64,000 nt of DNA, from NCBI GenBank assembly GCA_002049455.2, contig KV918883.1, positions 1 through 64,000 of the forward strand. The letters are read 5' to 3'. This document shows, in pieces, positions 1-64,000 of this stretch. The notes below the pieces were generated by a model, which worked only from the letters and a program-made list of their open reading frames with translations, did no database searches and was not told the DNA's origin. Source of the stretch: Porphyra umbilicalis. Taxonomy: Eukaryota; Rhodophyta; Bangiophyceae; Bangiales; Bangiaceae. The position numbers were made by a program, and so were the translations under genes. The stretch's first letter is position 1. Each line of letters begins with the position of its first letter.

Positions 1-528
1 CGGACGGCAAGCGCCGCCGCGTCGAGGACAAAAGACCAAAGCGTGTGGGATTGGAGCAGCAAGAGACGGGCAGGACGATATACGCAACCACACCCACAGT
101 TATCACAGAGAAATAAAACGACTAAACACGTAGGCGGAAGAACAAGAACAGTCAACAAGAAGGAAAGAAACGCCCCGGACGCACACGCACAACACCGAAA
201 GCGCCAGCACATGCTCGAAAAAAGAAAGGGGGGCAGGCGGCACACAACCCAAACAAGACAAGAGCCACACCGCCCAACCCGCCGCCCGACCGCTGCCGCC
301 CCGCCGCGCGGAGCGGTGCACCGGCGGTCGGGCCACCCGCCGACCGCCCGCGCCGCGCCGCCCATCGGCGGCGGGGCGCCCGCCCACCCGCCGCCGCGGC
401 GGCTGTGGCGGCGTCCGACAAGCGCCGCGCCCGACGCGGGGCGGACGACACGTCGCGCGCCGTCGCGGGGCGGCGCCACGACGGCCGACCACCGACGCGC
501 CCCCCCCCCCCCCCACGCCACCCGCCCG

Positions 529-1590
529 TCACCGCCCCGCCGCAGCGCGGGGCGGTGCGTCGCCGACGCCCCCCGCCCCCCGCCGACGCGGCGGCGCGAG
601 CCACGCGCAGACCGACGCGTCGCGGCCGCGGGACGGCGCCGCCGCCGCCGCCGCCGCCAGGGCGGCGCCAAAGGCCACCGCGCGGCGCGCCGACGCCCGC
701 CGCCCGCCCGCCCTCCCGCACGCCTTGGCACCGGGGCGCCGCGCGGCGGCCGCCGCGTCGACGGGCCGGCGGCGGCCGGCGGCGGCCGGCAGCACGCCGC
801 CGACGGGGGCGGCCGCCACGAGCGCGGCGGCCGCGGCGGCAATCCGCCGCCCTTGCCGCCGCGGCGTCGACGGCAGACATGGGGAAAGGGGATGGGGGGG
901 GGGCGCCGCCACGCTCGCATCGAGCCGCGGCGGTGGCGACGCGGGGGTGCCACGCCGCGCTCCTCGGGGCAGCGGCGGCGGCGCCGAACGCGGCGCCGTC
1001 TTGGCATGGACGGCGGTGCCCGCGGCAGCGGCGGCGGCAGCGCGGCGAGGGCTCGGCGCCGCCGACCGCGGCGCCGTCTTGGCCTTGAATGACGCCATCG
1101 CGGCGGCAGCGGCGGCGCGGCGGCGGCTCGCCGCCGCCGACCGCGGCGCCGTCTTGGCCTTGAATGCCGCCATGGCGGCGGCGGCAGCGACGGCACGGCA
1201 GGGGCTCGGCGGCGCCAACCGCACCACCGACTTGTCATTCAACGTCGCCACGGCGGCGGCGGCGGCAGCGTCACGGCGGGGACTCGGCGCCGCCGACCGC
1301 GTCACCGACCGCGCCGCCGTCTTGGCGTTGCAAGACGCGAGCGCGGCGGCGGCAGCCGCGCGGCGGGGGCTCGGCGGCACCACCCACGGGTCGATGGCGG
1401 GTCCGCCCGTGAGGGCCTCCACCCCCGCCACGGCGGCGCGGAGAAGCGTCTTTCGGGCGCCCTTGACGTGCGTGCGGCCGCGACCGAGCGCGCCGCCTAG
1501 GGCCGCGCCGGTGGCGCGGAGCGCGGCGGCGCCCGCCCGCGTGGCCGCCGCGACGGCGGCGGCGACGGCGCCAAACGGCAAGACGGCCAT
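529..1590 (-). CDS. Ala/Arg-rich SPRR-repeat protein, copy 1 of the tandem unit
   Basis: An open frame of 353 codons starts at an ATG in a GCCATGG context and has exactly the same length in the copies at 50,104 and 54,190. The N-terminus is Ala-rich with Arg and almost no acidic residues, resembling an organelle-targeting leader. Residues ~70-215 contain about five imperfect 26-27-residue repeats built from an Ala run, a short AKTA-type linker and an SPRR-type basic end. SP(K/R)(K/R) motifs occur in histone H1-like DNA-binding proteins, so a chromatin role is possible, but that is only inference. In DNA this GC-rich, long open frames also arise by chance and overlapping frames are open too, so its coding status is uncertain. 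Confidence 0.4.
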   Translation of the reverse strand: MAVLPFGAVAAAVAAATRAGAAALRATGAALGGALGRGRTHVKGARKTLLRAAVAGVEALTGGPAIDPWVVPPSPRRAAAAAALASCNAKTAARSVTRSAAPSPRRDAAAAAAVATLNDKSVVRLAPPSPCRAVAAAAAMAAFKAKTAPRSAAASRRRAAAAAAMASFKAKTAPRSAAPSPRRAAAAAAAGTAVHAKTAPRSAPPPLPRGARRGTPASPPPRLDASVAAPPPHPLSPCLPSTPRRQGRRIAAAAAALVAAAPVGGVLPAAAGRRRPVDAAAAARRPGAKACGRAGGRRASARRAVAFGAALAAAAAAAPSRGRDASVCAWLAPPRRRGAGGVGDAPPRAAAGR

Positions 1591-2413
1591 GGCGAGCGGG
1601 GGATCGTGTCGGCGGTCGGGTGGCGGCCAAACGGGGAAAGTGGGGGGGGAGGGGAGAGCAGAGGAGAGACACGGTAGAGGGGAGAGAAGCGGGGAGAAGC
1701 TTGTACGGGGTAAGAAGGAGGGGGGGGTATGGCAGGCGGGTAGCGGTGGTGCCGGGCGTGAGAAGGAAGCTATGGAGAGTGGCGGTCGTTGTCACAGTGT
1801 GATGGGATGACAAGTGACGCGACGATCGGGGGGTGGGAGGGCGGCCGGCGGCGGGGCTTTTGAGCCCCACCGCCGGCCACCCGTGACGGGGCGGGGGCAC
1901 GCCAGCGTCACCCAACGTGGACGCCCACGGCAGCGTCGGGCGGCCTCGGGCGGGCGGCGCCACCGTGCCCCGCGGGGCGGGCGGCGGCGGCGCCCTCGTC
2001 GGGGCGGGCGCCGCCCCCCCCCCGCCCCCCCCCCCCGGCGACCGCGCGCGCGCGCGCGCGCCCACCGACAACCGCCCCAATCGGCGGCGCGCGCGCGCGC
2101 AGCCCCCCCCCGCGCGGCGCCCCCCCCCCCCCGGCCACAGATCCGCCAATGGCCGCCGCCGAGCCACAGTCGGGCGGCCGGCATGCCCGAGCCGCGCCCG
2201 CCGCCCGCCCGCGCGGCGGGGCGCCGCATGCGGGACGCGCCGGCGGGGGCGCCGCCCCCCCACCGCCAGCGGGGGCGCCGGCCAATGGTGCCCGCAATTG
2301 GGGGCCCCGCCGCCGCGTCAGCGGGTGCCCGGTGAGGGCGGGCGCCCGCAGATCGTTACGGCCGAGCCCGGGGCGGGCGTCGGCCGGGTTGGTGGATGAC
2401 GGGATGGGGGGAA

Positions 2414-2439
2414 GGGGGGGGGGGGGGGGGGGGGGGGGG
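2414..2439. repeat. 26-nt poly-G run within the tandem unit
   Basis: An uninterrupted G run of 26 nt. The same position in the other copies holds a C run of similar length (about 49,253-49,277 and 53,340-53,364). A second long G run lies at 3980-4005. Nearby at 2041-2100 are two alternating CG tracts. All are conserved in position between units, so they belong to the unit and are not random low complexity. Confidence 0.9.
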
Positions 2440-3177
2440 TGTCCGCGCAAGCGCTACCATCAAAGCGCCGTCCCGGCGGGCGGCGGCGCGCGCTCACGCG
2501 GCGCCGCCCCGCTCCAGGCGCCGGGCCGGGCTGGCGCACGAGCGCACCGTTATATTTTTTGACGGCACAGCGCCTACTTATTTGGCAATTCCGTGTCCCG
2601 CCGCCGCCCCGCCGCCCGGGTCGCTGTGCACGGCGGTGCGGACCCCGCGGCCGAAACGGTACGATTCGTGGCGGCGTGACGTGGAGGGGTGGGTGCGTTG
2701 GTGGACCGATGTTCCGTGTAGTGGCCCCCCAGGGATTGCTGTTTGGTCGTGTGGGGCGGTTGACGGCCCACGCTCCGCACAGTGTGGCTTGTAGGCGTAG
2801 GGGGACCGGACAGGAATTCTGAGTATGGAGCAGGATATCCGTCTGACCCCAGTTTTTAGCAACTGGCCCCAGGTGCGGGCTTAATCTCACCCCCTGCGCA
2901 CAAAGAATACATTCCTGTGCTCGGGAGCCTCCCACGATGTAGGTCGTCTTCTCCGTTTCCGCTGGAGCGCGCCCGTTATGTTTCTGGAAAAAGCACGTGA
3001 GGAAATGCCTGTACCACTTTTGACACAATGGTTTCTCGTATGAGAAGGGCTCGGAATCGCACACTACAGTCAGAAAAACTTACGGATAACCGGAGTATTT
3101 GAGAACATGGGAGAGCTCTTCTCGGATGGAGCACGACAGTCTCTGCGTACAGGTATTATTCGGTTAAATCCGTCCAG

Positions 3178-3204
3178 GTTATATCCACAGTGCATATAAC
3201 CGGG
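3178..3204. repeat. Short inverted repeat GGTTATAT / ATATAACC
   Basis: Two 8-nt arms that are perfect reverse complements, separated by 9 nt, in the AT-richer part of the unit. The same hairpin is present at 48,128-48,152 and in the next unit at about 52,595-52,619. Conserved in all complete copies; function unknown. Confidence 0.6.
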
Positions 3205-3473
3205 CCGAAGAACGCACCACAGGCGCCGAGAGAACGGGGAATGTGGACTGCAAACACATTTTTGGTCGACCTGTTGAACTTAATCTCAAGCAGGATCAAC
3301 TTACACAAATCCGAGCTCATCCTGGAGGAATGGAACGCAATGTTGCCCGCGCAGATTGCCCGCCGGTCTGCCTGAAGGCGGACTGCCTGCCCAACAGGGC
3401 CAACACTGAGCTCAGACGCCAGCCTGATGACGGTTAGCCTGTTGCTGACAACGAAAAGTTGGACGTGTCTTCT

Positions 3474-3677
3474 CTAGTAGCCATGATGGCCAATACGACG
3501 CTGCAGCGCGAGTTCGAAAGCGAAAGCGGTCAAGACCATGCGCAGGTGATGCGTCGCTGGGTGGTGGCTGAGACCAAAGTTGACGCCGTCGATGAGACGG
3601 TTGACGTGGTTTTGGCTGGGGTGGACGATGGAGAGTGATGGGGCATGGTGGGTTGGTACGAGGCACACTCTGGCCAC
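3474..3677 (-). CDS. Small conserved frame (67 aa) in the tandem unit
   Basis: A 67-codon frame beginning MARVCLVPTHH. It recurs with only a few substitutions at 47,652-47,855 and 52,119-52,322 and lies in the less GC-rich part of the unit, where a conserved frame is less expected by chance. The second half looks like an amphipathic helix. No family is recognised. It could be an exon, a small protein, or simply part of a well-conserved repeat. Confidence 0.25.
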   Translation of the reverse strand: MARVCLVPTHHAPSLSIVHPSQNHVNRLIDGVNFGLSHHPATHHLRMVLTAFAFELALQRRIGHHGY

Positions 3678-4576
3678 GCCTAAACTTTAGTATGCGCCCC
3701 ACTGAGTAGGTGTCATGCGCTGATTGGCCCACATCCACTTCCTCAGGAAAAACTGAGGACATGGAGGCTGTAACTAGTATGTTTTCCAGCCCCACTGCCG
3801 GCCACCGCAACCGTCAATCGAAAGCCAAAATTGTTTGACCAATCCAATCAGGTGGCTTCCTGTGCCCTGAAATCCAAAAGAGCCACTGGAGGCGGTCTTA
3901 ACTAAATTTATGCGTGGGGGCGGCGGCCTGCGGTGGCCGGGGAGGGCGAGGCCGGGGCGTGGCGGGTGCACGCCGTTGCGGGGGGGGGGGGGGGGGGGGG
4001 GGGGGACGGGTGGCCGCCGGGAAGCGCACGTCGGCCGCACGTGGGGCGCTTGGCAAACGGACAAACGGCGGGGTGCTGCTGGGCACACGTTGGCGTGAGG
4101 GGGGGGGCGGACGGCAAGCGCCGCCGCGTCGAGGACAAAAAGACCAAAGCGTGTGGGATTGGAGCAGCAAGAGACGGGCAGGACGATATGCGCAACCACA
4201 CCCACAGTTATCACAGAGAAATACAACGACTAAACACGTATGCGGGAAGAACAAGAACAGTCAAAAAGAAGGAAAGAAACGCCCCGGACGCACACGCACA
4301 ACACCGAAAGCGCCAGCACATGCTCGAAAAAAGAAAGGGGGGCAGGCGGCACACAACCCAAACACGACGAGCACAGAGGATTCTCGGCTTATACGCGAAT
4401 GACCGCGAGTCAACTAGTCTTGGACTAACACTGAACAGCACAAGAGCGCCAAAACATGTACAAGTGACGACGCCAGAAGTTTGAGGAAAGAAAATGACGC
4501 CTGACGGCCGAGATCAAACAAAAGAGAGCACGAACCACACGCAAAGACCATCACAGGACGCAGAAGGGGACCAGAT

Positions 4577-6447
4577 CTACAGCTCCGGAAAAATGAAGCA
4601 ACGATCACGCAGGGAGGGCCCATCAGCAACGCACCCGCTGCACAGGCAGTTTGGCACGAGAAGACCGACATTCAACTCAGTTCCAAACAGAGAAGAAAGC
4701 TGTCGGTTGATGCACCCGCTCATTTGCAAGAATGTGTGCACGTCCACAAGCAAATCGAGATCCGCTTTGACATCCATCTTGACGGTATCGACCAGACGCT
4801 GCGGCCAGCCGTCTTGCTCGATGTCCGTGACGATATCGAGCGGGATGACGTCGCCGAAGCGCTCGCTTGTGTCCACGACAAGCAGACCTTCGTGGCGCAC
4901 GTCGTCAGCTGCTCGATGAACGGCAGCAGGGCCGGCTGTGCCGTGGTACAGAAACGGGGTCGTGCGGCAAACTTGGCGGACGTCAAATCTGGCAACGGGA
5001 GCATGACTTGCGACGCGTCGACGAAACTGCGGGGCGACGTGCGCGCTCCACAGAGACTGCGCATCCTCTGAGAGATCTTCGTAGCAGTCCCTGACTTCCT
5101 TACCTGGCCGGACGGCAATCCGGCACGGCACAGCAGTCCCAGCCCTCTTGGCACCCAGGCGCTGAAGACACGCAAAAACATGGCTCACGTTCTTCGGGCC
5201 GACGCATGCTCACGCATGCACAGAAGCAAGTGACCTTCATATGCGACGCACGTGTCGACTTAAAAGATGCAGCACGGCTAGCACATGAGGGCAATGTACG
5301 CCCAAGCCAAAAGCAATGGTCGCCACAACCACGATCCCCGTCGTTGACGCGAACAGATGCTCTGTCGCCGACCGGTTGTCAAGCGCAGCATGAAAGATTA
5401 AGAGTTGAAGGGGATGTACTGCGAAGCGATCAGAGCAAAAGCCAAAGCATCAGCCAAGTCCTGCAGCTTCGTGCCAACCCGCGCCGCCTCGGATCGCGAC
5501 GGTGTGAGAAAAATCATGTTCCCACCGATGTCGTGGCACGTGGTGGCCAGATGAAAAGCGTATGCCACACGTTGGGAGTGCTCAAATTTTGCGCGGCAGT
5601 CCTCGATGCGGGAAAAACGGCCGTAGCAGAAAGCAGCATCGCGGTGAATAACGCGAATGACAAGGTTGCGGCGCAGGAATGGGTCGCGGTGAACCACAAG
5701 AGTGTTGCATGTTGAGCGCCTCCCGCAGAGTCGATTCTTCGTTGATCGGCACCGTGGCGGAGAGAGCTAGTTGTCGGCCACTCCTAAAGCTCGATGCTGC
5801 GGCGGAGAGGTCCGGGCGCAAGCGGCTTCATGTGTTGAACAAATGACCCTCATCAAAAGCAACGAGGCCGGGTCCCATAGCCTTGCCCTTGGTGAATAGC
5901 GCCGGGTTGGTAACGTCCGCCTCAGGGGAGGCGAAGAGGATGACGAAAGTACGAGCTGCAACTGCCTGATTCAGTTGAATACGCTCAATCTTCGTGGTGC
6001 TCCTCCATAACCCACGGCACTCGATGCCGGCGTCCTGGAGCGTCTTGACGTGCTGCCGACCGATGCCGTTGAGAGGGGTAACAAACACCGTAAAAATCCG
6101 TGAATGCCTGTGCAGCAGCACGGCTGCCATCCCGACGATAACAGTCTGTGATTCACAAACGCCACAGGCGCCCGAAGCGGAACGAAGCGCTGCATGAGTT
6201 AGCAAGGGCCCATACAAGACAAGATAAAACGACTCAACGACGCCGGCCTGCACGTTTGAGATGTCGCCAGTGACGCGTGTCGTACCTTTCCGTGCCCAGT
6301 CCCCATGACCGAGAGGACGCTGACATTGGGGACGTCCTTGTCGACGACTGCCGTAATGGCCTCGAGTTGACCATCTCGAAACTCCTCATGCTCGAACGTG
6401 CTACGCAGAATGCACTCAGCAGCCGCACCACCCGCCTTCTTGTCCAT
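4577..6447 (-). pseudogene. RecQ-type DNA helicase, broken
   Basis: Reading down the minus strand the superfamily-2 helicase motifs appear in order. There is an EFRDGQLEAI motif 0, then Walker A as MGTGHGK (about 6290-6310), motif Ia as TPLNGIGRQH, motif II as DEGH (about 5840), motif III as LSATVP, a RecQ-like RRNL block, motif IV as MIFLTPSR, motif V as VVVATIAFGLG (about 5300), and a weak motif VI near 5150. A GT-AG intron of 38 nt at 6248-6285 restores the frame just after Walker A. The gene is damaged: an in-frame TGA at 5828-5830 sits where RecQ proteins have Trp after motif II, and the frame shifts near 5713 and 5395. The C-terminal ~200 residues (to 4577) are unrecognised. In fungi such helicases are known as telomere-linked genes; here it lies downstream of a tyrosine recombinase. 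Confidence 0.8.
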
Positions 6448-8826
6448 GACGATGCTTCCGGTACCTCGACGTGCTTAAAGGCGAAGAAGACAATGACAGT
6501 GGTCAACCTCTCAGCGACTGTTGCTCGTTGTCCTGAAACGTCGGCTCACGTACACAGATGGGGATTGGGAAATAGCAGCCCACGTTGCTCGATCACGGCC
6601 ATTCTCCAGCTGTTGATTACAAAATCAGGGTACCATTTGTCTAGTGAAACGTAATGCAGCATCAAATGGGCCTTCAGTATTTAAACTTGAAAGGGCTCCT
6701 TGGCACAAGTGCGCTTTGACGTAGAAAAGTGGGACACGACTTCCCCGCACAGGACATGCGACCACGACCACCTCTTCTTGGCATTGCAAATCAGCGTACG
6801 GGTGAGACGACAGCCAGCGGTGCCTTAACTTCGTGTCAGCCTGTTTGCGGACCGTTGCCTCCGGTGCCGACTTGTCGGCCGTCACACACAAATAATTCCG
6901 GACGTGGGCAGGAAGCTTTGTGCGCGGTTCGGCGAGAGCGCGGGGCTCGCCTTCGTCTCACCCATGGCGTGTCGTACCGTCGCCGTTGCCCACGGATCAA
7001 CCATGTTGCACTGCACCTGCGAGGGTGTAGGAACAAGTGGGCCATGGACACTATCAGGCAAATACTCTTTGGAACCTGACCCATCGTCTTCACCTGTGTC
7101 GCTTCGTCTATTGTAGAGCGTGTTGTGCCTTAATGGTACTACTGGCGCAATGCTCCAGCCCATGGTGGCTTCATGTGCACGAAACTGAACAAGGAAAAAA
7201 CATGAGGAGCAGGCACCCCGCGAAACATCCGCAAATGGTGCACACACAAACACAGTGCGCTGGCCTCGTAAGCAGAGCGAGTGCGCGGCTTCACTCCTCT
7301 GCCGAGCATCCGAGAACCAAAGAACGCGCTCCGACAACCGCCGGGCACCCCGCTACTGGGCATCTCGCTGTGGACGAGCCCAGGAGCTCGAGCGACGGTG
7401 GAGCACGTCCAAGGACTGTGGCCGCGTTGTCCGAGACAAGAATGTGACGGACGATGCCCTCGCGCGAGTACGAGTGCGCGCAAAGACGGCTGCACAGGCA
7501 CGACTCCGGATCAGCAAGGTGATTCAAGCTTGCGACACAAGACCAGCGACCCACTGAGCCAGAGAGAGAGAGCTGTTAGGTGGTGGTCGAAGATGAAGAA
7601 GTAGAATTCGTTGGCCACGATGGGCACATGAAACACAACAGAGAGCACCACAGTTGCCCAGACATAGAACTGGAGCAGCACACCTTCGCACGGGCTGAAC
7701 CATTTTCAAAGAAGTAATTGGGCACCTCAGTGGTGCTCGAGACAAAGACACCTCGACGACCTCACAAGCTTCCCCCAATTTGCTGGACTCGAGAACAGAG
7801 ATCTCCTGCACAGAGGACGATGCATCCGCCACCCGAACATTTCGCCACGACGGCTGTTCTTGTCTCACGTCAGCATCCTTGCACATAGGCTGGAGAGTCG
7901 CAGCGCAAACTGACACAAGACACCCTCTCACGGAGCGTCTCGCTGAAAGAGAGCCGAGCAACTTTAAAAATCTGGCCGGTTTGTCGTCAGATCATCAGGA
8001 GAGTTGTTGGAGTCGAGCACGTGGTAGACAACGTCCGACAACGTGTACGAATGCAAACAGTGGCAACTACGAGACAGGGAGAGAGGACAATGAACAACGA
8101 TAGCTGGAAAGAGGTAACACATGGTGTCTGGTCAGTGTCGGCGCACAGACGTTTTCTCATCAGAGGCATGCGTGAAACCCGGGCACATGCGTAATGACCG
8201 ACGTGTACCCTGTCCCGGAAAATCGGAGCCTAGAAAAGATCATACGATGAATTTTCTCGGATTGATCTCGGCTTCAGTGCATTGCAGCGGCGCCATTGCC
8301 GTACCAGTGAATAGGGCCACGTACCTCTGAACCAGCGCAGTTCCCGTCGGAGTTAAGCACATCCTTGGTTCAGCCGTCTTCTCGTCGATGTCGTCTCGCG
8401 CTGCAGAAATGCGTACCGTAGCGAGAGCAGCACAGTACGCAAGCAATGGGGCAGACGAGCGCGACTGCAGCAGTGGACCAGTGCAAGCCTGGAAGCAAGA
8501 TAGGGACGACTTGGCAGGCTGCCCGGCGTCGCACCAGAGCACCAATGGACGTGGGCCCGCGCCTGCTACGCGAACAACAGATGCATCACGATCATTCATT
8601 GAATGAGTTGAACTTTCATTTGTTGCACGAATACAACTCATGTTTGAAACAATGTTTTAGCATTCATGTGCGGTTTGTGCATTAGAATGGCGTAGGAAAG
8701 AACCGAACAAAAGCACGGTTTTTCGTACCGTACTCAAGCCGGAGCCTTCATTGCGAATACGGACCGGCTCTACCCCGCGGCAACATTGTGCCGTCGGGCA
8801 CGTGCATGAGAACCTCAGAGGCTGCG
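6448..8826. other. Unassigned interval between helicase and recombinase remains
   Basis: No frame is convincing over its length. On the minus strand at about 7290-7560 there is a Cys/His-rich stretch (CLCSRLCAH followed by CPVAGC) that could be a zinc-finger N-terminus of the helicase, and 6625-6890 reads in a coding-like way, but the pieces are in different frames. This may be the decayed N-terminal part of the helicase gene plus the spacer to the recombinase. Confidence 0.4.
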
Positions 8827-10820
8827 TCAGTGTTCCACCGGAGTAGAACGCACCTCAAGCCCCAGCTCTTCAAGGACGGCAGCAGTCACCTCACCACCTT
8901 GTGCAATGACGTCAGCGAGCGCGGCTTGCGGGGTCGTGTAGGTGAACCTCTTTTTCAGTTGATTGCTGGCTTGGACGTACGCAAAGTAGGCGGAGATGGT
9001 TTTCCAATGGCCTCTCTCCTTGATCTCCTGGTCAGGTACGCCAATGAGGCGATAGAGCTGCATCCCACCGCGCTTGAAGGAGTGCGTGCCCAGGAACCTG
9101 TAAGAGTCCACCCCAGCTTCGTCAAAGGCATCCCGCACGTCGTTCAAGAAGGCACCGTCCCTAAGCGGCGTCACCGGGTCCATCACGTACAGGACCCGGC
9201 GACTCAACACGCTTCAGCAAGTAAATGGCGAGTGCAAGCACAGGGTCAACACGAGGGTCACCAACAGGCCCTGAGCCACCTTCTATGTAGTAATGATGAC
9301 CATTGGTAGAATTCTTGGTGCCCTGCAGGATGTTGATGCGAAGAACGGGGTTTCCAAAGATGTCCTTGGTAAGGAGGACGTCCTGGCGCCTGAAAAAGAG
9401 AACCAGGGAGCAATGTGAAGCCATTTGGAAGCGCTCACCCCTCGCCACGCGTCAACAAAGCCGAGCAGCGCAAGTCTGCTCTGCCTACAAGAAATTGCCG
9501 AATGTCGCGAAACGAACATCTTGCACCGCAAATATTGAGTGAGGACCAACTTTGTTGGGATCACGGGATATAAAGGCAGCAACACTTCGCTCCTGCTCTC
9601 CACGAGGCGCCGGCATGTCTCCAGGGACTTCATGGAAGCACGACGGTGCAGGGGTTGGGCTCAACAGATGGCGGTGGGTGGACTGGGGGCGGATACGAAG
9701 GGGGCGTTGACGGAGTCCACGAGAAGTTGTGGATCATGCAAGGCAGAAATGGCAAGACGCAGCGGCCAATCCGTCCACGAGAACGATCACCGGCAGGACG
9801 ACGAGCTTTGCTCCGGCTGTCCCGCACATTCAGGTGACTGCCGTCAGATTCTCTGTACTCCGAGTCGCTTCCCTGCCGCAGTCACTCAACTTGTTGCAAC
9901 CTGGGCCAGTACTGGCTTTGTTTGGGTGCAAGGTCCAAGAAGCTTTCGCACCTCATAGCTGAGCCCGTTCGTGACGCCCTCATTGGAAATGACATGAAGC
10001 ACCTCAAGTAATGTATCAGAGCCAAATGCGCGCCGGGCAGGACAGCTGTGGTAATGACGTGCCAGCGGCCGCGGGTGCTCATGAAAAGATTCTGAAAAAT
10101 AGGGTCGATCCTGACTTTGAACCAATCAGACGAGCCTGATACTGGCTTGCATGAGCATCTTGAACAGGAACGATCATACAATTTTGACTCGTACAATTGG
10201 TCGACACGCTGACGAAGCGCTTGGCATCGGCCAAAATCGAGCAAACAGCCATAGGTTTCTGCAACGCACACACCGCATCCGAGCCACAAAGAGAGCAATT
10301 GACACAAGGCGCAGTACGTACAGAATCTTGGTGACCTGATCAAATCGTAGCAGGTTGAACGTAGCAACCATCATGGCCGCAAACTGGCCCAGGCGACCCG
10401 GGGTTACGTCGTCATGATCCTTGATGAAGCGATCATAATAAGCACATATGTGCCCGTACTCTAACGCGTCCATAGGAACCGGCACACGTCCTTGTGCAGC
10501 AAAAGCAGCCTTGTGGGCGCTTACACACTTCGTGACGTCGTCGCTGTCGTTGGGATTGCCATTGACGTACGTACCCTCTTCACCGACTTCACCGGTGGGC
10601 CAGAGCCCTGAGCAGCCAAGCTTCTTTAGGTACAACGTCATTTGCGCGGAGATATGCTTGGACGTCGACAGGCCTAGCTTGAAGTTCTTGGTCCGAGTCT
10701 TGTAAAAGTTTGCGACATGGGCGCCAGTGGAAGCCGAGACATCGGTCGGGTTGACGCCAAGGGCGGCGCAAAACGCAAGGTAGTCGGCACGCATCGCCTT
10801 GTGAAGCTTTGTGCTGCTCT
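8827..10820 (-). pseudogene. Tyrosine recombinase (Crypton/YR type), interrupted
   Basis: The C-terminal block (about 9120-8950) shows THSFKRGGMQLYRL followed by ERGHWKTISAYFAY, the box with the HxxR-type His, the second His and the catalytic Tyr of tyrosine recombinases. The Arg of HxxR is Lys here (HSFK). Upstream (9448-9200) lies a core segment with RRQDVLLTKDIFGN, and at about 10,340 FNLLRFDQVTKI, a good candidate for the first catalytic Arg. The first part (10,800-10,330) is a helical N-terminal core-binding-like domain. A 63-nt GT-AG intron is likely at 10,259-10,321. A frame change near 9205 separates the core from the catalytic box, and 9540-9960 cannot be read cleanly, so the gene is probably dead or has more introns than can be seen. 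Confidence 0.7.
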
Positions 10821-11344
10821 AAGATCGCACCGCCTCTTGCGTCTCCTTTGCAAGAGAAACTGCATCGTACGAAGACGCCGGTGGAACGTACTGCTGCCAA
10901 TCGTCGCGACGGGCAGCACGTGTGCAGTTGTCCATCGTGTGTGCCAGGCGGTTCGTCGATAGTGACGGAGAAGTGGCGCCATCCTGAGTGTTCGGCGACA
11001 AAGAAGAAAACGCCATAGTTGCGGTGCGTAAACGCCGACTCACAGTCGTTCGAAGAGGTCAAGAGCAAGTCAAAAGACTTGCAATACGGGCGTTCTAAGG
11101 GATCGGACAGACGTACTGCGAGCGGGTCGTAACGCTGAAGTCACCAACGCGAGCACAAAGACGCGGTCCCAAGAGCGCCTGAAACGAGATGGGGTCAACC
11201 TGGTTCCCGAAAGTGGCCCGCTTTCAAGAACTTTGAAACTGAATTGTACCTAGTATTTTGGACCCAGTTTGTATCAGAACTGCAATCAAGTTGCCCCCCT
11301 TCTATGTTGCGAGAAGCGCCGGAACACTGCTGCCCCGCGCGCTG
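10821..11344. other. Upstream flank of the recombinase
   Basis: Short minus-strand frames between 10,820 and 11,070 may be an additional 5' exon of the recombinase, but no motif supports this. From 11,070 to 11,340 nothing is seen. Confidence 0.3.
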
Positions 11345-12316
11345 TCACGCAGTGCGCACGCGGTGACGTCTGTGTGCTCCGGCTCGCTCAGCGATTTTGA
11401 GTCCCACAGAGAAGCGACCTGTATCACCTCTCGCCGTCGTGCTCACTGCACTTGGTGCATCAATCGTGACCAGCGGTGCCGCGACCTCACTATCCCTGTC
11501 TGACGCGGCAACCCGCTCTACCAGCAGAGCCTTACGGCAGGACGCACAGGCATGCCCTGCCGGTTCTTCCCACGCTTTGCTGTCCACGACGAAGCTGCCG
11601 CTGTCGGCCGCAATCAACCCCATTCTCCGCGCCTTCGCTCCCCGCTCGCTGCCAGAGCACCTCGACGGCCTTCGTCGCTTCCCAAGGGCACTAAGTTCTA
11701 GTGGGAGCCCGGGTGGAGATGCGGGCGTCACCAAGGCGCTTCGCGCAGCCATTATGCCCAAGATGAAGTTGTTTGAGGTTAACCATCGACGGGGAGCAGC
11801 GCGCCGTGGGCTCCCGGCGCAGATCACATTTTCAACCAAGCTTTTGTCCGGGGTGGTGCACGGCCCGCCGTTGGTGACCTCTGTCGTGGCAAGAAAGGAC
11901 GCCAGTACCGGGGGTCCTCCTTCTTTGCCAGATTCGAGCCCTTCATCTGCAGCAGCGGACTGCGGCAAGCTCCGCTTCAAATGTCGCAAGCCATCCACTG
12001 GTCCGGTACAGCTTGCGCGCCACCCCGTAAAGATCAATTTGAAGCCGTTCACCCTTACGCCCTTGCCGCGGTACTGAGACAAGATGCTTGACGCCGTGCA
12101 GGACTCATGGGAAAAGGGTCTTAACGGCGGCCCAGCCCTCAAGACGTTTGAAAGTGGCTCCACGAAGCGCGCCGCAATGGCATCCAACAAGCAGCTACTT
12201 GGCCGGGTGTCTTCATCGATGCTGTCGAAGGGCGGTGCAATCGCCAAGACCGCCACCAATTCCGGGGGTTGGAGCGCCCTGCGCAGCGTGCTTGTTCGGG
12301 AGCGAGGTTCTCGCAA
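11345..12316 (-). CDS. Uncharacterised protein frame (323 aa), strand uncertain
   Basis: A 323-codon minus-strand frame with a basic GKRRR cluster at about residue 215 and a CxxC pair (ACASCRK) near residue 260. An alternative plus-strand frame, 11,397-12,077 (226 aa), overlaps it almost completely; one of the two is a shadow. The minus frame is favoured slightly for its length, cysteine pair and basic segment, features seen in DNA-binding proteins of mobile elements. No family is recognised on either strand. Confidence 0.3.
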   Translation of the reverse strand: MREPRSRTSTLRRALQPPELVAVLAIAPPFDSIDEDTRPSSCLLDAIAARFVEPLSNVLRAGPPLRPFSHESCTASSILSQYRGKGVRVNGFKLIFTGWRASCTGPVDGLRHLKRSLPQSAAADEGLESGKEGGPPVLASFLATTEVTNGGPCTTPDKSLVENVICAGSPRRAAPRRWLTSNNFILGIMAARSALVTPASPPGLPLELSALGKRRRPSRCSGSERGAKARRMGLIAADSGSFVVDSKAWEEPAGHACASCRKALLVERVAASDRDSEVAAPLVTIDAPSAVSTTARGDTGRFSVGLKIAERAGAHRRHRVRTA

Positions 12317-13260
12317 GCGTACGGGTACGGCCTTTCCCTACAACAAAGTGTACAAGTTCTGTGCCACGCTCGTCTCTAAGGCGGACCTTTGTCCCTAAAG
12401 AAGTGGCGGCTGTCCCGCGTTTTTGTGTGTAGTAGCAATTTCATCTGCTTCTCTTCGGTTCGGTGCCGTCGTGGTACGCCGCTTTGATTTTGTAGCTCAG
12501 GACTGGGCACTGCGTGCGATGCGGAGAAGGAAGAATTCCCCAGCTTCTGCTCCTGAGCGAGGGTGAGCTTCTGGGTTGATGTCGAAGCGGCAAGCGGATT
12601 TTCGACCTTTACTCTGGCCTTGCGAAACGACAACACATTTATTGTGTTATTTGACTGTTGATCTTCTTCTAGATGAGTTGTCTCACTTCATTTTGTCATT
12701 GAATTGCATATAACAAGCAATTAATAGTACTAGAGTTTGTATTGCGCGGAATGTGGAGTACCTATTGCACGAGACAATTGCTGTTCCGATCGCTCGGCTG
12801 TTGGATGCTGGCGCCCGTTCGGTCACCACCCTGTCGACGCTCCTCGTGACGCGGCACCTGAACAGCCGTTTGCGGGCCGGTCGGGGCTTGTTTCCTGCCC
12901 TACGCTACGCACAGAGAACCTTCGGGTCCGAGTCTCTATTTTTATTGTTGTTTGGTATCACGTGGAAGGCGTTGCAGATTTCCTTCTCGGTACGTCACAC
13001 ATGTCTGAGCGATCCGCTCACTCCTTTCGCTTGTGGTACTCCATCTGGCGCGCTGTGGCTAACATGCCGCGTGCATTTGAAGGTTTCTTGTGATCATCAT
13101 CGTTCCGTCAAAGACGTTATCTGCACAACTGCGCTCCATGCAACGTTCGTGTTAGTAACATGCGCGTTCGTTCGTTCGTCTTTGTCACTTCTCTGTCTAT
13201 CCACCGTACGATGGTTCCGATCCGTCCTCTGCTATATGTCCATTGAATGTTCTATACCAG
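12317..13260. other. Intergenic, less GC-rich
   Basis: Short frames only. The segment 12,630-12,760 is the most AT-rich of the neighbourhood and could hold the promoter of the downstream plus-strand gene. A sequence resembling a 3' splice site (TCTATACCAG) ends at 13,260, directly before the first coding-like codons of the next gene. Confidence 0.35.
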
Positions 13261-16013
13261 AAGGTGCCTGCTGGCGAAGCTCCTGGGGCTGCTGCGGCGG
13301 GAAAAGATGGTGCTGCGACCGAAACCAAAAAGGCCAAGCTGACTAGAAAGGAGGTGGAAGAATCAAGTGCTGCACCCCGTACCAGATCCCAAGCCACACG
13401 GAAGCGGAACTTGCAGATACTTCCCATTGAGGCCTCGCTTCGGAAACTTCGGAAGCGCGGAAATGCGTCCGCAGCAACGCCAACTCGCCAATAAGTTAAC
13501 GTGGTGTTTGGCAGCGATGCCAGCAGCGATGCTGAAGATGAAGGTGGCAAGATGGTCACAACCAGCCTCCCCAACGTGGACAAAGAAGTCTTTTGTGAAG
13601 GTGGCAGCATGAACAGCAACGTGGCGTCCGCGCCGTCGTCGCGCGAGTTGCCGCATTCGGCGGCACAGAGGACTGGGAGCCCGACGGTCCGCGATGTTGT
13701 TGGCCGCGGCACCGTGACCAAGGCGCTCTCCTCTTTGTCGCGCGCCCCGCGGCCGCTTGCGGCAGTTGGGCGGACTGAAGATAAGACCAGCAGCAGCACT
13801 GTTCAACACAAGGCGCTCGTCCCGTCGCCGCCCGACTCTTCGCCGGCCGCTACGTTGCCGCGCGCGTCGTCCCCGCTCGCGGTGACCGCAAGGACTGGCG
13901 GCAGGATAAGCGGCGGTACTGTCGGCCGCGACACCGCGGCCCAGGCGCCCGCCTCGTCGGCGACCGCCTCGTCGGTGCCCTCCTCGTCGGTACCCGCCTC
14001 GACGGCACCCGCCTCGTCGGCGCCCGCCTCGACGGCACGCGCCTCGTCGGCGCCCGCCTCTTCGGCGCCCGCCTCCTCGGCGCCCGCCTCGACGGCACCC
14101 GCCTCGTCGGCCCTCGCCTCGTCGGCGCCCGCCTCGTCGGCGCCCGCCTCGTCGGCGCCCTCCTCGTCGTCGCCCGCCTCGTCGCCGCTCGCGGCGACCA
14201 CGCGGACTGGCAGCACGACGGGCGGTGGAACTGTCGGCGGGGACGCCGCGGCCAAGGCGTCCGCCTCGACGCCGCGTGCGTCGTGGCCGCTCGAGGCGAC
14301 CGCGCGAACTGGAAACACGACGGGCAATGGCACTGTCGGCGGGTACGCCGCGGCCAAGGCGCCCCCCTCGTCGCCGCCCGCTCCGACGCTGCGAGCCTCG
14401 TCGCTGCGCGCCTCGTCGCCGCGCGCGATGCCGACGCTCGGGGCGACCGCGCGGTATGGCAACACGACGGGCCGCGGCACTTTCAGCCTCTGCAAGGCTC
14501 CCAATCAGCACGATTCGGATCCTGATACGTCTTTTGCTCTGAGGGCGTCGACGCGGATAATAAAGACTGCGTGGCCGGGGCGAGACTCGTGTGCGATGAT
14601 GCATGGCAGTACGGACAACTGGGAGCAAGATGCTCTTTCGGCTGCATTGACAGCTGCTTGTGCGGCAGGTGATGATGCTGCATCAGGGGTCCTTCTGTCG
14701 GCGGTACCACCGGCGGTGGTCGCTGCAACGGCAACCTCCGTTGCCGCCACAGCAAGCGACGCAGCGGAAGGAACCACCAATTTGCCTCACACGCAAGTTG
14801 CTGCATGCTTTCCGCCCCCGCTTCAAGGCGACACCGCGTTGTCATTGCTCCCGGGCGCCACCGCGACGATCCCTGGACTCGGGGACTCTGACGCGCAGGT
14901 CGCGCGCCGCCAATTTGGTTCCAGCCATCTTTCGTTTTCTCCATCAATCGCCGCGCTCGGAGATAACGCGTCCGGTCCCGATGGTCCTCAGTTCCTGGAG
15001 CCGAGTTCTTCCACGACGGCTCGGCAGGAGGTGGCGGCGACTCGATGGTGGTGCAGCCAGACCCTGGTGGTTTTCCAGCTGCTTCAGCGAAGCTGGCGTC
15101 TGTTGGCGAAAAGCCTGTGGATGCGCCGCCACGATGTGCGCCGGTCGACGACGCCGCGCTGCAGCGCACGTACACGGCGGAGCGCCTCGCATGGCACGCA
15201 CGCTTCTCCGAGTGGGGCATGTCCTGGGAGGATGACCTTCACGCTGAGTTCGTGGAGCTGTTCACCAGGGCCGAGGACATCTCGCCGTCGTATGTCATCA
15301 ACTTTGCGTCGGCCAAGGTGACGTGCGATGCACCAGCTACCCGCATTGGCGTCCAAGAGTGGTTATCGCGCCTCCTGAACGCGGCGACGCAGAGAGTTCC
15401 TGTGGCGGTGGCACAACCGCTGTGCCGTGTGCGCAGAGCGCACGCCCTCATGGTCATCACGGCAGCGTACGCCAAGTACGGCTTCAGCCTGCCCGAGTCC
15501 GAGAACGCCCACCCGCCCGCGCTTCCTGTTGGCCTGCACGGTGGCAATTCAAGTGTCGGTCCTGCCACGGAGGACCGCTGCGGCGCACTTTGCTCGCACC
15601 CTTCGCTTCGCAAAGGCAAGCACGTTGCTGCCGTTGATGGATTCGAGAACTTCGACTTCGCGCGCTCCCGGGCACCAAAGGTAAGCGGAGCTGCGGTGGC
15701 CATGTCGGCTGCCAAAGTGAAGGACGTAGGCGCTCTGGACGCTAAGGGGCGACACGACCGGACGATGGTCCGGATGATGACGGCACTCGGCATCATGCTG
15801 CAGATTTACAACCCTGATGCCGAACAGTGGCCCTCCGTCCATGACGTCTTCGTGCACATGCCGCGTGATATCTTGGAGGGGATATCAGAGTTCTCCATTG
15901 GCCTCATGCTGTCGTCCTGGAGGTGGGCGCGCCGGGGTGAAAAGGGTCGCGAGGAGCGGACGTATGACCGGCTGTACTCGTTGGCTTTGACGATTCTTCT
16001 GAATCGTGGGTCC
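13261..16013 (+). CDS. Repetitive Ala/Ser/Pro protein with conserved C-terminal region, frame broken
   Basis: The first segment is basic (KKAKLTRKEVEES, RTRSQATRKRN), like a nuclear protein. After a TAA at 13,492-13,494 the same frame runs to 15,321 and contains an acidic stretch, an ASSAP-type five-residue repeat (13,930-14,185) and four or five longer repeats with ATARTGNTTG and GTVGG (13,870-14,490). Between about 14,965 and 15,045 coding shifts to another frame that stays open to 16,013 and looks globular (WEDDLHAEFVELFTRAED and later DRTMVRMMTALGIMLQIYNP). The breaks may be introns, sequence errors or decay. The repeat-rich N-terminal half and compact C-terminal half suggest a low-complexity arm plus a folded domain of unknown family. 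Confidence 0.45.
13930..14185 (+). repeat. 15-bp coding minisatellite (ASSAP repeat)
   Basis: About fifteen tandem copies of a 15-bp unit close to GCCTCGTCGGCGCCC, with variants that change Ser to Thr or lose one base triplet. The unit length is a multiple of three, so expansion and contraction keep the frame of the surrounding gene. Confidence 0.8.
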
Positions 16014-16044
16014 TGATGGTCCCGGCACAACGCTGATATATCGC

Positions 16045-16165
16045 CAACGAGTGGCAGCTCTTTGGTACCCGTCGGCGCGGCGCCGGGCGTGACATTGAAG
16101 CACCAACTGACGGACATAGACATGAACGCCGTGGTGGCATACGTCAGCCACAAACGCATTCAAAA
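16045..16165 (+). repeat. Diverged duplicate segment, copy 1 (partner at 18,470-18,610)
   Basis: Conceptual translation contains SHKRIQKLS after an LTD..M.AVV block; the partner reads SHKQIQKQS after the same kind of block. The nucleotide match spans about 110 bp, including the shared GGTACCCG and GCCACAAAC words. Copy 1 has an in-frame TAG after the motif. It lies just downstream of the 13.3-16.0 kb gene and may be its last exon. Confidence 0.55.
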
Positions 16166-16544
16166 GCTGTCGTAGTACCTCAAAAACCGCATGATTACTA
16201 ATACTGCTTCGAAAGCCATTCTCATGGTAGTGTCGGTCTTCCGGTTGCTCTTATCTGTGCCGCTACTACTGCCGCATCTGCTATAGCGGATGAGGACACT
16301 CTTCTCGGACCGGGAGAGGGCGCTGGCGTGGTGCGCCGCTGCCGCCGCCACCGCTGCCGCCACGGCCGTCGGCCCGACAGACACCGCCACTGCGGCAGCC
16401 AACACCGCCACTCAAACCGACCGGCGTGGCTGCACGACGCCTGTAAAAAGTGGCGTTGCTGCCACCACGGTAAGAACCAGGATTCCGTGATCTCGGGGGG
16501 GGGGAGGGGGGGGGAGGTGCGCCGAGGGGAGCCTCGCTGCCCCG

Positions 16545-17018
16545 GTGGCGCCACAAGCCGGAGCGTGTCCCAGCACGACCACCACACGTGAGGGAGAAGG
16601 GATGACCGCCGCCGGCCGGGGCGGTCGCGCTGCCGCAAGCGGCATGAACGCCGCTGGCGCAACCTCCGCAATTGTCTTCTCGGAGGCTGCCACCACCTTC
16701 GCCTTCGCGGCGCCTGCAACGGGCCCAACGCCGGTACGTAGGCTCGCACAGTGGAGCGTACCATTGTCGGCGCCGCCTTCAAATAGGAAGAGGCGGGCGG
16801 GCGAGTCGCTGCCCGGGGCGCGTGCGCTGGCAGAGGCGTTGGCGTACGGAGCCGTTAACCCCGTGGGCGTCACGCGCTCAATGACAGTAGCCCGCACGCC
16901 GGAGCGGGACTGGACTTTCCCGGCACGCGTCGAGGCCGGGCCGAGCGCTCCTGCCTGCAAGACGGAGCGGCTGCAGCGGACGTGGAAGGAGCCGCTGATG
17001 TCCCTGCTGCCGCTGTAG
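16545..17018 (+). CDS. Uncharacterised Ala-rich frame (157 aa)
   Basis: A plus-strand frame with an Ala/Gly-rich first half and a more mixed second half (RTPERDWTFPARVEA). The opposite strand is also open over 16,412-16,960. There is no recognised domain, and a poly-G run at 16,495-16,516 lies upstream. It could be an exon of the neighbouring genes or a chance frame. Confidence 0.2.
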   Translation: MAPQAGACPSTTTTREGEGMTAAGRGGRAAASGMNAAGATSAIVFSEAATTFAFAAPATGPTPVRRLAQWSVPLSAPPSNRKRRAGESLPGARALAEALAYGAVNPVGVTRSMTVARTPERDWTFPARVEAGPSAPACKTERLQRTWKEPLMSLLPL

Positions 17019-17241
17019 TCTCCGCCTCCGCCGCCGCCACTCAGGCTGACCGGCCCGGCCGCGCCGCGCGGCAGGCATCAGAGACACCTTTCTGAGCCCC
17101 CTGAGACGGCCTGACGGCCCCGGCGTCGTGTCTGTTGCTGGCTTCCAGAACGCTGACGCGCTCCGCGCCACGCGATAAGGTGTATCGCGCAATGTTCTGA
17201 GTGCATTTCAAGCTGTCTTCAACACCTAGTCGGTAGCAGAG

Positions 17242-17793
17242 ATGAGGCATGAAATGCTTGACGGGGCGCCCGTTGATCGGCAGCGCCGTCAGACGTTTAT
17301 GAACCGGCGCTGGGCGTCAACAGTGATTCTCAAATCGAACCTCGCCTGCCTATGTGACCTCCCATTCCACATGTACGGACGACGGTACGAGGCATCCGAG
17401 CCGAAAGTATTGTTGACGTTGCCTGCGGCAAGGACCCAGATGACGCACGGAGACGACGCAGATAAGTACAAGAAGGTGAATCCCCCCAGCATGATCGGCG
17501 TGGTCATGGCCGTGGAGGACGTTTCGGCTCTAGACACCTGGCCAGGTACGTTCTGTGACGTTACTGAGCCAGTTGAGGAGCAGTTCATCGTGCGGACGTC
17601 GTTAGTGGAACGCACGTTGATACCGACGGGAGCGTTTCTTGTTTTCCGTGGTGACATGGTCCACCGCGGGGTCGAGAACACATCTATGAACCGCGTTCTC
17701 CGTCGAGTGCATGCCTACCTTACCATTTGCGACTCGCCCATGGCCAGCGAAAATTGTCGTGACGAGACATGTCCGGTGAAGGAGATTCCTTGA
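17242..17793 (+). CDS. Fe(II)/2-oxoglutarate dioxygenase-like protein
   Basis: A frame of 183 codons in balanced-composition DNA. It carries the full metal and co-substrate pattern of the double-stranded beta-helix oxygenases: H69 and D71 in THGDD (HxD), a distal H141 in FRGDMVHRG, and an Arg ten residues later (R151). The LVFRGDMVHRG segment is typical of members that hydroxylate proteins, small molecules or bases. At 183 residues it is near the minimal size for the fold. There is no obvious upstream in-frame extension, so the ATG at 17,242 is taken as start, although an upstream exon is possible. The substrate is unknown. Its position among repeats raises the possibility of a mobile-element-associated oxygenase, which is inference only. 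Confidence 0.6.
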   Translation: MRHEMLDGAPVDRQRRQTFMNRRWASTVILKSNLACLCDLPFHMYGRRYEASEPKVLLTLPAARTQMTHGDDADKYKKVNPPSMIGVVMAVEDVSALDTWPGTFCDVTEPVEEQFIVRTSLVERTLIPTGAFLVFRGDMVHRGVENTSMNRVLRRVHAYLTICDSPMASENCRDETCPVKEIP

Positions 17794-18469
17794 TAGAACC
17801 ATGGACACGTAACGTTTTCTTCCTGACCCACGCGGACCTTTCCTGATGCAGCGAGGCTCTCGAAAAGAGAGCTCCAGCCCCCCCCACCCTGCCCGCCCCG
17901 CCCTCATTTACCCCCCACCCCCACTCCGTCGCGCGCCTCCTCCACCGTCCAGACCGCCTCGGCCGGCAAGCCCCCGTCAAGCGACAGCCGCTGGTTCTGC
18001 TCCTCCTGCTTGCCATCAGCAGCGGCGCGCCCGTACACTCCTTTCCCGTTGATCGGGCACCACTATGGCGCAAAAGAAGCCGAAAAACGCTATTGCCACA
18101 CCCAGTTCTGAAGGTTATTAAATACATTTTTCAACATCGTCGCAGAACGCTCTCCCGTTCTGTTGCAATCAAGGAGGGTCGAGCTGGGACGTAGTCACCA
18201 GATCCTTGCATGAAGCGAGAATGTGCCTTGATCGCCTCTCTGGGGGCGGTCGTCGGTCGACTTGTTATAGTGGCAGGTGCCTGTCAACGAAGAGCCATAT
18301 TGTCGGGGATTGACTGAGCCCCCCCCCCCCCCCCCCGTCGGCACGAGACCGCCACTCCCCCTTGCCGCCTCCCGCGCGGCCGCCACCACCGACGACGCGG
18401 TCGGGGAGGCGCCGTCGACAGACAGACGCACGAAGCGGCTGCCACCCGCGCGCCCGATGGCACAGTCGC
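17794..18469. other. Unassigned, pyrimidine-rich in part
   Basis: The stretch 17,870-17,960 is C-rich, and 18,318-18,336 is a C run of about 19 nt. Short frames on both strands show no recognisable features. Confidence 0.4.
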
Positions 18470-18610
18470 TCTTCGGTACCCGCCGGCGCAGCGCCGGTGT
18501 GAAATAGACGCCGCATCTGACGGACTGGCACATGCCCGCCGTGGTGACGGACTTCAGCCACAAACAAATTCAAAAGCAGTCCTCGTACGCCGACAACTGC
18601 GTGACCGCCG
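18470..18610 (+). repeat. Diverged duplicate segment, copy 2 (partner at 16,045-16,165)
   Basis: It encodes LTDWHMPAVVTDFSHKQIQKQS and continues open past the point where copy 1 has a stop. The words GGTACCCG, CTGACGGAC and GCCACAAAC appear in the same order as in copy 1. This copy is probably closer to an intact exon, but no complete gene can be built around it. Confidence 0.55.
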
Positions 18611-18760
18611 CCAATACGAAGAACGCAGGTTCGTGCACCAGTTTGTATTGTCGTTGCTTGTGTCGCTGCCTGCAAAGCTGCTGCCTCTCCTGATGGTGCA
18701 GCTATTGACATTCTTTCCAGAGGTGAGAGAGAGGCAGCGTAGTGAACCGCCACCGCTACG

Positions 18761-19125
18761 CTGTGGCAAGCCGCGAGCCAACGCCCAAAGTTCCAACCCA
18801 CCGCAACCAACCGCCACCGGGACCAACCACGGCGGGCTAGGCTACCGCAAGCCGCGAGCCAACACCCACTGCAGAAAAGCACCGCAATTAACTGCCGCGG
18901 GCTAGGCTGCGGCAAGCCGCAAGCAAATGTCCACGGAAGAAAAGAACCTGACTGAAGCGCCGCGGGCTAGACTGCGGAAAGCCGCGAGCCAACTCCCACG
19001 GCAGAAAAGCACCGGACCGAACCGCCGCGGGCTAGGCTGCGGCAAGCCGCGAGCCAACGCCCACGGTAGCAAGGCACCGGAACCATTTGCCGCCGGATCG
19101 GCTGCGGCAGGCCCCGACTCAGCAC
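18761..19125 (+). repeat. 65-bp minisatellite
   Basis: The word CTGCGGCAAGCCGCGAGCC or a close variant starts at 18,761, 18,841, 18,907, 18,972, 19,037 and 19,102, giving periods of 80, 66, 65, 65 and 65 bp. Copies are imperfect and the last is degenerate. The core contains a small palindrome (GCGGCAAGCCGC). Confidence 0.85.
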
Positions 19126-19659
19126 CCCCCAGTGTCAAAGAAAACAGGGCGGCCACGGGCACAGATCCCGCAGTGCTGTCCGCAGCCGAGTGCGGGGACA
19201 GCAACAGTTCCAAGTGGGTCCTGCGCGGCGGCTGCAGCGGTGCTAGTCCTGTGATTGACTGCCGCCATTCTGGGAACACAGTTTGACTCTCGATATGAGA
19301 AACGTGACTCTATATGAGCATCCAATCAGGGGCCCAGGCTGTGAATCTTTTGCTTGCGAGCCGGGGCGCCACATGGCGAAGCTCAGGGCAGTTGACACAT
19401 CCTCGCGATATCCCGTCATTTCGACGGCTGTAGACCAATCACATGCCAGCTTGCGCGCGCGGAGCATCGACCGGCGGTCGGCGAGTCAGGTGCCAGCAAG
19501 ACGGACAAGCGTGTGTCTGCGAATGTTTTATGTGTGACTGCGACTGGCGGGCCGCTTCCCGCCGGAGTTTGTATGGGCCTGGAGTGCCCCAGAGAGGGGT
19601 GAGGCCTGGACGCCTCGTTTGCTGGGTGGGGCCACGCACGTCCGCCCATACAAGTATAT

Positions 19660-20035
19660 AAAAAACCTTTCCCCGGACCGTGACCACTCTACGTGCCTCC
19701 AGAGGCTGAAGCCGGGGTGTAGGGCAGACTTCTCTCCATGCGCCAAGGGCACGCCGTCAGCATTGGTTGACGCCTGTGTCGACATCGCTGATATAATCAC
19801 CTCGGGAGGGTGGGGCTAAAAATGAGACGGCCAGCCTCACGGAGCAGCCATTCATCGCCCGCGTGGTCCCGTGACGACCTGTGCCTGATGAGACAAGTTT
19901 TTTGACAGTGCGGCACGGACTTGCACTTTCTCTCGACACTTCCCTTGTGATTGTCAACTCCGCCCGCTAGGGTCAATGTCACCTCAAGGAAAACCCAGCG
20001 ACGATCACCGGGCTGGCAACCCCCATGTTGCCGCT
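19660..20035 (+). repeat. Dispersed repeat family B, copy 1
   Basis: About 375 bp alignable end to end with 26,680-27,065, with many substitutions and small indels. It begins near a TATATAAAA-like box and includes shared words such as GTGCCTCCAG, CGCCCGCG and CCTGTGCCTGATGAGAC. Both copies are followed by C-rich sequence. It may be an LTR or a non-autonomous element; no terminal repeats were recognised. Confidence 0.6.
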
Positions 20036-20182
20036 TTCCTCCCGCCGCCCGCCCCCCCCGCCGCCTGCCCCCCCTGTTGCGGCCTGCAACCCGCATCACG
20101 ACCTGCTCCCCTCTGGCTGAAACCGCTGCGGCCAAGACCCCCGTTTGCGGCGCCCGTCGGGCCTGGCCGCCGCCGCCGCCGC

Positions 20183-20213
<31 letters not shown>

Positions 20214-21120
20214 GTTGCCGCCGCCGACGCCGTTGCCGCCGCCGTTGCTGCTGCTGCCGGCGCTGCGGTCAGCTGCGCGCGCCTCTTCCGCCCTTTCTCT
20301 CTGCAGTCGCTGCCTGCAGGCTGCTGTTGTAATCTCCTCCGCTCCTGGTGCCTGGCGATGCCTGGACGCCGCCCCCGCCGCTCCTGTCGCCTGGCGTGGC
20401 GTGGCCTGGCTGCGGCTGCTGCCAACGCCGCCACTGCCGCTCCCTCTCCCTGCCTGCCGTATCTGCTCGCTACCGCCACCGTTACCGCCAGCCTTCCACT
20501 TTCGGTTGGTGTCCGGTCGCGGCCTCGGCCACCGCCGCCATCGCCGCCGCGGCAGCCATTCCCCGCTGCTGTCGCCACGCAGCTGCCCTCGCCCCGCCCG
20601 CTGCCCGGCCGTTTTCTCCCGCCCGCACCTTGCCGCCCTCCGCTGCCGGTCTCCTCTGCCGGTTACGTCCCCGCCCAGCTGCAGCCGCTGCGTGGCCGCT
20701 GGCACCGCGGGGGTGCCCCCCGCACGGCATTTTCGCCCTCGGCCGCCACCCCGTCCCCCCTGCAGCGGCAACATTACTCCTGCTGCCGCTGGCTCCAGCC
20801 GCGCCATCCTTGACGCTGTCACTCCGCTATTGTCGCTGTTTCCAGCCCCCCACGGCCCCCCCCCCCTTTGCAGTCGCTGCCTGGCCGCCGCCGCTTCGAC
20901 GCTGCCACTTCAGCCGCCGCCCGCCGCCTGCCCTATTGCCGCTGCCAGCTCGCTGTAGTTGCGAAGGGCTTCCAGCCTTCGCCCCTGGTTGGAAGCGGTG
21001 CATCTTGCCGCGCACGTCTTGTGGCCCCGTCCTGTTGGCGGTTACTTCCCCGCGCTGCCGGCGTTCCTCCCTCCTCCCGCTCGCTGTTTCTGCTCGTGTC
21101 GATTGCCAGCTGTGTTAAGG
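20036..21120 (+). repeat. GC-rich dispersed repeat family C, copy 1
   Basis: Pyrimidine- and CCG-rich sequence including a (GCC)n tract at 20,160-20,260. It shares ordered words, for example CGCCAGCCTTCCAC, with 28,600-29,660 and, more weakly, with the reverse complement of 25,310-26,060. Frames are open on several phases (up to 335 codons) but consist of Pro, Arg and Ala and are not accepted as genes. Confidence 0.55.
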
Positions 21121-22005
21121 GTTGTAGTTCTTACTGTGCTTTCTGAGGGACCGGGGGGATGTAGGGACCGATTGTCGGAGGCTAGGCAGCAGGTCTTGGG
21201 CTCGGGAAGGTTGGGAGGCCATTGTACGTTTCTGCCATGTTGAGCCGTAAAACTTAACGCGATGCAGTCGTCTGTGCGCTGAGTCACCTACACCACCGTT
21301 CATTGCCCAGTCGATCGAGACAGGAACGACGGGGAAAAATTTGGCGTTATACATGTTTCGTAAAGGAGTGTCATCCGCACCACGCGCCCAGACCGATCTG
21401 GGGTCCCTAGACCAGCAATCTAGGACGCACCGAGGCTGGTGCACACGACATATCATTGTGATGCATGGGTCTTGTACCTTTTTCTCTCAGTCCTGTCTGG
21501 ACCTACGGAGGGTGGTGAGAACGATGGTGGTACTGGCTAATCTCACAAACATTTCTTTTCTGTTCTTCTCTATACCCCCAAAACACTACATCGGAGGTCA
21601 CACAGCAGCCCATCAGGAGCCCACCGCGGCAGAACCACGCTTGCCCAACAATTCCAGACACGCCCACCAGCAACCCCGCAGACCCTCCGACGACATTCAC
21701 AGCACCTGTTGTCGCCGGCGGCTCCCCGCCGCCACCTGCATCGGCCCTGTGCCAGGCACAGCACCTGCCGTCGTGGGCGCCTCCCAGCCGCCAACTGCAT
21801 CGCCTCTGTGCCAAACACAGCGCCATCGACGCGGCCGACCAAGGGGCACGTCGCCGGCAGGGAAGACCGGCCATTGCAGAAGACATAGACAAACAGAGGG
21901 TGTTTTCAAAACGGGGCCAGTGGTGATGGAAGTCAGCAACAGTAGGGGGAGCACACCGCCGCAGGGGGGCGCAGCGTGGTTGCGGGGGGGTGCGGACGGC
22001 CAGGA
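21121..22005. other. Unassigned, with a 58-bp tandem duplication
   Basis: No gene is recognised. At 21,701-21,817 a 58-59-bp unit starting CAGCACCTG is present twice in tandem with a third start at 21,818. The long plus-strand frame across this interval runs into an LTR downstream and is treated as chance. Confidence 0.5.
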
Positions 22006-22417
22006 TGATAAACGCAGTGGGGCTGTGGGTTGGGGGACCACGGTGAGGCGGTTGAGTGGCTTGAGCTTGTGTGTGTGTGAACGTGCTTTGCTGCTTGTCC
22101 TCAGGTTCCCCGCCTCTCCCAACCCAGAGCACCTCTCAAACAGTCCCCACCGGCAAGAGTGCTCCCCCCGCCGGCGCCCACAGCGACGCCCACGCCCTCG
22201 CACCAAATCGAATCACTCACCAAATCAAAAGCCACTAGAGCAAAGCGAAGATCAAATCCAAAACACGCCAAAAGTAACGCCTCAAGATGACTCAACACGA
22301 ATGTGTGCAACTTGACCACGTCTTGCAAATGTACCATGAGCGGTACCATGGGGTTTACAGACCATCATCCAGCCGCGAACCGCCAGTGGAGTCGGTGACG
22401 AGCATCACAGTCCAACA
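22006..22417 (-). repeat. Family Y LTR L1 (3' LTR of element 1)
   Basis: About 412 bp, ending CCAACA on the plus strand (TGTTGG at the element's sense start). The other terminus is eroded. It shares subfamily variants with the inverted LTR at 24,539-24,951. A purine-rich tract adjoins it on the internal side. Confidence 0.85.
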
Positions 22418-22452
22418 CACCTTCTTGCTTGTTACCGCGGCTGTTCCTGTAT

Positions 22453-24537
22453 TCAGCAAAGCCCAATGGCCTCGACATGCCTGTCGTGCTTGAACTTGCT
22501 GAGCTCCTCCGTCAATGGGTCCGCCACCATGTCGTCCTTTGCACAATGCTCCAGTGTCACCTTGTCCGTTGTGATGGCCTCGCGCACAAAGTGGTAGCGA
22601 ATGTCGATGTGCTTCGTGCGCTTGTGGTCGACGGGGTTCTTGGAGAAGTCAATGCACCCGCTGGTGTCGACCTTGATGTTGATCGGCCCGCCCGAGATCG
22701 CTGTCCGCAGCCCTTGAGATGCCAAGCTTTGCACGAGCTTGTTGAGCCAAACAGCTTCCTTGCTGTCCTCACATCGAGCCATGTACTCGGCTTCCATCGT
22801 CGACAGCGCCACCGTCTTTTGCAACTTAGAACCCCAGCTTACGGCTGCTCCGCCAAAGATGAAGGTGAAGGCAGTCGTAGAACGTCGCGTCTCGTGGTCA
22901 CCCGCCCAGTCGGCATCACTCAAGCCTTGCAGAACACAAGAAGAGTTCTTGTCGAAGACCAGCCCCGTGTCTATCGAACCCTTGACGTACCGTAGAACGC
23001 GCTTGATCGCCGCCCAATGCTCCTTGCCGTAGCACGAAACAAACCGACTCAGCTTCCCGATGGCGAAGGCGACGTCAGGACGCGTACCGACCATTAGGTA
23101 CATGAGACTGCCGACGGCTTCGCGGTAGGGCAGCGCGTCGTCGCTCTCGTCGGCCTTGACCAGCTGCAGGCCCACCTCCAGCGGCGTTCCGATCGGGTTG
23201 TACCCCGTCATCCCGAACTTCTCCAGCACTTGCGCCGCGTACTTGCCCTGCGACAGCTTGAAGGTGCCCAACGCCTTGTCACGCCAAATCTCCAGCCCGA
23301 GGATGACCTTCGCCTCGCCCAGGTCCTTCGTTTCAAAACGTTTGTGCAGAGCGTCCATAATCTTGTCGATCGCCGCCAGGCTTGATGCCACCGACAGGAG
23401 ATCGTCGACCTACACCGGGACGGTGATGATGTCGCCGTCATCCACAAGGAGGTTGAGGCATGCATCCGGGTCAATGTCGTCAAACCCCTGCGACTTGAGG
23501 AAGTCGTCGAGCTTGGCGTACCACATCTTGGGAGCTTGCTTCAGCCCATACAGCGCTTGGAGGAGACGACACACCTTGCCAGGATACGACGGATCGACAT
23601 AGCCGTCTGGCTGCTCCATGTAGACCTCCTCGTCAAGGTCGCCGTTGACGAATGCCGTCTTGACGGCCATCTGATGTAGCTCCCTCCCGTTCGCCGCCGT
23701 CATCGCCAGGATGCATCGGATGGTAGTGAACTTGGCCACTGGCGCGAACGTCTCGTTGAAGTCGAGCCCCTTGATCTGCCGGTTCCCCATGAAGCACAGG
23801 CGCGCCTTGTGCCGCGTCGTGTTGTTCCCGTTCTTGTCAACCACGTTCTTGACCTTGTACACCCACTTGCCCTTCAGCACGCGTCGACTGGCCGGGCGAT
23901 CCGTCAATCGCCAAGTCTTGTTCTTGCGGATGGCCTCCATCTCTTCATCCATGGCAATCTGCCACTTATCCGATTCCTGCCCTTAAATGGCTTGCACGTA
24001 CGTCGTGGGCGCCTCGTGAGCAACCAGGCTCACCGGGCGCCAGTACTCGACAGGGGGTCGCCGCGCTCTGCCGCTCCGACGCAGCGTGTCTTGAGAGCCG
24101 CCACAACCTTGATTGTCGTCCGCGGACTTGTCAGATCCATCGTCTTGCTTGTAATCCCTGTCTTCATTGTCAGCATTCACGTCTTCGCCGTCGCTTGCAG
24201 AGCGCAAACCCGTCTCGACTCCGACGTTTTCGTCTCCGGGAAGCTCTTCTGCAACTTCTGCCACCTGGCTTACGTTCGTGTCGGCGAAAACGACGCTTCG
24301 TGCCTTGACGACCTTGCCGTCGTCGAGAATGACCTTGTACGCCTTGCTGCCGTCGGGATAGCCTAAGAAGACGCCCTTCGCCGCCTTGTCGCCAAACGTG
24401 CCGTCGATGTGACTCTTGTGCAGCACAGCCCAGCATGTCGACCAAAACACCCGCATGTTGCTTACGTTGGGCTTGTTCCCGGTCCACAGCTCAACAGGCG
24501 TCTTGCCGACGGGAAGCGCCCGGCTGGTGACGCGGTT
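22453..24537 (-). pseudogene. Copia Y element 1 pol (integrase C-term, RT, RNase H), broken
   Basis: Recognisable blocks on the minus strand are the integrase C-terminal LWTGNKP and GVFLGYPDGSKAYKV region (about 24,500-24,350), RT from about 23,950, and RNase H with SWGSKLQK and STMEAEYM (about 22,840-22,790). Lesions: TAA at 23,983-23,985; the motif-A catalytic Asp of RT replaced by Ala (codon 23,665-23,667, MAVKTAF); and the Tyr codon of the YVDD active-site box turned into TAG (23,410-23,412). RNase H is intact and unshifted here, unlike elements 2 and 3. Confidence 0.85.
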
Positions 24538-24538
24538 C

Positions 24539-24951
24539 TGTTGGTCTGCGATGCTCGTCGCCGACTCCACTGGCGGTTCGCGGCTGGATGATGGTCTGTC
24601 AACCCCATGGTACCGCTCATGGTACATTTGCAAGACGTGGTCAAGTTGCACACATTTGTGTTGAGTCATCTTGGGGCGTTACTTTTGCCGTGTTGTGGAT
24701 TTGATCTTCGCTTTGCTCTAGTGGCTTTTGATTTGGTGAGTGATTCGATTTGGTGCGAGGGCGTGGGCGTCGCTGTGGGCGCCGGCGGGGGGAGCACTCT
24801 TGCCGGTGGGGACTTTTTGAGAGGTGCTCTGGGTTAGGAGAGGCGGGGAACCTGAGGACAAGCAGCAAAGCCCGTTCACACACACACAAGCTCAAGCCAC
24901 TCAACCACATCACCGTGGTCCCCCAATCACTATCCCCACTGCGTTTCAACA
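24539..24951 (+). repeat. Family Y LTR L2, inverted relative to element 1
   Basis: A 413-bp LTR with clean ends, TGTTGG...TTCAACA, reading in sense on the plus strand, opposite to the pol fragment it abuts. Same subfamily as L1 at 22,006-22,417. Confidence 0.9.
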
Positions 24952-24965
24952 GGTTGTGGGCCCAG
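24952..24965 (+). promoter_or_regulatory. Primer binding site next to L2
   Basis: GGTTGTGGGCCCAG immediately follows the CAACA end of L2. It differs by one base from GGTTATGGGCCCAG, the sequence beside the 5' LTR of element 3. The latter is complementary to the anticodon arm of initiator tRNA-Met, the internal priming site used by Drosophila copia. Element similarity ends directly after this site. Confidence 0.75.
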
Positions 24966-26679
24966 AAAATTCCAGCTAAAGCTTGTTGGCTCTGCAGGAG
25001 GTTCAAGATTCATATCTCACCTGAGGGCGACTTGAAATCGCAGGAGCCTGGGGATTGGCTTCGTCATTCAGACCTGGCGGCTTGAGGTCCTGTGAAGTTA
25101 AGAGGAGTCTTGGAATATAAGTTTGAACTCCTCAAGACCATTCAAACCGGTGTTGTAGCTGTAGCTTAGTGGTACAATTTTCGAATCCCAACGCAGGGTG
25201 CGACCCAGAGGACGGGCGCAGGTATAAACCGGTGGTGGCGAGAGAAGCCTTCAGTATGAAGGGCATGCGGCGCAGCTGCACCAGGACAGTACAGGTGGGA
25301 GAGTGAGGGTATCAGACGCTGGCAGCGGGGGCAGCAGCGGAGGCCGCGGTCACGGCGGCGCCTTGTCCAGGCCAGCCCAGGCAGCTGCCGCATGTCGAGG
25401 GCTGATGGTAGCGGCTGCAGTCAGCTAGCGGCTGCAGGAGGGAAGAGGGGGGGCGTGGCCGGCACGCGCCAGCAGTGGGGCGGGCAGCAGCCACGGGAAA
25501 CGGCGGCAGTGGCGGCGGGCCGTACCGGTAGAGGGCGGTAGTGAGGGGGGGGCGGCAGTTCATGGGATGTGGCGATCTCGTGAGGGGCGGGGGCTGGTGG
25601 CACTGGCAGCAGCGGGCAGGCAGCGGCAGCGGCGGGGGAGGGAAGGGGAGGCGCCGGGAGATGCCAGCAACGGTGTCGGCCAGGCGGCCATACAGGCGCC
25701 GCAGGCTAGGAGGTTACGGGAATTTGCCGCGGACTGCGGCTGCAGGTAGGAGCGGAAGGCAGCGGGCGCGGCAAGCGGCAGCCAGGTAGGCGAGCGGCAA
25801 GGCGGGGCGGGGATGTGGCCGGGCAGCACGGGCGGCCACGGCGGCCGTGGCTGCCGCAGCGCCAGTGGCCAGTTCAGACAGTCGCGGCTGCCAGGAGAGT
25901 GGTGGCAACCGCGGCGGATTGGTAGCGGCTACAAGGAGGGAGGGGAAAGGCCGGGGGATCCAGGAGGCAGCGGGGAGGGCGGGCCGCAGCGGGGGGGCGG
26001 GCGGGGGGAGCGGGCTGCAGGGGGGGTGGAAGCGTCGCGTCGCTGGGTATTCCCAAGGACAGGTAGGTAAGAGGAAGAAGGAACAACGTCTGGCATTTAT
26101 ATGAGTAAGCCAAGTCCCGTGGGAAGGCAACTCCAATACACTACACCCCTGCTGGAAGCATGAGACAAGGGGGGAAGCAACTGCCCTGAATGGTGCTGTG
26201 AGAGCGTAGAGTACAGTGCGATTCCAGCCCGTAGTATTGCTATCCTCCAAAAAATGGCGGTTGCAGAGAACGAGGTTGCAGACGACTGACCATGATATAG
26301 AAATGCGATTGGATTGGCTGATGCTGAGGGCGGCCGAAGACTGTTGGTTTGAATCTGGCGCTAGCCTTCTCGCAAGCCAATGGCGTTCTCCTACTGAAGT
26401 GTTGCAGCGCGTCTGCGCCCAAATCGAGATAATTAGAGACGTTCTTCAGATTCATCTGGCCCGAACGTTTCCTGGAGGCATTGTGGGGCCAGATGTGATA
26501 CTTCTCGAAAGATTGTGGGGCTTCTCGAGATTTTCTCAGATGCTGATGTGCCTTTCCAGGCCGTAGGGCCATGTCCGCCAAAACTGTAAGGATTCTTTCT
26601 AGATTCCGCCCATTCCATTGGTCCTTGTACGCTGCATGATGATTGCAACCTCTCTGCAACCGCCAACAATTTGGAGGTC
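24966..26679. other. Unassigned; contains a weak family C copy
   Basis: The segment 25,310-26,060 on the minus strand resembles family C (words like CGCTACCATCAGCCCTC in place of the copy-1 motif). A tRNA-like scrap lies at 25,153-25,200. The interval 26,060-26,680 shows nothing recognisable. Confidence 0.4.
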
Positions 26680-27065
26680 AGCAATATAAAATATATAGAA
26701 AGACACTCCCCTGACCGCGACCACTCTCCGTGCCTCCAGCGGCCGGAATCAGGGTGTAGAGTACAGTTCTCTCAATGCGCCCAGGGCATGCTGTCAGCTT
26801 TGGTCCACAACTGTGCCGACCTCGCTGATGCGACCACTGAGAGGGGGGGAGGCTGCGAATAGCAGGGCCAGTCTCGTCCATTAGCCACGCATCGCCCGCG
26901 CATTCCCGTCGTACCTGTGCCTGATGAGACCAAGTTTCTGACAGTGCCGCGCGGACTTGCGCTTGCTCTCGATATTTCAATTGTGGCTTTCAACTACGCC
27001 TGCCGAGGTCGACGTAACCTACAGGAATATCCAGCGACGTGCCCTGCCCCCCGCCCTGCCAGCCC
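26680..27065 (+). repeat. Dispersed repeat family B, copy 2
   Basis: Aligns over its full length with 19,660-20,035, same orientation, beginning near an ATATAAAATATATAG box. The shared CCTGTGCCTGATGAGAC word is at about 26,915-26,931. Confidence 0.6.
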
Positions 27066-27067
27066 CC

Positions 27068-27806
27068 CCGCGCAATGGGGCTTAGACCGTGTACCGTACG
27101 GATCTGCGAATCCTCTGCAATGGCTTGTTGCGGACGGCTTGCAGGTCTGGAAAAGTGGCCGCGTGAGCCACGAGCAGCATCATTTCCTGCAGCAGATATC
27201 TGCGGAGCAACTCATTGTCGTGCATTTATGCAAAAAAATCGGAGGACCGGTGCTTTTCTTTCATGGAAAGCACCGTGACGGTGCCGAGATCTTGTGCCCA
27301 AAAGGTCCAGCGTGTTCCTCCGTTTTTTTCTGCCCACGACAAGCCTTTATTGTTTATGACCTGCAGGAAATCTGCTGGTAAAATGTTGCAGGTCGCTGCC
27401 GGACCCCTGTTGCAGCGCACAAGTTCTGCGCCAAATCTGTGGAATCATGCCACTGGGCTGCACTTGCAGCGCATGTCTTCAGCATCACGTCTGCTGCAGA
27501 AGGACGATAACGGCTTCCTTTTGGTGGAAGCGAGATAACTCCGCGCCTGCCAGGAGTTATACTAGCGTGCAGCAGAAGAAGAGCACGAGCTGCGAAAGGT
27601 CTTAGCATTCGGATGATCCAGACAAGCAGCGAAAGAGCAGAAATCATGCGTGCCGATGTGCCAGATATCTGTTGAGCCAGCAGGCTGCCAGCACAAAATG
27701 GCCCGGTCTGCAGCCATTTGGCAGACTGCGGAGATCCTGCAACAGCCTGCAGAACGGAATCAGCAGATCCGTAAGGTACACGGTCTAAGCCCCACTGCGC
27801 CGTGGC
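27068..27806. repeat. Imperfect inverted repeat (~85-100-bp arms)
   Basis: The left arm at 27,068-27,150 contains GGGGCTTAGACCGTGTACC and then GGATCTGC; the right arm, the reverse complement, is at about 27,705-27,806. Similarity fades inward, although a CAGATATCTG palindrome is retained in both halves. It could be a fold-back element. The internal 550 bp have no recognised gene. Confidence 0.55.
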
Positions 27807-28599
27807 CGATGCCCTTTTCGGCGCCCCCCGCCGGCGGCTGGCTTCCCCGTTGCCGCCCGCAACCCGCGCCATGGCATCTCCCCGTCCAGCTGCAACTGCT
27901 AACCGCCAGGGTCGCCCAGCCCCCTGTGGCAGCATGGGCACACGTAGGCCTGCGAGATTTGACGGCTGATGCAGCCATTTAATTGGATGATCCACAGACG
28001 GTCACGCCCTTCGGGCGGGTCAAACCCGGAGCTCGGCTAAGTAAGTCCGAGATCCGTGCTTACCGGGATTATCTAGACTAAGCGATCTCCGAGCGATCAC
28101 GAGACCAATTCCGCGTGATCGGATAGTGGTTGGAATGACCCACTTGTGATTCCCGGACATACCACTCAACGGTCGGCTGATTTATGGCCGCACCCTTGCT
28201 TTGTTCTTTTCGTTGTCGGGATTCTTATCTGATGTGCTTGGTGCATCTCACCCTCGCCCCGGGGATTTTTGTTGGCGTGTTTTGATTGGGTCTTGGGCAC
28301 GGCCCGCTGGCGGGTGTGGCCCGCGTTTGGCCCGTGTTTTTGGCACTCTGGAGTGGGTTTGCCTGAGGGTTGAGGGACGGGGATCGGTGGGTATATCTGA
28401 GCGGGACAGCAGAGCGGTGCCGAGTCCCCGAGGGAGGCAAGTAGACGTTGAGCCTCACAACGCTGTGTCGTGTTTACGGCTTGTCTTCGCCGCCCACACC
28501 AGTTGTGTTTGTGTGTCTTGGCGATTGCTTCCGGGGTCTTTGACGAGACTATCGAGCGCACGGACGGGACGACCGCCCCAGCAGGGTCGGCCTGCCTGT
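27807..28599. other. Unassigned
   Basis: Mixed composition with small palindromes around 28,006-28,030. No domain or repeat partner was recognised elsewhere in the window. Confidence 0.35.
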
Positions 28600-29666
28600 G
28601 TTGTCACACCCCCTGCTTGCGGTGCCCGCCTGATCTGGTCGCTGCCGCCACCGCCGCCGCCACCGCCGCCGCCACCGCCGCCGCCGCCGCCGCCACCGCC
28701 GCCTCCGCCACCTCCGCCAGCGCTGCCGCGGCCGCGGCCGCCGCCGCCGCCACCGCCGCCGCCGCCGCCACCGCCACCGCCGCCGCAGCCGCCACCGCCG
28801 CCAACCCCACCGCCGCCGCGGCCGCCACCGCCACCGCCACCGCGGCCGCCATCGCCGCCGCCGCTGTTGCTACTGCTTCTGGGGCTCCCGCCAGCTGCTC
28901 GCTCCTCTGCCCCCCGCTCTACCTGCAGCCAGGTTGCCGCCCTTGCCACTTCCGCCGCTTGGCCTGGCCTGGCGAGGCCGCGGCTGCCGGCAGCGCCGCC
29001 GCTATCCCCCTCCCTCCCTGGTTGTGGTAGCTGCTTACTTCCACGACCGCTCCCGCCAGCCTTCCACATTCAATATCCGGCCAGTCGCCGCCGCCGCCAC
29101 CGCCACCGCCACCGCTGCAGCCGCCCGCCCCCGCTGCCGCTGCCAGGCTGCCGCTCCCCCCCCTTCCCTGCTGCCTGGTCGCCATCCCCCTCCGCAACTT
29201 ACTTTTTCCTGCTGTTGGTTGCCTCTGATGGTATCTTCCCCCCCATCTACAGCAGCTTCTCGGCCTCTGGCGCTGTCGGGGTGCTCCCCCCACGGAACTG
29301 TTGCTTCCCGGCCGCCGCCCAGTCACCCTCGCTGCTGCGACCTTCCTCCTGCCGGCGCTGGCCCCAGCATCTACCATCCCGGCGCCCACCTTTCCGCAAT
29401 TGTCATCGTGACCAGCCCCGCCCCCCACCCCGCCGTCACTGCCCGGCCGCCGTCGCTGCCCGGCCGCCGTCGCTGCCAGCCTGCCCCTGCTGCCACCCAC
29501 CAACATCCCTGCTGCCGCCGCCTTCTGTCTGTTGTTGTGCAAGGCTGTCAGCGTCCTTCACTCGCTGGCAGCCTTAGTCTGCAACTTGCGGCGTGGGACT
29601 CCCCATGGTTGGCCTCTCGCTATCACCGGCCATCGCACGCCGCCGCCCCGACGAATATTCAAGACC
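28600..29666 (+). repeat. GC-rich dispersed repeat family C, copy 2
   Basis: It contains a long (GCCGCCACC)n-type tract at 28,640-28,860, then words shared in order with 20,280-20,800. Open frames made of Pro/Ala runs are not accepted as genes. The repeat is cut by the family X LTR at 29,667. Confidence 0.55.
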
Positions 29667-30581
29667 TGTTGGATCCCTGAGAGAGGTAGCCACCGCGCGC
29701 ACACCGTCGTAACGACGTACGTCCGCCCCCGCTCGTCAGCTGGTCGGAGTGGGAAGCCAAAGTCTCTACCGAGCGTGTTGGGCTACCTTGCCGCTCCCGA
29801 CACCCCTCTTACACCGGCGCTGCTCGCACCTGCCCCCAGCGCGCCAGCCCCCGCCAGCGCACGCAGCTCCCTGTCCGGGCACCCCCGTGCCCCAGCACGC
29901 TCTCCCCACGTGCTTCCCCGCGCTCCCGCGCCTAGTCCGACGCACGCCCTCCCCGCGTGCTCCCCCGCGCCGTCGCACCCGAGCCGGCTCATGCCGTGCC
30001 AGCGTGCCCGTGCGCAACGTAGTGCCGACGTGGTGGCAGCCGCCACGCGGCTCCCCCCCCCAGGACCCCCAGTGGCCAAATCCCGTCCCCGGTCGTGTCG
30101 TGTCAGCCAGCCAATGAATCGCCGGGGTCCCATTACTTGGACCATCCGTGTCCATTCATTTGGCCTGCTCTCGTAAGCTGCGCTTGCCGGGGCAGAGGCG
30201 AACCCACTGGGGCATGCCCCAAAGGGGCAACGCGTGATGCCAGACCGCGCCCAACGGGGCGAGGCGTGAAACCAGACCGCGTCCCGCCTCCCCCGCCGCG
30301 CCGCATCGCGGCGCGCTTGTCTCCGCGCCTCCACGCGGCGCGTCCCCTTGGCCGCACCCGCCGCGCCCACGCGCGCCGCAGCCCCAGCCGCATCCCCACG
30401 CGGCCTCCCCCCCCGCGTGCCACTGCATTGCTCATGCAGTGTCACGCGGGGCTCCGCCGCACCTGAGCCGAAGCGGCAGTCGTGGCGGGCGTAGAGGCCC
30501 CCACGTCAGGTGTGGCCGGCCGCGGGCCGGGCCCTCCATCCCCGCCTTGCGTGCGGCCGCTGTCCGGTCCTGGTGCCAACA
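29667..30581 (-). repeat. Family X 3' LTR
   Basis: 915 bp, TGTTGG...CCAACA. By eye it differs from the partner at 46,169-47,083 at about 17 positions, with no length change, so the insertion is relatively recent. Confidence 0.95.
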
Positions 30582-31308
30582 ATCCCACCCGAGCGGGGCC
30601 GGTTTCCCCGTCCGTCATCCCCAATGTCGCCCGGCACTTATTCAATGCCGCCGTCGGCAGGGGCTTGGTCAGGCAGTCCGCCACCATGTCCGCCGTCTCG
30701 ACGGCCTCGACCTCAAGGCCCCTCCCGTCCACGCACTTGTGCACGAAGTGGTGCGCGACGTCAATGTGCTTGGTGCGGTAAGAGCTTGTCGGGTTGCGCA
30801 TGAGCGCGATAGCCCCCTGGACTTCGAAGTGCATGACGACAGGCTCGTCGCCCCGGCCCAGCTCACGCACCAGCCGCTGCAGCCAGATGGCCTTCTTGGC
30901 GGCCATCGCCGCTGCCACGTACTCTGCCTCCGTGGTGAAGCCAGCCACCGTCGCCTGGATCTTGCTGCCCCAAGAGATGGCTCCGCCCCCCCAGAGGAAA
31001 GCGTGCCACGTCGTCCAGCGCCGCGTGTCGATGTCGCCAGCGTAGTCAGAGTCGCTGTACCCGACCAGCTGGCGCTTGCTGCCATAGGTGATACGCCAGT
31101 CGCGCGTACCTTTGCGGTACCGCATGACGGCCTTGGCCGCCGCCCAGTGGGCCTGGGTCGGCGCGCTCACGTGGCGGCACAGCTTGCCCACGGAAAAGCT
31201 GATGTCCGGCCGCGTGCACGTTGCCAGGTACAGGAGTGATCCCACCCCTTTCTGGTACTTGGTGGCCAGTGACGGCCCTAGCAGGGTCCCCTCCCATTGC
31301 CTCAGCAC
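30442..31308 (-). pseudogene. Family X RNase H and end of pol
   Basis: Shows LLYLATCTRPDISFSVGKL, GYSDSDYAGD and ISWGSKIQATV followed by TEAEYVAA, then RTKHIDVAHHFV, the standard Copia RT-thumb/RNase H run. The frame continues about 140 nt into the 3' LTR before stopping at 30,442. It is separated from the RT frame upstream only by an in-frame TAA at 31,309-31,311. Confidence 0.88.
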
Positions 31309-32083
31309 TTATGCCCCCATCGGCAGGCGCACAGGGTTGCTATCCGCCAAGCCAAACCGCTCCAAGATGGTCGTGACGTACTGCCGCTGCCCAAGGGACA
31401 GCAGCTTCTCCTTCCGGTTGTGCCATATGTGCATGCCGAGGAAATACGTCGGCACGCCCATATCGCGCACAGCGAAGGTCCCGGTCAACGCGTGCTTACA
31501 AATGTTGACCGCCTTGTCCGAGGCGCCGGCCACCAGCAGGTTGTCCACGTACGCGAGCACAAAGACCCAAATCCCGCCAAAGGTCCCGAAGAACAGACAC
31601 CGGTCAGCCTCAGTCGCCCGCATCCCAGTCGCCTGCACCACCGAGGTCAGCTTCTTGTACCATGCGCGCGACGCCCGCTTGAGGCCGTACAGCGCCTTGA
31701 GTTGGCGGCACACGTTTCCACGCCCGCCGCGCTCGTACCCCGTCGGCTCGCGGATGTATACTGCCTCCTCCACGACGCCGTTGAGGAAAGCAGTCTCCAC
31801 ATCCAGCTGGCAGAGCGCCGATCCGTTGCCGACCGCCGCGGCCAGCATCGCCCGCCAGGTGGCATGGCGCGCGAGAGGCGCCCATACCTCTCTGTAGTCG
31901 ACAAGGTAGACCTGCGTGTCGCCCCGCGCGACGAAGCGCGCCTTGTGGCGACTCACGGCGCCGTCGGTGCCGCGCTTCCACTCGCACTTCATCTGTGGGC
32001 CCGTCACATTGGCGCCCGGCGGAAGGTCCAGTAGCTCCCAGGTGCCATTCCGCCATAGGGAGTCGACCTCCGCCTCCACGGCC
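31309..32083 (-). pseudogene. Family X reverse transcriptase
   Basis: RT motif A is normal (LDVETAFLNG), as is the LKALYGLKRASRAWY block. The active-site box reads YVDN instead of YVDD (Asn codon at 31,540-31,542), which would be expected to damage catalysis. The frame is cut at its 5' end by the Y element 2 insertion and resumes at 37,048, where an in-frame TAG (37,062-37,064) lies just upstream. Confidence 0.88.
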
Positions 32084-32501
32084 TGTTGAATCGCAGTGGG
32101 GATAGGGGTTGGGGGACCACGGTGAAGTGGTTGAGTGGCTTCAGCTTGTGTGTGTGTGTGCAAACGTGCTTTGTTAGTTGTCCTAGGGTTCGCCCGCCTC
32201 TCTCAACCGAGAGCACCTCTCAAATAGTCCCCACCGACCCAAGTGCTCCCCCCTCTCGCGCCCACACCGACGCCCACGCCCTCGCACCAAATCGAATCAC
32301 TCACCAAATCAAAAGCCACTAGAGCAAAGCGAAGATCAAATCCACAACATGCCAAAAGTAACGCCCCAAGATGACTCAACACAAATGTGTGCAACTTGAC
32401 CACGTCTTGCAAATGTACCATGTGGGGTACCATAAGGGTCACCGACCATCATCCATCCGCGAACCGCCAGTGGAGTCGGCGACGAGCATCACAGTCCAAC
32501 A
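32084..32501 (-). repeat. Family Y LTR L3 (3' LTR of element 2)
   Basis: 418 bp, TGTTGAATCG...AGTCCAACA on the plus strand. A purine-rich tract (AAGCAAGGAGGAG in sense) adjoins it internally, as expected for a polypurine tract. Confidence 0.95.
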
Positions 32502-32536
32502 CTCCTCCTTGCTTGTTGCCGCGGCGGTTCTTGTTT

Positions 32537-32907
32537 TCAGCAAACCCCCATGGCGTCGACATGCTTGTCGGGCTTGGTCTTGCCGAGCTCCTTCATCATC
32601 GGGTCCGCCACCATGTCGTCAGTTGCGCAATGCTCCAGTGTTACCTTGTCCGTCGTGATGGCCTCGCGCACAAAGTGGTAGCGAATGTCGATGTGCTTCG
32701 TGCGCTTGTGGTCGACGGGGTTCTTGGAGAAGTCAATGCACCAGCTGGTGTCGACCTTGATGTTGATCGGCCCGCCCGAGATCGCTGTCCGCAGCCCTTG
32801 AGTTGCCACGCTTTGCACGAGCTTGTTGAGCCAAACAGTCCCTTGCTGGCCTCACATAGAGCCATGTACTCAGCTTCCATCGTCGACAGCGCCACAGTCT
32901 TTTGCAA
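32537..32907 (-). pseudogene. Element Y2 RNase H C-terminal part
   Basis: STMEAEYMAL follows a +1 frameshift at 32,919. A second, element-specific one-base loss near 32,842 shifts the frame again before the conserved HIDIRYHFVREAI block. Confidence 0.85.
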
Positions 32908-32908
32908 C

Positions 32909-34288
32909 TTAGAACCCCGAGCTTACGGCTGCTCCGCCAAAGATGGAGGTGAAGCCAGTCGTAGAACGTCGCGTCTCGTGGTCACCCGCCCAGTCGGCAT
33001 CACTCAAGCCTTGCAGAACACAAGAAGAGTTCTTGTCGAAGACCAGCCCCGTGTCTATCGAACCCTTGACGTACCGTAGAACGCGCTTGATCGCCGCCCA
33101 ATGCTCCTTGCCGTAGCACGAAACGAACCGACTCAGCTTCCCGATGGCGAAGGCGACGTCAGAACGCGTCCCGACCATCAGGTACATTAGGCTGCCGACG
33201 GCTTCGCCGTAAGGCAGCGCGTCGTCGCTCTCGTCGGCCTTGACCAGCTGCAGGCCCACCTCCAGCGGCGTTCCGATCGGGTTATACTCCGCCATCCCGA
33301 ACTTCTCCAGCACTTGCGCCGCGTACTTGCCCTGCGACAGCTTGAGGGTGCCCAACGCCTTGACACGCCTAATCTCTAGCCCGAGGATGACCTTCGCCTC
33401 GCCCAGGTCCTTCATCTCAAAACGCTTGTGCAGAGCGTCCATAATCTTGTAGATTGCCGCCAGGCTTGATGCCACCAACAGGAGATCGTCGACGTACACC
33501 AGGACGATGATGATTTCGCCGTCATCCATGAGGAGGTAGAGGCATGCATCCGGGTCAATGTTGTCAAACCCCTGCGACTTGAGGAAGTCGTCGAGCTTGG
33601 CGTACCACATCTTGGGAGCTTGCTTCAGCCCATACAGCGCTTGGAGGAGACGACACACCTTGTCAGGATACGTCGGATCGATATAGCCGTCTGGCTGCTC
33701 CATGTAGACCTCCTCGTCAAGGTCGCCGTTGACGAATGCCGTCTTGACGTCCATCTGATGTAGCTCCCACCCGTTCGCCGCCGTCATCGCCAGGATGCAT
33801 CGAATGGTGGTGACTTTGGCCACCGGCGCGAACGTCTCGTTGAAGTCGAGCATCTTGATCTGCCGGTTCCCCATGAAGCACAGGCGCGCCTTGTGACGCG
33901 TCGTGTTGTTCCCGTTCTTGTCAACCTCGTTCTTGACCTTGTAAAACCACTTGCCCTTCAGCACGCGTCGACTGGCCGGGCGATCCGTCAAGCGCCAAGC
34001 CTTGTTCTTGCGGATGGCCTCCATCTCTTCGTCCATGGCAATCTGCCACTTAGCCGATTCTTGCCCTTGAACGGCCTGTACGTACGTCGTGGGCGCCTCG
34101 TGAGCAACCAGGCTCACCGGGCGCCAGTACTCGACAGGGGGTCGCCGCGCTCTGCCGCTCCGACGCAGCGTGTCTTGGTAGCCGCCACAACCTTGATTGT
34201 CGTCCGCGGACTTGTCAGATCCATCGTCTTGCTTGTCATCCTTGTCGTCACTGTCAGCATCCACGTCTTCGCCGTTGCGTGCAAAGCG
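32909..34288 (-). pseudogene. Element Y2 reverse transcriptase and RNase H N-term
   Basis: A continuous frame with WRLTDRPASRRVLKGKW, motif A MDVKTAFVNGDL with the catalytic Asp intact (codon 33,749-33,751), LQALYGLKQAPKMWY, and YVDDLLLV at about 33,480-33,500. It is the only one of the three Y copies with both RT active-site motifs intact. It ends prematurely where an extra base (32,919) replaces the conserved SWGSK by SSGF and a stop. Confidence 0.9.
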
Positions 34289-36463
34289 CTAACCCGTCTC
34301 GACTCCGACGTTTTCGTCTCCGGGAAGCTCTTCTGCAACTTCTGCCACCTGGCTCACGTTCGTGTCGGCGAAAACAACGCTTCGTGCCTTGACGACCTTG
34401 CCGTCGTCGAGAATGACCTTGTACGCCTTGCTGCCGTCGGGATAGCCTAAGAAGACGCCCTTCGCCGCCTTGGCGCCAAACTTGCCGTCGATGTGACTCT
34501 TGTGCAGCACCACCCAGCATGTCGACCCAAACACCCGCATGTGGCTTCCGTCGGGCTTGTTCCCGGTCCACAACTCAATAGGCGTCTTGCCGACGGGAAG
34601 CGCCCGGCTGGTGACGCGGTTCTTGATGTAGACCGCCGTCTTAATGGCATCCGCCCAAAGATCTTGATCGACGTCCTTGTGTCGCATCATGGTGCGAGCC
34701 ATCTCAACGAGAACTCTATTGAGCCGCTCAGCAACCCCGTTCTGCTGCGGCGTGTCGGGCACCGTGGTCTGGTGCGTCGTGCCGTTCTCATCGTGAAGAG
34801 CCTTGAATGCATTCGACACATACTCTCCGCCATTGTCGGAGCGTAGGATCTTGATCTTGGTTCCCGTGTGCAGCTGGGCCTTTGTCAGCCACTTCTTGTA
34901 CTCAGAGAGCAGATCGCTCTTCTTCTGCAGGAAGACCACATCTGTCCAGCGGGAGAAGTCGTCAGTGAAGGTGCCAAAGTAAAGCGCACCGCCACGCGAC
35001 GGCTCCGACATTGGCCCGCCCAGGTCCGAGTGCACGAGCTGCAGGCGCTCGCTGACTCGACCTCCTCCTGCACTAGGCATAGGCATCATAGCCGCCTTCC
35101 CATACACGCACGGCTCGCAGATGTCCTTGACCGCCATGGAAGAGCACTTGAGTCCATCGATGTCCTTGTTCTTGATCATCCGCTTAACGCCAGCCACGTT
35201 GACGTGCCCAAGGCGCTCATGCCAGAGCTGAAGAGAGGCCACCGCAGCAATATCCGACAGTGGGGCCATGTCCAGGTGGTAGAGCCCACTCTTCCGCGTG
35301 CCGCACGCAGCGACCTTGTCGCTAATCTTGATGATCGTCTTACCGCCCTTGAATGACACTTCCGCACCACGCTCCTCCATCATGCCGACCGACATGAGGT
35401 TGAAGCCCATAGTAGGAACATGGAGTACCTTCTCCAACATGATCTTGCGCGTCTTGCCGTGATCGATGACATTGAGCACGACGGTTCCGACGCCCGCCGT
35501 GGCTACGGACCCCTTGTCACCCATGGTGACGCTGCGTCCCGTGGTCGTCTGGTAGTCGTCGAAGCACCCGCGCATCCAGCACATGTGTGCAGACGCCGCA
35601 GAATCGACAAGCCACGACTTGGAGATGTCATCGGTGTCAGCCGCATGGCCCACCAGACATATGGCGTCGTCGCTGTCGCTCCCATCGTCAGCCGCAATTG
35701 CGGCCACCTTGTCTTGTCTCTGCTTCTTGGCCTTGAGCTCTGGGCAATCGCGCGAGATGTGCCCAAACGTATGGCAGTAGTAGCACTCGATCTTAGAGAG
35801 GTCACCACGGCGGCCTTGACCTCGATAGTTGGCGCCGACGAGTGCCATGTCGCCAATGCGCTTCGTCGCAGGTGACTTGTCCGCCTGCCGCCGCTCCTCC
35901 TGAAGCAAGCGGCTCTTGACAAAGTCGAGGCTCAGCTCGTCCTCGCCCTTGGCGTCGAGAGCCACCAGCAGGTTCTCGAACTTGGACGTCTGCCCGATGA
36001 AGACGCTCATGGCAACGTCCATCTCCTTCACCACGCCGCCCATGGCCTTGAGGTTCTCGCCGAGGTTGCGCACGCGGTTGATGTAGCCCAGCATGCCCTC
36101 GCCGACGGTCATTTCGACGGTGTAGAAATCGCGTCGCGCCTTCATCTTGTTCATCAAACTCTTGCGCTGGAAGACACCTTGCAGCGTCGACCACATTTCC
36201 GCCGTCGTCTTGCAGCCCGCCACATGCTCGAGCTGCTCAGATCCAAGGGTGAGCCCGATGATGGCGCTCGCTTTCGTGTCTCGACGCTTCCACACCGCCA
36301 ACTCGCGGGCATCCGCGTCCGTCGGCTTGCCGTCTTCGTCAAGCATATCGTCGAGGTCGCGCAGCGCAAGGACCATCTGAATGCGCTGAAGCCACTCGTG
36401 GAAGTTCGTTTCCGTCAACTTGTCGATCTTGATGCCGCCCATGCCGGCAGCGCCTCCGTCCAT
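34289..36463 (-). CDS. Element Y2 Gag-protease-integrase
   Basis: A 724-codon frame. Gag occupies roughly residues 1-220 (GYINRVRNLGENLKAMGG). A CCHC zinc knuckle CYYCHTFGHISRDC lies near 225, the protease site VDSAASAHM near 281 (DSAA, where DSGA is usual), and the pre-integrase/zinc-binding H..H LWHERLGH with CEPC near 412-451. The integrase triad is D in HSDLGGP (~480), D in RSDNGGEY (~540) and E in QNGVAER (~575), a D(35)E-type spacing. The frame stops at a TAG (34,289-34,291) followed by C, and the same frame reopens at once into RT. Element 3 has the same TAG; element 1 has Leu. Confidence 0.92.
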   Translation of the reverse strand: MDGGAAGMGGIKIDKLTETNFHEWLQRIQMVLALRDLDDMLDEDGKPTDADARELAVWKRRDTKASAIIGLTLGSEQLEHVAGCKTTAEMWSTLQGVFQRKSLMNKMKARRDFYTVEMTVGEGMLGYINRVRNLGENLKAMGGVVKEMDVAMSVFIGQTSKFENLLVALDAKGEDELSLDFVKSRLLQEERRQADKSPATKRIGDMALVGANYRGQGRRGDLSKIECYYCHTFGHISRDCPELKAKKQRQDKVAAIAADDGSDSDDAICLVGHAADTDDISKSWLVDSAASAHMCWMRGCFDDYQTTTGRSVTMGDKGSVATAGVGTVVLNVIDHGKTRKIMLEKVLHVPTMGFNLMSVGMMEERGAEVSFKGGKTIIKISDKVAACGTRKSGLYHLDMAPLSDIAAVASLQLWHERLGHVNVAGVKRMIKNKDIDGLKCSSMAVKDICEPCVYGKAAMMPMPSAGGGRVSERLQLVHSDLGGPMSEPSRGGALYFGTFTDDFSRWTDVVFLQKKSDLLSEYKKWLTKAQLHTGTKIKILRSDNGGEYVSNAFKALHDENGTTHQTTVPDTPQQNGVAERLNRVLVEMARTMMRHKDVDQDLWADAIKTAVYIKNRVTSRALPVGKTPIELWTGNKPDGSHMRVFGSTCWVVLHKSHIDGKFGAKAAKGVFLGYPDGSKAYKVILDDGKVVKARSVVFADTNVSQVAEVAEELPGDENVGVETG

Positions 36464-36607
36464 GGTGTCTTCTTGTCGTAGCGCCCGACCTTGCCGAGCC
36501 GTGCGCCTTGACCTTCACGTCCTTGAACCACCTTGACCTCGTCCTCTTCGCACTTGCCGCGACAGCCGCGACACCCGCCGGCCCACCTCGCTCTTGTCAC
36601 AGCCCCT

Positions 36608-36624
36608 GCTCTGGGCCCATGACC
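36608..36624 (-). promoter_or_regulatory. Primer binding site of element Y2
   Basis: The plus strand reads CTCTGGGCCCATGACC directly before the 5' LTR. It matches the anticodon arm of initiator tRNA-Met with one change relative to element 3. Confidence 0.75.
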
Positions 36625-37042
36625 CGTTTAATCGCAGTGGGGATAGGGGTTGGGGGACCACGGTGAAGTGGTTGAGTGGCTTGAGCTTGTGTGTGTGTGT
36701 GCGAACGTGCTTTGTTGGTTGTCCTAAGGTTCGCCCGCCTCTCCCAACCGAGAGCACCTCTCAAATAGTCCCCACCGACCCAAGTGCTCCCCCCTCTCGC
36801 GCCCACACCGACGCCCACGCCCTCGCACCAAATCGAATCACTCACCAAATCAAAAGCCACTAGAGCAAAGCGAAGATCAAATCCAAAACATGCCAAAAGT
36901 AACGCCCCAAGATGACCCAACACAGATGTGTGCAACTTGACCACGTCTTGCAAATGTACCATGTGGGGTACCATAAGGGTCACCGACCATCATCCATCCG
37001 CGAACCGCCAGTGGAGTCGGCGACGAGCATCACAGTCCAACA
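36625..37042 (-). repeat. Family Y LTR L4 (5' LTR of element 2)
   Basis: 418 bp. The inner end is mutated (CGTTTAATCG for TGTTGAATCG); the outer end, CCAACA, is intact. About eleven differences from L3 by eye. Confidence 0.95.
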
Positions 37043-37047
37043 CGGCC

Positions 37048-38583
37048 ATGTTGAACCTCTCCTAGTCCGGCTCTCTCCGGGCCTCGTGGATCAGCATCTT
37101 GTCGGGCTTAACCGACACCGCCGCGTACGCCCCTCCCGCGCTGAAAGCCATGTCGGTGCGGGTTTTTCGCGTCGGGCGCACTCACAGGAACCGCACACTG
37201 CTGCGGGAGGGAAGTGGCGCACCCGGCTCCGCGCCGCCCGTGGGCGCGTCCGTGGCAACGCTACCTGCCGAGTCCTCGGCGGCATCCGGCCCGCCGTCTG
37301 ACTCGGGCTCGTCGCTCCCTCTCCGCTGTTGGCACAGCCGCCGCGCCGCTTCAACGGCGTCTTCAATCGCATTGGAGGAAGCGCGGTCAAGGGGGTTGCC
37401 AGTGCTTGCCCCGGAGCCCGTCTGGGTCGCCGAGCGCCGCCCGTCGTCCGCCCCGTCCTTCGCCCCAGGGTCCACATCCTCCACCTCGGATGGTCCGCCA
37501 AGTGAGTGGGGCTCACCAGCGTTGTGCGCGCTCGTAGTCACTCCATCGGGGCTCACCGCGGGCGTCCGGCCGCCAATCGCTTCGGGCCTCCGGAGCTCCT
37601 CTTTGAACCGCACGTCGCGGCTCAGGACGAACCGCCCGTTGAGGAGCACCTTGCAGCCCTTGGTGTCCTCGCCGTAGCCCATGAACCTGTCCACCTCGGC
37701 CTTCTCGCCCATCATTCGGCGCACTTGGTGCGGCACGTGTGCCCACACGTGGCACCCAAACGCGCACAGGCGCCCAACGTCCGGCTTCTTGCTAAAGAAC
37801 AGCTCGTATGGGGTCGCCGACTTGCCGCGCGATGAGGTGCGGTTAGCAACGTAGGTAACCGTCAGCGCGGCCTCCCCCCACCACTTACGTGGCAGGTTGC
37901 TGTCCGCCAGAACGGCCGTCACGCGCTCGCCCAGCGTGCTGTTGTAGCGCTCGGCGACGCCGTTCTGCCCCGGCGTGTAGCGCGTCGTGGTCTCGACCAC
38001 AATGCCCTTGTCCGAGCGCCACTGGTCGAACTTCTTTTCAGTGTATACCTTGCCTCAATCGCACAGCACGACCTTGGCCTTGCGGCCCAGCTGGGTCTCC
38101 CACCGGTTGATCACGTCCATGACCACGTCCGTCGCCTGGCCTTTTCTCCTGACGGGCACGACCACCTTATATATCGACTTGTGGTCCACAATGACCACCT
38201 CGAAGCGGTCGCCACTCGGAGTTACGATCGGCATCGGCCCCCCGACATCGGTGTGAAGGTGCTCGAGCGTCTCGTTCACGACCGTGTCCGACTCTTCGAA
38301 GGACTGCCGCGTCATCTTGCAGCGGATGCAGGGCTTGCACCCCTCGGTACCCAGGTTGCACTGCTCCGCCGCCGTCATCTGCATGCCGGTCACGGCTGCC
38401 GGCACCGTCGCCAGCGTGCCCCCGCTGGCGTGCGCAAAACGCTGGTGCGACGTCCAGGCAGATGCCGCTACAGCCGCGACGCCCGCCCGGCCGCCCTCCT
38501 CACTGAGCACGTATATGCTGCCACTCCGCTGCCAATCAGAGCAGACGTACACGCCCATCCTGTCGGCGCGGAACGTCACCTCG
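37048..38583 (-). pseudogene. Family X pre-integrase and integrase
   Basis: Runs from the pre-integrase domain (HQRFAHASGG, CKPCIRCKM) through the first integrase Asp in HTDVGGPMP to the region around the second Asp. There an in-frame TGA (38,055-38,057) follows VVLCD, consistent with a C-to-T change in an Arg codon. The Glu motif QNGVAERYNS (about 37,940) and the C-terminal GYGEDTKGCKV and VRFKEEL blocks are present. The frame ends at a TAG near the Y2 insertion point. Confidence 0.88.
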
Positions 38584-39001
38584 TGTTGAATCGCTGTGGG
38601 GATAGGGGTTGGGGGACCACGGTGAAGTGGTTGAGTGGCTTGAGCTTGTGTGTGTGTGTGCGAATGTGCTTTGTTGGTTGTCCTAAGGTTCGCCCGCCTC
38701 TCCCAACCGAGAGCACCTCTCAAATAGTCCCCACCGGCCCAAGTGCTCCCCCCTCTCGCGCCCACACCGACGCCCACGCCCTCGCACCAAATCGAATCAC
38801 TCACCAAATCAAAAGCCACTAGAGCAAAGCAAAGATGAAATCCAAAACACTCCAAAAGTAACGCCTCAAGATGACCCAACACAGATGTGTGCAACTTGAC
38901 CACGTCTTGCAAATGTACCATGTGGGGTACCATAAGGGTCACCGACCATTGTCCAACCGCTGACTGCCAGTGGAGTCGGTGACGAGCATCACAGTCCAAC
39001 A
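38584..39001 (-). repeat. Family Y LTR L5 (3' LTR of element 3)
   Basis: 418 bp, TGTTGAATCG...AGTCCAACA. The inner side is preceded, in sense, by the purine-rich AAGCAAGAAGGTG. Confidence 0.95.
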
Positions 39002-39036
39002 CACCTTCTTGCTTGTTACCGCGGCTGTTCCTGTAT

Positions 39037-39408
39037 TCAGCGAAGCCCAATGGCCTCGACATGCCTGTCCTGCTTGGTCTTGCTGAGCTCCTTCGTCATC
39101 GGGTCCGCCACCATGTCGTCCGTTGCACAATGCTCCAGTGTCACCTTGTCCGTCGTGATGGCCTCGCGCACAAAGTGGTAGCGAATGTCGATGTGCTTCG
39201 TGCGCTTGTGGTCGACGGGGTTCTTGGAGAATTCAATGCACCAGCTGGTGTCGACCTTGATGTTGATCGGCCCGCCCGAGATCGCTGTCCGCAGCCCTTG
39301 AGATGCCAAGCTTTGCACGAGCTTGTTCAGGCAAACAGCTTCTTTGCTGTCCTCACATCGAGCCATGTACTCGGCTTCCATCGTCGACAGCGCCTCCGTC
39401 TTTTGCAA
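39037..39408 (-). pseudogene. Element Y3 RNase H
   Basis: STMEAEYMARCEDSKEAV through HIDIRYHFVREAITTDK to the pol end. It is open here but out of frame with RT because of the extra base at 39,420, the same +1 lesion as in element 2. Downstream residue choices match element 1, not element 2. Confidence 0.88.
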
Positions 39409-39409
39409 C

Positions 39410-40788
39410 TTAGAACCCCGAGCTTACGGCTGCTCCGCCAAAGATGAAGGTGAAGCCAGTCGTAGAACGTCGCGTCTCGTGGTCACCCGCCCAGTCGGCA
39501 TCACTCAAGCCTTGCAGAACACAAGAAGAGTTCTTGTCGAAGACCAGCCCCGTGTCTATCGAACCCTTGACGTACCGTAGAACGCGCTTGATCGCCGCCC
39601 AATGCTCCTTGCCGTAGCACGAAACGAACCGACTCAGCTTCCCGATGGCGAAGGCGACGTCAGAACGCGTCCCGACCATCAGGTACATTAGGCTGCCGAC
39701 GGCTTCGCCGTAAGGCAGCGCGTCGTCGCTCTCGTCGGCCTTGACCAGCTGCAGGCCCACCTCCAGCGGCGTTCCGATCGGGTTGTACTCCGCCATCCCG
39801 AACTTCTCCACACTTGCGCCGCGTACTTGCCCTGCGACAGCTTGAGGGTGCCCAACGCCTTGACACGCCTAATCTCTAGCCCGAGGATGACCTTCGCCTC
39901 GCCCAGGTCCTTCATCTCAAAACGGTTGTGCAGAGAGTCCTTTATCTTGTAGATCGCCGCCAGGCTTGATGCCACCAACAGGAGATCGTCGACGTGCACC
40001 AGGACGATGATGATTTCGCCGTCATCCATAAGGAGGTAGAGGCATGCATCCGGGTCAATGTTGTCAAACCCCTGCGACTTGAGGAAGTCGTCAAGCTTGG
40101 CGTACCACATCTTGGGAGCTTGCTTCAGCCCATACAGCGCTTGGAGGAGACGACACACCTTGCCAGGATACGACGGATCGACATAGCCGTCTGGCTGCTC
40201 CATGTAGACCTCCTCGTCAAGGTCGCCGTTGACGAATGCCGTCTTGACGGCCATCTGATGTAGCTCCCTCCCGTTCGCCGCCGTCATCGCCAGGATGCAT
40301 CGGATGGTAGTGAACTTGGCCACTGGCGCGAACGTCTCGTTGAAGTCGAGCCCCTTGATCTGCCGGTTCCCCATGAAGCACAGGCGCGCCTTGTGCCGCG
40401 TCGTGTTGTTCCCGTTCTTGTGAACCTCGTTCTTGACCTTGTACACCCACTTGCCCTTCAGCACGCGTCGACTGGCCGGGCGATCCGTCAAGCGCCAAGC
40501 CTTGTTCTTGCGGATGGCCTCCATCTCTTCGTCCATGGCAATCTGCCACTTAGCCGATTCCTGCCCTTAAACGGCTTGCACGTACGTAGTGGGCGCCTCG
40601 TGAGCAACCAGGCTCACCGGGCGCCAGTACTCGACAGGGGGTCGCCGCGCTCTGCCGCTCCGACGCAGCGTGTCTTGGTAGCCGCCACAACCTTGATTGT
40701 CGTCCGCGGACTTGTCAGATCCATCGTCTTGCTTGTCATCCTTGTCGTCACTGTCAGCATCCACGTCTTCGCCGTTGCGTGCAGAGCG
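39410..40788 (-). pseudogene. Element Y3 reverse transcriptase
   Basis: Lesions are a TAA at 40,567-40,569 (shared with element 1), motif-A Asp to Ala at 40,249-40,251 (shared with element 1), HVDD instead of YVDD (codon 39,994-39,996), a one-base loss near 39,811, and the +1 at 39,420 (shared with element 2). The first half resembles element 1 (GYVDPSYPGKV), the second half element 2 (FDNIDPDACLYLL). Confidence 0.9.
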
Positions 40789-42887
40789 CTAACCCGTCTC
40801 GACTCCGACGTTTTCGTCTCCGGGAAGCTCCTCTGCAACTTCTGCCACCTGGCTTACGTTCGTGTCGGCGAAAACGACGCTTCGTGCCTTGACGACCTTG
40901 CCGTCGTCGAGAATGACCTTGTACGCCTTGCTGCCGTCGGAATAGCCTAAGAAGACGCCCTTCGCCGCCTTGGCGCCAAACTTGCCGTCGATGTGACTCT
41001 TGTGCAGCACCACCCAGCATGTCGACCCAAACACCCGCATGTGGCTTCCGTCGGGCTTATTTCCGGTCCACAGCTCAAAAGGCGTCTTGCCGACGGGAAG
41101 CGCCCGGCTGGTGACGCGGTTCTTGATGTAGACCGCCGTCTTAATGGCATCCGCCCAAAGATCTTGATCGACGTCCTTGTGTCGCATTATGGTGCGAGCC
41201 ATCTCCACGAGAACTCGGTTGAGCCGCTCAGCAACCCCATTCTGCTGCGGCGTGTCGGGCACCGTGGTCTGGTGCGTCGTGCCGTTCTCATCGTGAAGAG
41301 CCTTGAATGCATTCGACACATACTCCCCGCCATTGTCGGAGCGTAGGATCTTGATCTTGGTTCCCGTGTGCAGCTGGGCCTTTGTCAGCCACTTCTTGTA
41401 CTCAGAGAGCAGATCGCTCTTCTTCTGCAGGAAGACCACATCTGTCCAGCGGGAGAAGTCGTCAGTGAAGGTGCCAAAGTAAAGCGCACCGCCACGCGAC
41501 GGCTCCGACATTGGCCCGCCCAGGTCGGAGTGCACGATCTGCAGGCGCTCGCTGACTCGACCTCCTCCTGCACTAGGCATAGGCATCATAGCCGCATTCC
41601 CATATACGCACGGCTCGCAGAAGTCCCTGACCGCCATGGAAGAGCACTTGAGTCCATCGATGTCCTTGTTCTTGATCATCCGCTTAACGCCAGCCACGTT
41701 GACGTGCCCAAGGCGCTCATGCCAGAGCTGAAGAGCGGCCACCGCAGCAATGTCCAACAGTGGGGCCATGTCCAGGTGGTAGAGCCCACTCTTCCGCGTG
41801 CCGCACGCAGCGACCTTGTCGCTAATCTTGATGATCGTCTTACCGCCCTTGAATGACACTTCCGCACCACGCTCGTCCATCGTGCCGACCGACATGAGGT
41901 TGAAGCCCATGGTGGGAACATGGAGTACCTTCTCTAACTTGATCTTTCGCGTCTTGCCGTGAACGATGACATTGAGCACGACAGTTCCGACGCCCGCCGT
42001 GGCTATGGACCCCTTGTCACCAATGGTGACGCTGCGTCCCGTGGTCGTCTGGTAGTCGTCGAAGCACCCGCGCATCAAGCACATGTGTGCAGACGCCGCA
42101 GAATCGACAAGCCACGACCTGGAGATGTCTTCGGTGTCAGCCGCATTGCCCACCAGACAGATGGCGTCGTCGCTGTCGCTACCATCGTCAGCCGAAATCC
42201 CGGCCACCTTGTCCTGTCTCTGCTTCTTGGCCTTGAGCTCTGGACAATCGTGAGAGATATGCCCAAACTTATGGCAGTAATAACACTCGAACTTGGAGAG
42301 GTCACCACGGCGGCCTTGACCTCGATAGTTGGCGCCGACGAGAGCCATGTAGCCAATGCACTTGGTCGACGGTGACTTGTCCGCCTGCCGCCGCTCCTCC
42401 TGAAGCAAGCGGCTCTTGACAAAGTCGAGGCTCAGCTCGTCCTCGCCCTTGGCGTCGAGAGCCACCAGCAGGTTCTCGTGCTTGGACGTCTGCCCGTTGA
42501 GGACGCTCATGGCAACGTCCATCTCCTTCACCACGCCGCCCATGGCCTTGAGGTTCTCGCCGAGGTTGCGCACGCGGTTGATGTAGCCCAGCATGCCCTC
42601 GCCGACGGTCATTTCGACGGTGTAGAAATCGCGTCGCGCCTTCATCTTGTTCATCAAACTCTTGCGCTGGAAGACACCTTGCAGCGTCGACCACATTTCC
42701 GCCGTCGTCTTGCAGCCCGCCACGTGCTCGAGCTGCTCAGATCTAAGGGTGAGCCCGATGATGGCGCTCGCTTTCGTGTCTCGACGCTTCCACACCGCCA
42801 GCTCGCGAGCATCCTCGTCCGTCGGCTTGCCGTCTTCGTCAACTTGTCGATCTTGATGCCACCCATGCCGGCAGCGCCGCCGTCCAT
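40789..42887 (-). pseudogene. Element Y3 Gag-protease-integrase
   Basis: Same order as element 2: knuckle CYYCHKFGHISHDC, protease VDSAASAHM, LWHERLGH and CEPC, then the integrase D, D and E. A 76-bp deletion between two TTGACG direct repeats removes 25 codons of the N-terminal Gag and shifts the frame, so the normal start (about 42,887) no longer reaches the main frame. It ends at the TAG 40,789-40,791, shared with element 2. Confidence 0.9.
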
Positions 42888-43033
42888 GATGTCTTCTTGT
42901 CGTAGCGCCCGACCTTGCCGAGCCGTGCGCCTTGACCTTCACGTCCTTGAACCACCTTGACCTCGTCCTCTTCGCACTTGCCGCGACCGCCGCGACACCA
43001 GCTGGCACACCTCGCTCTTGTCACAGCCCCTGC

Positions 43034-43048
43034 TCTGGGCCCATAACC
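43034..43048 (-). promoter_or_regulatory. Primer binding site of element Y3
   Basis: The plus strand reads TCTGGGCCCATAACC next to the 5' LTR. This is identical to the anticodon-arm sequence of initiator tRNA-Met (anticodon CAU within CCCATAAC), so the sense strand is complementary to an internal tRNA segment and not to a tRNA 3' end. Confidence 0.8.
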
Positions 43049-43399
43049 TGTTGAATCGCAGTGGGGATAGGGGTTGGGGGACCACGGTGAAGTGGTTGAG
43101 TGGCTTGAGCTTGTGTGTGTGTGTGCGAACGTGCTTTGTTGGTTGTCCTAAGGTTCGCCCGCCTCTCCCAACCGAGAGCACCTCTCAAATAGTCCCCACC
43201 GACCCAAGTGCTCCCCCCTCTCGCGCCCACACCGACGCCCACGCCCTCGCACCAAATCGAATCACTCACCAAATCAAAAGCCACTAGAGCAAAGCGAAGA
43301 TCAAATCCAAAACATGCCAAAAGTAACGCCCGAAGATGACCCAACACAAAAGTGTGCAACTTGACCACGTCTTGCAAATGTACCATGTGGGGTACCATC

Positions 43400-44705
43400 C
43401 AGGGGTTGTCATGGATATATCCCTGAGGAATATATCCATTCATTATATCCGTATCCACTTCGGATACGCGCCGGGGACGCTTATTTTAAATGCATTATGA
43501 GAAAGAGAGGAGAGCATATATCTATCCTGTCCGACAAAAAATTGCAAGATTATATCAGATCCGTATTCCAGATATGAAAGGGCAGGATACAGGGATATAC
43601 AAGATTATTAAACTTCTCGGGCCGACAGAATTCCGGTACAAAGCAGTCCACCTCTCTTTTCCCAATCCGACCATCGGGAGATTCATGTGCAAGCATGTTG
43701 CAGCGACAAGCGGCAATCCCGACAGACCCGGAAGAAACAGTTCAAGCACGCGACTCGGCCTGCTTGCGATATCAGCAAAGTGTGTCACGAGTTTCAGAAC
43801 GGTCTATCTGACGACCGTTTGCAAAAAACGGCGGGGAACTGCCTGGACCGCGCGCGTTGGGGCGCACACATCAAATGTGAATGTCACGTCGTACTTGACG
43901 TCCATTTAGCACTCAACAAGTGTCTAAGTGGCGTCTTTCTCTGGCCCTAATTGTGCGGCCTGACGGACTTGCAGGAATATAATCAGATATGGTGCGTGTC
44001 CCAAAAATGAGACATGAGCGGTTTCTGAAAGACTGACACATCACTGCACGAGGGCAGGCGGCGTGGGGTACGAGAAAATTCTCGACTGGCCTCCATGGAA
44101 AGAGCCTCTCCCGACGCGTGCTTGGCTGACAACTCCTTAATACCATTTGCAACGCCAAAGCTCATGTGCTAACTGGAGCTTCAATGAGAGGTGTCCCAAA
44201 TCGTGTTTTCCTCACAGGGGGCTACATGGCGGTATTTTTCAGGTTTTTATTGGTAAGGTGGTGCCCTTTTCTTGGTGCACAAATTGTCAGCGCATGCCTG
44301 CTCTAGTATCTGTGCATTTGATTGGGCCGCGTGATCGTCACCTGTCGAAGTTGCAATGAATGACACTTTCCCCCATGACACGTCAGGATGTGCCGCCTCT
44401 TCTAACACTGTCAGGGGCTGTTCTGGAAGCATAGTGGGACCGAGTGGGTCACATTACATTATCGGACCGTTGCAGAAGGCCAGTGGGCCGAGAAAAAAAG
44501 AAAAATCCGCCATGTCTCATTTTTGGGACACGCACCACACGATAATCGTACTCAGATGCGGATATAATCTACGTAATAATCCGGTTTCGGAGACAGATAT
44601 CCGCATCCGGATCTTAGTCAAGCGATTTATCCGTAATCAGATACACCGCATCGGCATGTATCCGTATTCTATTTCGCCTCAAAATGCATATCCTGACAAC
44701 CCCTG
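43400..44705. mobile_element. hAT-like non-autonomous DNA transposon (1306 bp)
   Basis: Terminal inverted repeats begin CAGGGGTTGTCA at both ends and continue into GGATAT with a one-base difference. The flanks are a perfect 8-bp duplication GTACCATC (43,392-43,399 and 44,706-44,713) of LTR sequence. CAGGG-type termini and 8-bp duplications are hallmarks of hAT. AT-rich subterminal zones are full of ATATCC/GGATAT and ATCCG words, as expected for transposase-binding sites. No transposase domain is visible; the longest frame (43,490-43,909) matches nothing known to me. Confidence 0.92.
43991..44536. repeat. Inner inverted-repeat unit inside the hAT-like element
   Basis: A perfect 26-nt inverted repeat, starting GGTGCGTGTCCCAAAAATG at 43,991 and ending as its reverse complement at 44,536, encloses 546 bp. 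It may be a second transposon nested in the first. No convincing target duplication was found next to it. Confidence 0.7.
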
Positions 44706-44785
44706 GTACCATCAGGGTCACCGACCATCGTCCAACCGCTAACCGGCAGTGGAGTCGGCGACGAGCATCACAGTCCAACACCTCG

Positions 44786-45936
44786 TGCCCGAGCTTGGTG
44801 GCGACGCGCACAGTGAAAAGCGACACAGTCAGCCCAGGCACCACCAGCACGTCGTTCAAGGTCCGGTCCACGCCGTTGACGCCGGCCATGCCCTGAATCA
44901 CGGCCGTCCCCATCTTGGTCGCCACTCGCTTACCACCGTCGGCGAGCGCAACGTACACGGGATCGCAGGGCCCCAGGTTTGTCATCACCGTGGCCTCGCC
45001 CGTCATGTGGTGCGAGGCACCACTGTCGACTATCCAGCGACGCGCGCCGCCGAGGTCCCCAGGTCCCCCTTCTGCACGGAATGCTGACTTGGCGACAGCC
45101 TCCGTGGCAGAACCGGGCACGGCCATCTTCCCCGCACCCGCGGGATGGGCATGAGCGAGCATAGCAACAGCGCGCTTCTCGCCATAGTGCTTACGCCCCT
45201 TTTCCCACTCGGGACAGTTGCGCTTGATGTGCGCAGGCTTGTTGCACTTGAAGCACAAGCGCTCCTGGGCGCCCCAGCGCCCCCCACCGTCCGTCGCCGG
45301 CATGGACGCGCCGGACGTCTCCTTGCGCGTGCCGGCTTCAAGTCGCATCTCCGACTCGGCCGCACGCAGCTCCTCCAGCGCGAGCGCGACCGTCATGGCG
45401 CGCTGCGACGCGATGATCGTCCCACGCAGCTTGAACTTGGGCCCCAGCCCATGCAGCAGCGCGGTCAGGTGCGGGCGGTCCGCGACCTCGACGCCCAGCA
45501 CGCCCAGCTCCCAAACGATCAGCTTGCTGCGGTTGAAGTATTGGACCACGATCTCATACCCCTTCATCCGCACTTGGTTCAGCTGAGTCCGCAGGATCAT
45601 CTCCCGCGCGGGCCCCTGCGAGCGAAACTCCGCCGCCAGAGTCTCCCACCGCTCGCGCGCCCTCTTGGAGGCGTGGAGCGAGGCGGCATGATGCTGCCGG
45701 ACTTTGAGCATAATCAACGACCGGGCCATCTCCTCCTTGTTCACGGCCGCCTCGTCCTTGCTGGCCGGGGTGCCCTCCCTGTCGGCTGTTGCCGACGACG
45801 AGCTCGCGCCGCCTTCAAGCGGGTTGATCGCGCTCCAGCACCGCTTGTACCTCATTTGGATCTCCATCTCCGTAGCCCAGGAGAGGTAGTTTTCAACGTC
45901 GAGCTTGGGGACCCGGGGAACCCCATCCCCGCCCAT
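44786..45936 (-). pseudogene. Family X Gag and protease
   Basis: From the ATG at 45,936 (MGGDGVPRVPKLDVENYLSW): a UBN2-like Copia Gag (ERWETLAAEFRSQ), a CCHC knuckle CFKCNKPAHIKRNC (about 45,215-45,257) and the protease box WIVDSGASHHM (about 45,003-45,035) with the standard DSGA. The frame runs open to the Y3 insertion site and has no stop, making this the best preserved part of X. Upstream in-frame codons reach into the LTR and are not counted. Confidence 0.9.
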
Positions 45937-46154
45937 CTTGCCGCCCGGTTTGTCTTGTCCACCGAGCGTCGCGACTTGACCGCCGCGTCCTTGTCGCTCG
46001 AAGGGAAGCCGCCCCCCGAGCCCCGCGGCTTGACCGCCGCGCACGCGCCTCACGAGGAGATGCCCTCTCCCCGCGCCCCGCGACTTGACCGCCGCGCCCC
46101 CCCCCCCGGGGGCGCCCAGCCCCAAAGCACGCCCGGAAAAACCATCACGGGGGC

Positions 46155-46167
46155 CTGGGCCCATAAC
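46155..46167 (-). promoter_or_regulatory. Primer binding site of family X
   Basis: The plus strand reads CCTGGGCCCATAAC beside the 5' LTR: the same initiator tRNA-Met anticodon-arm match as family Y, although the two families differ in LTR and protein sequence. Confidence 0.75.
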
Positions 46168-46168
46168 G

Positions 46169-47083
46169 TGTTGGATCCCTGAGAGAGGTAGCCACCGCGC
46201 GCACACCGTCGTAACGACGTACGTCCGCCCCCGCTCGTCAGCTGGTCGGAGTGGGAAGCCAAAGTCTCTACCGAGCGTGTTGGGCTACCTCGCCGCTCCC
46301 GACACCCGTCTTACACCGGCGCTGCTCGCACCTGCCCCCAGCGCGCCAGCCCCCGCCCGCGCACGCAGCTCCCCGTCCGGGCACCCCCGTGCCCCCGCAT
46401 GCTCTCCCCACGTGCTCCCCCGCGCTCCCGCGCCTAGTCCGACGCACGCCCTCCCCGCGTGCTCCCCCGCGCCGTCGCACCCGAGCCGGCTCATCCCGTG
46501 CCCGCGTGCCCGTGCGCAACGTAGTGCCGACGTGGTGGCAGCCGCCACGCGGCTCCCCCCCCCAGGACCCCCAGTGGCCAAATCCCGTCCCCGGTCGTGT
46601 CGTGTCAGCCAGCCAATGAATCGCCGGGGTCCCATTACTTGGACCATCCGTGTCCAATCATTTGGCCTGCTCCTGTAAGCTGCGCTTGCCGGGGCAGAGG
46701 CGAACCCACTGGGGCATGCCCCAAAGGGGCAACGCGTGATGCCAGACCGCGCCCAACGGGGCGAGGCGTGAAACCAGACCGCGTCCCGCCTCCCCCGCCG
46801 CGCCGCATCGCGGCGCGCTTGTCTCCGCGCCTCCACGCGGCGCGTCCCCTTGGCCGCACCCGCCGCGCCCACGCGCGCCGCAGCCCCAGCCGCATCCCCA
46901 CGCGGCCTCCCCCCCCGCGTGCCACTGCATTGCTCATGCAGTGTCACGCGGGGCTCCGCCGCACCTGAGCCGAAGCGGCAGTCGTGGCGGGCGTAGAGGC
47001 CCCCACGTCAGGTGTGGCCGGCCGTGGGCCGGGCCCCCCATCCCCGCCTTGCGTGTGGCCGCCGTCCGGTCCTGGCGCCAACA
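46169..47083 (-). repeat. Family X 5' LTR
   Basis: 915 bp, TGTTGG...CCAACA, same length as the 3' LTR. Its outer end directly abuts the tandem GC-rich unit. Confidence 0.95.
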
Positions 47084-47570
47084 TACCGCGTGGGTATTTA
47101 GTCGTTTTATTTCTCTGTGATAACTGTGGGTGTGGTTGCGCATATCGTCCTGCCCGTCTTTTGCTGCTCCAATCTCACACGCTTTGGTCTTTTGTCCTCG
47201 ACGCGGCGGCGCTTGCCGTCCGCCCCCCCCCTCACGCCAACGTCTGCCCAGCAGCACCCCGCCGTTTGTCCGTTTGCCAAGCGCCCCACGTGCGGCCGAC
47301 GTGCGCTTCCCGGCGGCCACCCGTCCCCCCCCCCCCCTCCCCCCCCCCCGCAACGGCGTGCACCCGCCACGCCCCGGCCTCGCCCTCCCCGGCCACCGCA
47401 GGCCGCCGCCCCCACGCATAAATTTAGTTAAGACCGCCTCCAGTGGCTCTTTTGGATTTCAGGGCACAGGAAGCCACCTGATTGGATTGGTCAAACAATT
47501 TTGGCTTTCGATTGGCGGTTGCGGTGGCCGGCAGTGGGGCTGGAAAACATACTAGTTACAGCCTCCACGT

Positions 47571-47588
47571 CCTCAGTTTTTCCTGAGG
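47571..47588. repeat. Small conserved hairpin CCTCAG/CTGAGG
   Basis: Six-base perfect arms with a TTTTTC loop, present in every copy of the unit (left block near 3741-3758; right block again about 52,038 and 56,124). The detached fragment at 60.3 kb also keeps it, except for one change in the first arm. Confidence 0.6.
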
Positions 47589-47651
47589 AAGTGGATGTGG
47601 GCCAATCAGCGCATGACACCTACTCAGTGGGGCGCATACTAAAGTTTAGGC

Positions 47652-47855
47652 GTGGCCAGAGTGTGCCTCGTACCAACCCACCATGCCCCATCACTCTTCA
47701 TCGTCCACCCCAGCCAAAACCACGTCAACCGTCTCATCGACGGCGTCAACTTTGGTCTCAGCCACCACCCAGCGACGCATCACCTGCGCATGGTCTTGAC
47801 CGCTTTCGCTCTCGAACTCGCGCTGCAGCGTCGTATTGGCCATCGAGGCTACTAG
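47652..47855 (+). CDS. Small conserved frame (67 aa), unit copy R1
   Basis: Counterpart of 3474-3677 on the other strand with a handful of substitutions; product unknown. Another copy is at 52,119-52,322. In the third unit the frame is cut by the truncation at 56,270. Confidence 0.25.
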   Translation: MARVCLVPTHHAPSLFIVHPSQNHVNRLIDGVNFGLSHHPATHHLRMVLTAFALELALQRRIGHRGY

Positions 47856-48430
47856 AGAAGACACGTCCAACTTTTCGTTGTCAGCAACAGGCTAACCGTC
47901 ATCAGGCTGGCGTCTGAGCTCAGTGTTGGCCCTGTTGGGCAGGCAGTCCGCCTTCAGGCAGACCGGCGGGCAATCTGCGCGGGCAACATTGCGTTCCATT
48001 CCTCCAGGATGAGCTCGGATTTGTGTAAGTTGATCCTGCTTGAGATTAAGTTCAACAGGTCGACCAAAAATGTGTTTGCAGTCCACATTCCCCGTTCTCT
48101 CGGCGCCTGTGGTGCGTTCTTCGGCCCGGTTATATGCACTGTGGATATAACCTGGACGGATTTAACCGAATAATACCTGTACGCAGAGACTGTCGTGTTC
48201 CATCCGAGAAGAGCTCTCCCATGTTCTCAAATACTCCGGTTATCCGTAAGTTTTTCTGACTGTAGTGTGCGATTCCGAGCCCTTCTCATACGAGAAACCA
48301 TTGTGTCAAAAGTGGTACAGGCATTTCCTCACGTGCTTTTTCCAGAAACATAACGGGCGCGATCCAGCGGAAACGGAGAAGACGACCGACATCGTAGGAG
48401 GCTCCCGAGCACAGGAATGTATTCTTTGTC

Positions 48431-49000
48431 CGCAGGGGGTGAGATTAAGCCCGCACCTGGGGCCAGTTGCTAAAAACTGGGGTCAGACGGATATCCTGCT
48501 CCATACTCAGAATTCCTGTCCGGTCCCCCTACGCCTACAAGCCACACTGTGCGGAGCGTGGGCCGTCAACCGCCCCACACGACCAAACAGCAATCCCTGG
48601 GGGGCCACTACACGGAACATCCGCAGGGGGTGAGACTAAGCCCGCACCTGGGGCCAGTTGCTAAAAACTGGGGTCAGACGGATATCCTGCTCCATACTCA
48701 CATTTCCTGTCCGGTCCCCCTACGCCTACAAGCCACACTGTGCGGAGCGTGGGCCGTCAACCGCCCCACACGACCAAACAGCAATCCCTGGGGGCCACTA
48801 CACGGAACATCCGCAGGGGGTGAGACTAAGCCCGCAACTGGGGCCAGTTGCTAAAAACTGGGGTCAGACGGATATCCTGCTCCATACTCACATTTCCTGT
48901 CCGGTCCCCCTACGCCTACAAGCCACACTGTGCGGAGCGTGGGCCGTCAACCGCCCCACACGACCAAACAGCAATCCCTGGGGGCCACTAGACGGATCAT
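48431..49000 (+). repeat. 190-bp segment present three times in tandem
   Basis: Copies start at CGCAGGGGGTGAG, positions 48,431, 48,622 and 48,812, and are nearly identical. The units at 52,900 and in the left block have a single copy. Confidence 0.93.
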
Positions 49001-50103
49001 CGGTCCACTAATTCACCCACCACTCCTTGTCACGCCGCCACGAATCGTGTCCGCACCGCTGTGCACAGCGACACGGGCGGCGGGGCGGCGGCGGGACACG
49101 GAATTGCCAAATAAGTAGGCGCTGTGCCGTCAAAAAATATAACGGTGCGCTCGTGCGCCAGCCCGGCCCGGCGCCTGGAGCGGGGCGGCGCCGCGTGAGC
49201 GCGCGCCGCCGCCCGCCGGGACGGCGCTTTGATGGTAGCGCTTGCGCGGACACCCCCCCCCCCCCCCCCCCCCCCCCCTTCCCCCCATCCCGTCATCCAC
49301 CAACCCGGCCGACGCCCGCCCCGGGCTCGGCCGTAACGATCTGCGGGCGCCCGCCCTCACCGGGCACCCGCTGACGCGGCGGCGGGGCCCCCAATTGCGG
49401 GCACCATTGGCCGGCGCCCCCGCTGGCGGTGGGGGGGCGGCGCCCCCGCCGGCGCGTCCCGCATGCGGCGCCCCGCCGCGCGGGCGGGCGGCGGGCGCGG
49501 CTCGGGCATGCCGGCCGCCCGACTGTGGCTCGGCGGCGGCCATTGGCGGATCTGTGGCCGGGGGGGGGGGGGGCGCAGCGCGGGGGGGGGGCTGCGCGCG
49601 CGCGCGCCGCCGATTGGGGCGGTTGTCGGTGGGCGCGCGCGCGCGCGCGCGGTCGCCGGGGGGGGGAGGCGGGGGGGGGGCGGCGCCCGCCCCGACGAGG
49701 GCGCCGCCGCCGCCCGCCCCGCGGGGCACGGTGGCGCCGCCCGCCCGAGGCCGCCCGACGCTGCGGTGGGCGTCCACGTTGGGTGACGCTGGCGTGCCCC
49801 CGCCCCGTCACGGGTGGCCGGCGGTGGGGCTCAAAAGCCCCGCCGCCGGCCGCCCTCCCACCCCCCGGTCGTCGCGTCACTTGTCATCCCATCACACTGT
49901 GACAACGACCGCCACTCTCCATAGCTTCCTTCTCACGCCCGGCACCACCGCTACCCGCCTGCCATACCCCCCCTCCTTCTTCCCCCGTACAAGCTTCTCC
50001 CCGCTTCTCTCCCCTCTACCGTGTCTCTCCTCTGCTCTCCCCTCCCCCCCCACTTTCCCCGTTTGGCCGCCACCCGACCGCCGACACGATCCCCCCGCTC
50101 GCC

Positions 50104-51165
50104 ATGGCCGTCTTGCCGTTTGGCGCCGTCGCCGCCGCCGTCGCGGCGGCCACGCGGGCGGGCGCCGCCGCGCTCCGCGCCACCGGCGCGGCCCTAGGCG
50201 GCGCGCTCGGTCGCGGCCGCACGCACGTCAAGGGCGCCCGAAAGACGCTTCTCCGCGCCGCCGTGGCGGGGGTGGAGGCCCTCACGGGCGGACCCGCCAT
50301 CGACCCGTGGGTGGTGCCGCCGAGCCCCCGCCGCGCGGCTGCCGCCGCCGCGCTCGCGTCTTGCAACGCCAAGACGGCGGCGCGGTCGGTGACGCGGTCG
50401 GCGGCGCCGAGTCCCCGCCGTGACGCTGCCGCCGCCGCCGCCGTGGCGACGTTGAATGACAAGTCGGTGGTGCGGTTGGCGCCGCCAAGCCCCTGCCGCG
50501 CCGTCGCTGCCGCCGCCGCCATGGCGGCATTCAAGGCCAAGACGGCGCCGCGGTCGGCGGCGGCGAGCCGCCGCCGCGCCGCCGCTGCCGCCGCGATGGC
50601 GTCATTCAAGGCCAAGACGGCGCCGCGGTCGGCGGCGCCGAGCCCTCGCCGCGCTGCCGCCGCCGCTGCCGCGGGCACCGCCGTCCATGCCAAGACGGCG
50701 CCGCGTTCGGCGCCGCCGCCGCTGCCCCGAGGAGCGCGGCGTGGCACCCCCGCGTCGCCACCACCGCGGCTCGATGCGAGCGTGGCGGCGCCCCCCCCCC
50801 ATCCCCTTTCCCCATGTCTGCCGTCGACGCCGCGGCGGCAAGGGCGGCGGATTGCCGCCGCGGCCGCCGCGCTCGTGGCGGCCGCCCCCGTCGGCGGCGT
50901 GCTGCCGGCCGCCGCCGGCCGCCGCCGGCCCGTCGACGCGGCGGCCGCCGCGCGGCGCCCCGGCTTCAAGGCGTGCGGGAGGGCGGGCGGGCGGCGGGCG
51001 TCGGCGCGCCGCGCGGTGGCCTTTGGCGCCGCCCTGGCGGCGGCGGCGGCGGCGGCGCCGTCCCGCGGCCGCGACGCGTCGGTCTGCGCGTGGCTCGCGC
51101 CGCCGCGTCGGCGGGGGGCGGGGGGCGTCGGCGACGCACCGCCCCGCGCTGCGGCGGGGCGGTGA
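50104..51165 (+). CDS. Ala/Arg-rich SPRR-repeat protein, copy 2
   Basis: 353 codons from the ATG in GCCATGG, preceded by a pyrimidine-rich leader (49,880-50,100) and, further up, an AAAATATAAC TATA-like element at about 49,133-49,143. Apart from one Ala-to-Phe change near residue 298 the product is nearly the same as copy 1. The equal length in three copies, despite indels elsewhere in the unit, supports but does not prove coding. Confidence 0.4.
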   Translation: MAVLPFGAVAAAVAAATRAGAAALRATGAALGGALGRGRTHVKGARKTLLRAAVAGVEALTGGPAIDPWVVPPSPRRAAAAAALASCNAKTAARSVTRSAAPSPRRDAAAAAAVATLNDKSVVRLAPPSPCRAVAAAAAMAAFKAKTAPRSAAASRRRAAAAAAMASFKAKTAPRSAAPSPRRAAAAAAAGTAVHAKTAPRSAPPPLPRGARRGTPASPPPRLDASVAAPPPHPLSPCLPSTPRRQGRRIAAAAAALVAAAPVGGVLPAAAGRRRPVDAAAAARRPGFKACGRAGGRRASARRAVAFGAALAAAAAAAPSRGRDASVCAWLAPPRRRGAGGVGDAPPRAAAGR

Positions 51166-52118
51166 CGGGCGGGTGGCGGGCGGGGGGGGGGGCGCGTCGG
51201 TGGTCGGCCGCCGTGGCGCCGCCCCGCGACGGCGCGCGACGTGTCGTCCGCCCCGCGTCGGGCGCGGCGCTTGTCGGACGCCGCCACAGCCGCCGCGGCG
51301 GCGGGTGGGCGGGCGCCCCGCCGCCGATGGGCGGCGCGGCGCGGGCGGTCGGCGGGTGGCCCGACCGCCGGTGCACCGCGCCGCGCGGCGGGGCGGCAGC
51401 GGTCGGGCGGCGGGTTGGGCGGTGTGGCTCTTGTCTTGTTTGGGTTGTGTGCCGCCTGCCCCCCTTTCTTTTTTCGAGCATGTGCTGGCGCTTTGGGTGT
51501 TGTGCGTGTGCGTCCGGGGCGTTTCTTTCCTTCTTGTTGACTGTTCTTGTTCTTCCGCGTGGGTGTTTAGTCGTTTTATTTCTCTGTGATAACTGTGGGT
51601 GTGGTTGCGCATATCGTCCTGCCCGTCTCTTGCTGCTCCAATCCCACACGCTTTGGTCTTTTGTCCTCGACGCGGCGGCGCTTGCCGTCCGCCCCCCCCT
51701 CACGCCAACGTCTGCCCAGCAGCACCCCGCCGTTTGTCCGTTTGCCAAGCGCCCCACGTGCGGCCGACGTGCGCTTCCCGGCGGCCACCCGTCCCCCCCC
51801 CCCCCCCCCCCCCCCCGCAACGGCGTGCACCCGCCACGCCCCGGCCTCGCCCTCCCCGGCCACCGCAGGCCGCCGCCCCCACGCATAAATTTAGTTAAGA
51901 CCGCCTCCAGTGGCTCTTTTGGATTTCAGGGCACAGGAAGCCACCTGATTGGATTGGTCAAACAATTTTGGCTTTCGATTGGCGGTTGCGGTGGCCGGCA
52001 GTGGGGCTGGAAAACATACTAGTTACAGCCTCCACGTCCTCAGTTTTTCCTGAGGAAGTGGATGTGGGCCAATCAGCGCATGACACCTACTCAGTGGGGC
52101 GCATACTAAAGTTTAGGC

Positions 52119-52322
52119 GTGGCCAGAGTGTGCCTCGTACCAACCCACCATGCCCCATCACTCTTCATCGTCCACCCCAGCCAAAACCACGTCAACCGTC
52201 TCATCGACGGCGTCAACTTTGGTCTCAGCCACCACCCAGCGACGCATCACCTGCGCATGGTCTTGACCGCTTTCGCTTTCGAACTCGCGCTGCAGCGTCG
52301 TATTGGCCATCGAGGTTACTAG
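52119..52322 (+). CDS. Small conserved frame (67 aa), unit copy R2
   Basis: Third copy of the MARVCLVPTHH frame, intermediate in sequence between the other two; product unknown. Confidence 0.25.
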   Translation: MARVCLVPTHHAPSLFIVHPSQNHVNRLIDGVNFGLSHHPATHHLRMVLTAFAFELALQRRIGHRGY

Positions 52323-54189
52323 AGAAGACACGTCCAACTTTTCGTTGTCAGCAACAGGCTAACCGTCATCAGGCTGGCGTCTGAGCTCAGTGTTGGCCCT
52401 GTTGGGCAGGCAGTCCGCCTTCAGGCAGACCGGCGGGCAATCTGCGCGGGCAACATTGCGTTCCATTCCTCCAGGATGAGCTCGGATTTGTGTAAGTTGA
52501 TCCTGCTTGAGATTAAGTTCAACAGGTCGACCAAAAATGTGTTTGCAGTCCACATTCCCCGTTCTCTCGGCGCCTGTGGTGCGTTCTTCGGCCCGGTTAT
52601 ATGCACTGTGGATATAACCTGGACGGATTTAACCGAATAATACCTGTACGCAGAGACTGTCGTGTTCCATCCGAGAAGAGCTCTCCCATGTTCTCAAATA
52701 CTCCGGTTATCCGTAAGTTTTTCTGACTGTAGTGTGCGATTCCGAGCCCTTCTCATACGAGAAACCATTGTGTCAAAAGTGGTACAGGCATTTCCTCACG
52801 TGCTTTTTCCAGAAACATAACGGGCGCGCTCCAGCGGAAACGGAGAAGACGACCTACATCGTGGGAGGCTCCCGAGCACAGGAATGTATTCTTTGTGCGC
52901 AGGGGGTGAGATTAAGCCCGCACCTGGGGCCAGTTGCTAAAAACTGGGGTCAGACGGATATCCTGCTCCATACTCAGAATTCCTGTCCGGTCCCCCTACG
53001 CCTACAAGCCACACTGTGCGGAGCGTGGGCCGTCAACCGCCCCACACGACCAAACAGCAATCCCTGGGGGGCCACTACACGGAACATCGGTCCACCAACT
53101 CACCCACCACTCCTCGTCACGCCGCCACGAATCGTGTCCGCACCGCTGTGCACAGCGACACGGGCGGCGGGGCGGCGGCGGCACACGGAATTGCCAAATA
53201 AGTAGGCGCTGTGCCGTCAAAAAATATAACGGTGCGCTCGTGCGCCAGCCCGGCCCGGCGCCTGGAGCGGGGCGGCGCCGCGTGAGCGCGCGCCGCCGCC
53301 CGCCGGGACGGCGCTTTGATGGTAGCGCTTGCGCGGACACCCCCCCCCCCCCCCCCCCCCCCCCTTCCCCCCATCCCGTCATCCACCAACCCGGCCGACG
53401 CCCGCCCCGGGCCCGGCCGTAACGATCTGCGGGCGCCCGCCCTCACCGGGCACCCGCTGACGCGGCGGCGGGGCCCCCAATTGCGGGCACCATTGGCCGG
53501 CGCCCCCGCTGGCGGTGGGGGGGCGGCGCCCCCGCCGGCGCGTCCCGCATGCGGCGCCCCGCCGCGCGGGCGGGCGGCGGGCGCGGCTCGGGCATGCCGG
53601 CCGCCCGACTGTGGCTCGGCGGCGGCCATTGGCGGATCTGTGGCCGGGGGGGGGGGGGGCGCCGCGCGGGGGGGGGCTGCGCGCGCGCGCGCCGCCGATT
53701 GGGGCGGTTGTCGGTGGGCGCGCGCGCGCGCGCGCGGTCGCCGGGGGGGGGAGGCGGGGGGGGGGCGGCGCCCGCCCCGACGAGGGCGCCGCCGCCGCCC
53801 GCCCCGCGGGGCACGGTGGCGCCGCCCGCCCGAGGCCGCCCGACGCTGCGGTGGGCGTCCACGTTGGGTGACGCTGGCGTGCCCCCGCCCCGTCACGGGT
53901 GGCCGGCGGTGGGGCTCAAAAGCCCCGCCGCCGGCCGCCCTCCCACCCCCCGGTCGTCGCGTCACTTGTCATCCCATCACACTGTGACAACGACCGCCAC
54001 TCTCCATAGCTTCCTTCTCACGCCCGGCACCACCGCTACCCGCCTGCCATACCCCCCCCTCCTTCTTACCCCGTACAAGCTTCTCCCCGCTTCTCTCCCC
54101 TCTACCGTGTCTCTCCTCTGCTCTCCCCTCCCCCCCCACTTTCCCCGTTTGGCCGCCACCCGACCGCCGACACGATCCCCCCGCTCGCC

Positions 54190-55251
54190 ATGGCCGTCTT
54201 GCCGTTTGGCGCCGTCGCCGCCGCCGTCGCGGCGGCCACGCGGGCGGGCGCCGCCGCGCTCCGCGCCACCGGCGCGGCCCTAGGCGGCGCGCTCGGTCGC
54301 GGCCGCACGCACGTCAAGGGCGCCCGAAAGACGCTTCTCCGCGCCGCCGTGGCGGGGGTGGAGGCCCTCACGGGCGGACCCGCCATCGACCCGTGGGTGG
54401 TGCCGCCGAGCCCCCGCCGCGCGGCTGCCGCCGCCGCGCTCGCGTCTTGCAACGCCAAGACGGCGGCGCGGTCGGTGACGCGGTCGGCGGCGCCGAGTCC
54501 CCGCCGTGACGCTGCCGCCGCCGCCGCCGTGGCGACGTTGAATGACAAGTCGGTGGTGCGGTTGGCGCCGCCAAGCCCCTGCCGCGCCGTCGCTGCCGCC
54601 GCCGCCATGGCGGCATTCAAGGCCAAGACGGCGCCGCGGTCGGCGGCGGCGAGCCGCCGCCGCGCCGCCGCTGCCGCCGCGATGGCGTCATTCAAGGCCA
54701 AGACGGCGCCGCGGTCGGCGGCGCCGAGCCCTCGCCGCGCTGCCGCCGCCGCTGCCGCGGGCACCGCCGTCCATGCCAAGACGGCGCCGCGTTCGGCGCC
54801 GCCGCCGCTGCCCCGAGGAGCGCGGCGTGGCACCCCCGCGTCGTCACCGCCGCGGCTCGGTGCGAGCGTGGCGGCGCCCCCCCCCCATCCCCTTTCCCCA
54901 TGTCTGCCGTCGACGCCGCGGCGGCAAGGGCGGCGGATTGCCGCCGCGGCCGCCGCGCTCGTGGCGGCCGCCCCCGTCGGCGGCGTGCTGCCGGCCGCCG
55001 CCGGCCGCCGCCGGCCCGTCGACGCGGCGGCCGCCGCGCGGCGCCCCGGCGCCAAGGCGTGCGGGAGGGCGGGCGGGCGGCGGGCGTCGGCGCGCCGCGC
55101 GGTGGCCTTTGGCGCCGCCCTGGCGGCGGTGGCGGCGGCGGCGCCGTCCCGCGGCCGCGACGCGTCGGTCTGCGCGTGGCTCGCGCCGCCGCGTCGGCGG
55201 GGGACGGGGGGCGTCGGCGACGCACCGCCCCGCGCTGCGGCGGGGCGGTGA
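54190..55251 (+). CDS. Ala/Arg-rich SPRR-repeat protein, copy 3
   Basis: 353 codons, same start context. Differences from copy 2 include Pro-to-Ser and Asp-to-Gly near residues 222-228, Ala-to-Val in a late Ala run and Ala-to-Thr near the end. Several of these base changes alter residues, which gives no sign of purifying selection. Confidence 0.4.
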   Translation: MAVLPFGAVAAAVAAATRAGAAALRATGAALGGALGRGRTHVKGARKTLLRAAVAGVEALTGGPAIDPWVVPPSPRRAAAAAALASCNAKTAARSVTRSAAPSPRRDAAAAAAVATLNDKSVVRLAPPSPCRAVAAAAAMAAFKAKTAPRSAAASRRRAAAAAAMASFKAKTAPRSAAPSPRRAAAAAAAGTAVHAKTAPRSAPPPLPRGARRGTPASSPPRLGASVAAPPPHPLSPCLPSTPRRQGRRIAAAAAALVAAAPVGGVLPAAAGRRRPVDAAAAARRPGAKACGRAGGRRASARRAVAFGAALAAVAAAAPSRGRDASVCAWLAPPRRRGTGGVGDAPPRAAAGR

Positions 55252-56270
55252 CGGGCGGGTGGCGTGGGGGGGGGGGGGGCGCGTCGGTGGTCGGCCGCCG
55301 TGGCGCCGCCCCGCGACGGCGCGCGACGTGTCGTCCGCCCCGCGTCGGGCGCGGCGCTTGTCGGACGCCGCCACAGCCGCCGCGGCGGCGGGTGGGCGGG
55401 CGCCCCGCCGCCGATGGGCGGCGCGGCGCGGGCGGTCGGCGGGTGGCCCGACCGCCGGTGCACCGCGCCGCGCGGCGGGGCGGCAGCGGTCGGGCGGCGG
55501 GTTGGGCGGTGTGGCTCTTGTCTTGTTTGGGTTGTGTGCCGCCTGCCCCCCTTTCTTTTTTCGAGCATGTGCTGGCGCTTTGGGTGTTGTGCGTGTGCGT
55601 CCGGGGCGTTTCTTTCCTTCTTGTTGACTGTTCTTGTTCTTCCGCGTGGGTGTTTAGTCGTTTTATTTCTCTGTGATAACTGTGGGTGTGGTTGCGCATA
55701 TCGTCCTGCCCGTCTCTTGCTGCTCCAATCCCACACGCTTTGGTCTTTTGTCCTCGACGCGGCGGCGCTTGCCGTCCACCCCCCCCTCACGCCAACGTCT
55801 GCCCAGCAGCACCCCGCCGTTTGTCCGTTTGCCAAGCGCCCCACGTGCGGCCGACGTGCGCTTCCCGGCGGCCACCCGTCCCCCCCCCCCCCCCCCCCCC
55901 CCGCAACGGCGCGCACCGGCCACGCCCCGCCCTCGTCCTCCCCGGCCACCGCAGGCCGCCGCCCCCACGCATAAATTTAGTTAAGACCGCCTCCAGTGGC
56001 TCTTTTGGATTTCAGGGCACAGGAAGCCACCTGATTGGATTGGTCAAACAATTTTGGCTTTCGATTGGCGGTTGCGGTGGCCGGCAGTGGGGCTGGAAAA
56101 CATACTAGTTACAGCCTCCACGTCCTCAGTTTTTCCTGAGGAAGTGGATGTGGGCCAATCAGCGCATGACACCTACTCAGTGGGGCGCATACTAAAGTTT
56201 AGGCGTGGCCAGAGTGTGCCTCGTACCAACCCACCATGCCCCATCACTCTTCATCGTCCACCCCAGCCAA

Positions 56271-56866
56271 CGGACCCACGTTCTATTCTAGAGACTAAAC
56301 CTGTAGAATCGATCGTGGGGGGCGTTTCCAACGCCTGAGAGGGGGTAGAGTTGCAAACGATTTAGATCCAAATCCCCCTCCTGACGCCATTGCGATGGGG
56401 CCACTTTCCGCGCCTTGCGCTGCTCATGTTCAATTTATCACCCGATTTGAAGCCATTGTAGCCTCCTGATTGCTCGGGGGGACCTCGCATTCACGCGATA
56501 AAACGGTCACACAAGCCATGTGGCGGGGCGGGGGGCAGCGAACGGCGGCGCCAATACTGGGTGCCGGCTGCCGGTCTACCGCTGCCGGCATGCCCATGAG
56601 CGACCGCGCCACTGGCGCCGCCCCGCCGGCAGCCCAGGCGGCCGTCGTGGTGGCCGCGGCTGCGCGCGCCGCGGCCGAAGGGCACGGGGACGTGGCGCCG
56701 TCGGCGGCCGTGTCGACAGCCGAGCGGGCGGGGAGCGCGTCCGCCGCCGCCGCCGCCACCACCGCCGCCGCCGGCTGCCAAGCCGCGTCACGCGGGGCGG
56801 TGCCGGGGGGGGCCGCCCCATCGGTCGCGGCGGGGGGGAGAGACGTAGCGTCGGCACCCCCCCGCC
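56271..56866. other. Junction region after the array; possible 5' part of the next gene
   Basis: The array ends at about 56,270 and unique sequence follows. A plus-strand frame 56,470-56,889 (Ala-rich) may be an upstream exon or the real N-terminus of the next gene. Runs of G at about 56,806-56,813 and 56,831-56,837 make the frame unreliable. Confidence 0.35.
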
Positions 56867-58161
56867 ATGTCCCACACGGCCTACCCTAAAAGCGCGGCGG
56901 CGGCACAGACGTCATCGGCGGGCGGCTTTAAGCGGTCGGCGGCGGCGGCGGCGGGGGCGCCCCCAGACCGGCGATCTACGTCGGCGCGCCTGCCGGTCGC
57001 GGACGGGCGGACCGTCTCGGGGCGCCTGGCGGCGGCGGAAGGTCGGACCGTCTCGGGGCGCCTCAGCCGGGTCATTGGTGGCGGCGGCGGGGGGCGAGGA
57101 GAGGGCGGCATCGCCTTGCAACGCGGGGCAACGTCGCTCGGGCGCGCGGCGAGCCGCGTCTTGGACAAGAGCGCCGGGGGCGGCGCCGACAAGGGCGCCG
57201 CCGCTGGAAAGGGGGAAAAGTCGCCGCCGCCGTCCGCGACGGCCCCGCCGGCCGCCACTGCCGCCGCCGCGGCCACCGCCGCCGCTGCCGCCGCCACCGC
57301 CGCCGCCGCCGCCAGCGCGTCGGCGTCGGCCGACGTGGCGCTGCCGACGCAGCGGAGGCCGGTGGCCAAGGTCGCGGCGGCGGCGCCCCTGGCGGTGGCC
57401 AGCGCCTCCCCGCTGCCCGGGCGGGCGGAGCGGACGCCGCCCGCCCCCCGCGCGCTGCAGCCCCCCCGCGCACGTCTGGGGAGCGCGCGCGGTCGGCGTT
57501 GCGGCAGCTGCTGCCGCCCGGGATGGACAAGCCCGGCAATGGCCGCCGCCGCACGTGGTCCGTGTCGCTGCCGCTCGGGCGCCTAAGCGGATCTGCGGGG
57601 GCGGGCGACCGGGAGCGGGATCGGGGGCGCGGGCGGGAGCGGCAGCGGGACCGCGGCGGTGGCGGCGCCGACGCCAAGGCCGCCCCCGCCGAGCGCGGCG
57701 GCTGGCGCGCGTCGCGCGAGTCGAGCCGCTCCGCGGCGGCCGACGCCAAGCGGGGCGCCTCGGCCAAGGGCGGCGGCGGGGAGCTACCCGACGGGGCCGC
57801 CGACGCCAAGGTTGCGGCGGCCACGTCGCCGGCGGGGGCGGTCGCCGCCGCCGCGGGGCGGCCTCCCCCGCCCCCCGTCGTGACGCCGACGGGGGTGCAC
57901 CCGCTGGCGCTCGTGGCCCGCCTCCCCACCGACGCGGCGGCAGACGTGACGGTGCTGCGCCTCGACGCCGAGGCGGCGGCGCCCGGGGTGGGGCCGCCTG
58001 CGGCGGCGGCGGCCGCCGCCGCGGCCGCCGCCGCTGCGGCCGCCGCCACGGCCACAACGCCGGCGCCGCCGTCGCGGCGGGGCTGGTTTGGCGCCGCCGC
58101 CGCCGCCACGACGGCAGCGGCGAGTGCGGCGACGGGCGGCGGGCGGGGGTCCAAGGCGTAA
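56867..58161 (+). CDS. Ala-rich uncharacterised protein, frame change at a poly-C run
   Basis: Begins MSHTAYPKSAAAAQ at an ATG in a CGCCATGTC context, with a twofold GRTVSGRL repeat near residues 45-65 and an Ala/Thr run near 130. Around 57,465 the coding-like phase changes next to a C run, and the second phase (GMDKPGNGRRRTWSVSLPLGRL, then an R/D/E-rich stretch and ADAK repeats) continues to the stop at 58,161. A segment near the end (THPLALVARLPTDAAADVTVL after a Pro run, read as GVHPLALVARL) looks folded. A sequencing or replication slip in the C run would join both into one ~430-residue protein. Family unknown. Confidence 0.35.
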
Positions 58162-60262
58162 GCTGCGTATGCAGAGCTGCGGTCGGGGGTGGTGCTGCTC
58201 TACCGGTCGGACGTGCCGGGGGGGGGGGGAGCGCCCCCGAACCGGACGTCGTTTTGGCGAGCGGCTCCGTCGCGACCCGCTCCGCGGCGGGGGCGGGGGC
58301 GGGGGCGGGCGGCCGCTCCGGCCGCCGCTCATCGACGGTCGGCGGCCGCGGGGGTGGCGGCGGCGGTGGCGGCGGCGGCGGCGGCGGCGGTGGGGGCGGT
58401 GGGGGGGCGCCGCCGCCGGCGGGGACGCCGGTGGGATGGTGCCGGCCGGCCCCGCGGCGGGCACCGCAGCCACGCCGCGGCAACGGTTCTCACGCAATGC
58501 TCGCATGTGCGGAAAAGCACTGTTTCTGGATACATATCGGTGCAAAGCAGCATGTTGGTGTGAGTTTCAGTCCATTCTGACTGTATAGGCGTGATCAGGG
58601 ACGTCACTTTACCCAGAGGAAATGATGAAGTCAAGGGCCGCACGACTTTTGTTTTTGACACCCTACTGTCCCAAGACGTGTTGCCCTTGCCCGCTCGGCA
58701 TGTCCATGGCATCCTCCGCGTTTTAGCAGACGTCCGACCAAAAAAGAACACCACGTCACAATCAACCGAAGAGCTCAAGTAGGATGGAGGACAATCCCTG
58801 GTCACGTCGGTGTGCTCAGAATAGTACCACAAGGGCTCCTTCATGCTCATATGACACCCTACCTGCTGCCCTTCACGCGTGCCCCGCGACCGATGTGAGC
58901 TTGAAACGAAGTTGGTCTGAGTGAATCTTGTAGAATACTCTAATCAGGTCCAGTGGTCAAAAGTTATCTATTCAACGTCAAGACGATGTGCAGCCTGAGT
59001 ACAGCACGACACAACCGCAGCTCCTTGCATGCAACTACCATTGAGAGGCCTCAGAACGCTTGACGCCTGACCGACACGGCTCCCAAGGCAGTGACCGTGC
59101 CACGAGACTTTAGTAACATACGTCCAGTGAAAGCTGTCATCTGAACAGTATCTGATTGTCTGTTGATGGTCACTTTTCGGCCGATTAGCTACAACCTCTG
59201 GCGCAGGATCTTCCCATGGGCCCCGTCAATCCGAGACGAGGGTCACTGCCCGCACGCCGCCATGGTCTCACAGCTCCCCCCTCCCGATCCTCGTATACGA
59301 GCAAGTGATAGCTCATACGTTCGCCAAATGGGGGAAGGACCTAGGTGGGGTACACACGTGAGTGGAAGTAGCATGAGGTCACCGTTGTCAGGCCCGCCGT
59401 TGCGGCGGTAGCCGGCCATGGAGGATGTCTTTGGCCACCTGCTGTGGAATGCTCCGGTGGACCGGACCACCGCTGTGCGCGTGCCATCGAAAATAAACTT
59501 GGAGCGCATTGCTGGAGTTTCCCGGATTGTACGTCAAAGCAGTGCCAACACTTGCCAGTCCAATGGATCACGTGCGTTTTCCTGGCACTGCCCCATCTCG
59601 TGGATACAGAATGTGCCTTCTGTTCCTGCCTATAGCGATTCTCATTGCTTTTTGTTGGAAACAGCACTGCGGCCGGTCTCCCACACTGTACTCTGTTCTT
59701 TCTGACCAGCTGGAAACAATACGGGAATTCTATCTTCGCGCGTCTCTTCTTGTCCAGCAGGACCTCCTTGGCAGATGACACGTCGGCAGCGGCCGGGTGG
59801 GCGGCCAGGCAGGAAAACACACAAAACGAGAAACACTTGTAGTGGCGACGGGCTGTCAGTGGGGATAAGGGCAGGGACGGCCGCGGTAGCCGAGGAATGG
59901 GGTGCGGTGCGGCACTGACACAGCACTTGTGGGGCGATGGTATCGGCCACGTCAGCTCCTCTGCACGTGTCAGGCCAGTGTGCGTCGAAATTGACGACCC
60001 GCCCACAATGCCAATTTGCGCCCCCGAGCCCCCCTAGCACGCCGCTCAGCTCCCCCCGACCCCCCACCAAACTCCCCCCCAACCCGGCCTCCAACCCCCC
60101 CCCCAACCCCCCCCCAGCACGCCCCCCAGCACCCCCCCAATCCCTCGAATCCCCCCCCCCCACCCAACACCTCCCCAGGCAGCCCCCACGATCTCTTGTA
60201 GCCCCATCCACGATCTCTTGTAGCCCACGTGTCATCGTGGGTCGTTTTTTTCGAGATACGAC
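58162..60262. other. Unassigned, GC-rich falling to average; C-rich tract at the end
   Basis: 58,200-58,500 is a continuation of G-rich low complexity. 58,590-60,000 has average composition, and short frames on both strands show no recognisable domain. 60,020-60,180 is a C-rich tract with irregular CCCCCCAAC-like words. A 20-bp unit containing ACGATCTCTTGTAGCCC is duplicated at about 60,187-60,225. Confidence 0.4.
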
Positions 60263-60387
60263 CCCTGGCCAGCAGTGGGGCTGGAAAACATAGTAATTAC
60301 AGCCTCCACGTCCTCGGTTTTTCCTGAGGAAGTGAATGTGGGCCAATCAGCGCATGACACCTACTCAGTGGGGCGCATACTCAAGGT
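60263..60387 (+). repeat. Detached 125-bp fragment of the tandem GC-rich unit
   Basis: Matches 47,533-47,653 of the unit (AGTGGGGCTGGAAAACATA through CAGTGGGGCGCATACT) with a few changes. Flanking sequence on both sides is unrelated to the unit. Confidence 0.85.
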
Positions 60388-60526
60388 CTATTCCATGCAT
60401 GCAGGCGCATGAGAAAAGGGTTTTCCCTGCTGTTCTAAACTTATTTTAACCATGAAAAGTAAACAGAAAGGTCTCCGTGGCATGGGTACTCAAGGAAAAA
60501 AAAGTAGGCGCTCAAGGGTTGATGTG

Positions 60527-60658
60527 CAGCCGTTCTCCCAAAATTCCCGCACACCAACTGTTGCAAAAGAGTTCCAAATCGGCCTCTGCGGGGTCGCAGA
60601 GGCCGATTTGGACCTCTTTCGCAACTGTTGGAGTGTGAGAATTTTGGGAGAACGGCTG
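60527..60658. repeat. Long near-perfect hairpin (64-nt arms)
   Basis: Arms 60,527-60,590 and 60,595-60,658 are reverse complements at 58 of 64 positions, with a four-base loop GGGT. Mismatches are clustered in the middle third. It could be a fold-back miniature element or the template of a hairpin RNA. No transcription signal is evident. Confidence 0.9.
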
Positions 60659-62104
60659 TAGCGCTGAGATACACCTCGGTGTTTCTCTGTCCCTCGAGAA
60701 TCGCTCCGTTTTCTTCGTCTCTGCCGATCCGGAACCGGCTCTGACCAAATTCTGATGCAAGACACGTATTAACCCGATCTGGCATCCCATGAAAATGCAC
60801 TTTCTCTCGGCCAGCTATGAGCATCACCTGCCCCCCACCACCACCGCCCATGTTGATCAACGGCCACAAATGTCGTCCAGACTTCCCCGCAGCACCGATG
60901 ACACGAATTCTGTTGCCTAGCCACGTCGAGTTACCGCCTGCAGCGTCATCAGCGGGCCATTGATTCCACAATATGGCGTTCAAGACAACGGTGGGATGCA
61001 AGAAAAAACGTGTATCTCTCAAGCCTATTGTCGCAGCCACCTGAAAGTGTGTCATAAAAAAGCTGATGAAGTAGACTCCAGGATTCATTCATGCGCAGCG
61101 CCAACGCTCGTTCCATTGCCGAGTTCTGTGCGCACCATTATGAGTCGTGCTCATGCGCCTTAAGAGCACTTCCAACAACGTTCGCATCGAGCCGATTCCA
61201 CATAAATTAAGAGCGCCACGTATGTCGCCGTGAACTCCTGTGATTGGCTGGCGAGCTCTTTACGAAAGGGTTCCACAAAGGTTGTGGGCAACGTGATGTA
61301 CTTGGTGGAAAACGGGAGCTACTGTATGAATCAGTTTGGGGAATGCGAAGGCGACGTTGGTGGTTGCGACCTTCCGAACTCACGCAACCAGCGCAGTGCA
61401 CCTCTTTGCTGGATGCACCACGAGCCTCGCTTTCCCCCACATCGCTCGTGCAAAAACTTGCACGACCCCTCGGAAGCACCTGTACGAGGCAATGTTTTTG
61501 CAAAAACATGTTGAAACATGCATAAGTTTGCATGACTGCATTTTTCAATGACTTCTTGGATGCATCAGAAGCCTCTTTGAGAGCCGCTTCCTATGTTCTT
61601 GAGCGACATGGTGAAAATGCGCAGGTGCAAACGTACACATGTCCTCAGCAAGTGCGTGCGAGCGCTCCCATCCTTCCAACGAGGTGTTTTCGAATTTCTT
61701 GCACGCTTCATTACGACCCCGTGTTCGACGGGTACGTATCAAGTCGTGAGCGGGGTCTGAAGGTGCTGGGAGAGTACCTTCTAGCCACAGTTATCTGCCG
61801 GTCTGTCCGACTTTGTCAGACTTACTTCCAGCCGCAGGAGCAACGTCTGCCCTTCCACAAACGGCAATCGGTATAGCATATCTTCGCCCGCAATTGGCAG
61901 TTTGCCACAGGTAGCCCCCTTGACTGGCCAAAGCCCACGTACTGTGCAAATTGGCCTGTGGCATGCCCTTTGGGGGGTTACTTCCGCATTGTTCATTTTT
62001 TATTGTTTGTTTTCTTGCCTGTCTTATCTGTCCGCCGGCACTCCTTACGATCGCTTGTGATCGGACGGTCGATCGACCAGTGCCCTCGTTTGTATTGAAT
62101 CACC
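60659..62104. other. Unassigned
   Basis: Average composition, with short frames on both strands (up to about 215 codons on the minus strand across the hairpin). None has a recognisable motif. Confidence 0.4.
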
Positions 62105-62428
62105 ATGGGTCCGGGGTCGCCGTCGTGGGCACTACCCGGCTCCCCATCGGATGCCCTTCAACAAAGGTCTTTCTTCCTCGCCACGACGGCGATAGAACTC
62201 GCTTTATTGCTTGGCTACGGTCGGTCTCAATACACTGGTAATTGCACCAACGTTATTAATACCACATTTGGTGGAGCAGCAGGGGATATCCTCGCCTTCA
62301 TCGTGCCTCGCGGCACGGTGTTCCCGAGCACTTTCTCGCTGCCTCGTGGCATTGTGACGGTGTCGATACGGTCGCTTGGCGCGCGGGGCGTAAGCCATAG
62401 ACTTGTGGGCGTGGTGCCGGGGGCATAA
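62105..62428 (+). CDS. Uncharacterised frame upstream of gag (107 aa)
   Basis: Contains FGGAAGDILAFIVPRGTVF and ends with VTVSIRSLGARGVSHRLVG. The sequence just before the gag ATG (62,430-62,496) translates, in gag phase, to a similar VEIFDVGAQGVSQVETL, so the motif appears twice. It may be coding sequence joined to gag by a frame change, or lie in the LTR/leader of the downstream retroelement. Confidence 0.25.
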   Translation: MGPGSPSWALPGSPSDALQQRSFFLATTAIELALLLGYGRSQYTGNCTNVINTTFGGAAGDILAFIVPRGTVFPSTFSLPRGIVTVSIRSLGARGVSHRLVGVVPGA

Positions 62429-62496
62429 CGGTTGAGATCTTCGACGTTGGCGCGCAGGGCGTTAGCCAAGTCGAAACACTTTCTTCAGGTCCCAGT

Positions 62497-64000
62497 ATGT
62501 CTACTGGTGGTACCGGCGGAACTCGGCGAGCCAGAGACGGCAAGTTGCCAGCTGGCTACCGGCCGCCGGGCGGGGGGCAGGGCACTCCTGCCGCCTCCGA
62601 CGCCCCAACGGACGGTGCTCCTACTCCTCCCATCCCTGCGGATCAAGCCGCCTCCGGGCAGATGCAGGTGGTGGAGAGCCTGAAGGCGGCCGTTGAAGCA
62701 CTTCAACGACGCCTAACGGCCCAAGAACAGACTAACGAGTCTCTGGCGCGAGCCAAGGACAAGTTGGTCGACGACGTCGAAGCCCTGCGCAAGGTCGACT
62801 CCCACGAGGAGGAGCGCCGTGTGGCTAAGTCTCGCCGTCAGTCGGGCGACAAGACCAAGAACGTCAAGAAGACAAGCAAGGTGACTAAAGGCAAGTCCGT
62901 CCGCAAGGACGATCCGGCTAACGCCGTGCCTTCTTCATCTTCCGATGATTCTGCCTCTGGGTCGAACCTGACGTCGTCGGACGACGACAACTCCACCACG
63001 ACGGACACGTCCTCTTCGGACGATGGCCACGGGCCGCCAGGCCCGCCGTCGCCCCCAAGTGGGTCCTCGCCGAGCGATAGCTCGAGCGAGTCGGACGCTA
63101 CCGCGCGCAAGTGCCCCGCGAGCCCCACCAAACGGAAGGAACGACTTTAAAAAGACGATAGGATCAAGGTGATCCGCCCGGCTAATAGCCGCTTCAAGAC
63201 ACTCCTGGACTACAGGACGTACTTCCTGATCCGCCGTCAACTGACGTACACGCCTCAGGAGGCACAACGGTCGCATCGTGTCAACAAACGTTTAGACGGA
63301 GCGTTCCATGGGCAACAGCCGTTCACGGGAGCCCTGCCCTTGGGCATCTTCAAGCTCTTAACGACCTTTCGCCGCGCGTGCGATGCGGCTGGGCTTACGC
63401 ACGGTCAAGCCGTTCCGCTCATGGTCTTTCAACTAGCGGGAAACGCCAAGATGGCCTTTTCCGGCGCGCTTAACAGCACCCTCGGACGTAAGCATTTTGC
63501 CATCCGTACATACGGAGATGCAGTCAACTGGCTTCTTTCGAAGTATGCGACACACGCAACTATGGCTAACGCCTACCAAGACATCATTACGATGAAGCAG
63601 CAAGACAACGAGGCGCCCACGGCCTTTGTTCACCGCGTGGAAACGCAGTGCGATCTTCTGAACGGTTTGTTCAACATCCAAGACGTTAAGGACGTCTTCA
63701 TAACGGGTCTTTCGGACCTTCTGCAAGCGCACGTTCGGGTCTTGAATGACCAATTCACTGATCGGACTCTTTCCAAGACGGTTGCTACCGCCCAGATGTA
63801 CTGGGACGGCACCAACAAGCTGCGCTTGCAGCTCAAGATGACCCGCCCAACGGCAATCAAAGTCGCTTGCGCGACACAGGACCCGCGGACGACGACGAAA
63901 CGACCGTTCACACGGGTTCGCACCCCGGCGCCCTCTCGGGCCGCCGTCCCTCAAGCCAATCGGGCTGACATCTTTACAATTGTAACGAGCCGGGGCACTT
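62497..64000 (+). pseudogene. LTR-retroelement Gag, runs off the window
   Basis: An N-terminal Gly/Pro-rich segment is followed by a likely coiled coil (about residues 58-105, VVESLKAAVEALQRRL), a basic patch and a Ser/Asp-rich acidic stretch. An in-frame TAA at 63,148-63,150 interrupts it. The same frame continues with a capsid-like helical domain (TTFRRACDAAGLTHGQA, WLLSKYATHATMANAYQ, FVHRVETQCDLLNG). Near 63,960 a zinc-knuckle-like YNCNEPGH is readable only in a shifted frame and with its first Cys lost. The pattern fits a retrotransposon Gag, Ty3-like or Copia-like unresolved. It is unrelated in sequence to the Gags of families X and Y. Confidence 0.7.

Follow-up and report, generated by a model that had tools for sequence, protein, structure and literature searches.

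A tyrosine recombinase (YR) and a RecQ-family helicase encoded side by side in Porphyra umbilicalis very probably belong to one large DNA transposon, in which the YR would recombine at a 4-bp core within a preferred target. The two genes occur together throughout the genome at a characteristic spacing, their divergence matches, and dN/dS between families is low. Furthermore, copies of the unit share common ends, and the target is found in its empty form. The unit can be described as a giant YR element that carries a RecQ helicase of its own; by the features tested, it is neither a standard Crypton nor a Starship.

The recombinase and helicase genes

The window, that is, the whole 64,000-nucleotide stretch of DNA analyzed here, lies on a contig labelled C123. 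Its YR and helicase genes are degenerate, and each is spread over several reading frames (Table 1). The YR gene is split into two parts by ~720 bp of DNA that is extra relative to C77, a related copy elsewhere in the genome. The recombinase motifs lie in order on the minus strand, which also carries the helicase, and their positions confirm what the preliminary description had claimed.

Table 1. Features of the window, with positions counted from its first letter
Feature	Position	Strand	Remarks
RecQ-family helicase gene, degenerate	4580..6447	minus	five or more matched pieces, each with 58-70% identity to its C77 counterpart
Cysteine motif CLCSGC (C-terminal)	4648-4631	minus	
Motif VI exon gap	5263-5209		~54 bp, versus ~490 bp in C77
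Motif V, IAFG	5317-5306	minus	
Motif III, LALSATVP	5770-5747	minus	
Motif II, DEGHLF	5854-5837	minus	
Motif Ia, TPLNGIGRQ	6079-6053	minus	
Motif I, MGTGHGK	6306-6286	minus	
YR-helicase intervening stretch	6448..8820		~1.8 kb longer than in relatives
YR gene, degenerate	8821..10968	minus	tblastn with C77 ORFs, 69-80% identity
YR, catalytic C-terminal part	9394-8821	minus	frameshift near 9190-9200
YR motif YVQAS	8979-8965	minus	
YR motif ERGHW	9018-9004	minus	
YR motif THSFKRGG	9087-9064	minus	
YR, first part	10968-10285	minus	homology to relative C77
YR motif LLRFDQV	10353-10333	minus	
Gene B, conserved element gene	11421..12386	plus	53% to C77 protein; one in-frame stop
Gene A, conserved element gene	13321..15992	plus	59% over 14991-15992; weaker piece 13321-13527
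Copia-type LTR retrotransposon pieces	22456..46284	minus	in the expected region of the element's left arm

The catalytic residues of a YR (R, H-x-x-K/R, H/W and Y) are present in order. A profile of ten YR copies alone aligned weakly with bacterial YRs (P 0.09), and the comparison with Cre alone gave P 0.017. When four more distant relatives were added, the profile matched an alignment of XerC/D, FimB/E, Int and Cre at E 2e-4 with its catalytic residues R, H, W/H and Y aligned in register, a score reached by 0 of 100 column shuffles. The probable identity of the protein as a YR rests on the motifs and on this one profile comparison, which is weak without the distant relatives. Searches of the YR copies against Pfam and PHROGs returned no family match, and a search against PDB sequences returned no match. 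Likewise, no relatives were confirmed among 61 pattern matches in IMG/VR viral contigs or among 153 in genome contigs. An AlphaFold model of a 128-aa piece of the window YR, made without an alignment, had a mean pLDDT of 50 and was unusable.

The helicase was originally described as carrying motifs 0 to V. Motifs I, Ia, II, III and V were located in order, and motifs 0 (FRDGQLEAI) and IV (GNMIFLTPSRSEA) are candidates spotted by eye in the window ORFs. RecQ and YR identity comes from profile comparisons. A profile search of the helicase had been suggested, and it identified a RecQ-family protein in 38 of the 39 PDB sequences matched at E<=0.001. The best match (5e-26) was 1oyw_A, E. coli RecQ. 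Thus, the protein has an SF2 helicase core closest to RecQ, with a DEAH box in the copies. The window gene keeps a C-terminal cysteine motif and lacks motif VI (QQFGRAGRDG), which is present in other copies in the RecQ form QxxGRAGRDG. The best PDB matches of a motif VI profile were RECQL5, RecQ and BLM at about 1e-4, in a list of 54 matches up to E 1 that also includes two unrelated MctB proteins (0.0015-0.0018) and weaker DEAD-box proteins.

Pairing across the genome

The genome searched comprises 83.8 Mb in 665 contigs, and the genome-wide match counts are lower bounds. At least 52 YR matches were found, and 26 of them are close (>=49% identity). These 26 were scanned with ~1.5 kb on each side. 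A helicase lies downstream on the same strand in 24 of the 26, which bears out the proposal that both genes are part of one mobile unit. It lies within 1.5 kb in 22 copies, counting C29, C233 and C264, where it is present as degenerate pieces, and farther away in the window (~2.4 kb) and in C119 (12.6 kb). No helicase was found in the 1.5 kb read beside the YR in C10 and C387. Viewed from the helicase, a YR lies within 1.5 kb of 19 of the 26 listed matches; the seven others are the window and C119, where the YR is farther off, and C40, C11, C7, C103 and C505. Because the two genes recur together genome-wide, the pairing of YR and helicase seen in the window is far beyond chance.

The spacing also recurs as predicted. 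The searches placed both genes in 21 copies. Measured from start to start, the genes are 988-1220 bp apart in 19 of these pairs, 2957 bp in the window and 12599 bp in C119. The gap of ~2.4 kb originally noted between the genes is real in the window but atypical of the family, as this copy has ~1.8 kb of extra DNA there. The surplus is probably a later insertion.

The two genes appear to have a shared history. Pairwise YR distances agree with pairwise helicase distances in 24 copies (Mantel r 0.94, 0 of 2000 permutations), a correlation raised by the inclusion of near-identical copies. Between families, dN/dS of the YR is ~0.04 (two pairs with dS <3, most pairs being saturated), and that of the helicase is 0.10-0.28 in 13 pairs with dS <3 (nine at 0.10-0.12 and four at 0.26-0.28). 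Within young families, the values are 0.07-0.83 for the YR and 0.26-0.76 for the helicase, and therefore some of the young copies appear to be decaying. Between the window and C77, dN/dS is 0.07 for the YR, 0.23 for the C-terminal part of the helicase and 0.37 for gene A, a further gene described below.

Does the pairing extend to more distant recombinases? For 21 more distant YRs (15 C9-like and 6 C15-like), the listed helicase matches include none that lies within 50 kb downstream on the strand of the YR. A third YR group occupies five places (C281, C103, C156, C7 and C38), and in three of these a helicase of a second group lies downstream on the same strand, at ~3 kb in C281, ~15 kb in C7 and ~25 kb in C103. 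Because of this second set of pairs, the association of YR and helicase may be older than one family, on weaker evidence than that for the main family.

Element ends, core and target site

The copies in C1, C77, C411 and C110, which are 96-98% alike across many kb, share a common right breakpoint. A block of ~100 bp at this breakpoint forms the right end and occurs in at least 15 places, in 11 of which it lies downstream of a YR or helicase match on the same strand. In C21, it has genes A and B alongside and no YR or helicase match, and it stands alone in C160 (two places) and C90. The block terminates in GTTA in 11 of the 15 places, in GATA in C233 and C429, in GGTA in C383, and in GTTC in C119. 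An element boundary between the two genes, which the preliminary description had named as a finding that would speak against a single unit, was not what emerged; the conserved right boundary instead lies beyond the helicase.

In C1, C77, C411 and C119, the sequence beyond the right end is an abundant repeat with the terminus CACGCCTAGTTAAGSCTGCTCTTCTGGG. A 33-bp pattern of this terminus, with up to 3 mismatches, has at least 103 matches, compared to 0 for a reversed control. In nine of the 12 insert-free repeat copies read, the unoccupied site reads CACGCCTAGTTAAGSCTGCTC without any deviation, and the other three are variants of it. From this empty site, the left junction of the element was predicted to read CACGCCTA-GTTA followed by non-repeat sequence. 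The prediction was testable in C1, C77 and C119; the C411 contig starts inside the element. The pattern CACGCCTAGTTAB (CACGCCTAGTTA and then any base except A) occurs in at least 24 places versus 6 for a reversed control. Four of the 24 places (C1, C77, C119 and C177) lie upstream of a YR in the correct orientation, and in all four copies the left end reads GTTA-TCCYTGC. Past the left core, C1 and C77 are identical at 131 of 131 bases with different host flanks, and 138 of 141 bases are the same between C119 and C177. The sequence TCCYTGCSRGGAAA is common to the two groups.

Thus, the alignment of copies that had been proposed as a check did locate ends, and the GTTA core occurs twice in the filled sites of C1 and C77, once at each end, and once in the empty site. 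The direct repeat is perfect at both ends only in these two copies; C119 has GTTA on the left and GTTC on the right. A comparison of the two C77 termini revealed no inverted match of more than 7 bp. The delimited units of C1, C77 and C119 all sit in GTTA inside the terminal repeat of a terminal-inverted-repeat (TIR) transposon. Two other candidates for ends were discarded. The repeat abutting the right end in C77, C411, C1 and C119 was considered as the left terminus of another YR element, a view dropped once the terminal repeat at the opposite side of that repeat had been identified. A 126-bp insert in the terminal repeat in C29 proved to be a small element with inverted repeats and an unrelated sequence.

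Both ends are known for three copies, whose end-to-end sizes are ~44.5 kb (C1), 40.1 kb (C77) and 44.7 kb (C119); the last includes ~12 kb of extra DNA, and nested insertions may inflate the sizes. For C177, the left end alone is known, 21.5 kb before the YR. The YR match begins 3.1-5.4 kb from the right end in eight of the ten copies measured and reads outward; in the four copies with a known left end, 21-39 kb separate the YR from that end.

Additional genes and the surroundings of the window copy

Comparison of the window with C77 revealed two further conserved genes, A and B, neither of which matched Pfam. Homology between the window and C77 ends at 15992, inside gene A. An upstream gene B accompanies the YR in 23 of the 26 copies, the exceptions being C233, C48 and C275; the contigs of C48 and C275 start 1.7 kb upstream of the YR. 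Gene A lies upstream in 19 of the 26, up to ~13 kb away, and on the strand opposite the YR in 16 of those 19 (C46, C29 and C92 differ). A weaker A-like match is present farther left in C77 and C1.

Six of the nine window ORFs scanned match RVT_2, Retrotran_gag_2, rve, SH3_retrovirus and related families. The element ends were not found in the window by a fuzzy search or by short-word blastn. Judging from the sequence, the copy in the window is an old remnant that has been inactivated and cannot be active, because it has frameshifts and extra DNA, lacks motif VI and recognizable ends, and has Copia elements to its left.

A link to fungal telomere-linked helicases had been raised for this gene, but many copies are located far from contig ends, for example at 289 kb of 971 kb in C1, 159 of 274 in C77, 201 of 327 in C46 and 158 of 267 in C84. 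A telomere-linked origin was rejected, as many copies do not have the subtelomeric position that characterizes such genes. Five copies (C48, C275, C110, C429 and C355) lie within 6 kb of contig ends, those in C48 and C275 at 1.7 kb. Inspection by eye of the first 260 bases of the C48 and C275 contigs revealed no telomere-like repeat.

How the element would move, and alternative explanations

From established knowledge of tyrosine recombinases, strand exchange would take place at the core, probably between a circular form and the target. In the model proposed here, the YR would cut and rejoin DNA at the 4-bp core GTTA, or at its variants GATA, GGTA and GTTC at some right ends. An excised circle is the most likely intermediate and would insert at a matching core in the target. 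A preferred target is CACGCCTA-GTTA-AG in the terminal repeat of the abundant TIR transposon. The RecQ helicase would be a fixed partner that most likely acts, by branch migration or unwinding, on the intermediates formed when the element recombines or replicates, and genes A and B encode further conserved proteins of the element.

Other explanations for the 40-45-kb unit were considered. It could be an integrated polinton-like virus (PLV) that uses the YR and employs the helicase for replication. The size and the YR integrase fit, as the available text of PMC12220804 and PMC10120064 describes PLVs that span 14-40 kb and in some cases carry YRs, and the left 18.5 kb of C77 lies outside the part read. 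However, eight ORFs from C77:145.4-153.4 kb matched no Pfam family at E<=0.1 and include no capsid, packaging ATPase or polymerase; genes A and B and the YR have no Pfam family of note, and IMG/VR yielded no confirmed YR relative. The helicases named for PLVs in the available text of the same two papers are SF1, SF3, superfamily 2 with primase, and primase-helicases, and 'RecQ' occurs there 0 times. Thus, although a PLV resembles the element in being a large unit with a YR, the element has RecQ in place of these helicases, and a viral origin is unlikely.

The TIR transposon itself might be the mover, with the YR-helicase block as cargo between CACGCCTAGTTAAG terminal repeats and a DDE transposase moving the block. 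The right junction does fall within such a repeat in C1, C77, C411 and C119, as does the left junction in C1, C77, C119 and C177. Moreover, the same ~1.28-kb TIR element lies to the right of C77 and C411, with different host flanks beyond it. But seven copies (C110, C46, C40, C233, C70, C429 and C383) stop at the same point without that transposon, C1 and C77 lie in different TIR subfamilies (GTTAAGC and GTTAAGG), the junction is at a single base position, and the repeat exists free of the insert in many copies. Movement as cargo is therefore very unlikely. Even less credible is the idea that two separate elements or genes were copied together as a host segment, so that the pairing would be passive. 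The near identity of C77, C1, C411 and C110 over many kb is what segmental duplication would produce, but copies of the unit have common ends and differing host flanks. In addition, the pairing persists across families with saturated dS, with low dN/dS and matching YR and helicase distances.

A single YR-helicase transposon remains the preferred explanation. The retention of a RecQ helicase beside the YR over saturating divergence suggests that YR transposition here needs or profits from a dedicated enzyme, which would work on recombination or replication intermediates. With delimited ends, a 4-bp core and a known empty site, this idea is directly testable.

Comparison with known systems

Cryptons are elements of a few kb with the YR as their main gene. 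The element resembles them in having a YR as its likely mover and short direct repeats at the ends, as seen in C1 and C77, with no terminal inverted repeat between the two ends of C77. It differs in its size in the three delimited copies, its fixed RecQ helicase, its total of at least four conserved genes (at least two besides the YR and helicase), and a YR that matched no known YR family in any library searched. The original suggestion that the layout is not that of a standard Crypton therefore holds.

Transposon-borne RecQ helicases are described in the DDE transposons KolobokH and a rhodophyte Kolobok (available text of PMC9587614) and in Academ transposons (available text of PMC3627910). 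The element shares this feature with them, but its conserved partner is a tyrosine recombinase instead of a DDE transposase. No described YR element with a RecQ helicase was found in the open-licence PubMed Central literature, which omits most subscription papers.

Starships, according to the available text of PMC12134995, are headed at the 5' side by a DUF3435 captain and possess direct repeats, and certain families favor other transposable elements as targets. The element is similar in its giant size (three copies), its flanking direct repeats (perfect over 4 bp in two copies), its YR and its insertion into other transposable elements. However, the Starship captain is the leading 5' gene, whereas the YR of the element lies near the right end and reads outward in the four copies with a known left end. 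The YR had no match to DUF3435 (PF11917) at E<=10 in a search whose filters drop most weak matches, and the RecQ helicase is a further difference. By the features tested, the element thus adds a giant, site-preferring YR element outside both Starships and standard Cryptons. We lean, by a small degree, toward viewing it as a new superfamily of giant eukaryotic YR transposons that would parallel the fungal Starships, with an obligate RecQ partner, site specificity for a TIR repeat and two further conserved proteins.

Target transposon family

The YR elements use a family of terminal-inverted-repeat (TIR) transposons as target. The family is abundant in the host genome, with at least 103 matches to a 33-bp pattern when up to 3 mismatches were allowed. 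Its termini are CACGCCTAGTTAAGSCTGCTCTTCTGGG and CACGCCTAGTTAAGACCCAG, the transposon is ~1.28 kb long in contigs C77 and C411, and a 77-bp palindrome lies inside it. At C29:366221-366430 (L101), a copy of the TIR transposon carries a 126-bp insert with inverted repeats of its own in the GTTA region that the YR elements also target; the sequence of this insert is unrelated to the YR elements.

Rearranged copies and other recombinase groups

On C41 and C108, two sets of genes A and B, ~9.6-9.9 kb apart, lie beside one recombinase and are tandem partial copies. Genes B and A occur at a right end at C21:387267-391304, where neither recombinase nor helicase was matched, and this locus is probably an internal-deletion derivative of the YR element. 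Adjoining the element at C77:170923-172998 (L071) is a long ORF with repeats that appear ankyrin-like by eye, and several Copia-type retrotransposon pieces lie at 22456-46284 of the window.

More distant tyrosine recombinases (15 C9-like and 6 C15-like, at L027-L030 and further places in the host genome) have no match to the RecQ helicase downstream on their own strand within 50 kb. A third recombinase group is followed downstream by a second RecQ group, ~3-25 kb off, in three of five places.

Locations of the features in the host genome
Feature	Location	Arrangement
Third recombinase group with second RecQ group	C281:93444-97180	same strand
Third recombinase group with second RecQ group	C7:54140-69968	same strand
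Third recombinase group with second RecQ group	C103:28890-55268	same strand
Doubled genes A and B	C41:217657-232257	beside one recombinase
Doubled genes A and B	C108:168227-192761	beside one recombinase
TIR transposon, examples	L075 (C234), L076 (C289), L087-L096	

Helicase C-terminal part

The C-terminal part of the helicase (window 5209-4577; alignment A2 of the copies) carries a cysteine motif, GCxNRQL...FG...CxCSGC, which is similar to the RecQ zinc site. It sits >200 residues past motif VI, a greater distance than typical RecQ proteins show.
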